The position numbers and the translations under genes were made by a program. From positions 67,828,115 to 67,892,114 of the forward strand of contig CP092876.1 of assembly GCA_030710605.1 (NCBI GenBank): 64,000 nucleotides of DNA, in the 5' to 3' direction. This stretch comes from Cordylochernes scorpioides. Its lineage: Eukaryota; Arthropoda; Arachnida; Pseudoscorpiones; Chernetidae. Below are positions 1-64,000 of the stretch, piece by piece (the stretch's first letter is position 1; every line of letters begins with the position of its first letter). Below the pieces are notes generated by a model. It was not told the DNA's origin, did not search any database, and worked only from the letters and a program-made list of their open reading frames with translations.

Positions 1-90
1 GGAGTAGGCTGAACTACTGCGACCAAAAAATATTTTTTGGTCCCAGTAGCTTCCTGAAAAACCAAGAAATGGGTATTTAAGACCAAACTC
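1..90 (-). repeat. Inverted arm of the 350-bp hammerhead repeat
   Basis: These bases are the near-exact reverse complement of the end of the 350-bp unit at about 350-438, so the array opens with a fold-back. The arm contains the self-complementary stretch around AAAAAATATTTTTT. The junction at 90/91 removes the upstream half of ribozyme stem I from the first unit. Such inverted, truncated ends are common for Penelope-like insertions; a sequencing or assembly fold-back is the alternative. Confidence 0.7.
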
Positions 91-436
91 GCTGACGAGC
101 GCCAAAAGCGCGAAACGCGTTCGTGGATGGCTTTTCTTGATTTATCAAGATATTGGGTTGGCCAAATATCAGGGAACAGGCTAAATCAATGTTTAGTTGA
201 TTTCTGTTCCACCAGATGGCGCTCTGCCTTCTGTAAAGCACAAGTGCTCCTGGTCAGGATATGCCATTTTTAATATTGATTTCAACACCTGATCTTTTTA
301 TCTTTTATTTTTTTCTTTCGTTTTTTCATGTGCTAAGCGTATTTACGCAAGTTTGGTCTTAAATACCCATTTCTTGGTTTTTCAGGAAGCTACTGGGACC
401 AAAAAATATTTTTTGGTCGCAGTGGTTCAGCCTACT

Positions 437-476
437 CCACGCTGACGAGCGCCAAAAGCGCGAAACGCGTTCGTGG
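437..476 (+). ncRNA. Type I hammerhead ribozyme (unit 2)
   Basis: All core elements are in order. Stem I is CCACG (437-441) with CGTGG (472-476). CTGACGA follows at 442-448. Stem II is GCGC (449-452) with GCGC (458-461), loop CAAAA. GAAA is at 462-465, then a minimal stem III, and the cleavage triplet GTT ends at 471. Every invariant hammerhead base is satisfied, and the very short stem III is typical of PLE and retrozyme hammerheads. Self-cleavage in the tandem transcript would release 350-nt monomers. Activity is inferred, not shown. Confidence 0.85.
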
Positions 477-786
477 ATGGCTTTTCTTGATTTATCAAGA
501 AATTGGGTTGGCCAAATATCAGGGAACAGGCTAAATCAATTTTTAGTTGATTTCTGTTCCACCAGATGGCGCTCTGCCTTCTGTAAAGCACAAGTGCTCC
601 TGGTCAGGATATGCCATTTTTAATATTGATTTCAACACCTGATCTTTTTATCTTTTATTTTTTTCTTTCGTTTTTTCATGTGCTAAGCGTATTTACGCAA
701 GTTTGGTCTTAAATACCCATTTCTTGGTTTTTCAGGAAGCTACTGGGACCAAAAAATATTTTTTGGTCGCAGTGGTTCAGCCTACT

Positions 787-826
787 CCACGCTGACGAGC
801 GCCAAAAGCGCGAAACGCGTTCGTGG
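787..826 (+). ncRNA. Type I hammerhead ribozyme (unit 3)
   Basis: This is identical in core, stems and loop to the ribozyme 350 bp upstream: CTGACGA at 792-798, GAAA at 812-815, predicted cleavage after 821. The equivalent in unit 1 (91-126) keeps the core but lacks the CCACG strand of stem I because of the fold-back junction, so it should be inactive. Confidence 0.85.
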
Positions 827-1437
827 ATGGCTTTTCTTGATTTATCAAGAAATTGGGTTGGCCAAATATCAGGGAACAGGCTAAATCAATGTTTAGTTGA
901 TTTCTGTTCCACCAGATGGCGCTCTGCCTTCTGTAAAGCACAAGTGCTCCTGGTCAGGATATGCCATTTTTAATATTGATTTCAACACCTGATCTTTTTA
1001 TCTTTTATTTTTTCTTTCGTTTTTTCATATATATATATATATATTAACTAGAAATAAAGCGTAAGGAGAAAATATTTTTTATTCACATAAAACGTGCGAC
1101 AAGCTTTCGGGCAGTCACGCCCTTCGACTGGTAACAAACTGTAGTATCAAAAGGCTTTATATAGGAATCCGTTATTTTGAGTTATATTTACATATGTGAT
1201 GAATATAGGACGGCTAAAAATACAATTCAGATTAAAAACTTATGCAAATTTAAATTAGTGATATGTAACTATTACGTAAGTATGCTAATCTTGTTATGCT
1301 AAATGATGAATGAACGAAAAATTGCAGATTGGCTATGTTACTAAACTATACCGCGATAATGGTTAACATCTGTTCAACCCGCCATCAGCGGCCACTCAGG
1401 ACCTATGGAGGGGGTAGGGGGGGGGGAGATGGGGGTT

Positions 1438-2030
1438 CTATGATTTATTTAAGTTGTTGCATAAATCCTGATATTGTTTAGGTAAATCAATATGGCGGTT
1501 AATGCTGTTCTTAGAAATGGATAACATGGCCTCTATTATCAGTCTCTGGTGTTTATTGGGGATGTTATTGTATAAGGTGGTGGGAGAAGCTAGATTGAAT
1601 GAATGGCCTGTATTAAGAGTGTGGTTGTATATGAGAGATTTGTTGTCTTTGTTATTGATACACCTACCATGTTCAAACATCCTGATGGCCACGGACCTAC
1701 CAGTCTCCTCTATGTAAGTTGCACTACAATCGTTGCATGAGACTGAGTAGACCGAGCCACCCGACTATTGAACATTGGTAGGTCTCTGTAATCGGGTAAT
1801 GGGATGTCTAAGGATGGCGGACAGGCTTTTACTGTTTTTAAAAAAGGTATTGATGCCGTGAGATTTAAGCAGTCGGGATATGGTAGCGGATTGAGGTGAA
1901 TACGGCAAGATACAGGTATTTCTATGGGTTAAAATGGGTTTCAGATTGGCAGGGTTGTATCGGTACTTGTGTATAAAATGGTGAGGATATTGAGAGAGGG
2001 CAAGCTGTTTTTTGATGTTAGAGAACTCTA
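1438..2030 (-). pseudogene. PLE C-terminal GIY-YIG endonuclease, left arm
   Basis: On the minus strand this encodes the region between the RT and the end of a Penelope-like polyprotein. It runs through a conserved linker (IEFSNIKKQLALSQYP, later LPYSPQSATISRLLKSHG) into the GIY-YIG endonuclease. The linker frame closes at 1765 and the endonuclease continues in another frame to the stop at 1438, ending in the PLE-typical NKHQRLIIEAML and INRHIDLP. GIY-YIG endonucleases nick the target for target-primed reverse transcription. The RT is absent and one frameshift breaks the frame, so this copy is dead. Open reading beyond 2030 is antisense to the other arm and is not real coding sequence. Confidence 0.75.
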
Positions 2031-2056
2031 TTGATCTAAATAAGGGCAGGGAGCCA

Positions 2057-2651
2057 TAGAGTTCTCTAACATCAAAAAACAGCTTGCCCTCTCTCAATAT
2101 CCTCACCATTTTATACACAAGTACCGATACAACCCTGCCAATCTGAAACCCATTTTAACCCATAGAAATACCTGTATCTTGCCGTATTCACCTCAATCCG
2201 CTACCATATCCCGACTGCTTAAATCTCACGGCATCAATACCTTTTTTTTAAAAACAGTAAAAGCCTGTCCGCCATCCTTAGACATCCCATTACCCGATTA
2301 CAAAGACCTACCAATGTTCAATCGTCGGGTGGCTCGGTCTACTCAGTCTCATGCAACGATTGTAGTGCAACTTACATAGGGGAGACTGGTAGGTCCGTGG
2401 CCATCAGGATGTTTGAACATGGTAGGTGTATCAATAACAAAGACAACAAATCTCTCATATACAACCACACTCTTAATACAGGCCATTCATTCAATCTAGC
2501 TTCTCCCACCACCTTATACAATAACATCCCCAATAAACACCAGAGACTGATAATAGAGGCCATGCTATCCATTTCTAAGAACAGCATTAACCGCCATATT
2601 GATTTACCTAAACAATATCAGGATTTATGCAACAACTTAAATAAATCATAG
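2057..2651 (+). pseudogene. PLE C-terminal GIY-YIG endonuclease, right arm
   Basis: This is the mirror of the left-arm copy. The linker region reads in one frame to about 2300. The GIY-YIG core (VYSVSCNDCSATYIGETGRS, around 2335-2395) and the C-terminal part (2397-2651, NKHQRLIIEAML) are in a second frame, so one frameshift separates them. The paired cysteines in SCNDC fit the zinc-finger-containing endonuclease of canonical animal PLEs. There is no RT in the window for this copy. The stop at 2649-2651 is followed by a poly-C run and the 3' UTR with a hammerhead-like motif. Confidence 0.75.
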
Positions 2652-2959
2652 AACCCCCATCTCCCCCCCCCCCTACCCCCTCCATAGGTCCTGAGTGGCC
2701 GCTGATGGCGGGTTGAACAGATGTTAACCATTATCGCGGTATAGTTTAGTAACATAGCCAATCTGCAATTTTTCGTTCATTCATCATTTAGCATAACAAG
2801 ATTAGCATACTTACGTAATAGTTACATATCACTAATTTAGATTTGCATAAGTTTTTAATCTGAATTGTATTTTTAGCCGTCCTATATTCATCACATATGT
2901 TAATATAACTCAAAATAACGGATTCCTATATAAAGCCTTTTGCTACTACAGTTTGTTAC

Positions 2960-2996
2960 CAGTCGAAGGGCGTGACTGCCCGAAAGCTTGTCGCAC
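2960..2996 (+). ncRNA. Degenerate hammerhead-like motif at PLE 3' end
   Basis: A GGGC/GCCC stem (2968-2971 with 2978-2981) followed by GAAA (2982-2985) and CTTGTC resembles hammerhead stem II, GAAA and cleavage segment. The upstream box reads CAGTCGAA rather than CTGANGA. The same motif appears inverted at 1096-1131. Hammerheads are known in PLE terminal repeats, so this is probably a decayed or variant one; I doubt it cleaves. Confidence 0.4.
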
Positions 2997-3049
2997 GTTT
3001 TATGTGAATAAAAAATCTTTTCTCCTTACGCTTTATTTCTAGTTAATAT

Positions 3050-3231
3050 AATCAGTGGAGAAAGTTTTCTTGCTTTTAAGATATATATATATAAATTTTC
3101 TTAATATTTGACCAATCAGGTTGATATATTAACTGGATTTACATTTATATCTGACATTTTCATATTTTCATATTATTTTCATATTTTCATATTTTCATTT
3201 TTATTTCATTCTTCACCAAGGAATATTCAAA
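3050..3231. other. AT-rich spacer without recognisable gene
   Basis: Simple AT-rich sequence with an (AT)n run near 3080 and a CATATTTT-type repeat at 3160-3200. A short plus-strand ORF at 3108-3308 is low-complexity and has no recognisable domain. Confidence 0.5.
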
Positions 3232-4290
3232 TTAAACGATCACTGAAAAATGTACCGATTTTTCAAAATATCAATATCAACTCAGCGCCTTCTATCGCTG
3301 AAAATTAGAAACAATACTTTAGCGCTCTTCTTTTATTTTTAAATACAATTAAAACGTATTTCTACAACCCTCATATTGAAATGATTAAAATTTGAAAGAG
3401 ATATTATTTTTAGATATAAAGGAATAATTATATTTATTTAAAAATAAATTTAGAGCGCGCTAAAATATAGTTCAAATTCTGAAAAATTTTGACTGAAAAT
3501 GATAATGATGATAGTGCATCATGTGTGATTGGGAGAAACAGTATTCTCTCTGCTAACATTCAATGGGGTAAAGCACAGGGGAATACAATCATATACCGAA
3601 TAAATTACCCTAGATAATCACCGATTCGTGATTTGAACAATCAATGTAGAATAATTCACAGATAGACGAATGGACTCACGGATAGGTTGAATAAGACCAG
3701 AGCAGCAATGCTGTTTATGTATGTGGACATAAACCAGAGTGGATTCGCTCCATTATTTCTTCTGTAAGAGCTTGAAGCAGAAACACCATTGAAATTGTTA
3801 TTATCCAAGTTATTACTAAAAGAAGATGATAATTTCATCTAAACGCTTGAGTCGAAAGCCAAAGAAGACCAACAACTGGCACGCACCCACGCTATGAAGT
3901 TTCAGGGACACATATAGGCCCATAACAGAAACATAATGTTCCAGGCTGGAAATATCGTAGCGTTATTTATTTCTGTGCGGTAAATAAGTTTTTTTTCGGA
4001 AAAGCTAAAGCCACGTTACTTTGACCCAAATATAGTCACATCATAGGATTCACTTTAGCAAGATGATGCCATAGGAGAACCATTCAGGTCACAGATGACT
4101 TCTCACCTAGCGCCGAGGAAGAATACGTCCTAATTGAAAGAAGACAACGGCCGCAGAAACACGAAGAGACCTCTCACAATATAACTCAGCGACAAGCGCA
4201 CTGAAACTGAGGATGTAAGTCTTCTGATGAGCATCGAGAAGATGCTCTGTATAGGAGGAGGCAAGGTGATAAGAAATACTTTAAAATGTA
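3232..4290 (+). other. Duplicated single-copy-like module with exon-like end (copy 1)
   Basis: This 1-kb stretch is colinear with 33920-36010, where a mariner interrupts it. Both share the segment around 4060-4290. There the plus strand has an exon-like frame (DDFSPSAEEEYVLIERRQRP, from about 4097) followed by a strong splice-donor-like GTAAGT at about 4216 that is conserved in both copies. I do not recognise the peptide. It may be the last part of an exon of an old duplicated gene. A minus-strand ORF at 3656-3838 has no recognisable domain. Confidence 0.4.
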
Positions 4291-4341
4291 TATAAAACTT
4301 ATGAATTAATATATATATGCCATAAGATTTAGAAATATATA

Positions 4342-5637
4342 CTTAGTCTAGCCATAAATATTGTTTCAAAACCAAATCAGTGATAAAAATTTTAATTTGA
4401 CCGCGTGAAGTATTCAAAATACAGTAGTTGTTATTTGAATATCTCGTGCACACGTGTTCAGAAAAAAATCGGAATATATATGTTTTTTGATAATGGATTG
4501 GGGTGTTAAAGAAAACCGTATAGCTGTAATAGCCTTACACAAGGTAGGCCAAATTCCTTCATCCATTTTTAAAGTTTTAAAAAATTTGAATATTTCGCGT
4601 CAATTTGTTTATCGAATCATTGAAAGGTTCAACAAGGCTGGCAATATTAATGATCTTGAAAGATCTGGTCGACCGCGCGTGAAACGAACGCAAGCAGCTA
4701 TAAAAGCCATTCACGAAAGAATTCGTCGAAATCCACGCCGCAAACAAAAGATCTTAGCAAAGCAGATGGATTTAGCTCAAAGAACCGTTTCCAGGATAAT
4801 CAACGAAGACCTTGGACTAAGAGCTTTCAAACGACGCACAGGTCATTTGATAACCCCTATTCTTAGAGATATTAGAAGGGTTAGATAAAAAATGTTGTTG
4901 GCGCGGCATGATGGTCGGTGGCATGAGAGAATCCTTTTCACAGACGAGAAATTTTCACTGTCGAGGAAAAGATTAAAAGTCAGAATGATAAGATATATGC
5001 TCGTAGCTCTCTAGAAGCTTCTTTGAAAGTCAGAAGACTTGAAAAAGTCACCATCCTTCTTCTGTCATGGTTTGGTGGGGAGTTAGCTACCAAGGAGTAA
5101 CAAATCTCCACTTCTGTGCCAAAGAGGTTAAAAAATACAGAGAAGATATTTTAAAACAAATAGTAAAGTCTCTGAATACAAAATATTTTAATGGAGAACA
5201 TTGGATATTTCAACAAGATTCAGCTCCTGGTCACAAATCTAAGTCAACCCAACAATGGTTGGAGACGAATGTTCCGGAGTTCATAAAGGCCAATGAATGG
5301 CCCTCTGGAAGACCTGATTTAAACCCCCTTGATTACAGTTTGTGGGCATATTTATAGGAGAAGGTGTGCTCTAAAATATATTATAATTTGGATCAATTGG
5401 AATCAGTATTGGTGAGAGCAATGAAAGAAATACCCTTAGAAAAGGTGCGTGCCGCCATAGATCAGTGGCCCGAACGTTTGAGATCCTGTGTCAAAAATAA
5501 AGGAGGAAATTTTGAATGATTGTATATATTTAAAATCTATGTCCTATTGGCTAATAAAATATGTATTTATATTCCATTAGTTTTTGTTCTTAATCATTTA
5601 TAAAATTGTTTGTAACAGAATTTATGGCTAGACTGTG
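4342..5637 (+). mobile_element. maT-type Tc1/mariner transposon
   Basis: The element is 1296 bp, flanked by TA at 4340-4341 and 5638-5639. Its terminal inverted repeats of about 28 bp share AGTCTAGCCATAAAT. One transposase gene fills the interior. Size, TA target and catalytic spacing are normal for the Tc1/mariner superfamily. The transposase has stops and frameshifts, so the copy is non-autonomous now but could be cross-mobilised since both ends are intact. Confidence 0.85.
4493..5519 (+). pseudogene. Transposase of maT (DD37D) family, broken
   Basis: The N-terminal half (4493-4888) is intact, with two helix-turn-helix segments (HTH around SRQFVYRIIERF and RTVSRIINEDLG) and the GRPR-like linker that bind the inverted repeats. 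A TAA stop interrupts at 4886. The catalytic core continues with ILFTDEKF (first Asp), several stops, then VMVWWGVSYQG, FQQDSAPGHKS (second Asp) and PDLNPLDYSLW (third Asp), and ends at 5517-5519. Thirty-seven residues separate the second and third acidic residues, which places it in maT/DD37D. At least one frameshift and three stops make it inactive. The start ATG opens the conserved N-terminus. Confidence 0.8.
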
Positions 5638-5639
5638 TA

Positions 5640-6199
5640 AATAAAATGGCTAGTGTGGGAATAAGAGGAAAAGAGAAGATAAAAAATAGCCGGGTCAAAA
5701 CAACCCCCTTGGTCACCAGGTGTCAAGCCTTCACTCCCACTCCCCCTGAGGGTTATTTATCTTACTTAAATCGGCTTAAAATCAGCTGGAGATGATGATC
5801 AAGGGACAGTTCTCACCGAGGTCGTCTTGACACCAATTGTTCTAAGGGTGGTCCTCGGGACCTTCTATCTTTCCTACCCGATCTACTCCCCACAGGTATT
5901 TGCCTCTGGATCCTGTCTCCTGTGTGTCGTTACCACTCACCATACAACAACCACGACTACCTTACAAATCAACGCAGAACTACTTTTAGCTGCCAGGATG
6001 AACAAGGACAAGAGTCAGATCCCATCGGAGATAGATTAGGTCGACGGGAAAGTTGAGCTCCCCCCCGCCCCAATCACTCTGGAGAACCTGATAATACGGC
6101 TCACAATTGCCTAAAAACCCTCCATCCAAAGGCCTATCAAAACCTAGAGATGTCCAAGTGCGACGGCGTTGAATCTTTTTTTTATATACGCACTTCACC
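5640..6199. other. Unassigned, moderately GC-rich segment
   Basis: No convincing gene. Short ORFs at 5827-6039 (plus) and 5986-6198 (minus) overlap and show no domain. The segment leads into LINE RNase H debris, so it may be unrecognised LINE 3' or 5' sequence. Confidence 0.3.
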
Positions 6200-6600
6200 C
6201 ACTATACACCAATGTTCAACTCTGCAAAGGTCACACCGGTATTCTGGGAAATGAACTAGCGGACCAACGAGCCAAGCCCGCTGCACCTTCTAACTTATAC
6301 ACTGTTTTTTAAAGATCTTTCCATAAAGCGTTGCCAGAAATTAAAAAAACTCAAATCACACAGAATCTATCGAAAGACCTATACATTATGGATTATAAAA
6401 CCAGCAATCTCAGAAGATTTACGCCAAGAATTTTGATCTACACGCTTCCAAGAATCTAACATGAGTGTACTTCAACAACCATCCAATCTTGCCATGGCCA
6501 CGCACAAGAAAATTCCGCGAAATTTATAAGAGGATCGATTTACCCCAACTGCTAGAATGAAGACCAATAAGTGGGTCATCTCCTCTTCATATGCTCAGCT
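6200..6600 (+). pseudogene. LINE RNase H domain remnant
   Basis: Plus-strand translation at 6205-6290 gives KGHTGILGNELADQRAKPA, the conserved C-terminal His and Asp region of a retrotransposon RNase H (HTGI.GNE.AD..A). The downstream 300 bp give LINE C-terminal-like pieces interrupted by stops. No RT or endonuclease is near it on this strand, so it is an isolated fragment of an RNase H-bearing LINE. The parent clade cannot be fixed from this piece. Confidence 0.6.
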
Positions 6601-6830
6601 TTCTGATACCAAAGAAATCAAACGGCCATTTTCCTATGAATTATAAATCTCAACCTGGCAATAATGTAAAATATCTTTAATAATAAATATGCTTGACAAA
6701 AAGTCTAAAGACTAAAGTCGCTTTGACTGAAAACACGAGTGGTTAAAGAGATCTTGTGAAGGCCTAAGGAACCTGAATTAATTACATATATATTCTAAAA
6801 TATTGAATCAATAATCCCTTCACTAAACTT
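6601..6830. other. AT-rich spacer
   Basis: No coding potential or repeat recognised apart from general AT richness. Confidence 0.4.
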
Positions 6831-6886
6831 TAATAACGGACTACTCGATGAGGGAAGAGTATATTTTAATATATAATATCAGATCA

Positions 6887-6928
6887 CAAGCTTTCGGGCA
6901 TAACCGCCCATCCACAGGTGTAAAAACG
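6887..6928 (-). ncRNA. Hammerhead-like motif of second PLE, left end
   Basis: On the minus strand CTGTGGAT precedes a GGGC/GCCC stem, GAAA and CTTGT. The first box differs from CTGANGA at the invariant A, so cleavage is doubtful. The right arm carries the same motif at about 7950-7985. It lies where PLE terminal hammerheads are found. Confidence 0.4.
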
Positions 6929-7194
6929 AGACAAATTATTTTGGCAATCAGCAATATATATATATATAAAGTAAGAAAATGAGACAAATATGTAAAAATT
7001 GTGCCAGATAATTAACATAATATTGAAGGATCATTTATAGAAGTTAAGCAAAGCAAGCAAATAAACATATAATACATATAATACAAGGCTATTACAGAAA
7101 CTAAGTATGAACAACGACTATTAAACAAAATAAAAATAAACCAAAACTGCCATTGACGTGTAAAAGTATAAGTAGGCCATGAAAACTAAATCTT

Positions 7195-7827
7195 TCAGAT
7201 AGGAGGTTCCAGTATTAAATTATCATATATCTCAGGAAGGTCTATTGCTCTATTGATGCTTTTAAATTTTTTGGTGAGTATAGCCTCCAGGACCAATCGC
7301 TGGTGCTTGTTTTTAATCTCATGATAGTGGGCCGAGGGGTTATAGATGTTGAATGTGTGGCCTGTGTCCCGTATGTGTTGGTAAACTAGAGAGCGGGGAT
7401 CTTTCCTTTTTACCGATCTATCATGCTCCACCATTCTGGTCTTCACCATTCTCCCAGTCTCTCCGACATACTTGGCATCACACTGCTCACATGATATGGA
7501 GTAAATGGCATTGTGGGTACTAAGGGAATCAATGGTTTCACTATTTTTAACTATTGTCTGTTTTAGTTTGGTTGCCAGACTGAGTGTGTTGGAGAAATAT
7601 GAGTTTACACCATATCTATTCAGAACTCGTGCTATGGCCGCCGATTTGTGAGAGTATGGAATGAAACAGGTGGACAGGTAATAAGCAGTATTTCTTATTC
7701 CTGAGGAATCATAAAAATGTTTGCAAACAAAGGATGTCGGATAGCCTGCAGAGTTGAGATTCTTGATTATGTTCTGTTTCTCTATTGCCTGAAAAGATGG
7801 AAGGGAACAATGGGTGTGTACACGCTT
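7195..7827 (-). CDS. PLE GIY-YIG endonuclease segment, intact frame
   Basis: On the minus strand an uninterrupted frame of about 210 codons encodes the C-terminal third of a Penelope-like polyprotein. The linker (IIKNLNSAGYP, FIPYSHKSAAIARVLNRYG) is followed by the endonuclease with IYSISCEQCDAKYVGETGR, then RMVEHDRS and the conserved tail NKHQRLVLEAIL and INRAIDLPE. The GIY-YIG variant here is IYS plus YVG, with the catalytic-type Arg in ETGR and the Glu in LEAI. The frame is open further to 7875, but that part is antisense of the other arm. No RT precedes it, so it is a truncated element whose frame has not yet decayed. Confidence 0.75.
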   Translation of the reverse strand, partial: KRVHTHCSLPSFQAIEKQNIIKNLNSAGYPTSFVCKHFYDSSGIRNTAYYLSTCFIPYSHKSAAIARVLNRYGVNSYFSNTLSLATKLKQTIVKNSETIDSLSTHNAIYSISCEQCDAKYVGETGRMVKTRMVEHDRSVKRKDPRSLVYQHIRDTGHTFNIYNPSAHYHEIKNKHQRLVLEAILTKKFKSINRAIDLPEIYDNLILEPPI

Positions 7828-8043
7828 AGATAAAGCGTGTACACACCCATTGTTCCCTTCCATCTTTTCAGGCAATAGAGAAACAGAACATAATCAAGAA
7901 TCTCAACTCTGCAGGCTATCCGACATCCTTTGTTTGCAAACATTTTGCATCCCTGTGGATGGGCGGTTATGCCCGAAAGCTTGTGATCTGATATTATATA
8001 TTAAAAGATACTCTTCCCTCATCGAGTAGTCCGTTATTAAATA

Positions 8044-8440
8044 TTCTAAAATATCATAGTATGTGGTGCTTTATATAAGTAGATATCAAAACTGGGTTTA
8101 ATATTGATATGCATATTTATATATTTTGGTGAGATTTTTTTTTAGTATGTATATATTTTAACTTGTGATTCAAAAATTGTAAATTCATGACTAAAAACTA
8201 ACTAAATATTTAATAAATAAAAAATTACATTGTAAAAATGCTTTTATTTAAATGCATTAAAAAGAAAAAATAAATATCTTCTACCATTATGCAATTATAT
8301 GTGTGTATGTTAGAATTTGTATAGTATCAAGATGTAAAATTTCTCTCTCTCTCTTTTCGCCAAAATAAGTGTGTAAATATGTTAAGCTTGTGTTTAAATG
8401 TGAATATTCCAATTCATCCATCTATTAAAATTACAAAAAT
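8044..8440. other. AT-rich spacer, no gene seen
   Basis: AT-rich sequence with a (CT)n run near 8345. No coding potential recognised. Confidence 0.5.
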
Positions 8441-9262
8441 AAACGTGGTAGACATCGCCGGTGAATGCTACGGCACCTCGCGGGCGCGCTGCTCAATTGG
8501 CTGAAACTCTTTATTGATTGGATGTATAATGGTTATAATGGTTGCACCCTTCCATTCGTTCACGACATGTATACGAGTAAAAATGAAAGCGGCGGGGGGC
8601 GATCATATTCGGAGAAGAGGTAAAAATTTAGTAAAAACTTATAAATATCGCTAATCAGTTGCTACAAATGTTACGTCGTACCCAGACGTTGTTCGTGCAA
8701 ATGGTCTAGTCAGGATGCCACAAAGATACACAGTGATTTCGAAGGGATTGCAGCTAAAGTTAGCGCTTCATTATGGCTCACTTAACAGAAGGAATACAAC
8801 AGTGGGACTCGCCTTCGACCTCCCTGTCAGAAGAATCCTTGGCGCCGTAGATGTCACTCTTGTGAAGCGTTCCGCTCCACACTATACACGTGCAGCCTGG
8901 ACTACACCGCCTTCTAGGTCGCTCCGATATCAGTCTCTCCTGGCACCGCCTTGCAGGATCATCCACACGCCCCGGAGGTAACTCTCCGCCGTCTACTTCT
9001 TGCCGCAGATCTCGTTGTCACCAGACGACTTCTCCCGACACTGTGATGGCCTCTCGGCGCACAACCCCCCTTCAGGCCGACCGCTATCTCGGCTCCTTCC
9101 TTCACTACGGCACCAGCTGTATTCTCGGTCTGCCCCCTCCTCCCCTGGGATCTGTCAATCAACACTTCCTTGTGGAGTGGGGGCTGCATACCTTTACCAG
9201 CCTTCCCCACATCTTCCCTTCATCTTCTTTGCTGCAACGCTTCAATATTAATTCACATTAGG
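8441..9262. other. GC-richer island of unknown nature
   Basis: Base composition changes sharply from the AT-rich flanks. Several short overlapping ORFs (8715-8981 plus, 8890-9261 plus, 8959-9210 minus) exist because stops are rare in GC-rich sequence; none shows a domain I know. The region ends about 340 bp before the zinc-finger gene, so it could be an upstream exon or promoter-proximal segment, or a decayed element. Confidence 0.3.
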
Positions 9263-9602
9263 TTCGAAATTCATGATGATCGTCCCTCGCCGTTTTATTT
9301 TCAAATCTAATTGCTTAATGGTAGAAGATAATATTTTATTTTTCCTTTTTAGTGCATTTAAATAAAAAAATTATATATATTTTTAAAAATTTATTGATTA
9401 TTTTAAAATTTTTATGTAATTTTTTAAAATTAATTATTTAAAATTATATAATCAATTTATATATTCAATGAGAGAAATATTCATGATATTGATGTTTGCA
9501 TGAAGTCATCATACACATCCCGAATATTCCTTTATCATTTGTGTGTGTGTGTTTTTTTTTTATAAAATATTAATATAAATTTAATTATTCTTTGGTATCA
9601 AA
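9263..9602. other. AT-rich upstream region of the zinc-finger gene
   Basis: Very AT-rich with a (TG)n tract at about 9539-9552 just before the start codon region. Partly conserved in front of the decayed paralogue near 30900-30960. No promoter element can be named with confidence. Confidence 0.35.
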
Positions 9603-11783
9603 ATGAGTGACCATACTTTTGGTGAAAATAAACGAGGTAGACCAGAGAGGACAGATCCTGAATGCGTCGACTTTATAGAGATCATTATAAACCAGGAAGG
9701 CAAGTCTTTTAGATGTAAAATTTGTAATTACACAACTTCTCAGAAACCTAATGTTACAAGGCACATTAAAACTACTCATCTAAATTTGAAAGATTATAAG
9801 TGTCCCTCATGTCTTAAAAAAATTGGGACCAAGCAGAACCTTGAACGCCACATGAAGAGCCACACAAATGTGAGAGACTTTCCGTGCCCACATTGCGAGC
9901 TGGAATCCACAACTAAACAAAACCTAGACACGCATATTGAAAGACGACATCGAAATATCTCCAAACCTAAACCATCAGTGCCCGCACCACCTAAGTATCC
10001 TCAATTCTTTGAAGTTTCTCCACAATATGTTCATGATCATTACGATTTGTTCAAGGACGGATCTGGAAGATTGTACAGTAAGTTGAAGGCTAGTAAGGAC
10101 ATCCCTAAAAATTACAAATTAGTTTCCAATCTTGACGACAGAATTTCCAAGCAGAAATTACTAGAAAGGATTGCTGAACCGAATTTCGAGAATACAATTG
10201 TAAATTCGTCTTCTTCTGTATCTAGATACAATGAAAAAGCAGATTTTCCTGAAAATGTAATGAATAAAAATAAGAAATATCTTACTCAACCTGGAATATT
10301 TGAGGTATCAAGAAAATATTTTGAGTCTAACCAGTTCTTTACCCAGTTGAATTCCAAAGCCTATAATTTCCTAATATCAAATATTGTTAGTGGAAAAGCA
10401 GAAATTTCAAGCGATAATTTGGTAAAAGTTGCAGATACATCAAACCTAAAAATTCAAAGAAATTCCCAGAGAAATAATATAATTTTCGATACACACACGT
10501 TCCATCAAATAATTATTCAAAAGCAATTCCAATTTAACAAAAAGAAACAAGTTGTACACGAAGTATCTCAAATTAATTCATTACAAAAGTCAGTAAATTC
10601 CCAGATCCATTATGTTAATAGATTAGAGTCCAGCACTTACAAAACGCTACCACAGGTTAGCCCAGAAATATTTAAAGTAGCTCCAAATACCAACTTTAAA
10701 ATAAATGAAGCAGCCAATCAAAATGATTATCACAACCCTCTACAGATGCAGTTATCCCGAATGGCAACAACCGCACAAAACAATGGTTTCCAAGAAAATG
10801 AAGCAGCCAATCAAAATGATTATCACAACCCTCTACAGATGCAGTTATCCCGAATGTCAACAACCGCACAAAACAATGGTTTCCAAGAAAATGAAGCAGC
10901 CAATCAAAATGATTATCACAACCTTCTACAGATGCAGTTATCCCGAATGTCAACAACCGCACAAAACAATGGTTTCCAAGAAAATGAAGCAGCCAATCAA
11001 AATGATTATCACAACCTTCTAAAGATGCAGTTATCCCGAATGTCAACAACCGCACAAAACAATGGTTTCCAAGAAAATGAAGCAGCCAATCAAAATGATT
11101 ATCACAACCTTCTACAGATGCAGCCATCCCAAATGTCAACAACCGCACAAAACAATGGTTTCCAAGAAAATGAAGCAGCCAATCAAAATGATTATCACAA
11201 CCTTCTACAGATGCAGTCATCCCGAATGTCAACAACCGCACTAAACAATGGTTTCCAAGAAAATGAAGCAGCCAATCAAAATGATTATCACAACCTTCTA
11301 CAGATGCAGTCATCCCGAATGTCAACAACCGCACTAAACAATGGTTTCCAAGAAAATGAAGCAGCCAATCAAAATTATTATCACAACCTTCTACAGATGC
11401 AGTCATCCCGAATGTCAACAACCGCACTAAACAATGGTTTCCAAGAAAATGAAGCAGCCAATCAAAATGATAATCACAACCTTCTACAGATGCAGCCATC
11501 CCGAATGTCAACAACCGCACAAAATAATGGTTCCCATGAAATTTCTCAGAATCTATTCCAGGTAAGCACAGCACAACAGTCGAGCGTAGAACAAAACTAC
11601 GGTTTTGAACAATATTCGAAAGTCAAATTCCAAAGGATGACGCAAACTACTCGGAAACAATTGCTAACAAAGGCTCCTGGTTCCCGAACCATTATCAAAA
11701 ATTGGAAGAAAGAAAGATATACAAATCGAAAAATGACTGCCGTTGTTTCGACTTTAATGCCTAAAAATGCGCGCACAATCTGA
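9603..11783 (+). CDS. C2H2 zinc-finger protein with nine 31-residue repeats
   Basis: An intact 726-residue ORF; the ATG at 9603 has A at -3. Residues about 36-120 hold three C2H2 fingers (CKICNYTT..H..TTH, CPSCLKKIG..H..SH, CPHCELES..H..RRH), a nucleic-acid-binding module. A charged, Asn/Ser-rich middle follows with three diverged repeats of an F-E/K-V-S motif. Residues about 368-647 are nine tandem copies of a 31-residue Gln/Asn-rich unit (NEAANQNDYHNLLQMQ...). The C-terminus is basic (KNWKKERYTNRK). It is one uninterrupted exon as far as visible, and an AATAAA lies at 11944. I know no family with this architecture. A decayed paralogue sits at 30940-32770, suggesting a small family or a captured gene inside a repeat. 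Confidence 0.75.
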   Translation: MSDHTFGENKRGRPERTDPECVDFIEIIINQEGKSFRCKICNYTTSQKPNVTRHIKTTHLNLKDYKCPSCLKKIGTKQNLERHMKSHTNVRDFPCPHCELESTTKQNLDTHIERRHRNISKPKPSVPAPPKYPQFFEVSPQYVHDHYDLFKDGSGRLYSKLKASKDIPKNYKLVSNLDDRISKQKLLERIAEPNFENTIVNSSSSVSRYNEKADFPENVMNKNKKYLTQPGIFEVSRKYFESNQFFTQLNSKAYNFLISNIVSGKAEISSDNLVKVADTSNLKIQRNSQRNNIIFDTHTFHQIIIQKQFQFNKKKQVVHEVSQINSLQKSVNSQIHYVNRLESSTYKTLPQVSPEIFKVAPNTNFKINEAANQNDYHNPLQMQLSRMATTAQNNGFQENEAANQNDYHNPLQMQLSRMSTTAQNNGFQENEAANQNDYHNLLQMQLSRMSTTAQNNGFQENEAANQNDYHNLLKMQLSRMSTTAQNNGFQENEAANQNDYHNLLQMQPSQMSTTAQNNGFQENEAANQNDYHNLLQMQSSRMSTTALNNGFQENEAANQNDYHNLLQMQSSRMSTTALNNGFQENEAANQNYYHNLLQMQSSRMSTTALNNGFQENEAANQNDNHNLLQMQPSRMSTTAQNNGSHEISQNLFQVSTAQQSSVEQNYGFEQYSKVKFQRMTQTTRKQLLTKAPGSRTIIKNWKKERYTNRKMTAVVSTLMPKNARTI
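10705..11541 (+). repeat. Nine in-frame 93-bp tandem repeats
   Basis: Units start at 10705, 10798, 10891, 10984, 11077, 11170, 11263, 11356 and 11449, a perfect period of 93 bp (31 codons). Variation is mostly single substitutions such as Pro/Leu after HN and Leu/Pro/Ser after QMQ. Neighbouring units 6-8 share TTALNNG, which points to local expansion by unequal exchange. Because 93 is a multiple of 3, the antisense strand is also open (10696-11574), an artefact of the repeat. Confidence 0.95.
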
Positions 11784-12529
11784 ATTTAAATTCTAAAATA
11801 GCTCCTATTAGAGATATTAAAAATCCCTCAGTTTATTCATATATTTAAAAATAAGGATTGGTGAAAAGGAAGTTCACATCTATATTTGTTATATGTTTTA
11901 TAAGCTGTGCACATATTTTATGTAAATATTATATATTTTGTAGCAATAAATATTATATTTATAAATACATTTGTTATTTTAACCGTATGTTACTTTATTT
12001 GATTTTATATTTATACTAGCGGATTTACCCTGCTTAACTCGGGTTTAACCTGAGTGATTTTGCCTTAAAAATATTTTTCGAGCAAACATTCACTCGCTAC
12101 CGAATCAATTTTTATAAATATAAATGAATAAATTTTGACCTAAGATCTTAACCAACAGGCTGAGAATCGATATATCATAGAGATGACCTGGCTTCAACAG
12201 TATTTTGCTCGAATGAATGTTTTGCTGTTATAAATTTGTCCCTCCTACTAAAAATGAAATCTGACTTCGCCCATGGTTTGCTTTAAGGAAATTTTGTTTC
12301 TAACAATCAACCATGATACAGCAATATCATCGTAATCATTTTCTAACTAAAAATAAATATGTTTTTCCAGGTACTTCAACTATTTTTGTTTTTCTTGGTT
12401 AAAATGCGATAATACACTTTTCCAAATTTACCTCCATGACCTGTTAGAATATCAACCCTATTAGGTACTAAATGAGGATGTTAATAGTCAACAAACATAA
12501 ATATTGACTTATATTTATTTATTTATTTC
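11784..12529. other. 3' flank of zinc-finger gene plus diverged interspersed repeat
   Basis: The first 200 bp are conserved downstream of the paralogue at 32780-33000 and contain AATAAA at 11944-11949, so they probably form the 3' UTR. From about 12013 a diverged copy of the short repeat family begins (ACTAGCGGATTTACCCTGC...), readable for about 80 bp. The rest is AT-rich with no gene. Confidence 0.5.
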
Positions 12530-12584
12530 ATCTCAATTTGCAGGTGTTACATTCGAGCACAGCTCGCGAGTCACCTTGTCCAGA

Positions 12585-15118
12585 TTATTTACACATGGCG
12601 AGTTGTAATGTCGCAGAGTCTTGATAAATCTCTTCTATATTGGCTGGTTGAGATCTTTGAGAATTTTGTTTGAAAGATTGAATGGGGCTCCTATAGCGAT
12701 TCGTAAGCAAATCCTCATGAAGGCATCCATTCTTTTTTTTATCCGTAGGTGTGATATATTTGCCCCAGACTGGTAGTGCGTACGTGATGATGGGTAGAAT
12801 ACAGGTTTTGTACAACGTTAATTTATGCTTTGTTGTTAAATTACTTTTAAAATTAAGCAGGCTTGATAGAGATATTTTGGCTATCTTTGCCATTCTTATG
12901 GTGTTTTGGACATGTAGGTTAAATTTTAATTTCGAATCCAAAGTGACACCAAGGTACTTGGCATGGTCGGCCCAACTAATAGTGCTTGAGTTTACTGACA
13001 AGTTGGTTTGTGGCTTGAATTTTTGTTATCTCTTGGGGGAAAAACTATTGCTTGAGTCTTAGTTGGGTTAATGTCTAGTTTCCACTCATCGCACCATTTG
13101 ATTATGCCATTTAGGTAATTCTGAAGCTGAGTAACCAATAGGTCAACTGATTTAGAGTTAAATAAAATTGCTGTGTCATCTGCGAAGAGCTTAAGTTTAC
13201 ATTTAGAGTGCAGTGGGATGTCATTAATGTAAATATTGAAAAGGTAGGGTCCGAGGATAGAGCCTTGAGGTACTCCAGTCTGGATTGGCTTTGGTTCAGT
13301 TATAAAATTCCTTGCTTGACTGAAAATGTCCTGCCCTGTAGATAATTCTGCATAAAATTGATAATGTCACTTGGAAACTGGTGTTTTGTGAGTTTCTTTA
13401 TAAGGCCATTATGCCAAACTTTATCAAATGCTTTCGCAAAATCTAGAAAGATAGCACCTACCACTTCCTTGTGGGATCTTCTTATCTGGATGTAGTCCAT
13501 AACTGCAATGAGTTGGTGAGTTGTTGAATGCCCCCTTCTAAATCCGAATTGCTGCGGGATGATGAAGTTAGAGTTGTCCAAGTACCTCTGAAGTCTACGT
13601 AAAATAATTCTTTCGTAAATTTTGCCGATGGTGGGGAGGAGGCTGATAGGTTTTAGATCTTCAGGGGATTTAGCGGATTTTTTTGGAATTGGAATTATGA
13701 TAGCATGCTTCCAGACTTTGGGGTAGTAACACAAGTGCAGTGCGGCGTTGAAAACTCCAGCTAGAAATACAATCCATTTGATGGGAAGATTCTGGCCATT
13801 TTCGGAGTGATATTGTCATGGCCAGGAGCTTTGTGGTTAGCTAAGTATTTAATCACTTCCTTGACTTCATTTGGTGTCGTCATTGTGAGCATTTTTTCTT
13901 GTTGGTGATTATAAGTTATGTTTGGTTGGTCTTCTTCTTTTTCCTTGGAGAACTGGTTGGAGAAGTGTTCTGCAAGTTCATTTCCGATTTCTTTGTCGGT
14001 CAATAAGGTTTTGCCGTTCATTACTAAATTTGAGATCCTTTCCGTTTTTTCCTGATAGGTTTTGTTTTTCTCCAGAAGTCCTTTGGGCTTGATTCAATCT
14101 TGTGTATGAATTGATTCTAGTTCTCGGTGGAGTCAGATTTGAGGGCTTTGTTAACTTTTCCCTGTAGGTTTAAATAAATGGCTCTATGGGCTGGATCCCA
14201 GGTTGCTTGCCATCTCTTACGAGCTTTATTCTTTTCTTTTATCAAGGCCTTGGTCGAAGGGTTCTGTTTTGATGAAGAGGATGATATAACCGTGTTTTTT
14301 GAGTAGCTGTTGTAGATTTTATCATTCAGTATGGTCACTGCTGAGTCAATATTGGCTTCCGTTTTCAAGGGTACTCTAGGAGGCGTACTGGAAATTAAGT
14401 CTTGTTGGAAGGGAACCCAGTTAGTGAGTCGGCAAGCCCTAGTCGTGAATTCATCCTTCGGGCAGGTCAGCTCTAGGATTACTGGGAGGTGATCTGAAGA
14501 TAAGGCATCCAGGGTCTTAATCCTCGAAGTCCAGGGGATGTTTCTAAGAATTGCGATGTCTAGAAAGTCTGGATTTCCCAAAGGACTGTAGTGCGTGGGT
14601 GAAGAAGGTGCGACAATGTCCAGGTTTTCTTTTTCGGAAAAATTATGAAGCACGGTTCCACTATTATTGGAGGTTCTTGAGCCCCAAAGAGGGTGCTTGG
14701 AGTTCCAGTCTCCTGCAGCGATTACTGATTGATTATTCTCTAACAAGAGATTCAGATCTTCCTCCAGGAGTGGTAGATCGGGTTTCTTATAGATTGACGA
14801 TATCTGCACTACTGCCCTTCCATCTGGTTTCATTAGAATTGTGGTGTTTTCCATGTTATAAGTTTGAATTAGCACTTTTTTATATTTAAGATAGTTTTTT
14901 AGAATTATTGCCGTTCCACCGCCCCTTCCAACGATTCTATCGTCTCTTATTGTCTGATAGTTTCTGAGTTTGAGGTCGACAGATGGTTTTAAGTGTGTTT
15001 CACTGAGCAGTGCCATGTCTATTGAGTTTTCTTCTAAAAACTGTAGGAATTCTTCTTTTTTGAGTTTGATTCCGTTGCAATTCCAGAAAACGATTTTTAA
15101 AGGTAATTTGCCTTTCAT
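12585..15118 (-). pseudogene. Jockey ORF2: endonuclease and reverse transcriptase, frameshifted
   Basis: Reading on the minus strand from the ATG at 15116-15118, an apurinic-like endonuclease (15118-14117) shows WNCNGI, SETH, GDWNSKHP and SSDHLPV, the family's catalytic Asn, Glu, Asp and His segments. The RT follows in pieces: HKAPGHDNITP (14021-13761), FLDFAKAFDKVW and GFRRGHSTTHQL (13734-13300), then GVPQGSILGP and FADD near 13270-13160 and thumb/C-terminus to 12585. At least three frameshifts separate these blocks. All catalytic motifs survive, so decay is recent. Context is the overlapping ORF1 upstream. Confidence 0.8.
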
Positions 15119-16092
15119 TGTAAGAAGGTTTTGATAATTTCTAATAACTTTTCGCACAGTTCCCTGGTGTCAGAACGAGTAGTTTTCTTTTTTGAAGTTT
15201 CAGCGTAACTTGCCTTTTGTTTTTCAACAGTTGCTTCTTCTGTTTTAGTGGAGCTTGCTTGAGGTATGGTGTTAGGGGAGTTTTGTCTGGGAGGCTTTAG
15301 CTGCTGTTGTTGTGGCTTCGGAAAATTTGGGCATCCGCGGTAATTGGCTGTGTGCGCCTCTCCACAGTTAGCGCACTTTGGTGGGAGCTGTTTCGACTTT
15401 CTTGGACAATCCTTCGAATGCTGTTCTTCAGCACACTTGACGCATTTAGGCTTCAAAAAGCAGTTTAGCTGGTTATGCCCAAAACCCTGGCAGTTAAAGC
15501 ATTGGGTCACTCGTTTTGTAGTCCTGAATGATTCCACGACTATTTTTTGATAAAGTATTTCGGTTATTCCATAGATTCGTTTATTTTGTACATTTTTCGG
15601 TAGCTCTACTAGGACTATATTCATCGGTATTTTGGTCGATTGTCTATGAAGTCTTTTGACAATGACCTCAGTGAAGCCCATTGAGACCAGTTCAGTTACG
15701 ACGTCTTCTTCTTTGAAGGCTGTTGATACCCCCTTTAATACCACTTTCAGCGGTTTTTCCTCCTGTAGTCTGTAGGAATATCCTCCATTATTTTTCTGTA
15801 CACATTCCCTGATTTTTTTGAAGTCGCCTATGTTTTTCGATTTAATTATGTGCTTTTTGCCAGAAATCGTGACTTGGAATGGTTCCATGCACAAGTCTTT
15901 TAGTTCTTGGCAAAGAAGCTTCCACTCTGCTACATTTTCTGCAATAACAGGAGGAATTCTAGGTTTTTTCACGTTAGTGACTGTGGTCCATGGGCCATCG
16001 TTGTCGTTATTTTCTTCATCGTCTTGCGGTGGGTGAGCTGCGTTCATTTGTTGAGAAACTCCAGTGGCGGGACTTTGTTCGTCGATGTCCAT
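15115..16092 (-). CDS. Jockey ORF1, gag-like RNA-binding protein
   Basis: An intact 325-residue ORF. An acidic N-terminus (MDIDEQSP) is followed by an RRM-like region (PLKVVLKGVSTAFKEEDVVTEL...) and then three CCHC-type knuckles at about residues 196-255 (CFNCQGFGHNQLNC, CVKCAEEQHSKDC, CANCGEAHTANYRGC). The C-terminus is basic and Lys/Pro-rich. These proteins coat the LINE RNA and guide it to the nucleus. Its stop overlaps the ORF2 start by four bases (ATGA). Length and knuckle number are normal for Jockey. The start at 16092 is the first ATG of the conserved frame. Confidence 0.85.
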   Translation of the reverse strand: MDIDEQSPATGVSQQMNAAHPPQDDEENNDNDGPWTTVTNVKKPRIPPVIAENVAEWKLLCQELKDLCMEPFQVTISGKKHIIKSKNIGDFKKIRECVQKNNGGYSYRLQEEKPLKVVLKGVSTAFKEEDVVTELVSMGFTEVIVKRLHRQSTKIPMNIVLVELPKNVQNKRIYGITEILYQKIVVESFRTTKRVTQCFNCQGFGHNQLNCFLKPKCVKCAEEQHSKDCPRKSKQLPPKCANCGEAHTANYRGCPNFPKPQQQQLKPPRQNSPNTIPQASSTKTEEATVEKQKASYAETSKKKTTRSDTRELCEKLLEIIKTFLQ

Positions 16093-16310
16093 TCTAGGCG
16101 TCTTCAGGTTACGCTCGCTCCTAGTTGGCGATCTTTAGTCATCCTGGGAGCCGCGAGTTCTCCTCTTTGATTGAACCGTTTCCTCAAGTTTATACTCGAT
16201 TCCACATTTGTCTAGGATCTTCGTTATTAAGGAGGCTTCGATTATGCATAGTTTCTCGCCGGTTGGTCCGATCGTCGATTTAATTACAATCGGTGGCATA
16301 TTATTATTAT

Positions 16311-16768
16311 TATTTTTTATATTCAGAATGTCTATTTGTTGTTGTCTTGACTTATATATATAGAGAGAGATTTTATATATACGAGCCGAATGAACTGGTT
16401 GGTTCCCGGGTGTTTTTCGGAAGTTTTTATTACTCCAAGTGTTTAGCTTAAAAAATATTTTTATTTATTCAAATACTTTTAGTGACAATTAAAAATTATG
16501 ACCAAGCGTCACCCTGGATCTCTTTAGGTCACAATTGAATGTTTGCCCTACGAGAAGTGTTCAAAATAAAGCACTTTATGGTATTTAGTACAAAATAATA
16601 ATGTAAAGCATTCTAATTTATGGAGTAAAAATTTAACGTTTCACACTGAAATATGAAATTTATATTTTTTGATTATTTTATAGATGAATATATATTGAAT
16701 CGATATATTTTAAAAATTGAATCTTCAAAATGTTTACATATAATATTAATCTCACACATTTTATATTA
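16311..16768. other. AT-rich spacer
   Basis: ATT repeat near 16300, (TA)n and GAGA near 16360-16380, otherwise unremarkable. No gene recognised. Confidence 0.4.
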
Positions 16769-16970
16769 TACTAGCGGACGTACCCGGCTTCGCCCGGGCT
16801 TTACCCTAGTAAAGGTTTGTCTAACGAATCTCTCGATAAAGTGAACATTTTTTCCCGGTCCCTTGAAAAATACTCGATAGGTTGAATAAAATCAATATTA
16901 ATTGGTTCCCTCGGTAATTGGAAGTTAAAGGAATAGTATCTTGCCTTGGAATTGTATCATTATTCTTGTA
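16769..16970 (+). repeat. Interspersed short repeat, 3'-truncated copy
   Basis: It begins CTAGCGGACGTACCCGGCTT and includes the GC-rich box CGGCTTCGCCCGGG. About 200 bp are shared with the adjacent copy, then the sequence stops at TTCTTG and the next copy begins at once, so this is a partial tandem duplication. The family resembles the SINE-like or LINE-tail repeats with this 5' box seen in many arthropod genomes; the autonomous partner is not visible here. Confidence 0.6.
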
Positions 16971-17440
16971 TGGACGTACCCGGCTTCGCCCGGGTTTTAC
17001 CCGAGTAAAGGTTTGTCTAACGAATCTCTCAATAAAGTGAACATTTTTTCCTGGTCCCTTGAAAAATACTCGATAAGTTGAATAAAATCAATATTAATTG
17101 GTTCCCTCGGTAATTGGAAGTTAAAGGAATAGTATCTTGCCTTGGAATTGTATCATTATTCTTGTCTCAAATAAATTGCCGTGTCATCCTGAATTTTGTC
17201 TTTCCTAATTTTCTACATTACAAAATCATCGTATCATCATGATAATATTTAGAGCAGATTGTTGAAATATAACAGATAAATCAGAATATTTATCTTGATT
17301 ATTTTAAAGCGAAAAGTTATTTCAAAAATTTTATTTGCTAGAAACCTTCCCAGTACTATACTAAATAACTTCCCAAAGTTTCATGGCGTTCCAATGAGTG
17401 GTTTGGTCAGGCATAAAGGACAGACAGACACACACACACA
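16971..17440 (+). repeat. Interspersed short repeat with (CA)n tail, host of Tx1 insertion
   Basis: A longer copy of the same family of about 470 bp, ending TGGTTTGGTCAGGCATAAAG, GACAGACAGA and (CA)n. The (CA)n tail is the entry point of the Tx1-like LINE that follows. The ORF running from 17295 through this segment into ORF1 is read-through, not a real N-terminus. Confidence 0.65.
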
Positions 17441-19515
17441 CACACTCGGCCGTGCGGCACGCATTTGTCGAGCTCCGCCTTTTTCCCACCCTGGCGGGTG
17501 TATGGCTACCGGCGGTACGCCGAGTTTAGCACGGGCTGAAAGCCCATTAAAAGCTGATCAGATGCCTGGAAGGCACGGCTTGAAAGCACACCTCTGTGCA
17601 GAGAAATCTGCAATTTTCGATTCGCAGAGCAATTACTCTAATAATCAAGAAGCATTTGATAAACATGCAAATTTGCCCGCCGGCGGTAAAGATGTAAATC
17701 TGGCCGCGCCGTTCAACTTGGCGGCTAATCCATCTTCCAATGCCGTAGCCCAAGCTCAAAGAAACTGGGCAGACATGACAGAGGATATAAATCCTGAAAT
17801 TGAGGACAACTTTACTCTTGTCCAGAGAAGGAAGAGACGCCGCGGCTCGGCGAATTCGCCTACAGCGAATGCACCATCCTCCAATGTCGGAGGTTCTAGG
17901 ACCGATCGCCGACCGCGATCATCCACGGGATGGGCGCCGCGGGCGGAGGAGATTAGGACCACAAGGGCGCATATCGCGGAGGCCAGGGCGCAGCAGGCGT
18001 CCTCCTCTGAGGAGTACTGCGTGTATATCGAACGCAGCCCCGACCTAGAGCCCTTCCACTACCTAAGGGCACTGGACAGAATGGTCGGAGGAACCGGCGG
18101 AGTCGTCCAGGTTTCCAAGGTCAACGGACTCTACCTGCTGGGACTAACCAACAGAGGCCTGGTCGAGCGCCTCATAAGCGAGGGCCTCGAGGTTGAGGGC
18201 ACACTCCTGAAAGCATTCCCTTTCCGCAAAAGAGCGGAGAGGATAACAGTTGGAAACCTGCCCTTTTTCGTGGCGGACTCTGTCATCATCAACGCCCTCT
18301 CGACATTTGGGCGTGTTACATCCATCGCGCCCAAACTGATGAAGGCTGGCCCTTACATCTACAATGATGGCCGCCGAGAGGCGTTCATTGCCCTCCACGA
18401 AGGAGTGACTATCGAAAGGCTTCCTACCCGCCTCGAGATCAAAATAAAAGGCGAGACCTGGCCCGCATACCTGACCTCTGGAATCAGGTGTTCCAGGTGC
18501 CACGGTCAAGGACACCGTAGGGCCATCTGCCCCCTGCTTGCAGGGCTGGCCAACAACACCAGAATGGCCCCACCAACCACTCCTGCCGGCGTCCCATCAC
18601 CGACCACCCCTGCACCGCCTCAGCGATCAGCAGCCCAGCCTCCTGCACCGGCATCCTCCGACCCAGCCTCGGAGACTCCCGGCGCTCCTCCTGAGGCCCG
18701 AGCTGTAACTACATCTACAGCACCTCGGCCATCTCCACCAGTGGCCCCGGCCGTACCTATGGAGAAGGCACCTTCTGCCCCTCCACCTGTGACCCCTGCT
18801 CCGTCCCTGCAGGCGCCTGAGGGTCCCGTGGGCCCTCGCCCGGCCAATTCACAACATCCAGAGCCGCCTCCCGCTCGGCCGGACTTCGTTGCCCCGCGTG
18901 GCCCTCTGCCCGCCCAGAAGACCCTCGGGCCTGCGGCCCCAACACCGGACGTGGAAATGTCCACCACTGAGGAGCCCTCTGCTCCCTCACCAGCCGCAGT
19001 TTCAACACCCCCACTGCCTGCGCCTCAGCCTGCTGGGCCGACACCATCTGCTCCCCACAAAGAGGATCCGACACCGGCTATGACACCTCCGTCCCCACCA
19101 CCTACCCCGATGGAGGAAGACCTGCCGCCGAACTCGGGTGATTGCATCGATAGAATTTTAACAGAGATCATCAGTTCCAAAATCGACGTTGGACCCTTGG
19201 TCGATGATGAAACCTCCTGGACCGACGCCATTGATGCCATCCTACATCCCCATTCTAGGGCGCCTTTCCTTGCGAGACTCTCGCCCATTTTGAAGAAAAA
19301 CTACGCTGTCTTTTTCGAGGCGGCCATCGAGCGCGATCGGGATTCCCATCCCAGGATCCTCAGCGGGTTGTCCGAGCTCAGGAGGGCCTTGGCTCCCAAG
19401 ACTAGATGTCACCGCGGCAAGCGCTAACCTAATGTATATACCCCTCTCTTCTCTCTTTCTCTTTGAGATGTAACATTGTCTAGAAGACAATAAACTATTT
19501 TCAATTGTCAATTGT
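17441..19515 (+). mobile_element. Tx1-like LINE, ORF1-only derivative
   Basis: It contains a short 5' UTR, a full ORF1 and the family 3' end (GATGTAACATTGTCTAGAAG, AATAAA, CAATTGTCACAC). ORF2 is wholly missing between ORF1 and the 3' end, unlike the neighbour at 19613-25350. It is flanked by (CA)n on both sides, consistent with targeted insertion into CA repeats. GC content is far above the surroundings. Confidence 0.75.
17502..19427 (+). CDS. Tx1-like LINE ORF1 protein, intact
   Basis: Starting at the ATG at 17502, this is 641 codons without interruption. A basic segment (RRKRRRGS) is followed by a conserved globular region (EYCVYIERSPDLEPFHYLR, later RITVGNLPFFVADSVI and FGRVTSIAP) typical of Tx1/L1-type ORF1 proteins. 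Then come one CCHC knuckle (CSRCHGQGHRRAIC), a long Pro/Ala-rich linker of about 200 residues and a helical acidic C-terminus. Such proteins bind the element RNA. The upstream extension to 17295 lies in the short repeat and is discounted. The neighbouring second copy aligns but is frameshifted. With no ORF2 beside it, this gene could act only in trans. Confidence 0.8.
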   Translation: MATGGTPSLARAESPLKADQMPGRHGLKAHLCAEKSAIFDSQSNYSNNQEAFDKHANLPAGGKDVNLAAPFNLAANPSSNAVAQAQRNWADMTEDINPEIEDNFTLVQRRKRRRGSANSPTANAPSSNVGGSRTDRRPRSSTGWAPRAEEIRTTRAHIAEARAQQASSSEEYCVYIERSPDLEPFHYLRALDRMVGGTGGVVQVSKVNGLYLLGLTNRGLVERLISEGLEVEGTLLKAFPFRKRAERITVGNLPFFVADSVIINALSTFGRVTSIAPKLMKAGPYIYNDGRREAFIALHEGVTIERLPTRLEIKIKGETWPAYLTSGIRCSRCHGQGHRRAICPLLAGLANNTRMAPPTTPAGVPSPTTPAPPQRSAAQPPAPASSDPASETPGAPPEARAVTTSTAPRPSPPVAPAVPMEKAPSAPPPVTPAPSLQAPEGPVGPRPANSQHPEPPPARPDFVAPRGPLPAQKTLGPAAPTPDVEMSTTEEPSAPSPAAVSTPPLPAPQPAGPTPSAPHKEDPTPAMTPPSPPPTPMEEDLPPNSGDCIDRILTEIISSKIDVGPLVDDETSWTDAIDAILHPHSRAPFLARLSPILKKNYAVFFEAAIERDRDSHPRILSGLSELRRALAPKTRCHRGKR

Positions 19516-19612
19516 CACACACACACACATACATTCATTTATATATATATAGATATCTTTTGAAAATATAATTTGGTGGTGGTTTGGTCAGGCATAAAGG
19601 ACACACACACAC
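19516..19612 (+). repeat. CA-rich junction and truncated short repeat
   Basis: The (CA)n after the first Tx1 is followed by CATTCATTTATATATATA and then the last 50 bp of the short repeat (GGTTTGGTCAGGCATAAAG, then CA repeats). The second Tx1 begins directly in this CA tail. The same order recurs at 25340-25400. Confidence 0.65.
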
Positions 19613-19671
19613 TCGAGCTAGCGGCCACGCTTTCGCGAGCTCCGCCGTTTTCGCCTCTGGCGTGTGTGCAA

Positions 19672-21330
19672 ATGTCTGTAGACAGGCCAAATTTGGTACC
19701 GGCAGAAAGCCCTCAATCCGCTGAACAAGTGCCTGAAAGGCCCAGCGTTGAATCTCAACCAGGTGAGAAAATATCACCGAAAAAAGGAATCGAAGAGAAT
19801 TCTTCTAAATAATTTTCTATGAAATTTCAAAAAGATGCAAATCCGCCGGCAGGAGAAATGCATGTAAATCTGGCCGCCGCGCGTGGTGACGTCACGGCGC
19901 CGCCGACTGCTGCTTCGACCAGCGATTTAACACCCAACCCGACCTCGCTCAATTGGGCCGACAGTAGATGGCGGAGGTGGACGCCAACGACGGCTACACC
20001 GTCGTGAAGAGCAAGAAAAGGCGCCGCACTTCAGCACCTGAACACGCCGCTAAGCAGCCAAGCAGGCCTGCTGAGAAGCGCAGCTCCCAGCAGCAGAAGC
20101 GGCCAACAGGGCCGAGGTCAATGCCGTCCCAGGAAATCAAGGCGACGCGCGCCAACATCGCCGACGCCAGGGCGAGGCAGGCCACTACCAACCACGAGAA
20201 CTACATCTTCGTGGAGCTGTGCCCTGACACCCCGGACTACTCCTACCTCCGGGCAATTGGCATGCTGGTCGGAGGGCCAGGGAGAATAAGCCAGTTCAAC
20301 AGGATGAACGGCCACTACGTCGTGGGCCTCGCGAGCAAGGACCTTGCGAGCCGTCTGGTGGAGGTGGGCCTGGACATCGAAGGAACTCACCTGAAGGTCT
20401 TCCCCTTCCGAAAGAAGGGCAGAACGCATCACCATCGCAAATCTGCCCGGCTTCGTCGAGGACAGCGCCATCGTGGAGCCCCTGCGCAACTTCGGCACCG
20501 TGACCTCGATCGCCCCCATCATGATCAAGATGGGGGAATAGACCTTCAACGACGGCCGCCGGGAGGCGTTCATCCTGCTCCGCGAGGGCGTGAGGCTGGA
20601 GTCGCTGCCCACCCGACTGACCATCAAGTCCAAGGGAGACACCCTGTCAGCCTTCCTCTCCTTTGGAATCAAGTGTTCCAAGTGCGGCAAGCAGGGCCAC
20701 CGCAGAGCCAACTGCCCAGCGCTCGCCAGGCAGAACAGCAGCCCCAGGCAAGCAGCGTCTCCCACCGACGCAAGCCCCCCCCCTCCTCCTCCTCCTCAGC
20801 AGCCAAGGAGGCCGACACCTGCGCCCGCAACACCGGCGTCCCCTGTCCAACCGGCGAAGACATCAACCGAGGCTCCGTCGACCCCCTCGGCGCCCCATCC
20901 TGCCGAACCGAAGGATCTTGCCCAGCCCGCCCCTGTCGCCCTCCCTGCTCCTATAGCTGCCCCGCGGCCCCTCGAGCCCGAGACCCTTCCGCTCGACATT
21001 GAGATGTCGGAGGAGGAGCTGACCTCAACTCCCTCCGCGTCTCCCCGGGGAATACCCGCACTCACCCAGCTGCTGAAGCACATCGAGGAGTCCCCCACCC
21101 TTTCCATCGACTGGGACAAGCTGCCCGGCCTAAACTGCAAGGACGCACAGAAGCTTTTCACCTCTAAAACCAGCATGGAGAAGCGAGCGCCCTTGCTGAC
21201 AGAAGCACAGGTCGCCGCCCTCGACGAGCTGGCCGAAACCACCAAGGCCTCGATTCCAAACTCCAACCACACCATCCGCAAGACCCTCCAGAAGACCAGG
21301 AAGGTGCTGCATGAAGGACAGCCCCAATGA
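19672..21330 (+). pseudogene. Tx1-like ORF1, frameshifted copy
   Basis: It aligns along its length with the intact ORF1 at 17502. The N-terminus (19672-19812) ends in a stop. The central domain reads from 19968 to about 20420 (ENYIFVELCPDTPDYSYLRA). After a frameshift near 20420 and a TAG at 20538-20540, the rest continues in another frame to 21330 with the knuckle CSKCGKQGHRRANC and a Pro-rich tail. The final TGA overlaps the ORF2 start (AATGA), the likely coupling site for reinitiation. Confidence 0.75.
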
Positions 21331-23351
21331 GTTACCGCCTCGCCACCATCAAAGCGTGAGGGCTCGCCATTCGGGGGAGGAGCCTTGCCCTTTGTCATCT
21401 CCTCAGGCAACATCACGTGGACATCGCGTTTGTCCAGGAGACAAACGCATTTCATCTGGGCAGCGGCCAAGACCTCTGCCTCAGCTACCACGCTGTTGTA
21501 TTGGCCCATCCCGTAGCCATCTCGGGATCCGGACTCGCCTGCGTCTTCGGGCCAGGCGTAGCCGTTCTACAACATCGCATCCTGTGGCCGGGCCACATCG
21601 CCTTGGCAACTATAGATGTCCACGGCGAGGAGATAACGGCCATCACCGTTCATCTGGCGCATGAACCCCGAGAGAGAAACCAACAACTGGTGCTCCTGGC
21701 GGCGACAGCGGCACAGGAGGAGGAGGGGGCCTGCAGGATCATCGGCGACTTCAACATCAGGGATCGGGGCCCCTCATCATCATCATTATTGGATGCCCTC
21801 GCCGCTCTACTAGACCTGGCCGCGCTGGTCGACGTGGCCACCCAGTTCGACGCCGCCCACCTGCCCACCAGAGTCGCCAGGCACGGCGACCAAGTCGAAT
21901 CCAGCCGCCTGGACCGGATCCTCGTCCCTGCTGGAGTCCTGGATCGCGTGTCCATCTACGCGACCAGCCACTACCACCTCTCGGCAACCGCCTCGTGCTG
22001 CTCCAGGTGGGCCCGCCCACCACCTCCGTCTCCTCCTCCACCCAGCCTCGCTTGGCCGCGATGCTCCGCTCGAGCCTTGCTCTCGAACATCTGGCTGGCT
22101 ACATCTGGGAGCTCGAGGAAGACACGGCGCACGATGACTACGACGGGATCCTATGGGACAGGTGGACCAACATCAAGGCGGGGCTGCTGGCGGAGGCCAG
22201 ATCCCTGCACGACCCGCGCCACGCTGCCAGCTACATCTACAGGGCAAGGCGCTTTACCGCGGCGCAGACGCGACTGCCCGTCGCTGCCGGACCTGGCACG
22301 CGCCATCCGCCTCCGTCGCCCGGTCAGCGTCATCAGGGACGAGGAGGACAACATCATCGAGGGCCCCGAGCTTCGGCGGAGGGCGTACGCGACCTTCCAG
22401 CCCCGCTTCGCCCGTCCCACCAGCGATCCAGCTGCGGGAGCTGCCTTCATCGCCAGCAGCGCGCTCACCACCACCCGCGAGCTGAGTGAGGAGGACCCGC
22501 TCCACCGGCCAGACATCAGTCCCAGCGAGATCGGTAACGCCATCGAGCACCTCCCTCGCGGAAAGGCCCCCGGCAGGGACGGCCTGCCGTGCGAACTCCT
22601 CGTCGCCTTCAACGAGGACTTCTTCGCGGAAGCTCTGGCCCGGGTGTTCGCGGCTTCACGGCTCCGCGGTGCCCTGCCTCCGTCGACGCGGCGCAGCTCC
22701 ATCTGCCTCGTGCCCAAGGCCCGCGGAGGTCGCGGCCTTGATGGCTACAGGCCTGTCGCGCTGCCCTCGGCCGACTACAGGGTCCTGGCCGCCATCCTTC
22801 ACCGGCGCCTCAAGCCCCACCTGCGGACCCTTGTGCCGGAATGCCAGACCTACGCCGTCCCCGGGAGGTCCCCGTCATTGAACATCGCCATGGTGATGGA
22901 CGCCGTCGAGGAGGCCACCGCCCTGGGCTCGCCGCTGGCCGTCATGGGCGTAGACCTGGAGTCCGCCTTTGACTCATTAGACCGCGGCTTCCTGGAGTCC
23001 CTGCTAACATCCCTCCACCTCCCGCCGGCCTTCAGGGCCTGGATCAATATCCTCTACGCCGGGGCGGACGCCACCATCCGGGCCGGAGGCTTCTACACCA
23101 CCACCTTCCCCCTCCTCAACGGCCTAAGGCAGGGTTGCGCCGTGAGCGCCGCACTTTTTAGCATCGCCACGGGGCCGCTGCTATGTCGCCTGGAGTTGAC
23201 CCTCGGCGTGGGCAACGTCACCGCCTACGCCGACGACCTCGTTCTCCTATTCCATCGCGACGAGGACTTCGAGCGGGTGGCGACCGTCTTCGAAGACTAT
23301 AAGCAGGCCTCCGGAGTTGGCGTGAACCTCCGGAAGAGCGCTGGCCTCTGG

Positions 23352-23451
23352 NNNNNNNNNNNNNNNNNNNNNNNNNNNNNNNNNNNNNNNNNNNNNNNNN
23401 NNNNNNNNNNNNNNNNNNNNNNNNNNNNNNNNNNNNNNNNNNNNNNNNNNN
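23352..23451. other. Assembly gap of 100 N
   Basis: Exactly 100 undetermined bases, the usual placeholder for a gap of unknown size. Confidence 0.99.
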
Positions 23452-23829
23452 TGCGGAATGCCAGACCTACGCCGTCCCCGGGAGGTCCCCGTCATTGAAC
23501 ATCGCCATGGTGACGGACGCCGTCGAGGAGGCCACCGCCCTGGGCTCGCCGCTGGCCGTCATGGGCGTAGACCTGGAGTCCGCCTTTGACTCGGGATCCG
23601 GACTCGCCTGCGTCTTCGGGCCAGGCGTAGCCGTTCTACAACATCGCATCCTGTGGCCGGGCCACATCGCCTTGGCAACTATAGATGTCCACGGCGAGGA
23701 GATAACGGCCATCACCGTTCATCTGGCGCATGAACCCCGAGAGAGAAACCAACAACTGGTGCTCCTGGCGGCGACAGCGGCACAGGAGGAGGAGGGGGCC
23801 TGCAGGATCATCGGCGACTTCAACATCTG
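23452..23829 (+). other. Misplaced duplicate pieces of the same LINE
   Basis: 23452-23590 repeats 22838-22973 (RT palm) and 23591-23826 repeats 21526-21758 (endonuclease), joined at CTTTGACTCGGGATCC. The normal RT sequence continues from about 23830 exactly where the left flank stops: left flank ends in CTCTGG, right side has ATCTGG then TGCGGC. Removing the gap and these pieces would reconnect the frame, so a repeat-driven misassembly is more likely than a biological rearrangement. Confidence 0.6.
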
Positions 23830-25255
23830 GTGCGGCGCCTGGCGCAACCGCGGCGACTCCCCTCTCGGCGCCTCCTGGTCGACCACCTCCATCAGGATCC
23901 TCGGGCTCGACATCGCCCCCAGGAGTACCGTCGCCCACCGGGAGCAGCATCTCCTGGCCCTCCTTGAGACTGCATGTCGCAAATGGACGCCCTTCACCCG
24001 CGGCCTCTCCCTCGTCGGACGAGCAAGAGCGGCGAACACGCTGGTGGGGTCCACGATCCAGCACCACCTGCATGGATACCTTCCATCACCCCCGACCATC
24101 GCCAAGCTGCAGGCCCGACTGGCGAGGTTCGTCTGGCTTCCTGCCGATGTCATGGCGAGGCCAGTTGCCATCGGAGGCCTCGGCCTTCTCGACCTCGCGA
24201 CCCAGCTCCAGCTCGCCTGCCTCAAAGGGGTGCAGGTCGCGCTCCGCGGGGGCAGAAATGCCTTCAGCTGTCTGGTCAACAGCGACGAGGCCTGGATCCA
24301 CCCTCCACCGGACGGCACCCGTCTCCAGCCCCGCTGTCTCCGACTGCTGAAACTGTGGGAGGAGGCCTCCAACATCCTGGGTCTCAACCACCGGGCGATC
24401 GCCACAGCTCAGCTGCTGGACCTCCCCATCATCGGCGGCTGCCGGTTTCTCCTGGCCCCCGCCCGCTGGCGCGGAGTCCGAGTCCGGGACCTCATCGTGG
24501 AGGAACACCTCATCGCCCGCCCTACGCGCTCGGCCCTGGCTGACGTCGCGGCCCTGGGCGCCTTCTGTCGGAGGCTGACCTCCGAGAACGCCGTGGGCTT
24601 CGGGGCAGAGTCTACGCCTTCATCTAGCTCCCTAGCTGCGGCCGTGGTGCTGAGGGGGACGGCTACGCCGTCTCTCACCGGCCTCACGACCCGCTCGGCC
24701 CGACGGGCCCTGGATCGCCCGCGCCTCGCCGCCACGCCCATCTCAAGGTTTACCTCGAGATGGTCGCCCACCATCGATCCACCACCATTCAGGATCGACT
24801 GGGCATCGCTGCAGCGCTGCGCCTTCTCGGGCCACGAGGCCGACGCGGCCCTCAAGTTGGCCGTCCACGCCCTGCCCCATCCGGCCCATCCTGCCTCGGT
24901 CGGCCCCTCCTGTCCTGCCTGCGGGTCCATCGACCGCTCCCTCGGTCACCGTTACTGGTGCTGCCCATCCATCAGGCCTCTCATCAGAGAGGCCTTCAAC
25001 ATCACAGGGCGGCCCTCTGACCTGCAAGCTTGGATCTTCGGCGGGTCTGGCCTTGAGGACGACGCCCTTTCCATCCTGGCGTCGGCAAAGTTGCGAATTT
25101 ATCGCTACTTTGTCCAGGTTGGGCTCGGAGAAGCAGTGGAGGACCCGCTCATCGCCTGGTCCGGGACCCTCCAGCGTCGAGGTCTCCTTCCATCGTCCCC
25201 CTTGTAAAATATTTGTAACATATGTGTAAATATTTAATTTCTTCATTTCCTTTCC

Positions 25256-25286
<31 letters not shown>

Positions 25287-25350
25287 GTTGATAAATTGAT
25301 GTAATATTGTCTAGAAGACAATAAATAATTTTTAATTGTCTAATTGTCAC

Positions 25351-25848
25351 ACACACACACATTCATTTTTATATATATACTAGCGTACGTACCCGGCTTC
25401 GCCCGGGTTTTACCCGAGTAAAGGTTTGTCTAACGAATCTCTCGATAAAGTGAACATTTTTTCCCGGTCCCTTGAAAAATACTCGATAATTTGAATAAAA
25501 TCAATATTAATTGGTTCCTTCGGTAATTGGAAGTTAAAGGAATAGTATCTCGCCTTGGAATTGTATCATTATTCTTGTCTAAAATAAATTGCTGTGTCAT
25601 CCTGAATTTTGTCTTTCCTAATTTTCTACATTACAAAATCATCGTATCATCATGATAATATTTAGAGCAGATTGTTGAATTATAACAGATAAATTAAAAT
25701 ATTTACCTTGATTATTTTTAGGCGAAAATTTATTTCAAACATTTTATTTGCTAGAAACCTTCCCAGAACTATACTAAATAACTTCCCAAAGTTTCATGGC
25801 GTTCCAATTAGTGGTTTGGTCAGGCATAAAGGACACACACACACATAG
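25351..25848 (+). repeat. Interspersed short repeat with (CA)n tail, unoccupied
   Basis: The body runs 25380-25848: a full copy of the family seen at 16971, beginning CTAGCGTACGTACCCGGC and ending GGCATAAAGGACACACAC. Here the tail continues into (TAGA)n with no LINE inside, giving the empty-site arrangement. Confidence 0.65.
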
Positions 25849-26069
25849 ATAGATAAAGGAATATATCTCTTGAATATAAAATTCATCAACCATTTATTTC
25901 ACTAATCAGAAGAAAGTCTATTTAAGTAAAAATAAACCATAAGTAAGAATTGTCAGTAAAGACTGTTTCTACATCTGAGGAAAATACCATTTAACCATCC
26001 CGTGTACAATGTTGTATGAATAATGAAAGGATTCAAGCCCGAAAGTTTCTTTTATACACAAAACAAACT
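25849..26069. other. AT-rich spacer
   Basis: No gene or named repeat seen. Confidence 0.4.
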
Positions 26070-26360
26070 TCTACTATTCTTACTGCGATGAAAATATATA
26101 TTGGTAGGGCTTGGCTCATCAGTGGTGAACTCTCCCAGCGGTTTCACCAATTTAAAAACACCAGACCGCTTCTTAGAGCTCTAATACTGTATTGGACGAT
26201 TCTGCTTATATACGCAACCCTGAAGAGTGAAATCTTAGAAATGGTTTTCAAGAAAACTATGGAAATAGGCTTATAGGACAGTAGAATTGCATATAAATAT
26301 TTGCATCGAGCAATGCTCTTCCGCAAACAATAGGGACATGGCCAGTTAGGCATAAATTAA
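26070..26360 (-). repeat. Dispersed repeat with permuted hammerhead boxes (copy 1)
   Basis: The minus strand contains TTGGT (26146-26150), GAAA (26142-26145), then CTGATGA (26116-26122) and GCCAA (26111-26115). TTGGT and GCCAA can pair as hammerhead stem II flanking the two core boxes in permuted order. Flanking sequence matches 46670-46920 and 46930-47290. The short ORFs at 26016-26276 (plus) and 26144-26353 (minus) are incidental. Confidence 0.6.
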
Positions 26361-26408
26361 CACAATGCAATAACGCGTCATCTACATCTATATATATATA
26401 TATATATA

Positions 26409-26744
26409 TGTCATAATATATGCTCTTCCAGGATTAATAAAACAAATCTACAGTCGACCAGAGAGAGAGAGAGAACGCAGCTAAGGCCGGTCACTTGATA
26501 TAGCAGTCACATTCCAAGGCGGCGACCGCAGGGCTTTTTCTTGGAACCTCAGTTCTATGTTTACTCATTCGGGGGGGGTGGTGGCCACACAAGACGTGCA
26601 TTTCCGCGGTGGCAGCCCGCTAGCGCTCCCTCTCTCCCTCGGTTTGCTGGGTTCCATCTTCCAAACTTGTTGTTTCCTTATTTCTCACTCACCACATTAT
26701 TATCACTATAGTGCCACATCGAAAGTCGACAGGATCATATCACA
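26409..26744 (+). repeat. 5' LTR
   Basis: Starts TGTCATAATATATGCTC and ends ATCATATCACA. It differs from the 3' LTR by a few changes such as one G in the poly-G run and CAGG/CCGG near the end. Confidence 0.8.
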
Positions 26745-27014
26745 GAAAAGTCGACAGGATAAGACCTGGCCGGGAAGCAAATCCCTCATATACCGGAGTA
26801 TGAAGAACAAGAAGCCAAGCCACGATGATCGGCCAAACCCAACTCAACTGTAACCACTCCTCTTCGAGCCCTCAACCCCTTCTTCGCCAACCTTTGAACC
26901 GTGATCCCGAAGAAGTATTCAACTACGACGGAGATGGAGCTGCCACACACTTCTTCCAGCACTAGATCTACCCAAGAACGACCACCGTGCCAGAGCAGGA
27001 CACCTTCCATCATC

Positions 27015-27107
27015 ATGGACAAGACTCCGCCATATCCCTGCCGCTACTGTGATGTACAACACTGGTACGCTCAGTGTCACAGACAGAACTCTCCCGAATC
27101 TCAATGA
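27015..27107 (+). pseudogene. Gag zinc-knuckle fragment
   Basis: A 30-codon frame from the ATG at 27015 contains YPCRYCDVQHWYAQCHRQ, a C-X2-C-X3-H-X4-C motif close to the CCHC knuckle of LTR-retrotransposon gag. No capsid or protease is visible around it. Its position 270 bp inside the 5' LTR fits the remnant of a gag gene in a non-autonomous element. Confidence 0.5.
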
Positions 27108-27732
27108 ACTTACCTGCTCTCTAAACCAGCATAACCTGTAAGTGAAATTGTTTTACCCCTTCCATTCATTCTTTAAATAAGTCATTCCTTGTAAATTGTC
27201 CCAATATTCACAAAATTAGCTCCATTTATTCTCTCCATGCCTATTAACAATAATTTTATGCTCCATACTATTTATCTAGATATTTGTAACTCATTTAATT
27301 AGTTACCTTACCAGTAGAATTTTACAATTGTTATTTTAATTAAATAATTTCCATTTTTAACGTAACTCTTTAAAAAAAAATGGAATTCTACCTATTAACG
27401 CTTTACGATTTTTACTATTAACAATATATTTTGCATAATCAATTTATTTATAAAAATATGCCTCCAGCACCTAAAATTTTGTATGTCTATTTGTATATGA
27501 CCTCTCCTACTTGTAAGCACGGCTCACGAAAAATAATTTCTTTCCCTAATCGATTCAATATTCACCCTGTAATTCAGGCGTCGAAGAATTCCAACCACCA
27601 CGTGAACCTTGCTTACAACCAACCCTTGGTGACTCTTAGGTATCTGCCCCTTAATGCCCCTCTCATTCTTACAACTTTGTTAACCTTATACCAGCTCAGG
27701 ACCTTTATAGAGAATTATTGATTAATCAATTA
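27108..27732. other. AT-rich interior of the LTR element
   Basis: No domain recognised. An ORF at 27431-27721 (plus, 96 codons) is Leu/Asn-rich and may be chance. Confidence 0.35.
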
Positions 27733-29064
27733 CACTGGTCAACAAGATTTTTGCACAAGAGAACCTGATTATGTTTCTAGTGTAACTTTTCATGCTGAAC
27801 TCAAAAATCTAATCAGAAATTTCCCATCACCTATGGTTTTTGCGTTACGGTCTTTTTTTAGTATTGGGATAAATACACTAAAAATTGCAAACAATGTCAC
27901 GTAACTGGTTTATCAAAAAATATATTTCTTTGTCCACAAAGAAATAGCATCTTATCTACATGTCCTGAATCCAAATATACCATTAGTTTTTTTCTATTAC
28001 ACAATATTTCTGAGATACACCTACTTGAATTTGGAAATATTGTTAATATATAGGCATATATGAACGAAAAATATTTATTATTGAAAAGCAGTGACAGTGG
28101 ATTTTCGTCTATACTTTGCTTGTGGTAGATCTCTCTTGAGTGCCCAGCAGTCGTCGGCAAGCATAGCAGGACTCCATTTACCTTGGTACCGCTTCTCCAT
28201 GCTTGATATAGCTTGATGAAACCTCTCACCATGCTCATCGCTAACTGCGCCAAGATTGTCTGGAAAGAAATCTAGATGTGAATGCAGGAAATGGATCTTG
28301 AGGGACATGTTACATCCCAGTGCCTTGTAGGAAAGCAACAGATCATTAACTATGTCTCGGTAATTTTCAACCTTGACACTTCCTAAGAAGTTTTTGCAAA
28401 CGTTTCTAAAGGAATTCCATGCTGCTGCTTCAACTTCATTCAAACTACTTTGAAAATTTCCATCCTGCTGCAATTCTCGAATCTGAGGTCCAACGAAAAT
28501 GCCTTCTTTAATCTTCGCTTCACTTATACTAGAAAATTTTTGTTTTAGGTAGGCAAATCCACTGGCATTTCGATCCATTGCCTTGACAAAGTTCTTCTTT
28601 AATCCCAGTTTAATATGTAATGGTGGTAAGTAAATATTTTCTGAATCGATCAGGGGTAGATTTGCAATATTTTTATATCCTGGAGTAAAGATTTTACGGT
28701 TTGGCCAGATTTTTTTAATGTAATGCCTTTCCCTATCTCTGCTATCCCACTCACACAGAAAACAACAAAATTTTGTATATCCAAGCTGTAATCCACGCAA
28801 GAGGGCAACGACTTTCAAATCACTGCATATTTTCCAACCGTATCTTTCATATTCTATCTTTTTCAAAAGCAGTTTCATGTTTTCGTAAGTCTCTTTCATG
28901 TTGGATGCATGTATTTATCCCAATACTAAAAAAAGATCGTCAGGCAAAAACCATGGGTGATGGGAAATTTCTGATTAGATTTTTGAGTTCAGCATGAAAA
29001 GTTACACTAGAAACACCATCAGGTTCTCTTGTGCAAAAAAAAAAGTTTTTTTTGTAGACCTGTG
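27733..29064 (-). mobile_element. DNA transposon with 150-bp inverted repeats, TTA target
   Basis: Inverted repeats of about 140-150 bp (27733-27875 and 28915-29064) both start CAC[T/A]GGTC and share ATCAGAAATTTCCCATCACC. The 3-bp TTA lies directly outside both ends (27730-27732 and 29065-29067), the likely target duplication. A single minus-strand gene fills the interior. The superfamily is not assigned; a 3-bp duplication and long inverted repeats limit the choices. It is nested in the LTR element and therefore younger. Confidence 0.7.
28078..28899 (-). CDS. Transposase-like protein of unassigned family
   Basis: A 273-residue ORF starting MKETYENMKLLLKKIEY. Conserved-looking blocks are GYTKFCCFLCEWDSRDRERHY (a CXXC-type motif), LPPLHIKLGLKKNFVKAMD, KIKEGIFVGPQIREL, AAWNSFRNVCKNFLG, and GCNMSLKIHFLHSHLDFF followed by DEHGERFHQ and KRYQGKW. 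I recall similar proteins as repetitive, unnamed genes in many arthropod and cnidarian genomes. Its place between long inverted repeats argues for a transposase, and the conserved Asp, His and Glu residues could be catalytic. The N-terminal part seen in the relic at 59960-60890 (FIDSSKQSFKCVLLHK) is missing here, so this copy is 5'-truncated. I cannot name the superfamily. Confidence 0.6.
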   Translation of the reverse strand: MKETYENMKLLLKKIEYERYGWKICSDLKVVALLRGLQLGYTKFCCFLCEWDSRDRERHYIKKIWPNRKIFTPGYKNIANLPLIDSENIYLPPLHIKLGLKKNFVKAMDRNASGFAYLKQKFSSISEAKIKEGIFVGPQIRELQQDGNFQSSLNEVEAAAWNSFRNVCKNFLGSVKVENYRDIVNDLLLSYKALGCNMSLKIHFLHSHLDFFPDNLGAVSDEHGERFHQAISSMEKRYQGKWSPAMLADDCWALKRDLPQAKYRRKSTVTAFQ

Positions 29065-30215
29065 TTATCGAACTTCTATATTGTCATTTCAAAATTCTAA
29101 TCTTCACCCTTCATTTATGATAATATATTTCGCAGTTCATCTCTAGCATATCCACCGACCCACACCATCTAGCCAATGGTGTGTTCGTCACAGGATGCAG
29201 ATTGACTAACTGTTAGGTATTTATCAACTCCTTTTTTGTTCGCACTTGAACAATCTGCATCGGGCGACACAGTTCGCTTCTTCTTCTCGCGCCACACGGA
29301 CCCTGTCTTCAAATCTATGTTTGTCCATTGTCCAAACCAGCCACGATATAGCCTACCTTCGATATTTCCCACGGAGGTACGTTAAACATCGTCGCTGATT
29401 TTGCCCGGTCCGTCATCATTTCGCGCAGACATGGGTCTTACTTTCAACCCACCGCGAAATCATCGCCTTGCACAAGCTCCCACGACGGTTCAAACACCTC
29501 GTGTCCGAGCAGCTTGTCACTTGTAACGGACAACGCAGTCCTCGTCCCAATTTTTGGCACTGTGCGCGCATACTTTCCGCAAATTAAATATAAGTCCATT
29601 CGACTTCCTCACCTTCACACGGGACTTTTCCTCTAGGACTCGCTACACAAGTAACTACATAGATAAGGTAGATTGGCCCAGGGCAAGTTTCCCCTCGCTC
29701 TGTTCGCCAAGGTTCTAACATTGTATGTAGTTCCATATTTACCTCAGTCCTGAGCTCACACAATTGCCAACCTCAACCTCATTTCTCATACTCTACAACT
29801 ATAGCATAGAAAGCCCATGCCAAGTTTCCCCTTGCCATGTCCGCCTTAAAAATATCTTAAAGTGTAGAGTTCCCCAGTCTTAATGACCTTCAGAATTTCA
29901 TCATGTGTTTGTGACTCCCCTTCTCCTTGTTCACACTCCTCAATGTCATTTACCTTATAGTACATTAGATTTTGTTGTATATAGCCTTTTATAACCTTGA
30001 TATTTTCAAAGATTTCCTTAAATCTCAAACTCTCCGGTGTTATAAAATTGCTTGTAAATAATATTTACTTGTGTACTATTCAATATTTTTTTTACATAAA
30101 ACTATGTCACCATTACCTTAATTAATTTCAACTGTAAAATTATTTTCTCTATCCCTGGCTTCACCAGCTTTGAGTATACTCAAACCGTGTTCAGCCATCT
30201 TCAACGGGGGCCATA
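29065..30215. other. Distal interior of the LTR element, no pol recognised
   Basis: Short minus-strand ORFs at 29169-29372 and 29846-30028 have no known domain. I found no RT, protease or integrase motif in any frame here. The segment 29390-29640 has balanced base composition and could be decayed coding sequence. Confidence 0.4.
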
Positions 30216-30552
30216 TGTCATAATATATGCTCTTCCAGGATTAATAAAACAAATCTACAGTCGACCAGAGAGAGAGAGAGAGAACGCAGCTAAGGCCGGT
30301 CACTTGATATAGCAGTCACATTCCAAGGGGGCGACCGCAGGGCTTTTTCTTGGAACCTCAGTTCTATGTTTACTCAGTCGGGGGGGTGGTGGCCACACAA
30401 GACGTGCATTTCCGCGGTGGTAGCCCGCTAGCGCTCCCTCTCTCCCTCGGTTTGCTGGGTTCCATCTTCCAAACTTGTTGTTTCCTTATTTCTCACTCAC
30501 CACATTATTATCACTATAGTGCCACATCGAAAGTCGACCGGATCATATCACA
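30216..30552 (+). repeat. 3' LTR
   Basis: TG...CA copy of the 26409 LTR followed by (TA)n. Preceding CAACGGGGGCC is a weak polypurine-tract candidate. Confidence 0.8.
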
Positions 30553-30593
30553 TATATATATATATAAAATACAATATAACGCGGCTGATGATT

Positions 30594-30882
30594 GTAAAAC
30601 GAAAATTGAAATTATACCGCGAATGTTTCTTTTATAAAAATCGAAATTTATTTTCAAAGAGAAATAGCGACATTTCTAACTTTGAGGATGAGGTATGGAA
30701 AGGTGAAACATGAAGAGTAATGGCGAACGGAAAAATAAAAAGTGTCCGTTCGCCATTACTCTTCATGTTTCACCTTTCCATACCTCATCCTCAAAGTTAG
30801 AAATGTCGCTATTTCTCTTTGAAAATAAATTTCGATTTTTATAAAAGAAACATTCGCGGTATAATTTCAATTTTCGTTTTAC
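30594..30882. repeat. Perfect palindrome with 137-bp arms
   Basis: The left arm 30594-30730 is the exact reverse complement of 30746-30882 as far as I can read; the spacer is 15 bp. (TA)n tracts flank both sides. The arms show no coding domain. The ORFs at 30350-30637 and 30519-30713 run across the LTR and the arm and are not meaningful. It could be a foldback/MITE element or a recent inverted duplication. Confidence 0.8.
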
Positions 30883-30939
30883 ATATATATATATATATAT
30901 TATATTAATTAAATTAATATAAAATTAATTTTATTTGGT

Positions 30940-32770
30940 AGAAGAAAATTTCAAAATGATTAATTAAACTTTGGGTGAAAATAAACGAGGCAGACCAGAG
31001 AAGACAGACCCTGGATGCATCGACTTTATAGAGATCAAAACCTAGGAAAACAAATATTTTAGATGTAAAATTTGCAAATACACTACTTCTCATAAACCTA
31101 ATGTTACAAGGAAAATTAGAACTACTCGTAAAAATTTGAAAGAGTATAAGCGCGCCTTATGTCTTAAAAATAATTTGGACCAAGCAGAACCTTGAACCCC
31201 ACATGAAGAGCCACACAAATGTGAGAGACCTTCCGTACCCACATTGCGACTATGCATCCATAACTAAACAAAACCTAGACACGCATATTGAAAGACAACA
31301 TCGAAATCCCTCCAAACCTAAGCCATCAGTTTCATCACCATCTAAGTAGCCTAATTCTTTGAACTTTCTTAAAAACAAGTTCACGATCATTACGATTTTT
31401 CAAAGGCGGATCTGTAATTTGTGCAGTAAGTTGAAGGCTAGTGAGAATATCTCTCAAAATTACAAATTAGGTTCCGTTCTTGACGCCAGAAACCCCGAAA
31501 AACAGTCACTAGAGAGAATTGATGATACGAATTTCATCTAAAAATTATATACAAAAAAACTTTCAAGCTTCTCCTTCTGAATCTAGATCCAATGAAAAAT
31601 GCAGACTCGTCTGAAATTTTATGATTGAAAATAAGAATATCTTTCTCAACATCAACTAGGTGAGGTATCAGGATAATATTTTGAGCCTAAACAGTTCTTT
31701 ACCCAGTTGAATTTAAAGGCCTATTAGTTTCAAATATCAAATATTGTTAGAGGGCAGGCAGTAATTTCAAGCGATAATTTAGTAAAAGTTTCAGATACAT
31801 CAAACCCAAAGATTAAAAAAAAAAAACCCAAAGAAATAATATTATTTTGGGTACTCCCACTTTCTATCATGGAATATTTTCGACAGCAACTGCAATTTAA
31901 TCAAGAGAAACAAGTTTTACATGAAACCTTTGTCTCTCGAATAAATTCATTACAAATGTAAAAAATCCCTTGTTTTGATACGTTAATAGAGTCCAGGCAA
32001 TGCACTTATAAAACGCTACAACAAGTTACCCCAAAAATTTTATAGGATAGCTTCAAATACTAACTTTCAAATAAACGAAGAAGCCAATCAAAATGAATTT
32101 CACAACCTTCTACAGATGCAGCCATACAAAATGTCAACAACAGCACAAAACAATGGTTTCAAAGAAAATGAAGCAGCCAATCATAATGATTATCACAACC
32201 TTCTACAGATGCAGCCAATCAAAATGATTATCACAACCTTCTACAGATGCAGCCATTCAAAATGTCAACAACTGCACAAAACAATGGTTTCCAAGAAAAT
32301 GAAGCAGTCAATCAAAATGATTATCACAACCTTCTACAGATGTAGCCATACAAAATGTCAACAACCACACAAAACAATGGTTTCCAAGAAAATGAAGCAG
32401 CCAATCATAATGATTATCACAACCTTTTACAGATGCAGCTATCCCAAATGTCAATAACCGCACAAAACAATGGTTTCCAAGAAAATGCAGCCATTCCAAG
32501 TGTAAACAACTTTACAAAACAATGGTGTAAATCAAAATGAAGATGTCAATATTATTTCTTAGAATCTATGCCATGTAAGCACAACCCAACAATCGAGAGT
32601 AGTGAAATTACGGTTTAGAACAAATGAACAATATACAAAAATTAAATTCCAAAGGATGACGCAAACTGAAACAAATTCTACTAAAGGCATTTGGTTACCG
32701 AATCATTATTTAAAAATTGAATAAAGAAACAAATACAAATAGGAAAATTATTGCTGTTGCTTCAATTTAA
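30940..32770 (+). pseudogene. Decayed paralogue of the zinc-finger repeat gene
   Basis: It aligns with 9590-11790 from the start (GAAAATAAACGAGG) through the finger region, the middle and the tandem repeats (about 32060-32500) to the C-terminus and 3' UTR. Numerous frameshifts and stops are present; only one finger is readable and the 93-bp repeats are fewer (about four, irregular). Short ORFs at 31359-31541, 32116-32457 and 32355-32540 are pieces of it. Conservation of both flanks shows a segmental or element-borne duplication rather than a retrocopy. Confidence 0.8.
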
Positions 32771-33519
32771 TGCCTTAAAATGTGCGCGAAATCTGAATTT
32801 AAATTCTAATAATAGTTCCTAATAGAGCTTTTAAAATTTTCTCAGTTCATACATATATTAAAAAATAAGGATTAGTTAAAACGGTGTTTACATCTAAATT
32901 TGTTAAAAGCTTTATAAGCTGTACATTTTACTTAAATATTATATAATTTTATAGAAATAATTTATTTAAAATTCTGAGAATATAAATACACTTCTGTTAT
33001 ATTAACGATATGTAATCTTATCATAATTCAATTGTATATATGTGATATCTTTGGACCTCTTGGACCAATGTTACCTGATCCTAGATGAGCCTCGATATCA
33101 CCGCTACGTGTAGTAGGGAAGGCGACACAGCTTGACCAAAGGTGAAATAAGCAGACAGAGATTCCACAGAAGAAGCGGTTGTCGTCAAGAAGGAATGGAA
33201 AAAGGAGGATTCTGGCAGGGAAGGATTACCTGGTGATTGATGTGACGTGAACCAAGGTTCTCGCTGACGGAAGAAAATGTACTGACTACTTAGACTACTT
33301 GGCCCGTGAGGATCGTGGTGGTGGCTTCTACATGGCAGATTTTGGTATACATTGTATTTATACATTGTATATTTAAGGAGATGGCTTGGAGTAGAAGCAA
33401 TTTTCTTAAGGAATCTGGTCGAGTAATTTCGGGAATATAATACAGTCCATGATGAAAGAGCAGCCTAATGCGTTAGGTTTCGAGTATGAGTTCGAGGCAA
33501 GATAGAGTGTGAATGTGGA
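32771..33519. other. 3' flank of the paralogue and unassigned sequence
   Basis: The first 230 bp correspond to the 3' UTR of the zinc-finger gene. The rest (33030-33519) is moderately GC-rich without a recognisable domain; a minus-strand ORF at 33081-33365 is unremarkable. Confidence 0.4.
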
Positions 33520-33785
33520 AGGGCAGAAGTAGCGGAAATTTTGCCGCACTGTCTGTTAGTTCATTGCCATCGATTCTAATGTGTCCGCGTACCTATCATA
33601 GCCGCATATGATCTCTGTTAAGAACCTATATTATTTTTGCCACTAGCGATGTTCGTATTGGTTCAGAGGAGTTGCTGAAGCGGATCTATAGTCCGAGCAA
33701 TGGTCACGCCTGCTTAGGTTGGACTAATCCACGCTAGTTGAGCTTCCCGGAGAATTGATATGAATTCAGCTTGAAAGGCAGTGCA
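33520..33785 (-). pseudogene. LINE RNase H remnant
   Basis: Minus-strand translations give DCTAFQAEFISI near 33785 and HIRIDGNELTDSAAKF near 33560, the N-terminal and C-terminal conserved parts of a retrotransposon RNase H (E/D.T..QAE and H..I.GNE.TD.AAK), in different frames and with stops between. It is an isolated fragment of an RNase H-bearing LINE. Confidence 0.55.
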
Positions 33786-34281
33786 GTCCAGGTAAAGAAA
33801 TGGTAAAAACAGTAAATGTAAAGATAGTAAAGGTGAAGAAATTAACAGATTATTCAGGTTTATATCTGGCAGAAGTCTGTTTAATTTTCAACTAAGGATT
33901 ATTCAAATTAGGCAAATACTATAGGTAATTAACATATTCTTCAAAATATCATAATAAAATTTGCGTCACCTATCGCTGAAAATTAGCACCATATTTTAGC
34001 GCCAACTTTCTTTTAAATACAATTAAAACCTATTTCTACAACCCTTATACTGCTATGATTAGAAATTAAAAAGAGGGATTTCGGAAAAAAGGATAATGAT
34101 ATTTATTTAAAAAGAAAAGTAGCGTTAAAACATAGTTCTAATTTTGACCTTTTTTAGTCTGAAAATAATAATGATAATAATAGAATATACTGAATCATGT
34201 TTGATAGTAAGAAACACGATTCTTTCGGCTTACATTCACTTGGGCAGAACATAGGCGAAAACAAGTCATAAAGCGATTATA

Positions 34282-35286
34282 CTACTCTGATCAAAAGGTT
34301 TCGACACTTTGCTCATAAAATCCTGAAAATTTAATATATTTTTTCCCGGTTTGTGGCAAACGTAAGCGTCGCCCTTGGCTTGGAGACGTGCCAATTTTTA
34401 AAAATCACGCGCCACAACAGCACGAGCAGCGGCTGTTCGAAGTGAAGCCATTTTGCCAGTGCTTCGATTTCGTTAGTCACCGAAATGGAGGATCAACGAA
34501 TTTGCATCAAGTTCTGTGTGAAAAACGGATTCAAGGGTGCCGAAATTTTTTAAATGTTGCAAAAAGCCTACGGGAATGCCGTCATTGCTGCATTGATCCC
34601 GAATTACTGAAGAGGGTCATTACTGGAGACGAAACATGGATTTACTGCTTTGGTTCGTAAACTACCCAACAGGCATCGGAGTGGCGCTTCAAAAATGAGC
34701 CGAGACCAGAGAAAGCGAGGAAGGCACCCAGCAAAGTCAAGGTCATGTTGACGGTGTTCTTCGACTACCAGGGCATTGTTCATCATAAATTTCAACAACA
34801 AGGCTCTACAATAACTGCTGACTCCTACCTGGGAGTTTTGAGGCGATTGAGGGAGGCGATCAGGCAGAAACGGCCGGTGCTGTGGGCGAGAAAGTCTTGG
34901 ATCCTCCACCACGATAACGCGCCGGTGCACACAGCCCTCAAAATCTCGAAGTTCCGGCAGGACCACTCAACCTCTGTGTTCCCCCAACCCCCCTACAGTC
35001 CCGATTTGGCCCCCTGCGACTTCTTCCTTTTTGGAAAGCTAAAAAAAAAAAGTTAAAGGGTAGGAAATTTCAGAGCATAGAAGAGATCAAAGTGGAATCG
35101 AAGAAGGCCAAGAAGGCGATCCCGAAAACAGACTACCAGAGGTGTTATGCCGACTGGAAAAAAAATGTGGTTGAAGTGCATCGCGGCCAACGGGGACGAC
35201 TTTGAAGGGGATAATTTGGATTTGGTAGAATAATAAAGTTTTTTCTAACTTATGAGCAAAGTGTCGAAACCTTTTGATCAGAGTAG
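34282..35286 (+). mobile_element. Mariner (DD34D) with internal deletion
   Basis: TA flanks (34280-34281, 35287-35288) and inverted repeats of nearly 40 bp (CTACTCTGATCAAAAGGTTT...). The length of 1005 bp is about 300 bp short of a full mariner because the N-terminal transposase region is largely deleted. Comparison with 3600-3630 shows the empty site. Confidence 0.85.
34485..35215 (+). pseudogene. Mariner transposase, deleted and frameshifted
   Basis: It begins MEDQRICIKFCVKNGFKG at 34485, stops after about 23 codons, then jumps to the catalytic half: RVITGDETWIYCFGS (first Asp), VMLTVFFDYQGIVHH, LHHDNAPVHTA (second Asp) and PYSPDLAPCDFFLFGKLK (third Asp), 34 residues apart, the DD34D signature. 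The helix-turn-helix DNA-binding region is missing. Stops after CFGS and after KLKKKS further break it. Inactive, although the termini remain usable. Confidence 0.8.
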
Positions 35287-36010
35287 TATTATCCTAGATA
35301 TTACGGATTTGTGATATGAAAAATCACTGTAGATATGAATCAAATAACGACGACAGATAAAAGGACTAACGGGTGGGTTGAAAAAGATTATAGCAGGAAT
35401 GCTATGAGGACATCAACCAGCGATAGAATGAGAGAAGACCCATCGAGTCGTTAATTTGTAACAGTCAGTATAGTAAAATAACATTGGACTGACTCCATTA
35501 TTTTTTTCTGTAATAGATTGAAGCAGAAATACCATTGAACTTGTTATTCCCCAAGTTATTACTGAAAGAATATAAGTTCATCCAAACGCTAGGGCCGAGA
35601 GTCAAAGAAGCAGAACAATTTGTACATATCTAAGCTAAAAGATCTCTGGGACACATATAGGCCCATAACAGAAACAATGTTCCAGCCTGGAAATAACGTC
35701 CTGTTTTTTTGTTCCTGTGCAAAAAAAAAATAATTTTTCGGAAAAACTGATGTGACGTTACTTTGGCCCCAGAAAGGTCCTCCTATATGGTTTAGTTTGG
35801 AAGGATGAAGCCATAGGAGGACCACCCTGGACACAGATGACTTCTCAACTAGATCCGAGGATGAAGATGTCCTAATTAAAAGAAGACAACGGCTGACACA
35901 GACACGCGAAGAGATCTATTGCAATATTACTCAGTTACCGGCCCTGAAACTGAGAAAGTAAGTCTTGTGATGAGCATCGAGCAGATATTCTTATAGGTGG
36001 AAACAATTTG

Positions 36011-36414
36011 TGCGTTATAAAGAGATATACTTTGGCACTTTATTCGAAAAATTATGTTAAAACTCTATTAATTATAATTTCAAATGCCATCCTTCGATAA
36101 AATTATATATTGTCGCAATATTTGAAATGAGGCATACCCTGTATTATAACTGAGGTTTTTCTATTGAATTTACAAAATGGAAGAGAGAGGAAAAATAGAT
36201 GATTATAAAAAAATGTCAAAGGAACACACTAAGGGCGCATGCGCTGCTCAAGAGTACTGTAAATTCCAAGAATACTGTAAATATTTCTTAACTCTTGATA
36301 GAATGTAAATATTGACTAGTATGTCAATAAAGTATGTTTTAATTCCAAGAGTCTTACAACAGTCACCTATAAAAGGAAGTTCCAAAAATGCAATATAACA
36401 GCGGTATGGTAGAT
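36011..36414. other. AT-rich spacer
   Basis: AATAAAG at about 36328 and a repeated TACTGTAAAT motif near 36255-36290 could be the end of a decayed LTR, but no partner was found. No gene. Confidence 0.35.
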
Positions 36415-36540
36415 TAAACTGGCGAAACCGCTGGGAGGGTTCACCACTGATGAGCCAGGCCCTCCCTTTAATTTTTCCATCGCAGTAAGGACAGTAGAAA
36501 TTGTTTTATTTTAAAAAGAATATTACGCCTCTACAATAGT
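36415..36540 (+). repeat. Permuted hammerhead repeat (copy 2)
   Basis: CTGGC (36419-36423), GAAA (36424-36427), then CTGATGA (36447-36453) and GCCAG (36454-36458). CTGGC pairs perfectly with GCCAG; in copy 1 the same positions are TTGGT and GCCAA, a compensated change. An alternative hairpin GGGAGGG/CCCTCCC also spans the motif. Confidence 0.6.
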
Positions 36541-36710
36541 TTTATCAATTTCTATTTATTTATTTTCCAACTCCTTTGTTCTCCTCTCTTCCCTCTTACC
36601 GCTCGGGTCGTTGGTCAAAAAATTATATACAAGCATTGGCTATTTACTCTTTGATTATAGATATTAAAATATATGGATATTAAAATAAAAAATGTGTTGA
36701 CTATTTACAA
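36541..36710. other. AT-rich spacer
   Basis: No feature recognised. Confidence 0.4.
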
Positions 36711-37070
36711 GTTTCATGATTTTTCAGGATGCCTTAATGACCAAATTCTTTGGTCGTTGAGGTACAGCTTGCACCACGCTGATGAGGGCCAACAGCCCGA
36801 AACGCGTCCGTGGTTAGCTTTTCTTGATTAATCAAGAATGGGTATTTGGCCAATTCTGGAATAATTAAAAATCAACGAGAATAGTTGATATTTATTCCGA
36901 TAGATGGCGCAAGCCATCAGCAACTTTCAGTTGCACGATAAGGAGATGCCTTTTTCTTAATTTATGCACCTTATCCCAGTACAATATTACATTTGTACTA
37001 TTTTTTCACATTGTGTAGCGTTCTCACGCAATTCTGGCCTTAACTACCCTTTTCATGATTATACCAATAA
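36711..37070 (+). repeat. Single 350-bp-type hammerhead unit upstream of the gag array
   Basis: Diverged copy of the unit at 91-1027: the order TTTTTCAGGA, CCAAATTCTTTGG hairpin, hammerhead, TTTTCTTGATTAATCAAGA, GATGGCGC and GTTCTCACGCAA matches. It ends at CATGATT, then an 18-bp bridge leads to the first gag-only unit at 37093. Confidence 0.7.
36774..36813 (+). ncRNA. Type I hammerhead ribozyme, canonical core
   Basis: CCACG (36774-36778) pairs with CGTGG (36809-36813); CTGATGA is at 36779-36785; stem II GGGC (36786-36789) pairs with GCCC (36795-36798) around CAACA; GAAA at 36799-36802; cleavage triplet GTC ends at 36808. Compared with the copies at 437 and 787, stem II changes from GCGC/GCGC to GGGC/GCCC with pairing retained, which supports selection on the structure. 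Confidence 0.88.
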
Positions 37071-37092
37071 GATTATACCAATCACTAATAAT

Positions 37093-38638
37093 GAGTGTCT
37101 TTCCCATACTTACCATACTTACCTAACCTGACCTATACTTACCTGACCTGGCCATACTTACCACTTACCATACTTATCCCTGCCATGGCTCCCTCTAGGA
37201 AGAAGAAGAAGAATGCCGAGGAGCCCCTCGTAACCCTCGCCCTATTAGAGTTGGAGAATAGCCAGTTTATGGAGGACGTCGAGATTGCATTACGCTATCC
37301 TCACCCTACCTCCCAAGAATACCTGTGCCAAATCATTACGAATATCACCAGTTCACGGACCGAGCAGATCCAGGCCCTCATTGCCGAGGTAGAGAACCTC
37401 TCTGGCACCCTCGCGTCCTTTAAGGAACTGGACGAAATCATTCCACAGACTGCCTGCCAAAACACTCAAACCAGCCCTGCTCCTTCCTGCAAGGAAACCA
37501 GCTCCCAGACTGACCCCACCAAGCCTGCCACTCTTCTCCTCCTGACAAGCCTGCCTCCACCCTGCCTGCTCCTGTTGCAACCAAGAGGAAACAGCCTGAG
37601 GCTCTCAACCCGCCCGCAAAAAGACCCAACCTAAAAGGTCCAACCAAACTTGCGTCATCCCGCGTATCCAAGCCTGCGGCCGCCCAAGTGGTCCTCCATG
37701 GGGAAAAATCGGCGGCCCACACAGTGGCCGTCTCTGACGACCCACAGGCTGACCCAAGGGACATTTACAAGGCTGTCCGCGCTGTCCACACCCTACCCCA
37801 AGGTGTTTGGGCCTCTCTGCGCACCAAGGAGAAGCTGGTCCTCCACTCCAGCAATCCCGACATCATCCCTGAGGTGACTACCTCCCTGGCCAGCAAGCTA
37901 ACGAAAATGAAGGTCCGCCAGCAGAAGGAGATCCTGCCAAGAATCTGCCTCTTCAGAGTGGATGAGGAGACCTCCAATTCCACAATCGAGGAGACCTTCC
38001 TGGCAACCGCCGCTGTCAGCCAGCTCCCCGGGAACAAAGTGGTGCGCGTGGCGCACCGTTCTGCACTCAGAAACGGGACCTGCACCGCCTTCATCGAGGT
38101 GGACCTCAAGACCTTTGGAGCCCTGGGCAACCGCGGAAGAATCGTGGTTGACGGTGTGATCCTCAACTTCGAGGCGTCCATCCGCGCCCGCGTCTGCTTC
38201 CGCTGCTGTGGCTTCGGCCACAACTCCTCCCACTGTTCCAGAGCTCCCAAGTGCTTCCACTGCGGTGAAGACGGCCATGAAGGCCGCTCCTGCCCAACCA
38301 GAGCTGATCAGCACACCTCAAAATGTGCCAACTGCTGCCAAAAGGGCCTCTCAGGCAACCACGAGGCGAGAGCCTCAAACTGCCCCATTCTGAAGTCTAA
38401 GGCCCACACGTTTTAGGCTTCAAAAACCCTCCGCCTCCAACTCCTCCCGCCACCTTCTACTGGTTACTGGACCCCTGCCTCACTTCTCCCAGGCGCTGTT
38501 CCCCTGCTTTCTCAACGTTTCCACTTCCCTGCGAGTCTTCTCCTGCCGCTACATACTCCTATTCCTTGCCTCCTCACATCGCGCATGGGCTCAAAAATCA
38601 TTACTTTTGGTTAGTAGCCCGTTAAACCACATATAAAC
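37093..38638 (+). mobile_element. Gag-only LINE-like unit 1 of a head-to-tail array
   Basis: It starts at GAGTGTCTTTCC and runs to the next GAGTGTCTTTCC at 38639 (1546 bp). It holds one gag-like ORF and a 3' UTR that ends with a hairpin (GGGCT...AGCCC) and CCACATATAAAC. The 5' leader is a run of CATACTTACC-like repeats. No RT or endonuclease is present in this or the next two units. Confidence 0.7.
37185..38416 (+). pseudogene. Gag-like ORF1 protein, unit 1 (one frameshift)
   Basis: From MAPSRKKKK at 37185 the frame holds to about 37530, where an indel relative to unit 2 shifts it; the rest continues from about 37640 in the second frame to 38416. It otherwise matches unit 2 closely, including all three zinc knuckles (CFRCCGFGHNSSHC, CFHCGEDGHEGRSC, CANC...H...C). 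Loss of frame in one copy of a young array suggests it is not under strong selection or contains a sequencing error. Confidence 0.7.
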
Positions 38639-40193
38639 GAGTGTCTTTCCATACTCATACTTACCTTTTATACTTACCTGGCATCGGTGTCACGGAGCTC
38701 AAGATTCCCGTGCCCTCAGGAAATACTTACCTTACTTACCACAAAGTCATACTTACCTCCTCACCTGCTCCTGCCATGGCTCCCTCTAGGAAGAAGAAGA
38801 AGAATGCCGAGGAGCCCCTCGTAACCCTCGCCCTATTAGAGGTGGAGAATAGCCAGTTTATGGAGGACGTCGAGATGGCACTACGCTATCCTCACCCTAC
38901 CTTCCAAGAATGCCTGTCCGAAATCATTACGAATATCACCAGTTTACGGACCGAGCAGATCAAGGCCCTCATTGCCGAGGTAGAGAACCTCTCTGGCACC
39001 CTCGCGTCCTTTAAGGAACTGGACGAAATCATGCCACAGACTGCCTGCCAAAGCTCCCAGACTGACCCCACCAAGCCTGCCACTCCTTCTCCTGCTGACA
39101 AGCCTGCCTCCACCCTGCCTGCTCCTGTTGCAACCAAGAGGAAGCAGCCTGACGCTCTCAACCCGCCCGCAAAAAGACCCAACCTAAAAGGTCCAACCAA
39201 ACTTGCGTCATCCCGCGTATCCAAGCCTGCGGCCGCCCAAGTGGTCCTCCATGGGGAAAAATCGGCGGCCCACACAGTGGTCGTCTCTGACGACCCACAG
39301 GCTGACCCCAGGGACATTTACAAGGCTGTCCGCGCTGCCCACACCCTACCCCAAGGTGTTTGGGCCTCTCTGCGCACCAAGGGGAAGCTGGTCCTCCATT
39401 CCAGCAATCCAGACATCATCCCTGAGGTGACTACCTCCCGGGCCAGCAAGCTAACGGGAATGAAGGTCCGCCAGCAGAAGGAGATCCTGCCAAGAATCTG
39501 CCTCTTCAGAGTGGATGAGGAGACCTCCAATTCCACAATCGAGGAGACCTTCCTGGCAACCGCCGCTGTCAGCCAGCTCCCCGGGAACAAAGTGGTGCGC
39601 GTGGCGCACCGTTCTGCACTCAGAAACGGGACCTGCACCGCCTTCATCGAGGTGGACCTCAAGACCTTTGGAGCCCTGGGCAACCGCGGAAGAATCGTGG
39701 TTGACGGTGTGATCCTCAACTTCGAGGCGTCCATCCGCGCCCGCGTCTGCTTCCGCTGTTGTGGCTTCGGCCACAACTCCACCCACTGTTCCAGAGCTCT
39801 CAAGTGCTTCCACTGCGGTAAAGACGGCCATGAAGGCCGCTCCTGCCCAACCAGAGCTGACCAGCACACTTCAAAATGTGCCAACTGCTGCCAAAAAGGC
39901 CTCTCAGACAACCACGAGGCGAGAGCCTCAAACTGCCCCATCCTGAAGTCTAAGGCCCGCACGTTTTAGGCTTCAAAAAACCCTCCGCCTCCAACTTCTC
40001 CAGCCACCTTCTACTGGTTACTGGACCCCTGCCTCACTTCTCCCAGGCGCTGTTCCCCTGCTTTCCCAACGTTTCCACTTCCCTGCGAGTCTTCTCCTGC
40101 CGCTACATCCTCCTATTCCTTGCCTCCTCACATCGCGCATGGGCTCAAAAATCATTACTTTTGGTTAGTAGCCCGTTAAACCACATATAAACG
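38639..40193 (+). mobile_element. Gag-only LINE-like unit 2
   Basis: 1555 bp from GAGTGTCTTTCC to the next one. Its 3' part (39970-40193) is almost identical to that of unit 1. Its leader differs by an insertion with CATCGGTGTCACGGAGC. Confidence 0.7.
38776..39969 (+). CDS. Gag-like ORF1 protein, unit 2, intact
   Basis: 397 codons from MAPSRKKKK. The Lys-rich start could be a nuclear signal. A helical, acidic N-terminal region (to about residue 90) is followed by a Pro/Ser/Thr-rich linker, then a conserved globular region with ILPRICLFRVDEETSNSTIE and VVRVAHRSALRNGTC, then three CCHC-type knuckles (CFRCCGFGHNSTHC, CFHCGKDGHEGRSC, and CANC...NHEARASNC). This order is that of ORF1 in I/R1/Jockey-type LINEs. 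No ORF2 follows: about 220 bp later the next unit begins. The ATG at 38776 is shared by all three units; the open frame upstream is leader. RNA packaging is the likely function, with RT supplied in trans. Confidence 0.75.
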   Translation: MAPSRKKKKNAEEPLVTLALLEVENSQFMEDVEMALRYPHPTFQECLSEIITNITSLRTEQIKALIAEVENLSGTLASFKELDEIMPQTACQSSQTDPTKPATPSPADKPASTLPAPVATKRKQPDALNPPAKRPNLKGPTKLASSRVSKPAAAQVVLHGEKSAAHTVVVSDDPQADPRDIYKAVRAAHTLPQGVWASLRTKGKLVLHSSNPDIIPEVTTSRASKLTGMKVRQQKEILPRICLFRVDEETSNSTIEETFLATAAVSQLPGNKVVRVAHRSALRNGTCTAFIEVDLKTFGALGNRGRIVVDGVILNFEASIRARVCFRCCGFGHNSTHCSRALKCFHCGKDGHEGRSCPTRADQHTSKCANCCQKGLSDNHEARASNCPILKSKARTF

Positions 40194-41722
40194 GAGTGTC
40201 TTTCCACAGTTCTCTTCTTTTTTTTTTTCGTTCCCGGTTGGTTTTCATATCGCAGTTAGCTCTCTACCTGGACACATCGTTGCTCTCTAGCTCTTGCTCC
40301 TGCCATGGCTCCCTCTAGGAAGAAGAAGAAGGAGGCCGAGAATGCCGAAAAGCCCATCATAACCCTCGCCCAACTGGAGATGGAGAATGAAAAGGCGAAG
40401 TACGAACTCCATCAAACAATACATATGCTTCACCCTCACACCCAACAAAACCTTCACCAATTCATAACGAGTTTCGTCAATTTACGGACTGAGCAGATCA
40501 AGGCCCTCATTGCCGAGGTAGAGAACCTCTCTGGCACCCTCGAGTCCTTCAAGGAACTGGACGAAATCAAGCCACCTACAGCCTGCCACAGCACTCAAAC
40601 CAGCCCTTCTCCCTCCTGCAAGGAAACCAGCTCCCAGACTGACCCAACCAAGCCCGCCACTCCTGCTCCTACCAAAAGGAAGCAGACCGAGGCTTCAAAT
40701 CCTCCCGCAAAGAGGACCAACCTCAGAGGTCCCGCAAAACCTGCGCCTTCCCGCCCCACCAAGCCTGCGGCCGCCCAAGTGGTCCTCCATGGGGAAAAAT
40801 CGGCGGCCCACGCAGTGGTCATAGCTGATGACCCACAGGCCGACCCAAGAGCAATGCTCAAAGCTGTCCGCGCTGCCCACACTCTACCACAAGGCGTTTG
40901 GGCCTCCCTGCAAACCAAAGGGAAGCTTGTCCTCCACTCCAGCAACCCAGATACCATCCCAGCTGTTACCACCTCTTTGCCAACAAGCTGGAAGGCATGA
41001 AGGTCCGCCAACAGAAGGTGATCCTGCCTCGCATCTGCCTCTTCAAAGTGGATGAGGAAACATCCAACTCCACCATTGAAGAGACGCTGCTGGCAACCCC
41101 TGCTGTCAGCCAACTCCCTGGGGACAAGGTGGTGCGCGTGGCGCATCGTTCTGCACCCAGAAACGGAACATGCACCGCCTTCATCGAGGTGGACCTCACA
41201 ACCTTCAGAGCTCTGGGCATCCGCGGAAGGATCGTGGTGGATGGAGTGATCCTCAACTTCGAGGAATCCATCCGCGCACGAGTCTGCTTCCGCTGTTGTG
41301 GCTTCGGCCACAACTCTGCCCAATGCACCAGAGATCCCAAGTGCTTCCACTGCGGTGAAGGCGGCCATGAAGGCCGTACCTGCCCCTCCGCTGCCGACCG
41401 TCGCACCTCCAAGTGCGCCAATTGCTGTGCCAAGGACCTCTCAGACAAGCACGAGGCGAGAGCCTCTAGCTGCCCCACCTTGAAGCTTAGAGCCCTCAAG
41501 TTCTAGGCTTCCAGGACCTCCTGCCGCCTCAACTGGCCTTCATCCCGGCTTCTCACCCATCAAGGCGTTGTTTCCCTGACCTCTCCAGCTTCCTCCCCCC
41601 CTGCGATGACTCCTCCACTGCCAGATCCTAGGATCCCTTGCCACCAGCTCGCGTTCTGCAGCCATAGTAGGGCTAGAAGACCCTTTTTTGTAGGCCAATT
41701 AGCCCGGATTCTCAACTAACTC
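40194..41722 (+). mobile_element. Gag-only LINE-like unit 3
   Basis: 1529 bp. More diverged than units 1 and 2 in both leader and 3' UTR, yet it begins with the same junction and keeps a GGGCT/AGCCC 3' hairpin near 41662-41706. Confidence 0.7.
40305..41506 (+). pseudogene. Gag-like ORF1 protein, unit 3 (one frameshift)
   Basis: MAPSRKKKKEAE at 40305 reads to about 40980, where a one-base indel shifts the frame; the remainder ends at 41506 with CFRCCGFGHNSAQC, CFHCGEGGHEGRTC and CANC...H...C. Compared with unit 2 it has an N-terminal insertion (KKEAENAEKP) and a shorter linker. Divergence includes many synonymous-type changes, so it spent time under constraint as a separate copy before decay. 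Confidence 0.7.
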
Positions 41723-42110
41723 GAGTGTCTTTCCTGGAGGTAGCCATTCAACAAAGATTGAATTAATTAAGAAGAAGACAAACTAGTTTTTAGTTAACAA
41801 TAGTATTATTTTATGGGATATAGCAGCACTTGGAAGTTTTTTACTGTTTTTAAACGATAGAATATTGTGCTAGTGAAAATTATTTAATATTACACCAATC
41901 ACTAATAATCAATGTCTTTCCTGGAGGTAGCCATTCAACAAAGATTGAATTAGTTTGGAACACAAGCTAGTTTTTAGTTAACAATAGTATTCTTTTATGA
42001 GGGATGGTCATACATGGATTTTTTTTACTGTTTTCAAACGATAGAATTTTGTGCTAGTGAAAATTATCTGAGATTATACAAAGCACTAACACACCACACA
42101 GAACACACAA
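41723..42110 (+). repeat. Two short units ending the gag array
   Basis: A segment of about 182 bp starting GAGTGTCTTTCCTGGAGG (41723) recurs at about 41905 with AATGTCTTTCCTGGAGG. Both contain CATTCAACAAAGATTGAATTA and GTTAACAATAGTATT, and end CACCAATCACTAATAAT or similar, the same sequence that precedes unit 1 (37076-37092). A last GAGTGTATTTTTATT occurs at 42113. These are probably the 3' ends of severely 5'-truncated members of the array. Confidence 0.6.
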
Positions 42111-42399
42111 TGAGTGTATTTTTATTGGCCTAAATAACGTGCTTATATATGAGGCTATAGCGAGGTTTGACCGTTTTCCCATTATGACTGCATTTTACAA
42201 GAGTGACTTTGCAAAATTGCTTCTTTCAAATCAACGAATTTAGGAATTTCTTGATTTCACGCTTTAAAAAATATTTTAAAAGTAAAGGCTGGTCAACTCA
42301 CTAGAAAATAAAGAGTTAATTCTGCATTGAAACAAAAGTAAACAACCAAAGCACTTTATTTAACTTCAAATATTATTTTATTGGCGTTTTAATAATGTA
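42111..42399. other. AT-rich spacer
   Basis: No gene or repeat recognised. Confidence 0.4.
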
Positions 42400-42495
42400 A
42401 AATATTTTCTCCCGTAGAAGGACTTTCTTGCCTGAAAGCTTGAGAGACTTTTAAATAAAAACATTTTAAAAATAAACTTTTCCCTGGAGGCTTAA
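42400..42495 (+). repeat. PLE 3'-end fragment with hammerhead-like remnant
   Basis: TAAAATATTTTCTCCCGTAG followed by GCCTGAAAGCTTGA and CTTTTCCCTGGAGGC. An inverted copy occurs at 51725-51850. CCGTAGAAGG, a weak stem, then TGAAAGCTTG has the layout of the PLE motifs at 2960 and 7950. Degenerate. Confidence 0.4.
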
Positions 42496-43535
42496 TGTTT
42501 TTGTTTTAATATTGATTTTTTTCTTTAGCATCAGTATCATTCAGTGCACATGGTCAGGGAATTATTTTTATTATATTCTTAATTTCAATTATTAATGACC
42601 GCATGACTTTATTGTATATGAAATAACTTTAAATAAACACTTCGCTATTCTCAATATAGATTTTTGTATTTTGGAATATTCGTTAGAATAATAAAAATGT
42701 TTGATCGTTTATTATGATTTGATTCACTAGGAATGCTTTAATGAGGAGTATTTGAACCAACATTTTTTTTATGATGAACAATTATTTTTTAAAACATTTT
42801 TTTTTCAAAAAATAATTTTTCAATTCAATGAAAATTTTATTTAAAAATAATACATTTTTTTAATATTCTAGAATTTAATCATCTAAAAATGATTTACATA
42901 AAGCTATGTAAATTACGTTTTGTTGATTTTTTTTAAACAGAACACGCGCGAGTGTTTAAAGAAGATATTAAAACAAGTAATTTAAGGTAAGAAATGTTTT
43001 AATTTTTATTTTCACAATGTTTGCTCTATTCTCTTTTAAAAGATACATTTATAGAGTTTTAGTTACCGTATCTTTTTGTTATTATCATGGAAAACACCAA
43101 ATTAAATTCCTTTCTATACGGTATTGCATTAGAGTTAGTTTCTCACGCCAGTAATAAATGTAAAACGACGCTTGGGTCATGTCCAACTTCTGATTGACCC
43201 GCATTTTACATACCTTGTAGGGTCGTATACATATTTTTTTTTCATGAAAATACCAAGAAATGTAGATTTCTTTTTCAGGAGGGGTCGGGTAGAGTCAGTA
43301 TATAATTATCAAAATTTTACAGCTCTAAAATATGAAAAATGTTTTGTTTAATATCTACTTTCATTCTTCGAATATCTTATATGTTAATTTATATATTCAG
43401 ATACCTATATGCAAAATTTATCAATTTATTGTTGGAGAAGAGTAACAAATATCAATTTATCTTGACAATACTGGATTCAGTATTGTAATTGTGATTTCGC
43501 GATTATTGTTCAAAAAATGTTCGTTAGGCAAACTT
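42496..43535. other. AT-rich spacer, no gene seen
   Basis: Over 1 kb of strongly AT-rich sequence with homopolymer runs. No ORF or repeat assigned. Confidence 0.5.
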
Positions 43536-43582
43536 TCACTCAGGTAAAACAATCCGGGCGAAGCCGGGTATATTCTCTAGCT
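43536..43582 (-). repeat. 5' end of the interspersed short repeat
   Basis: The minus strand reads CTAGAGAATATACCCGGCTT then CGCCCGG and CTGAGTGAAAGTTTGCCTAA, matching the first 60 bp of the family at 16771. Confidence 0.55.
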
Positions 43583-44276
43583 ATAATATAAATTTACCTT
43601 TCAGAGATTATCATATTTTGATAGAGTATAAATTTTATCATGATTATTTGTACATTTAACACCACTAGATCTATACACTGAACCGGGTGTGTTTGGCGAT
43701 ATTATTACTATTATTAAAATTCAAATTTGTAAATTTTAAATTTGACGTTCTGCGGGGCTCTAGGAACCTGGGTTACAAATATCACACTACTTGAATGTTG
43801 GCGCGAGGTTGCACCAATCAAGGCCTGAGCCATGAACGCCAAGACTTTGGATCACCACCTACGAGGAAGATAGCAATTGAATAAACATCACAATCTTTAA
43901 ATTCTTCATTAATAACTCTTTGTTTGTATTTATTATGGAAACCCGCATAGAAAACGTAGATAACACAAAGGAGGAAATCAAGGTCGACGTCTCTGCGAAC
44001 TGCAACCCGGTGTAACTATGAATATAGATAACGAAGTTGTATCACGTAGTTAAAAGATAGTCTCCTATATATATACATACAATTTGTAGATGCTCTTGGA
44101 TAAATGGTTATTTTAACTCGATGTTTACTGAAGCCCGCTAGAACTATGAATATAGATTACGAAATTGTATCACGTAGTTAAAATACAGTCTTCTATATAT
44201 ATATACATACAATTTGTAGATGCTCTTGGAATAATGGTTATTTTAACCCAATGTTTACCTACGTCCCCTGTTGCAG
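43583..44276. other. Upstream region of candidate host gene with 128-bp duplication
   Basis: Contains a short ORF with ATG at 43935 (METRIENVDNTKEEIKV...), which could be part of a 5' exon but whose possible donor sites do not match the phase of the next exon. A 128-bp segment beginning AACTATGAATATAGAT is tandemly duplicated (44014 and 44142). The end (44265-44276) is a pyrimidine/TTGCAG acceptor. Confidence 0.4.
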
Positions 44277-44659
44277 GAATAGACATGCCATCGCTCTGCC
44301 CCGATATATACAAGTTACGCGTAGAAGGCTATGTGGCGCACTGCCGAAACTCTGATTTGGACCTCGTACTTCTTTCTGAAGACAAGGCTATTTTTGTCTA
44401 TGCCAGGGATAGAATGCCAGCGAACATGAACCATCAACAAGTAGTCGCGATAGGCGCGGCCTCACGTCTAGGGGCTCTGAAAGCCTGCAATCAAAAGGCC
44501 AGCGTGTTCCTGGTAGATCACAGAGTTGGTATTCTCAATCTGGACCTTGAGGCCAACAGAGAGAAGTTTAGAGGCGAATTCAGGATTGGGGACGAACCGC
44601 CAGAGAACATCAATGTTCAGTATTTGATTTGGTCCAGGCCACCGGCTGACGATACAATC
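44277..44659 (+). CDS. Candidate host exon of an unrecognised gene
   Basis: Bounded by TTGCAG at 44271-44276 and GTAAGT at 44660, with balanced codon use unlike the AT-rich flanks. It encodes 127 residues after a split first codon (GIDMPSLCPDIYKLRVEGYV ... YLIWSRPPADDTI). The first ATG inside is at 44285. Secondary-structure-like alternation and no low complexity suggest a folded domain, but I do not recognise the family. It ends in phase 0. It is one of very few segments in the window that look like a cellular gene rather than an element. The next candidate exon is 5.2 kb away across the minisatellite. Confidence 0.55.
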
Positions 44660-45465
44660 GTAAGTTAAACTCTCTCTTTTTACTTGCCATAGTACACGTG
44701 GTAAAGGCCATGATTATCATAGCGGGTATCATCATAGTGACAATCATAGGTATAATCATAACGACAGCTTCTACTGCAAGTGCACCACATAGCTACACAT
44801 ATAGAAATCAGTTCGCCCCTTACAACTCTGTCAGAGCCCCGTTTGGTAATTGCACGCACCGGTGGGGTTAGCCATTGGTAAATATCGGATTCCATTGAAC
44901 CATTTTTACTCTTAAAATGGTCCAATGCGGAATTATATTCTGAAATGTAGCTATCTACAGTTTATACCAGTTGTCCACCAACCCGCTACTGGTGTGAACG
45001 ATGCAGAGAACTTATCCACGCACTCAATACTTCTAAGTACGAGTAGTATGAAATATTATTATTGTATTTCATAATTATTCACAACCTCGAAACTGATGGT
45101 AAGAAAGACTTCATATACTAGGGTGTTAGGCCATTTAGTGAACTGATCTGGAACGACAGCCAGTACTAAACCTCAATAAAGTTTATCCTAACCTAAATAA
45201 CAGATCAATTAACTCATCACACAGGGTGTATAACAATTCTTACAATTCTGAAATCTTCCATTGCAGTATGAGATCCGTCTTTCACGATTTATATAATTAA
45301 AAGGCCTAAAATTGAATAACGCATAAATACAACTCCGTGAATGAATTTTTATTTAAGAGTATAGATAAAACGAATATGAACTATTTAAAAATAGCCCAAA
45401 GGCTGAAACATAACCAGTATTATCTCTTCATTAAAATATATTATTATGATGCATTAGCGCGCCAT
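44660..45465. other. Intron-like sequence
   Basis: A pyrimidine tract and ATAG at 44665-44690 precede a low-complexity stretch of ATCATA/TCATAG repeats (44706-44765) that stays open in two frames. The rest has no recognised feature. Confidence 0.35.
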
Positions 45466-45470
45466 CTGTT

Positions 45471-45597
45471 ATGAAAAATTGAAACTATTATAGACTCTTA
45501 TGATTCTTTTAAACAACTTCCATTGCACTAAGGGCAGTATAAATTGTTTAATTTTCAAAAGAATCATACGAGTCCATAATAAGTTTCGAATTTTCAT
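45471..45597. repeat. Imperfect hairpin repeat with 40-bp arms
   Basis: 45471-45510 (ATGAAAAATTGAAACTATTA...) is complementary, with a few mismatches, to 45557-45597, with a 46-bp loop that resembles a piece of the permuted-hammerhead repeat family. Foldback or decayed MITE. Confidence 0.55.
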
Positions 45598-45849
45598 AAA
45601 AAATATATTATCCTCATAAATATTTTACTTATTTGACTCTGGGTCTTCATACGATATGTATGAGAGATATTTGCTAAAATTTAGAAAATATTTTACAAAC
45701 AAATTAGTAATGATCTCGTATTTTAGAAATATGCTTCGAAATTTTCATTTTCTTTATTGTTTTTATAGTTTTGTGTAAATTATAATTTTACTAATGATTT
45801 CATTTGAATGCAATCTTACAAAATAATCCATTTTTGAATAAAAAATTGA
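45598..45849. other. AT-rich spacer
   Basis: No feature seen. Confidence 0.4.
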
Positions 45850-46350
45850 AATATTTGTAAAGGGAGACAAGATTTCACGCGGTCGCGATTCATCAGACCA
45901 AAGGCCCCGGGAAGACGTACAACATATAAATACAATATAGATTAGAGAAATAAATTGTAAAACAAAATTTTAAAAATACATACAAATATTTAATAATGTA
46001 GAGGACCATGAGACAATTTCTATGGCACTAACTGCGTTTAACACTCTGGAACTACTGAGATAGTTCAGTTTTACGGTGTTATTGTCTTTGGAGATTAAAT
46101 ATTCTAGAATGTGTCTGATATATTTGGGTATTATGTTATGAAAATGGAAAAACATGTAACATCTTGTTGGTTGAATTAATGACCTGTAGAATATTTTCGT
46201 GTTGAAATATTAAGAATTTGTTATTTTGATTTCAGATATTACAGATAAGATCTTTAATTCTTATGCTGGTGTCTCCTATGTAAGAGACGTTGCATTGTGG
46301 GTATAAGATGGAGAATATGGCGTTCTTCAATCTCATTTATGTTATGACAA
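45850..46350 (-). pseudogene. PLE GIY-YIG and 3' end relic
   Basis: On the minus strand AIFSILYPQCNVSYIGDTSIR (about 46320-46258) is the GIY-YIG core of a Penelope-like element. The downstream 300 bp are stop-riddled and end with a hammerhead-like motif at 45899-45863. Order and orientation match the better-preserved PLEs at 1042 and 6831. The family is different again by sequence. Confidence 0.6.
45863..45899 (-). ncRNA. Hammerhead-like motif at PLE 3' end
   Basis: The minus strand reads CTGATGA (45896-45890), a short imperfect GC stem (ATCGCG...CGCGT), GAAA (45876-45873) and CTTGTC. Both invariant boxes are intact, unlike the motifs at 2960 and 7950, but stem I pairing is not apparent. Confidence 0.5.
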
Positions 46351-46669
46351 TTGTTTACACCATTCATGACTTCAACTAAAGAGACAAACAATAAATATAA
46401 AAAGAAAACAACAACCTCTGTGGGAAAATCTGAAATTCTTAACGGTTCGACTTTTGCGGAAAGGGACAACTAATCATCCCATAGTTCTAAATTTAGGATC
46501 GTTGTAATGGATTTAGAATTTTTCTCATTTTTGAATCTTTTTTTTTTTCTTGAGGACATGTTCACCCATTCTTGATCATTCCAGTTAGTGTTCCTCGATG
46601 TCCGGATATGAGACCTTCCAATTTGTGGTTGGGAGGTTGTTAGATATCAACTTTCCGATTTATATGGTT
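46351..46669. other. Unassigned spacer
   Basis: Minus-strand fragment near 46560-46630 (SRNTNWNDQEW) faintly resembles LINE endonuclease sequence; not enough to call. Confidence 0.25.
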
Positions 46670-46920
46670 TAATGCTTTCAGCGGTTTCGTCAATTGAATC
46701 TAACAGACCATTTCTTCAGAGCTTTAATAATATATTGGATCATTCTGATTTTATATGCGCTACTCTGAAGGGTAGAATCTCAGAAATATATTAACTCAAA
46801 CTATGGACAAAAAATTTTAAGGCAGTAGAATTGCATATAATATTTGCATCGAGCAATGCACTTGTGCAAACAACAACGATAAGGCCAGTCAGGCATAATT
46901 TAATGTAAACAGTAGGGACA
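46670..46920 (-). repeat. Permuted hammerhead repeat, truncated (copy 3)
   Basis: The minus strand matches the 26070-26360 copy (GCATTGCTCGATGCAAATAT ... CAATTGACGAAACCGCTGAA) and stops before the CTGATGA box. Confidence 0.55.
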
Positions 46921-46929
46921 ATAAAAATT

Positions 46930-47290
46930 TTGATATTTGTATAAGAGAAACTACGCGTCTGAATATTTTCATTTGCTATATTTAGATGGCGCGTTATTGC
47001 TCAATGCAAATATTATAGGTAATTATACTGTCCTAAAAACCTATGCATTGAACCCTTCAATATGTAGCATATATTAGCAGAATGATCAAATACAGTATTA
47101 AAGCTCTAAAAAGAGGTCTGGTAGATCAAATTGGCGAAACAGCTGGGAGGGTTCATCACTGATGAACCAAGCCCTCCTAATATTTCATCGCAATTAGAAA
47201 AGTTAAGTTTGATATATGTATAGGAATAACATTCGGGTCTGAGAATGTTTTCATTCGCTATGTTTAGAGGGCGCGTTATTGCTTTATATT
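46930..47290 (+). repeat. Permuted hammerhead repeat, partial tandem (copy 4)
   Basis: The first unit begins at 46930 (TTGATATTTGTATAAG) and a second starts at 47209 (TTGATATATGTATAGG), giving a 279-bp period. The boxes between them are TTGGC (47131-47135), GAAA (47136-47139), CTGATGA (47159-47165) and ACCAA (47166-47170). This shows the family can be tandem, so the boxes at the unit junction could act across neighbouring units. Confidence 0.6.
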
Positions 47291-47299
47291 AATCATATA

Positions 47300-49790
47300 C
47301 TATAGTTGTAATTTGAGAGCTATACTTGTTGATGATCCTCTACTATATTTGACATTTAAGAGCTATACTTGTTGATGATCCTATACTATAGTTGGCATTT
47401 GAGAGCTACAATTGGTGATGATCCTCTACTATAGTTGACATTTGAGAGCTATACTTGTTGATGATCCTCTATAATAGTTAGCATTTGAGAGCTATACTTG
47501 TTGATGATCCTCTACACTATAGTTGACATTTGAGAGCTATACTTGTTGATGATCCTCTACTATAGTTGACATTTGAGAGCTATACTTGTTGATGATCCTC
47601 TATAATAGTTAGCATTTGAGAGCTATACCTGTTGATGATCCTCTACTATAGTTGACATTTGAGAGCTATACTTGTTGATGATCTTCTACTATAGTTGACA
47701 TTTGAGAGCTATACTTGTAGATGATTTTCCTACTATAGTTGACATTTGAGAGCTATACCTGTTGATGATCCTCTACTATAGTTGACATTTGAGAGCTATA
47801 CTTGTTGATGATTCTATACTATAGTTGACATTTGAGAGCTATACTTGTTGATGATCCTCTACTATCATTTGACATTTGAGATATATACTTGTTGATGATT
47901 CTTTACTATAGTTGACATTTGAGAGCTATACTTGTTGATGTTCCTCTACTATAGTTGACATTTGAGAGATATACTTGTTGATGATGCTCTACTATAGTTG
48001 ACATTTGAGAGCTATACTTGTTGATGATCCTCTACACTATAGTTGACATTTGAGAGCTATACTTGTTGATGATCCTCTACTATAGTTGACATTTGAGAGT
48101 TATACTTGTTGATGATCCTCTACTATAGTTGACATTGGAGAGCTCTACTTGTTGATGATCCTATACTATAGTTGACATTTGAGAGCTATACTTGATGATC
48201 CTCTACTATAGTTAACATTTGAGAGCTATACTTGATTATCCTCTACTATAGTTGGCATTTGAGAGCTCTACTTGTTGATGATCCTCTACTATAGTTGACA
48301 TATGAGAGCTATACTTGTTGATGATCCTCTACTATAGTTGACATTTGAGAGCTATACTTGTTGACGATCCTATACTATAGTTAGCATTTGAGAGCTCTAC
48401 TTGTTGATGATCCTCTACTATAGTTGACATTTGAGAGATATACTTGTTGATGATCCTCTACTATAGTTGACATTTGAGAGATATACTTGTTGATGATCCT
48501 CTACTATAGTTGACATTTGAGAGATATACTTGTTGATGATCCTCTACTATAGTTGACATTGGAGAGCTATACTTGTTGATTATCCTCTACTATAGTTGAC
48601 ATTTGAGAAATATACTTGTTGATGATCTTCTACTATAGTTGATATTTGAGAGATATACTTGTTGATGATCCTCGACTATAGTTGACATTTGAGAGTTACA
48701 CTTGTTGATGATCCTATACTATAGTTGGCATTTGAGAGCTCTACTTGTTGATGATCCTCTACTATAGTTTACATTTGAGAGATATACTTGTTGATGATCC
48801 TCTACTATAGTTGACATTTGAGAGATATACTTGTTGCTGATCTTCTACTATAGTTGACATTTGAGAGCTCTACTTGTTGATGATCCTATACTATAGTTGA
48901 CATTTGAGAGATATACTTGTTGATGATCCTCGACTATAGTTGACATTTGAGAGCTACACTTGTTGATGATCCTATACTATAGTTGACATTTGAGAGCTCT
49001 ACTTGTTGATGATCCTCTACTCTAGTTTACATTTGAGAGATGTACTTGTTGATGATCCTCTACTATAGTTGACATTTGAGAGCTCTACTTGTTGATGATC
49101 CTCTACTATAGTTGACATTTGAGAGCTATACTTGTTGATGATCCTCTACTATAGTTGACATTTGAGAGCTATACTTGTTGATCATCCTCTACTATAGTTG
49201 ACATTTGAGAGATATACTTGTTGATGATCCTCTACTATAGTTGACATTTGAGATATACTTGTTGATGATCCTCTACTATAGTTGACATTTGAGAGATATA
49301 CTTGTTGATGATCCTCTACTATAGTTGACATTTGAGAGCTCTACTTGTTGATGATCCTCTACTATAGTTGACATTTGAGAGCTACACTTGTTGATGATCC
49401 TACACTATAGTTGACATTTGAGAGCTACACTTGTTGATGATCCTATACTATAGTTGACATTTGAAAGCTATACTTGTTGTTGATCCTCTACTATAGTTGA
49501 CATTTGAGAGCTCTCCTTGTTGATGATCCTCTACTATAGTTGACATTCGAGAGATATACTTGTTGATGATCCTCTACTATAGTTGACATTTGAGAGATAT
49601 ACTTGTTGATGATCCTCTACTATAGTTGACATTTGAGAGCTCTACTTGTTGATGATCCTCTACTATAGTTGACATTTGAGAGCTACACTTGTTGATGATC
49701 CTCTACTATAGTTGACATTTGAGAGATATACTTGTTGATGATCCACTACTCTAGTTGATATTTGAGAGCTACGCTTTTTGATAATGATCT
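47300..49790. repeat. Minisatellite, 43-bp unit, about 57 copies
   Basis: Continuous tandem repeats of CTACTATAGTTGACATTTGA followed by GAGCTATACTTGTTGATGATCCT or variants (GAGATATA, GAGCTCTA). Units vary by substitutions and small indels, with interleaved variant types that mark older block duplications. There are no unique spacers. It lies in the interval between two candidate exons (44659 and 49866). Confidence 0.95.
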
Positions 49791-49865
49791 ATTTAAGTAA
49801 TATTTGATAACTATATCTGTTGGTGATCCTACACTATAGATAACTTGATGTTATGTTGCGGCAGG

Positions 49866-49972
49866 ATTTCGTGAAAATAACCGATACTATTATCAAAATA
49901 GACGCGAGAAAAGTCATAATTTCCGGGGAGAACAAACGTAGGCTAACTTTTCCACCAAGTTGTAGTCAAAGG
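49866..49972 (+). CDS. Candidate host exon after the minisatellite
   Basis: Bounded by GCGGCAG (ends 49865) and GTAAGTT (49973). Joined in phase 0 to the exon ending at 44659, it adds DFVKITDTIIKIDARKVII and then stops at TAA 49944-49946. In the other possible phase (one base carried over) it is open throughout (FRENNRYYYQNRREKSHNS...). The two readings cannot both be right; the first obeys GT-AG splicing directly, the second needs an unseen intermediate exon. Both splice sites look strong. Family unknown. Confidence 0.45.
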
Positions 49973-50183
49973 GTAAGTTCCTTCTTCTGTATTTCGACGG
50001 AGTGATGTCGTGTTGAACTGTGGCGGCTTGCCTAGAATAGACAATCACATAGCAAGTGGCTGAGAATTCTAAAAGCTTATTTACAAAAACCTATCTTAAA
50101 ATTTCGCGATCCAACCAAATATTCAATTTAAAATAGACAATATACAAACAAAGCCTCTTTTATTAGTGTCTTCTTCCCCTTAG
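49973..50183. other. Intron-like segment
   Basis: Begins GTAAGTT and ends CTTCTTCCCCTTAG. No other feature. Confidence 0.35.
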
Positions 50184-50281
50184 ATGACGAGACTTTTTCA
50201 AATCAATGTTCTGACTGCCCCGACACAATAAGGCCACATTTTCCTGTGGTCCTCCCCCTGGACTCTGAAGTATTTGACTAA
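50184..50281 (+). CDS. Possible terminal exon
   Basis: After the strong acceptor TTCTTCCCCTTAG, one frame is open to TAA at 50279-50281 (DDETFSNQCSDCPDTIRPHF...). It needs a carried-over base, whereas the preceding exon ends in phase 0, so direct joining fails in this frame. Read in phase 0 it stops after 15 codons. Confidence 0.3.
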
Positions 50282-50479
50282 ATTCTGGTCAGTTTCCATG
50301 GTGACTAACGTGGCAACGGCACCTATTTATAAATAAAATTTCAAATCTGATGAAAATGGACACGACAACAACATTACGCATTAATTTAATGTCTAACTGG
50401 CCTTTTATGAATTGTTTCCATTAGAACGATACTCTGGACTCAAGTATTCTACTCTCCTCAAAACTCCATGGTGTGCGTG
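50282..50479. other. Unassigned spacer
   Basis: No feature recognised. Confidence 0.35.
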
Positions 50480-50720
50480 AATATCATAACCAAGATTTCA
50501 CCTACAGTGTTTGCTATAGAAGCAGCAGAATTAAGCTAATATAATATTAGAGCTCTAAAATGCCTTATTAAACTGGCTAAACCTCTGGGAGGGTTCCCCA
50601 CTAATGAGGCACGTCTGCTATAATATTGTCATCTTGTGAGGACACTAAGAAAATTTTTTTTTAAGATAAAAAAATGTTCTTAATAGTTTTATTTCTTTTA
50701 TAGAGACGGCGCTAAATATA
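50480..50720 (+). repeat. Permuted hammerhead repeat, degenerate (copy 5)
   Basis: AGAGCTCTAAAATGCC, CTGGCTAAACC, CTGGGAGGGTTCCCCAC and CTAATGAGG align with copies at 26070, 36415 and 46930, but both core boxes have changed (TAAA for GAAA, CTAATGA), so this copy cannot form an active core. Confidence 0.55.
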
Positions 50721-50859
50721 TATAACATAAAAGTTGTAGGAGGATGATATTTATATACCAAAGGAGGGATTGCGTCTATTGGAGCGTAGGACGGGCTTAC
50801 CCAAGTCTAAACAGGAGGACCCGGACAGCAAACCCAAATGAGATCAACTCCTGTTGTAT

Positions 50860-51530
50860 TCTTGCCTCAAAATCGGCCCTTGCCACTTGACCAACTCAAC
50901 ACTTTTTTGGTAAATTCGACCGATTTCATCACCCCTTCATAGGATGTTATGAAATCGAAGCCGCTCCTGCACTGTTGAAGGCCAAAGCCCGAACCCTTGG
51001 TATACACGTTGTCTTTTTGTCTGAATTTGCCAAAACTAGGGTGCTCTGGCTCAATTATCCTCACTAGTAAAGCTTTCTACCGATTCAAAGGGAGAGGTGC
51101 CTCTTTTGGTTACTGAAAGAGCCAACTCCTCTCCCTTTAAATAATTAAAAAAGAGGCCAAAATATTTTAATAAACATATATATATGCTAAATCGGTAATA
51201 TAGAGATAAATAGTCAAACAGGGGTATTACCAATTGTACTGAGTCGAAGTTCGCAGTGATGAGTGAAAACCCGCTCTATGTTAGCGATTGTATATCCCGA
51301 TAGATAGTTAGCTAGTATTGCTCGTACTCTTCCAAGGTAGGCGACCTTACTGGGACGTGATGGGAAGGCGATTGCAACCATTCTGAACTATTTAACCCGA
51401 CAATTGGAGAAAATTTGTCAAAAAATCCCTCAGCACACCAACCGAAATCTTTTTCCGTCCATGACACGCCGGGTGACAGCCTACATCCAGGACAGTGGGG
51501 GTCCAACGACATATTGACTTTCTCAATTTG
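50860..51530 (-). other. Two unidentified minus-strand ORFs
   Basis: 50867-51064 (MRIIEPEHPSFGKFRQKDNV...) and 51312-51512 (MSLDPHCPGCRLSPGVSWTE...) have balanced composition and a Cys-rich start in the latter. No family recognised. They could be exons of a minus-strand gene or fragments of an element. No convincing splice pair links them. Confidence 0.25.
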
Positions 51531-51719
51531 CTACGATCAAACTCTGGAATGAAACTATTAATTTTTCTGTAATTTTATTCGTTGTTTTTCTCTCTATACA
51601 TGTTAGTCACATACACCATTTTATGCCCCTATCTGACAACTATTTCTTGGAATGCCGATTTGTTTGTTATAGTGTGTAGATTGATTAAAACTCCCATTTT
51701 ATGATAGATTATTAAAATA

Positions 51720-52110
51720 CAAACATTAGGCCTCCAGGGAAAATTTTCTCTTTCAAATATTTCTATTCATAAATCTCAAGGTGTCGGGCTAGTAAGCCCT
51801 TTTACAAGAGAAAATATTTTACATTAAAACGCGAATAAAAAGGGAGGTAAAATCTAATAAAATGCTTCAGGTGTTTACAGTTGAGTTTAAACTTTATTAT
51901 TTCTCGTCAGATGTGGTAAATGTTTTAATTTAATAATGTTTTGGATGGTGATGTGTGTAGATCTATGATGCCGGCTATAGAGCGATGTATTACAAATGTT
52001 TTCAAATACACCTGGTGGAATACACCAAGTGAACACCACAACTTCTGCAACCACTATTGTATTTATATATTGACAGTTTTTGAATGTATAAGTTGACGAT
52101 GACAATAAAT
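51720..52110 (-). repeat. PLE 3'-end fragment, inverted relative to 42400
   Basis: The minus strand of 51850-51725 matches 42376-42490 (TAAAATATTTTCTC ... CCCTGGAGGC), with AAAGGGCTTACTAGCCCGACA in the place of the hammerhead-like stem. The adjoining minus-strand ORF 51887-52105 may be the decayed C-terminus, but I cannot confirm GIY-YIG residues in it. Confidence 0.4.
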
Positions 52111-52778
52111 ATTAGACTTTTAATAATTCTCCTTTTTCATTTTCTTATAATTCTTCCCCATACTTTTTTCAACTGATTGAATTACATGAATATAATTCAA
52201 AATATTAAAATTTAAAAATAACTTCCAATAAAATATTTATAAAACCCGGAGTGATTTTTTAATTGAAAGTTCTATTTAATTTGCTTCCATGTCTGTCTAT
52301 AAATTTTATAATCAATTTTAACTTGTATACATATAAGACTGAAATTTTTCACATTTTCTCGTACCTAATGACAATGCAAGTTGACAATATTTCAGACCTC
52401 TAGTTTGTCAAGATGGTTGGCAATAGACCAATTTCAAATTGGCTTTCAAATTTTGTATTTTAATATTATGTGCTTTCAGATCACATATACGTCTAAAAAT
52501 TTGAAAACTCGCTTCGTAAAACATACAATTCAAGTATCAAATTTTCAAACTTTTAGTTGGTCGAGATTGAAAATATTTCTATATAATTTTTTTCTAATTT
52601 TGTATTGCAGCTTTTACCTCTGAGGCTGCTGAGAGTTGCGACTTGATTTTTTTTAGCGATCGTTCAAGACTTCAAAGTAGAAAGAAATCCAAATATTCAT
52701 GTTTCTATCTATATCTTCCTTGGTGTTACAAGTAAAAAACTATTATCAAAATAAATTAATAGATAAATTTATCTAATA
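52111..52778. other. AT-rich spacer
   Basis: Resembles 57500-57970 in composition and in phrases such as TTTTCAGAC and GGTTGT/AGTGGC, possibly two diverged copies of one repeat. No gene. Confidence 0.35.
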
Positions 52779-52942
52779 CAGTGGAACCTCTCTGTAAAAG
52801 ACACCTAATTGCAGAGCCAAAGTGTTTTTTAAAGAGAAGTGTCCTCTTACCGGAGAGTTGCTTAATAGTAAAAATGGTAATTTCGCAAATAAATACTGGC
52901 CTTTATAGAGAGGTGTCTTCTAGCGTAAGTGTCCTCTAGCGT
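52779..52942 (+). repeat. Left part of a pogo-like MITE
   Basis: Begins TA then CAGTGGAACCTCTCTGTAAA, a typical pogo/Tigger-type terminus. An inner repeat (TAGAGAGGTGTCTTCTAGCG) follows. The right end is missing at the junction with the BEL/Pao fragment. Confidence 0.45.
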
Positions 52943-53348
52943 AAGTATTTTGGATTCTTAAGGCAAGAGACTAGAAGACGCTCGAAGACAAGACCTATCA
53001 AGGTGGGAGATCTGGTGTTGATTGGACAAGATAATGCTAAGCGAGTCAATTGGCCTTTGGCGAGAGTTGTGGAGGTCTACCCTGGCCGAGATGGACCTGT
53101 GAGGGTCGCCAAGTTGAGAACCAGCAAGGGCGTCCAGATTAGGCCGGTTCAACGGCTCTACAATTTAGAGATACCCGCCGATCTGGGGAGTAGCTTGAGG
53201 AGTATACAGTCGGAACCACGCCGGGGAGGCTCCCGAGGAGAAGCCAGTAAAGACCCTACGAAGATAGCCCAATCCTAAAGAACTGGAATGAACGGTCGTT
53301 TCCCAACTATTGGTTGAGTTTCTGTAGAAAAAACTCAAGGTGGGAGTA

Positions 53349-53703
53349 TGTTGGGAATAGAATGTTAATTTTCTTATAGATTTATATTTTTCTAAATATA
53401 TGTAAATTTAATCCATTATAAGAAACATATTTGTCATATGTAAATATTTATATGTATATATATTCGTGACAAAAAATAAAATGTTATGTTGACTGCTTAG
53501 AGTCGTGTGGTTTCTCGGCCCGCCCTCGAGAGGTCTACGCCTTGGTTGATACCTGCCTTAGACACTTCCGTAGATTTGACTTCTTGGGAATCGCTCTTCT
53601 CTACCTTTGAGATTCCACGGTTTTTTTCCTCCCGGGACCAGAATAAGAGACTTCGGGCGTCTGGGCAAAATAGAGCCTGGGCGCTACGCCGCTGAACGCG
53701 ACA
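53349..53703 (+). repeat. BEL/Pao 5' LTR
   Basis: 355 bp, TGTTGGGAATAG ... GAACGCGACA. It contains AATAAAATGTTATG near 53473. It is followed by TTTGGCATCCCAGCCGGGA, a likely primer-binding site. Confidence 0.85.
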
Positions 53704-53704
53704 T

Positions 53705-55261
53705 TTGGCATCCCAGCCGGGACGCGAGGAGAAAGCCGTGCCTATATTTGGAACCATTTTGGATCAGAAGATGGAAAGAGAAGAAGCGCTAGAGAGACTC
53801 AAGAAGAAGAGAACCATACTCCGCACGTCTTTATCCAAGTACAGGAAAAGAATAGAGGAATATGACGTGCACAAGGAGTGTGACCACGAGAAACTGCTGG
53901 GGCAGCTTTCGGATGTCTACGAAGAACTGAGGCGGGTAGACGAAGAAATCGGTAAGCTGATTGACATCAAAGATCTAGAGAAAGATCTAAAGATGGTAGA
54001 GGAATACCGGGAAAAGGCCGTGGCGTGGAAATATTTATTAAAGAAAAGAAGTCTGGTGGTAGCGGAAGGAATGCAGAGGGAAACTGCAACTGCCACGAAG
54101 AAGGAATATCCAAGAGAAATCGGTCGACCGACTCTAACTGGGATGGTTAAGTTACCCAAATTGACAATGGATATGAGGATCTGCGATGGGAGCAGTTTGG
54201 AAATCGGGATGAGTGAGAAGCCAAGTGTTGTCGGAGTTACCCTGATGAAAGGAGTTGATCCAGCTTCTATTAAGGAAGATGCTGAGATGGTGGTATCATC
54301 CGAGCAAATGGTAAAGGAGCCATCCAAGCAGATTGCTGTTGAAGAAAGTAATAAGGCTCAAGTAGTAAGAGAGCGCTGTGCTGAAGACGGTGAAAAGGCT
54401 CAAGTCAAGAAGAAGTCTGTTATAGAAGTTGATGAAAGTAATAGGGCTGAAGTTGAGAAAGAATCCGTTGAAGCAGATAAAGAGAAAGTGCTGGATGTGG
54501 AACAAGGAATGAATTCAAAGAACACCGAAGAAGTGAAGCTGCTCTATGTAAAACAAGGTACCGATTTAAGGATGGCAGAAAGGCCATATGCAGAACAAGG
54601 TAATGAGCCTAAGGAAGACGGAGTACAAGACTCTGAAAATGAGCCTAAGGGCGATGGAGTACAAGACTCTGAAGATGAGCCTAAGGGCGACGGAGTAAAG
54701 GATTCTGAAGCTGAAACCAAGGATAATGAAGTGGAGGATTCTGGAACTGCAATTGAGGCTTGTGAATCGGTGAGCAACTCTAAAGCGGTAGCTGAAGGCG
54801 CGGATCAAGTGGAGATTGCAGATGGTGAGGCTGAGTCCATTGATGATATTGAGGAAAGAGTTGTCAGAATTCCAGCATCGAGTAAATTGATGGAAGCAGG
54901 ACAGATAGGAGATGCGGAATTTAAAGTAAAGGGATACTATTTGCCTGATCGCCCTGTATGTGGGTGTGACTCCAGGGCTGCGCCTGTACGGCCAGCGAAA
55001 GACGGCGCTTCCTATCGAGGACGAAACGGATTCTCGTTGAAGCGATATATGAAGAGGATACACAGTCTGCTGAGAAGAATCCCTGAGATAAGGATAAAGC
55101 TTCGGAGGAATAAGTTCGGAGTTGTGGCCGACCTGAAAAGATATTTCCAGATGATCGCCATCAGAGATAATGATTGGGACTACCTCAAATTTCTTTGGGA
55201 AAAAAAAGGATGGACAACTGATGGTTTTGAGCAGGAAATCGTTGTAGACGATTTTGGTTGA
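53705..55261 (+). pseudogene. BEL/Pao gag joined to an RT fragment
   Basis: An open 518-codon frame. The N-terminal 120 residues are coiled-coil-like (KMEREEALERLKKKRTILRT...), as in BEL/Pao gag. A long acidic, repeat-bearing stretch follows (three near-copies of EPKGDGVQDSE). The last 100 residues are a piece of the Pao RT (LLRRIPEIRIKLRRNKFGVV, then ADLKRYFQMIAIRDNDWDYL). The usual gag C-terminus, protease and first RT block are missing, so an internal deletion fused the two while keeping frame. The acidic repeat region is unusual for gag. Confidence 0.65.
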
Positions 55262-55798
55262 GTGCCCGTGCCTCTAAATCCGGAAGAAAAGTAAATGGTT
55301 GAATGATGATGCATGGTTGGAGAAGGTGAAACGCTTTCTAAGCAGGGTTGCACTGTCCAGATCACCTATGTGAGGAGAGAGCCAATAAAAAAAGGTTCAA
55401 TTGGCAAATATCTTCCAAGCAATGGAATGTAACTTGTATCGAAGGAAACTGTTTCTGGAGCTGCAGTAACTCCAATGTTATATACTCCGGCCAGTTCTCC
55501 AAAGGGGCAAGTGCCTACTCCAGCGAAAAGGTCTTAATTTGGGAGACAAGTCTCCAGAAAGTCTGGTGAAAGTGCTAGACCGGAAAGGATTGCGAATCCT
55601 GTAGATCATAGGACTATTATATTGAGTGGTTTGAGATCTCTAAGGAAGAGTTCAGAGTCCTATGACTGCTGTAGGCCTGCAGACGATACCTCTGGGCCTT
55701 CAGACGATACCTCTAAGCCTAAAGACGATGCCTCGGCATAAGATCCTGATTATTCAGGATGTAAAGCTCAATGTTCTCAAGAGGTTCCAGAAATTGCA
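55262..55798 (+). pseudogene. Decayed BEL/Pao RT/RNase H interval
   Basis: Short open pieces (55348-55569) resemble Pao-type pol but frames change and stops are common. No complete domain can be assembled by eye. Confidence 0.4.
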
Positions 55799-56959
55799 AT
55801 GGAAGATAACTGGGCGACTTTTGTAATGAATCGAGTTATGGAGATCCGATCTCTCAGTGAGACAGAGGATTGGTATCGTGTACCAGGATGTTTGAATCCA
55901 GCGGATTTACCATCACGGGGGTGCTTAGCCGATTCTCTGGAGAGATCGAAGTGGTGGGAGGGCCCGAGTTGGTTGAGGAGACCAATTAGAGATTGGCCCC
56001 ATAGGGAAATATACCCTGACCCAGATATTGTGAACTCGGAAAAGAGAAAGATTGTTTTAACATCAACATGTATTGAAAGGGAAAAAGATCAGTACTACTA
56101 TCGCTTTTCAAACTACTACAAGATATTGAGAGTAACTGCCTGGATGAACCGGTTTTTAACAAATGCGAGAGGAACAATAGGTCAGCGAGTGAAAGGTGAT
56201 CTTACTGTGAATGAAATTAAAAGGGCGGAACTGATGCTGGTGAGAGTTATCCAACGGGAATCCTTCACTGGACCAGAGGACAAGAGGTTGAAGGATTTCA
56301 AGTTATGCTGCGATTCTTTGGGATTGTTGAGGGTCAAAACTAAAATAAGTAGGAGACAAGATCTGGAAAGATTGATTGGTTTGCTGAAACAACTCCTTAG
56401 GAAGATTCTTGGTCAAGCTCGTTTGGAATTTGAGGAACTTTACACCATTATCTGTGACACAGAGTCTTTGATGAACTCACGTCCATTAACCCCTGCCTTG
56501 TTCTTGCACAACCTCAAAGAAATAGGAGTTCCAGATCTGGACTCTATTGAAAGGGCTAGTCTTCAGAAGAGATACCGATTTAGACAAAGGTTAAGAGAAG
56601 ATCTGCAGAAGAGATTCCGGACGGAGTATTTTGGATTCTTAAGGCAAGAGACTAGAAGACGCTCGAAGACAAGACCTATCAAGGTGGGAGATCTGGTGTT
56701 GATTGGACAAGATAATGCTAAGCGAGTCAATTGGCCTTTGGCGAGAGTTGTGGAGGTCTACCCTGGCCGAGATGGACCTGTGAGGGTCGCCAAGTTGAGA
56801 ACCAGCAAGGGCGTCCAGATTAGGCCGGTTCAACGGCTCTACAATTTAGAGATACCCGCCGATCTGGGGAGTAGCTTGAGGAGTATACAGTCGGAACCAC
56901 GCCGGGGAGGCTCCCGAGGAGAAGCCAGTAAAGACCCTACGAAGATAGCCCAATCCTAA
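55799..56959 (+). pseudogene. BEL/Pao pol C-terminus with integrase core deleted
   Basis: A 386-codon frame. It starts in the Pao RNase H/linker (WYRVPGCLNPADLPSRGCLA, KWWEGPSWL) and passes the integrase zinc-binding approach (NEIKRAELMLVRVIQRESF). Then it jumps from KISRRQ to the integrase C-terminal part (DTESLMNSRPLTP) and the Pao C-terminal domain (VGDLVLIGQDNAKRVNWPLA). The catalytic integrase core between these is absent, so the element cannot integrate by itself. The final 130 codons are duplicated at 52943-53278. Confidence 0.75.
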
Positions 56960-57029
56960 AGAACTGGAATGAACGGTCGTTTCCCAACTATTGGTTGAGT
57001 TTCTGTAGAAAAAACTCAAGGTGGGAGTA

Positions 57030-57385
57030 TGTTGGGAATAGAATGTTAATTTTCTTATAGATTTATATTTTTCTAAATATATGTAAATTTAATCCATTAT
57101 AAGAAACATATTTGTCATATGTAAATATTTATATGTATATATATTCGTGACAAAAAATAAAATGTTATGTTGACTGCTTAGAGTCGTGTGGTTTCTCGGC
57201 CCGCCCTCGAGAGGTCTACGCCTTGGTTGATACCTGCCTTAGACACTTCCGTAGATTTGACTTCTTGGGAATCGCTCTTCTCTACCTTTGAGATTCCACG
57301 GTTTTTTTCCTCCCCGGGACCAGAATAAGAGACTTCGGGCGTCCGGGCAAAATAGAGCCTGGGCGCTACGCCGCTGAACGCGACA
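57030..57385 (+). repeat. BEL/Pao 3' LTR
   Basis: 356 bp, differing from the 5' LTR by one extra C in TCCCCGGG and one T/C change (GTCTGGG to GTCCGGG). Such similarity means a recent origin. Confidence 0.85.
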
Positions 57386-58329
57386 CCCGCGTTAAAATTT
57401 TGTCTAATATGTGAATAACCTTCGCATATATTATTCACTGTTTCAATTATCATGAACTAGGTTGCTCTTGTTGAGCGGTACCTATTAATGTGATTTTGAA
57501 CCAGGATTCCATGTCAGCCTATCCACAAATATTGTAATCAATTTTGAATATACTTTCAGAACCTGTTGAAAATGCAAGTTGCCACATTTTCAGACTCATG
57601 GGTTGTCAGAGTGGCCGGGAACAGACATTTCCAAATTCCCTTTGAAATTTCGTAATTAAATTTTAATATACTTCCACACCACATAGAAGTATATAATTTT
57701 GAACACTCGCTCATTCCAATTAGCAATGCATGTGTACAAATTTTCAGACTTCTGGGTGGTTGAAGTGGCCGGGAATGAAACAATTTCTCTAATTCTTTTC
57801 AAATCCTATATGTTGAACGAATTCAAGTCGTAAAATTTTAAGAGTTGAAAATTCTTTTTTTTTACAGTAATTGTTCAAGACCTGAAACGAGCTAGAGAAA
57901 TTCAAATATTCAGGTTCCTATCTAAATTTTCTTGGAATCATTAGCAATAAAAACTACAAAAAGTCAATATATATTGTCACTTTTATGAATCCTGAAATTA
58001 TTTTTTTTCCGCACCGATTTTCAAATATAAAAGATTTTTTTTTATCATCATTACATGCAATGTATATTTGAAAAACTAATAATATTAAACATAATTTGAT
58101 GTGCAAATATATTACAACCACAGACAAAAATCAGATGAACGCATTCACACGAGATTCTGCTCTCACAGACAATTATAGAACTATTCTATAACAAGATACT
58201 GAAGATAGGGACTTAATCCAACCCGATCTAGAATAAATGAACCAAATTTCCGTTAAGAAATTATACCTTCAACTGCAAAATTGATCTAAACCAACTATAC
58301 AAGATATTATTCAAAATAAAAGGGATATT
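57386..58329. other. AT-rich spacer
   Basis: No gene seen. Segment 57480-57970 weakly resembles 52150-52700. Confidence 0.4.
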
Positions 58330-58495
58330 AATCACAAACGACCTGACGCATAGTTAGGAGCTCATCACCCAACAGTTGTCCTCCTGCAAGGTCTGTCACC
58401 TCTACTCCACCAACTCGCCATGTGTAAATAGCCAGGACAAGGTGACTCGAATGTAACACCTATTGACTTAGACGAAATAAATAAACAAAAACAAC
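58330..58495 (+). mobile_element. Jockey LINE 3' end, 5'-truncated
   Basis: CTCGCCATGTGTAAATAG, GACAAGGTGACTCG, GAATGTAACACCT and TAAATAAACAAA match the 3' end of the Jockey element at 12530-12600 (minus strand there). About 160 bp remain, a typical dead-on-arrival insertion. Confidence 0.65.
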
Positions 58496-58679
58496 AACAA
58501 TGCAATTTGTATCTTCCTTGTTATAAAACAACAAACTAAAATTGATATTTGAAAAACATATTTTTAATTATAAAACAAAACGTTACACTAAATTTTGGCG
58601 CAGCGATAAAATTATATATTACAAAACGACTTTAGGTTACGACTCAAGTAAATATAATGATGGCAAACGTAAAAATATT
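58496..58679. other. Spacer
   Basis: AT-rich; leads into the gag relic. Confidence 0.3.
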
Positions 58680-59200
58680 GAGAAAATTTGACGGTGAGAA
58701 AGGTTCAATTCGACCTGAATACTGACTTTAACTATATGAATTAGAAATTATCAAGATGAATTAGAGTGAAAGGATTAATAGTTTTTTTTTTTAATTTACT
58801 AATCATTAAAAGTTACTTTCTGAAAAAAAATTTTTTTTCGCTGATGAGATATTAGACAATTCATCTATTAAAAAATGGAATGCTGTAATGTCTAAATTAA
58901 TACAGCCTTTTGGTTACAAAGTTTCAAAACCTATAGTAACAGCATAAAAAAAGCTTAGAATAGAAGAAACAGTCAAATATTATTATAAGGAGAAAATTAG
59001 GTCATTAAATCAAACAAACCTCAATAATATAGAAAAATTACAAATACTAATGAATGGATTACCATTATAATGGAAAATCTATTTTTCTGGCATCTCTGCC
59101 AAAAGATCATTCACATTGAATTCAAATAAACACGGAGATTGAAAAAAAAAAAGTCAAATAAGACTACAACAGAGAAACAAAAATAAAGTTTGGCAAAAAA
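58680..59200 (+). pseudogene. LTR-retrotransposon gag relic
   Basis: Plus-strand pieces such as VKILRKFDGEK, then DNSSIKKWNAVMSKLIQPFG, ETVKYYYKEKIRSLNQTNL and LQILMNGLPL read like the capsid of a Ty3/Gypsy-type gag (tryptophan-lysine block, KDYYxEK and DGLP motifs). Several stops and frame changes occur. No LTRs or pol found nearby. Confidence 0.5.
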
Positions 59201-59959
59201 GTTTGACAATAAAAATATATAGTTACGAATGTTTGCATTTCATCATTACATTAAACTTCTTATAAAATGCCTTCAATATACTCTATCAACTCCCTTCGCT
59301 ATTTTCCCACATAATAAGATGATGATTGAAAATTATAGTCTAATTGTATGATAAACCATGTTATGTCCAATGTTAAACATGTTTTTAAGACTTACGGGAA
59401 GTGTGTTCGATTATTGTATTGAGTATTAATTTTCATATTTGGTGTTAAAGAGATTATTTCTATTAAAACACTTCTTGAGTATACACATTATTGTTTTATT
59501 ATTATTATTATTTTTTGCTTGCAGCCTGCGCTCGCTATCTGAAAGAACTAAACTTTCATTTGTTTGAATTCTAGAGTATAGGCCAAAATCACACTGTGGA
59601 ACAGCTGTTTTTGTGACGGGGTATTTGGAGTTGTTTTTAATATGAATTTGATACCCTGAACTCAAATATGGTATAGCGGAGCTCAAAATTTTAAACTATA
59701 TTACATTTTAGTAAAATATATGTATTACTAGGGCCAGGAAAGAATCCTTCTCCCCTCCTACATATAGTATCCTACTCCGTCGAAAAAGAAATCCTTGCTA
59801 TGGCATAGCGTTAGGATATTTTAATCCATGGATCAAGTAAAACACTAAATGCGGAATTTAGATCATTATATTCTATTTTTGAAAAGAAAGATAGGAATAA
59901 AACTATCGATGAAAACACTAAATTTTCGGAAGCTTATTTTCCTTGACATTCTTGAAGGA
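59201..59959. other. AT-rich spacer
   Basis: A minus-strand ORF at 59426-59686 has no recognisable domain. Nothing else seen. Confidence 0.35.
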
Positions 59960-60890
59960 TTTTTATTACAGATTTTTTTTAAAGTCCAGCAGTAATCTAC
60001 CATCATATATGTGTATCCCATCTTCCTTGGTAGCGATCCTCCTTAGTTTTAATACCGTGATATTTCACCTTATTCCTCACTCTGATGTCTCCAAAATATT
60101 CAGGAAAACGAAACTTGTTCTGTGGTTGTGTAAATAGTCCACCTTAATGCTCGTGTTACACCCAATAGATTTTAAACTGGTAAGCATAGTCAGATTTGCG
60201 TTTTTTTTTTTTGCCCAGAAAATTTCGATAAGTACACCAAATAAGATCAGGCTTTTCTCTCAGTCACATTCATAGAATTTATGAAGACATGGTCCTCAAT
60301 GAGTTGCCTTATTTGTAGACTGTCACAAATTCCTGCGCTAATTTTTTCCGCAATCAAATGAATCATTCCCCCTTTATAGATGTAAATAATGATCCGTCTT
60401 TATCAAGAGCCTTTACAAACCTCTTCATGAGGCCCAGCATGATAAGCAGGGCGGAGGCAAGAGCGGAGGTCGTTAGTGAGATTATTTTCTCCAACGTCTA
60501 TGTTTTCTCTTTTAGGCCACTCTTTTCTTATCCAGTGGTGTGATTTGTATCTACTATCTCAGAGGTACAAAAATCAAGGGTATATGAAATGGCCACTTTG
60601 CAGTACAAGAAAAAAGTTGATCATTTTTAAGTCTACACAAATCACTCATTGAGGTTCATGATATTCTATCTTCTCCAAGACCAACGCTAAGCTGTTATAT
60701 TCTTTCATTTTTGCATTGATCGGTATTGATCCAAAAAATTTCCTTTTGTGTAGAAGCACACATTTAAAACTTTGCTTTGAGCTGTCAATAAAAGGGCGCC
60801 AATCATCTGGAAAATATTCAGTCCAAATATTGAGCTTCAGCTTTGGGAACGAACTTTTGATACAGCCTGGTATAAATCATTTATATAATC
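59960..60890 (-). pseudogene. Relic of the unassigned transposase-like family
   Basis: Minus-strand pieces in order are WRPFIDSSKQSFKCVLLHKR, LALVLEKIEYHE, WVI-like VICVDLKM, LGLMKRFVKALDKDGSLF, EKISAGICDSLQIRQLIEDH, LKSIGCNTSIKVDYLHNH and KEDRYQGRWDTH. They align block by block with the protein at 28078-28899 and add about 60 residues upstream. Many frameshifts and stops are present. I did not find inverted repeats around it. Confidence 0.6.
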
Positions 60891-60945
60891 AAATAAACCC
60901 TTACCCAACAAATTAATTTTTAATTAAAAATACTAAATCAATATA

Positions 60946-61122
60946 CAGTTAAACCTTTCTATAGCGCTCCCTCTAAATAGTACCTTCCTCTCTATAGCGC
61001 CCGATTTTAAACATTAAAATGTAAACATTTTACATTAAAAGTGATCTGTCTATAGCACTCCCTCTCTATAGCACCCTATTTTGGTGAGTCCCAAGAGGGG
61101 GCGCTATAAACAGGTTTAACTG
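60946..61122. mobile_element. 177-bp MITE with TA target
   Basis: TA (60944-60945 and 61123-61124) flanks inverted repeats CAGTTAAACCTTTCTATAGC and its complement, about 29 bp imperfect. The interior has further internal inverted TCTATAGC pieces and no coding capacity. The termini resemble pogo-like elements. Confidence 0.75.
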
Positions 61123-61124
61123 TA

Positions 61125-61479
61125 TTTCTCACCAAATATATTATTTGATTCAATTTATTTCCATCAGTATATCGATTAAATTTATTCCATTCGATAAAAA
61201 TTGTTGCATTGTTCAGGGGGGTTGGTTTCATGTCAATGTTAGATTGGTCCATATCAATAATATAAGTGACACCAGTAATCATAAAATAAAATTTATTTTA
61301 ACAAGGAAAGTATTTACAATTATTTTCAATATTCAAGAAAACTGAGAGCTATCTAAACGAACTATTTACAAATAAAAATGCTAACGTCACGTGACTAACG
61401 ATGATAAACCGAGTAGGCTACCACAGAGTATTCTGTAACAATATATATCTACCTGATAGAACATTTTTACTCTGTAATG
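61125..61479. other. AT-rich spacer
   Basis: No gene recognised; a minus-strand ORF 61076-61282 overlaps the MITE and is incidental. Confidence 0.35.
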
Positions 61480-61649
61480 TTTGCCGTCACCACAGGATAC
61501 ATCTCAATTGATAAATATTCAGAAATAACTTATTTACCCCCTGGCCACCCATCCCCAGGCCCCTCCAACCGTGCAATGTATATAGTGCTCTGTATATATT
61601 CCGCTTTATGCGTCCATCGGGACTCAAAAATCATCCATTTTGGTTAGTA
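61480..61649 (+). mobile_element. 3' end similar to the gag-only units, cut by the gap
   Basis: CCCCTGGCCACCCATCCCCA-type Pro-codon-rich sequence leads to CATCGGGACTCAAAAATCAT and TTTTGGTTAGTA before the N run. The last 35 bp match the 3' hairpin of units at 38600 and 40150, so another member of the array family lies here. Confidence 0.55.
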
Positions 61650-61749
61650 NNNNNNNNNNNNNNNNNNNNNNNNNNNNNNNNNNNNNNNNNNNNNNNNNNN
61701 NNNNNNNNNNNNNNNNNNNNNNNNNNNNNNNNNNNNNNNNNNNNNNNNN
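61650..61749. other. Assembly gap of 100 N
   Basis: Placeholder-size run of undetermined bases. Confidence 0.99.
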
Positions 61750-61762
61750 TTTGTAGTATTGA

Positions 61763-63595
61763 TTATTGAAAGAAATTATAGAAAGTTGATTTAATAAATG
61801 GATACTTCCATTTATTTTTTTTTAAGTATTTTATAATTGATATACTGTTGAAATATTTTACTTGTCTGATACTAAATTTGTTTTTAATAAATTCCATGTT
61901 TAAATTATTAACATCTTCTATGAAATTTTCTAATATATTATTTATTCTATAAAATCTTAGAAACTGACCAAAATATATACCTTTACAGCAATTTAATGAA
62001 ATATTAGAATTCATATTACAGTATTTTATAATATTGAAATTATAATTACTTTTTTTATTATAAATTTTAATAGCATTATTTGTAAGGTCTATATTTAGGT
62101 CTAAAAAGTTAACTTTTTTGTTTCTATAAATTTTTTCATTGTTTTTAAGTTTCAAGTATTTAGGATAAATTTTAGGTATTAAATTTTTGAACTGTGGATT
62201 ATTAAATATTATAATGTCATCTACATAACGGAACATTTGCCAGTTAACATTATTTTGTAGAAAGTATTCTCTTTCGTACCAGAATAATATTAAGTTTGCT
62301 AATAACGGACTAGAAGACGTTCCCATGGGAACTCCTTCTGATTGAATATATATTTTATTTTTAAATTCTATATAGTTAAAATTTAAAAATGTTTCCAGTA
62401 GAGTTTTTGCTGTTTTAAGATCTAATTTAATTGTTTTATATCTGTTATGAATAATTTTAATGTGGAAAGTTTTGTCATTAATGATTTCGTTAAATAAATT
62501 GGTTATTTTATTATTTAGATCTCTTAAATTTATTTTAGAATATAGGTCCTCAAAGTCAAATGTGTGTACTGTTTCCATGTTTGTCCAATTGTTCATTAAA
62601 TAGTTAATGATTTTTTTATTTGAGTCGATAAATTTATAATTATATTTATTAGTTAATTTATTTATAATAAATTGTAGTGTTGAAGCTAATTGTATATCAA
62701 TGTTTTTTATAACTGAATTTATACCAGATGTGATTGTTCTGAAAGAAATAGGTTTTTTGTGTAGTTTAGGAATTATATAGAACTTTGGTATGTTTGGATT
62801 TTTGTAGTGATTATAAATTTTTAGTGAATTTTCAACATTTTTGATGTCTTTTTTGATTTTTGTGGCTGTAGTTCTAGCAAAAGTGTATTTATGATTATTA
62901 TCAATTTCCTTTTTTAGTATATCGTGGTATAGATTTTTACAAATTATAGATAAGTTATTGGAACATTTATCTATAGGAGTGATAATAAAGTCCTTCTGTA
63001 AATTAATTATATTTTCTTTAAAAGAAGGAATATCTGAATTAGGTTTTGTGTATTTAAGTGTATTATTATAATAATTTATAACCTCCTTTTTAATATTATG
63101 TTTCCATTCCAGAAAAGTAAATTCTGGAATACTGTATTTTATACTAGTTTTATTTATGAAAATATCTATATCTTTTAATATAGATTTAATTGTATTATTA
63201 TAATTGTGTTTAATTTGAGGTATATATTTATACCCTTTATTTAAAATATCCTGATATTCTGGATTTAAAAAAGAAAAATTGCTAGTTAATATATGACCTG
63301 AAAACTTATATTTATCAATATAGTTGTTGCAATTACATTTAATTTTTTTATAATTTGCCAAATTATTAATAAATTGGTTATAATTGCAAACTAAATTACC
63401 TATATTTTTGTTGTATCTCCAGATTGTTTTGAAATTTAAATTTTTTATAGGGAAAAGATTATTAATGTTTTGGTTATTAAAAATATCATTAAACTTAATA
63501 TGATTAAATAAATTGTTATTAAATTTAATGATAATATTAATGTTATTAGTAGATTGTTTAATTTTTTCTGTATTTAAAGATGTCGTGTGTGATAT
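61763..63595 (-). CDS. Penelope-like reverse transcriptase, probably Naiad-type
   Basis: On the minus strand the frame is open from 63595 to the stop at 61763-61765 (about 610 codons); no ATG is obvious near the start and it should continue from the upstream frame. Asn/Lys/Ile-rich. RT motifs: PKLHKKPISFRTITSGIN (fingers), TFDFEDLYSKI (motif A), GVPMGTSSSPLLANLILF (motif B), FRYVDDIIIF (motif C) and LKNNEKIYRNKKVNFLDLNI (motif D/E region). The protein ends about 150 residues after YVDD with no C-terminal GIY-YIG, unlike the canonical PLEs elsewhere in this window. AT-rich codon use contrasts with those copies. Confidence 0.7.
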   Translation of the reverse strand: MSHTTSLNTEKIKQSTNNINIIIKFNNNLFNHIKFNDIFNNQNINNLFPIKNLNFKTIWRYNKNIGNLVCNYNQFINNLANYKKIKCNCNNYIDKYKFSGHILTSNFSFLNPEYQDILNKGYKYIPQIKHNYNNTIKSILKDIDIFINKTSIKYSIPEFTFLEWKHNIKKEVINYYNNTLKYTKPNSDIPSFKENIINLQKDFIITPIDKCSNNLSIICKNLYHDILKKEIDNNHKYTFARTTATKIKKDIKNVENSLKIYNHYKNPNIPKFYIIPKLHKKPISFRTITSGINSVIKNIDIQLASTLQFIINKLTNKYNYKFIDSNKKIINYLMNNWTNMETVHTFDFEDLYSKINLRDLNNKITNLFNEIINDKTFHIKIIHNRYKTIKLDLKTAKTLLETFLNFNYIEFKNKIYIQSEGVPMGTSSSPLLANLILFWYEREYFLQNNVNWQMFRYVDDIIIFNNPQFKNLIPKIYPKYLKLKNNEKIYRNKKVNFLDLNIDLTNNAIKIYNKKSNYNFNIIKYCNMNSNISLNCCKGIYFGQFLRFYRINNILENFIEDVNNLNMEFIKNKFSIRQVKYFNSISIIKYLKKNKWKYPFIKSTFYNFFQ

Positions 63596-64000
63596 CTATT
63601 AATCTATTAGTTAGATTATGAATTTTAATATATTCTATAAGTTTGATAAATTTATTATTATTTAGTTTAAATAATGTTTTAATAAATTTATCGACGAAGT
63701 TGTTAGTGTACATTTGTTTTGGGTCCAGTAATTCTTCAAATTCAATGTAACCTAATTTATTGGTAGTTTTACCTCTAGTTTTATTAGGTTTAGTTTTGAA
63801 TTCATTTTTTTTGTATTTGCAGCTGATTTCATAAGTTGAAATTTCTTCTGTTTGTGGTTTGTATGTGTAGTTTAATTCGTCATTAAGTCCATAAGGGAAT
63901 AATGTGTTGTGTTTATAAATGTAGTTGTTTTCTAATAATAGTCGTTGTTTTTTGTTTTGACATATGTCTAGTATTTCTATCTTAAAGTTGTTAAAAGTAT
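63562..64000 (-). CDS. N-terminal GIY-YIG-like segment of the PLE, partial
   Basis: A minus-strand frame is open from the window edge to a TAA at about 63562-63564. It encodes FKIEILDICQNKKQRLLLEN, then NYIYKHNTLFPYGLNDELNY, and a Lys-rich linker. The E..YI...TL.P.GLN pattern is the C-terminal part of GIY-YIG domains found N-terminal in some PLE-related proteins. It overlaps the RT frame (+1 shift near CATCTTTAAATACAG), so a single indel or a programmed shift separates them. The GIY-YIG start is outside the window. Confidence 0.55.

Follow-up and report, generated by a model that had tools for sequence, protein, structure and literature searches.

Three gag-only units lie head to tail, at 37093-38638, 38639-40193 and 40194-41722, in the 64,000-nt stretch of Cordylochernes scorpioides DNA analyzed here (the window). 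The units measure 1546, 1555 and 1529 bp, and each opens with the 12-mer GAGTGTCTTTCC (at 37093, 38639 and 40194), as the original prediction had it; a fourth copy, at 41723, starts the right flank. With one mismatch or fewer allowed, the window holds 4 matches to this 12-mer, versus 0.18 expected in shuffles. The prediction was also right that the units encode a knuckle ORF1-like protein and lack ORF2: all three encode a CCHC-knuckle gag, and ORF2 is absent from each. The features of the locus are as follows.

36763..36828, + strand: hammerhead-ribozyme-like repeat, uninterrupted (Rfam RF02275: 26.5 bits and E 0.0021, short of the gathering score, 52)
37059..37092, + strand: left remnant of the ~184-bp target repeat (37068-37104 versus repeat junction 41885-41921, 89%)
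37093..37104, + strand: target-site duplication GAGTGTCTTTCC, copy 1
37105..37184, + strand: unit 1 leader, four U1 snRNA 5'-end pieces (ATACTTACC at 37106, 37115, 37135 and 37154) plus a proximal core common to other copies
37185..38416, + strand: unit 1 gag, one frameshift near 37535
38417..38638, + strand: unit 1 3' UTR with 3' stem-loop tail
38639..38650, + strand: target-site duplication, copy 2, unit 1/unit 2 junction
38651..38775, + strand: unit 2 leader, U1 pieces including an exact U1 nt 1-52 at 38670-38721 (relative to the U1 gene of the same genome)
38776..39969, + strand: unit 2 gag, intact, 397 aa, CCHC knuckles C-terminal
39970..40193, + strand: unit 2 3' UTR with 3' stem-loop tail
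40194..40205, + strand: target-site duplication, copy 3, unit 2/unit 3 junction
40206..40304, + strand: unit 3 leader, without the U1 9-mer
40305..41506, + strand: unit 3 gag, diverged subfamily, one frameshift near 40986 (dS 0.47 to unit 2)
41507..41722, + strand: unit 3 3' UTR, without the stem-loop tail (compared with locus L061)
41723..41734, + strand: target-site duplication, copy 4, at the start of the right flank
41735..42098, + strand: two copies of the ~184-bp target repeat

The sole uninterrupted gag is that of unit 2 (from the ATG at 38776); the gag genes of units 1 and 3 carry one 1-bp frameshift apiece. Units 1 and 2 are 97.3% identical in the CDS and 98.2% in the 3' UTR. Unit 3 is only 82% (CDS) and 60% (3' UTR) identical to the others, and it lacks the 3' stem-loop present in most family members. 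Alignment of the three 5' UTRs is rich in gaps and reaches just 47-60%. Searches of Pfam and PDB with gag returned only weak zinc-knuckle matches, and no relatives were found in a viral contig collection.

Two further short units had been proposed. These segments (41726-41905 and 41913-42089, the second repeat copy beginning CAATGTCTTTCC) are instead a ~184-bp tandem repeat, 84% alike and without gag. The repeats look like the insertion target, because the left flank of the array matches their junction at 89%. The 12-mer is the target-site duplication of this locus and no family signature: GAGTGTCTTTCC occurs 97 times genome-wide, versus 233 for its reversed control, which rules it out as the shared junction of the family. 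Many family copies sit between duplications, of 10-18 bp, inside other repeats; the commonest target among the copies read is the hammerhead-ribozyme-like repeat, of which the window has an uninterrupted example. For 23 of 40 leaders, by raw count, the 3' flank and the sequence that immediately precedes the leader match over at least 10 nt. One additional leader (L020) has such a match, but there the match is the repeat itself; no duplication was found for 8 of the 40, and another 8 have no tail in range.

A gag search of the 2.6-Gb host genome gave at least 138 matches, which come from the 104 candidates scored out of 16,245 at first look. Scored copies are dispersed over 22 of 24 contigs. 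Head-to-tail stacks occur at four loci (the window, C11 [L026/L030], L056 and L063). Downstream of 46 of the 50 gag 3' ends read lies a conserved 3' tail, at a distance of 231-428 nt; its fold z scores are -1.9 and -2.5, and it is a putative recognition site for RT. No ORF2 or RT-motif frame follows any of these 50 ends in the stretch read, which covers part of the family. The genome contains 118 exact tails. Among 20 read that lack a scored gag, 8 have gag sequence and 12 are truncated, and none is joined to an ORF2. Another pattern located 80 tails outside the usual gag context, a minority of them read. Hence neither a copy with ORF2 and the same 3' end nor a family made up mostly of full LINEs, the outcome that would have spoken against the prediction, was seen in the part read. 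Candidates for full LINEs were rejected as well: five diverged gag copies at 75-78% identity and two at 83-84% have no ORF2 in the ~2 kb read after each, and a LINE ORF2 C-terminus near a family tail in L052 seems, on visual inspection, to stop in a TAAA-rich tail of its own ahead of the family tail. One of the gag copies, L063, has another gag unit as its next element downstream.

These copies have traits of non-LTR elements made by target-primed reverse transcription, namely target-site duplications and frequent 5' truncation (several truncated copies have duplications, as judged by eye). The mark of an autonomous element, an ORF2 with endonuclease and RT, is absent from the sequence read downstream of the 50 gag genes. 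We infer that the family is an ORF1-only (gag-only), non-autonomous LINE, perhaps R1-like, with RT and endonuclease acting in trans. In the prediction, RT in trans is a feature of HeT-A; for the present family, no autonomous RT-bearing partner was found among the tails and gag copies read, and for that reason the RT, endonuclease and clade of the family are unproven.

What sets the family apart is its leaders, the sequences between the duplication and the gag ATG; their snRNA content was unexpected and is not part of the prediction. The 9-mer ATACTTACC comprises the first nine bases of host U1 snRNA, and 36 of 40 distinct leaders contain one to nine copies of it, always in sense. Among U1 matches of 9 nt or more in these leaders, 148 of 150 begin at U1 nt 1, with end points at nt 9 (104), nt 10 (40), nt 11 (2), 29 and 52; none is antisense. 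Most leaders are thus concatenated 5'-terminal pieces of host U1, mostly nt 1-9 or 1-10. Genome-wide, (ATACTTACC)x2 occurs 107 times, versus once for the reversed control. Some leaders also contain, in sense, the 5' ends of U5 (1-10 to 1-12), U4 and U3. Reference sequences were the U1, U4, U5 and U3 genes read from the same genome; the numbering of U5 and U3 follows the point where the leader copies begin, which puts position 1 at 1 nt (U5) or 2 nt (U3) ahead of the Rfam model start. Two U1 genes were read, of which the one on C6 is a variant with a start other than ATACTTACC. Weaker matches comprise single ones to U1 37-45 (9 nt) and to U5 22-30, two to another type of U5 gene, both starting at its nt 5, one antisense 9-nt match to U4, and five to U3, one of them long and four, of 9 nt, probably due to chance.

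The U1 9-mer is missing from 4 of the 40 leaders, including that of window unit 3, and, in the bases read, from three leaders (two at L056, one at L063) that belong to another gag subfamily, ATGAATCCTGCC. It is also missing from all 14 5'-truncated copies, across as much as 1.4 kb ahead of the tail. With distance from the ATG, the exact share among U1-like 9-mers runs 0.49, 0.78, 0.83, 0.89 and 0.78 per 30-nt step (the last with 9 cases). Copies with the same core have at most 61 nt of leader in common, in the part of the family sampled. In L011 and L014, the proximal 57 nt of leader, U5 and U1 pieces included, are the same, and the two diverge farther out. The outermost piece in L012 is U1 25-38, without the 5' end, as from an unfinished jump.

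The reading we consider probable combines an ORF1-only LINE family using RT in trans, serial template jumping onto small RNAs, and repeated insertion in the window. Insertion would proceed by target-primed reverse transcription, a trans-acting LINE providing RT and endonuclease. Once at the 5' end of the gag RNA, and ahead of second-strand synthesis, RT would jump, in many cases repeatedly, to the 5' portions of nuclear small RNAs, and the next copy would inherit part of each leader. The snRNA pieces do lie in sense, 5' of the element and inside the duplications, the arrangement that marks LINE/snRNA template-switch chimeras. Nontemplated base addition and template jumping are described for R2 RT, with in vitro jumps assayed to acceptor 3' ends (PMC8857657). 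U1 nt 9, however, is internal, and the proposed jumps would need either initiation within the RNA or a short fragment of U1. A more specific version is possible but rather doubtful. Here, a dedicated mechanism would have RT take 9-12-nt capped 5' fragments of spliceosomal RNAs as end-to-end acceptors; the U1 beads would be partly inherited and used, for instance by mimicking U1 in the sense RNA or by offering perfect 5' splice sites (GGTAAGTAT) in antisense. Each leader would be a private record of one retrotransposition event.

The pieces might instead be joined at the RNA level, before reverse transcription, with either a cap-snatching polymerase or an RNA ligase adding one capped U1/U5 5' fragment of 9-12 nt per generation. 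In line with this, pieces begin at the 5' end of the small RNA and are commonest at lengths of 9-12 nt, and influenza leaders, about 10-13 nt long, are reported to map precisely to snRNA 5' ends, with U1 and U2 most abundant (PMC4446424). But pieces of 23-52 nt exist, and the outermost U1 25-38 piece has no 5' end, so the fit extends to most pieces and not to all. Moreover, one addition per generation predicts longer common leaders in sister copies than the 61 nt or less observed. We regard this route as unlikely. DNA slippage from a single ancestral U1 piece to (ATACTTACC)n would account for the 38 adjacent 9-mer pairs that have no filler and keep a perfect period of 9. Yet perfect runs reach at most three copies, fillers vary, and 10 of the 40 leaders contain U5, U4, U3 or long U1 pieces. 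The 9-mer is also rare off leaders (5 of 165 in loci L001-L065, and none in 59,370 window bases outside the units). Slippage is very improbable as the sole origin, although it may be an added source of 9-mer copies and could lie behind part of their repetition.

For the array itself, a single inserted unit could have been multiplied by segmental duplication or unequal crossing-over, in keeping with the 97-98% identity of units 1 and 2 beyond their leaders. That such a route exists is indicated by C11, where array units 2 and 3 have an identical leader, as duplication would give. In the window, however, the leaders are three different mosaics (unless they were rewritten after duplication), and unit 3 belongs to another subfamily, with dS 0.47; duplication is quite improbable here. 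The leaders differ on bodies that are 82-97% alike, which argues for independent insertions and upholds the prediction of repeated insertion at one site. The companion parallel with HeT-A at telomeres fared poorly. Being gag-only and head to tail would suit a telomere-maintenance element, but contig ends are not favored (3 of 91 copies in the outer 5%, versus 4.6 expected), positions are more central than uniform (KS p 7e-5), and many copies lie between duplications inside other repeats. A HeT-A-like role is barely credible. Under repeated insertion, three events would have occurred at one site; one would have split a 184-bp target repeat, and the later ones would have entered the duplication beside an earlier unit, in the manner of R1. 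Such reinsertion would account for the arrays found at the four loci.

HAL1 half-LINEs and HeT-A are likewise ORF1/gag-only and need RT in trans, but HeT-A is telomeric and HAL1 is derived from L1; we know of no snRNA leaders in either. In SINEs with snRNA-derived heads, the head is common to a SINE family. They resemble the present elements in that a retrotransposon begins with the 5' part of an snRNA, but here the leaders are private and multi-piece, and the element codes for gag. U1/2 snRNA in SINEs is mentioned in PMC13174262. LINE/snRNA chimeras, including double jumps in Magnaporthe, also carry sense snRNA or snoRNA at the 5' side of a LINE-type insertion, and are ascribed in these accounts to template switching or RNA ligation (PMC4476161, PMC13174262, PMC2104539). 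Those described are mostly single pieces and mostly U6, whereas here one copy has up to nine U1 5' ends. Chimeras of U1-U6 with L1 are on record (PMC13174262); PMC4476161 describes U1/L1 chimeras as extremely rare, with none ascribed there to template switching, and its chimeric U5 and U3 pieces are 3'-truncated. Unlike in these published cases, the U1 ends here lie in the leader of a gag-coding family, are partly inherited, and are absent from the truncated copies read. For tandem R1 in Drosophila rDNA, the explanation given in PMC2718515 is that new copies enter the duplication left by an earlier one; as in the window array, copies are head to tail with a target duplication between them (14 bp in R1). 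But R1 is autonomous and resides in 28S genes, whereas the present family is gag-only, targets other repeats and has snRNA pieces in most leaders.

The LINE/snRNA chimeras known so far are sporadic; in this protein-coding family, most of the full-length copies read have multiple U1 5' ends. Natural insertions therefore preserve many records (148 U1 pieces in 40 leaders) of the step that follows the arrival of RT at the RNA 5' end. A single genome would allow tests of template jumping, of acceptor choice and of how LINE 5' UTRs arise, and the leaders, like barcodes, tell tandem arrays built by independent insertion from those built by duplication.

The array at 37093–41722 consists of three gag-only non-LTR units of 1546, 1555 and 1529 bp (units 1, 2 and 3), arranged head to tail. 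As originally noted, all three open with a common 12-mer, GAGTGTCTTTCC, a fourth copy of which starts the right flank (4 matches versus 0.18 expected). The gag of unit 2 is intact (397 aa, ATG at 38776), and those of units 1 and 3 carry one frameshift apiece; comparisons with Pfam and PDB gave weak zinc-knuckle matches only. Units 2 and 3 differ with a dS of 0.47 and a dN/dS of 0.30, indicating that the family evolved as protein-coding sequence. For units 1 and 2, dN/dS is 0.70, on 32 changes. What had been taken for two further, short units, right of the array, are copies of a ~184-bp repeat; they match each other at 84% and contain no gag. The left flank matches the junction of the two copies (89% over 37 bp), which argues that the array interrupts this repeat and that GAGTGTCTTTCC acts as a target-site duplication. 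The 3′ UTR of unit 3 (41507–41722), inserted at the same site as the others, lacks the conserved stem-loop tail of the family.

We searched the 2.62-Gb host assembly (24 contigs) with the gag protein. The search gave 138 matches, from 104 scored among 16,245 first-look candidates, on 22 of the 24 contigs. Genome-wide, there are 118 exact copies of the family's terminal 29 bases at the 3′ side, versus 0 for the control. The 12-mer GAGTGTCTTTCC had been proposed as a family junction, yet with 97 occurrences, versus 233 for its reversed control, it is not enriched. In the window and the fetched host loci, 46 of 50 gag 3′ ends are followed by the conserved tail at 231–428 nt; the exceptions are window unit 3, L059, L056 (an array edge) and L014, whose tail is one base off the motif used. 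The stem-loop fold of the tail has z-scores of –1.9 and –2.5. In the stretch read after these 50 ends, no frame with RT motifs was found, so the alternative that most copies are full LINEs with ORF2 found no counterpart there. Clustering at scaffold ends, by analogy with telomeric HeT-A, was not supported either: 3 of 91 places lie in the outer 5% of a contig, versus 4.6 expected (18 contigs of known length), and the 91 places sit closer to contig centres than uniform placement would give (KS p = 7e-5). Neighbours <6 kb apart form three groups among them.

The window holds other elements as well.
17398–25386, a second gag-only unit (ORF 17280–19427), then a full LINE head to tail, which we take to be Tx1-like
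19968–21330, gag of the full LINE
21360–25207, ORF2 of the full LINE, with RT and endonuclease domains (N gap at 23352–23451)
2223–2651, 7195–7893 and 61763–63595, ORFs, presumably Penelope-like
9585–11783, 732-aa ORF, zinc-finger-like by eye, with nine 93-bp tandem repeats inside; related repeats at 32082–32491
47298–49839, 43-bp minisatellite, ~59 copies
The 3′ ends of this second gag-only unit and the adjoining LINE are 85% alike over 114 nt, with weaker 5′ similarity, and both are situated at (AC)n following a 196-bp repeat.

To define targets, 63 tail ends were read, two of them re-reads (L009 repeats the window). Among them, L023, L024 and L035, with one common leader and alike flanks, are probably copies of one locus. 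One position in a repeat with a hammerhead-ribozyme-like motif adjoins 33 of these ends and is the commonest target among the gag-only copies read. Another 7 adjoin a second repeat (CCGATGGCC or a variant of it); the window array accounts for 4, and 19 lie elsewhere. The hammerhead match, at 26.5 bits, is below the Rfam gathering score of 52.
36763–36828, hammerhead-ribozyme-like repeat, uninterrupted, just left of the window array; Rfam match below gathering score
90–1028, second hammerhead-ribozyme-like repeat, by eye
Target duplications were sought around 40 leaders, the leader being the sequence between the duplication and the gag ATG. For 23, the 3′ flank matches the bases immediately preceding the leader over 10–18 nt; 8 showed no such match, for 8 no tail lay in range, and at L020 a 28-nt match is the repeat itself. 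Duplications were also seen by eye around several 5′-truncated copies, some of them consisting of just ~52 bp of tail. The ~52-bp tail alone is inserted at L039, L043, L044, L048, L050 and L054, with duplications by eye and recurrent 5′ ends at TGGGCTC; such insertions are possibly a minimal SINE-like form.

Upstream of the gag start motif ATGGCTCCCT, 43 leaders were found; dropping 3 duplicates left 40 distinct ones, which we compared with the 5′ ends of the host's own U1, U4, U5 and U3. Position 1 is the Rfam model start for U1 and U4, where pieces also start, and was set 1 and 2 nt before it for U5 and U3, where their pieces begin. The leaders contain 150 exact U1 matches of at least 9 nt, 148 of which start at U1 nt 1 and end at nt 9 (104), nt 10 (40), nt 11 (2), nt 29 (1) or nt 52 (1); the leader of window unit 2 carries U1 nt 1–52 at 38670–38721. 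The other two are U1 25–38 (L012) and a 9-nt match at 37–45. No antisense U1 match of at least 9 nt was found in the 40 leaders. Pieces number 0–9 per leader, with at least one in 36 of 40, and in 200 mononucleotide shuffles the 40 leaders together contained, on average, 1.3 9-mers from anywhere in U1, and at most 8. Genome-wide, the doubled U1 9-mer occurs 107 times, versus once for the reversed control. Among these, 100 listed places group into 58 clusters. A scored gag follows directly after 40 of them, in 6 the tail is at the right distance, and 12 were left unassigned by this test; 5 of the 12 fall within units read separately, which leaves 7 unassigned.

Pieces of other small RNAs are present too. 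U5 gave 10 matches, 9 of them from the first base to nt 10–12; U4 nt 1–23 is present in L014, and 31 nt of U3 in L021. Less clear are a second U5 type (two matches from nt 5), a single antisense U4 match of 9 nt, and four more 9-nt U3 matches, probably due to chance. In a second gag subfamily (ATGAATCCTGCC; L056, L063), the three leaders seen show no U1 9-mer in the bases covered. The U1 gene at contig C6 (second read) is a variant lacking ATACTTACC. A cluster of U1 and U5 genes, mostly alternating and ~1.1–1.2 kb apart, lies at C12:64504341–64523829 of the host genome (G000). At L012 144–425 (minus strand), close to a gag copy, there is a match to a tRNA and, below gathering score, one to a U2-like snRNA.

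Serial template jumping by a trans-acting LINE RT onto snRNA 5′ parts, together with array reinsertion, probably explains these data best, though the leaders of the second subfamily and the weak small-RNA matches make us slightly less confident. The pieces would be added at the end of cDNA synthesis, as several observations suggest. They lie inside the target duplications, and the U1 9-mer is absent from all 14 5′-truncated copies. The exact share of U1-like 9-mers per 30-nt step from the ATG is 0.49, 0.78, 0.83, 0.89 and 0.78 (the last on 9 cases); ATG-proximal pieces thus seem older, although a mutated piece in a shared core enters the first steps anew with every copy. Copies with the same core are mostly unlike beyond it, yet L011 and L014 agree over 57 nt of leader that contain pieces of U5 and U1, and L028 agrees with L049 over 61 nt. 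Hence, the leader is partly inherited, and the remainder looks new.

Precedents exist for such jumping. In vitro, the R2 RT extends its product with nontemplated bases and moves from one template to another (PMC8857657). Double jumps are found in LINE chimeras of Magnaporthe, as is a switch site at GCC|A/U (PMC2104539). In the leaders of this family, most pieces terminate in CC or GC, perhaps through a comparable preference. Against jumping, U1 nt 9 is internal, such that one has to assume either initiation inside U1 or a short fragment of it, and no RT associated with the family was found; internal initiation on U5 was inferred for L1 chimeras (PMC4476161). Cap-snatching as the source of the pieces is improbable: it does not explain the outermost piece of L012, U1 25–38, which lacks the U1 5′ end. 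With template jumping, an unfinished jump would account for this piece.

Gag-only elements, tandem arrays and chimeras of LINEs with snRNAs are all known kinds, each by itself. L1 chimeras with U1–U6 have been reported, according to PMC13174262, and no U1/L1 template-switch chimeras were seen in the set of PMC4476161. Multi-piece U1 leaders were not described in the literature searched, which covered few subscription papers. Further arrays occur at L056 and L063. The three window units have three different leaders and so are most simply read, from sequence, as separate insertions, supporting the original preference for repeated insertion at one site over segmental duplication. At the C11 array (L026/L030), two units carry an identical leader, showing that duplication does occur there. 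Tandem R1 arrays of Drosophila are similar, in that a new copy is proposed to enter the duplication of an earlier one (PMC2718515), and such insertion fits the array here. In this family, leaders serve as barcodes that tell insertion from duplication among array units.
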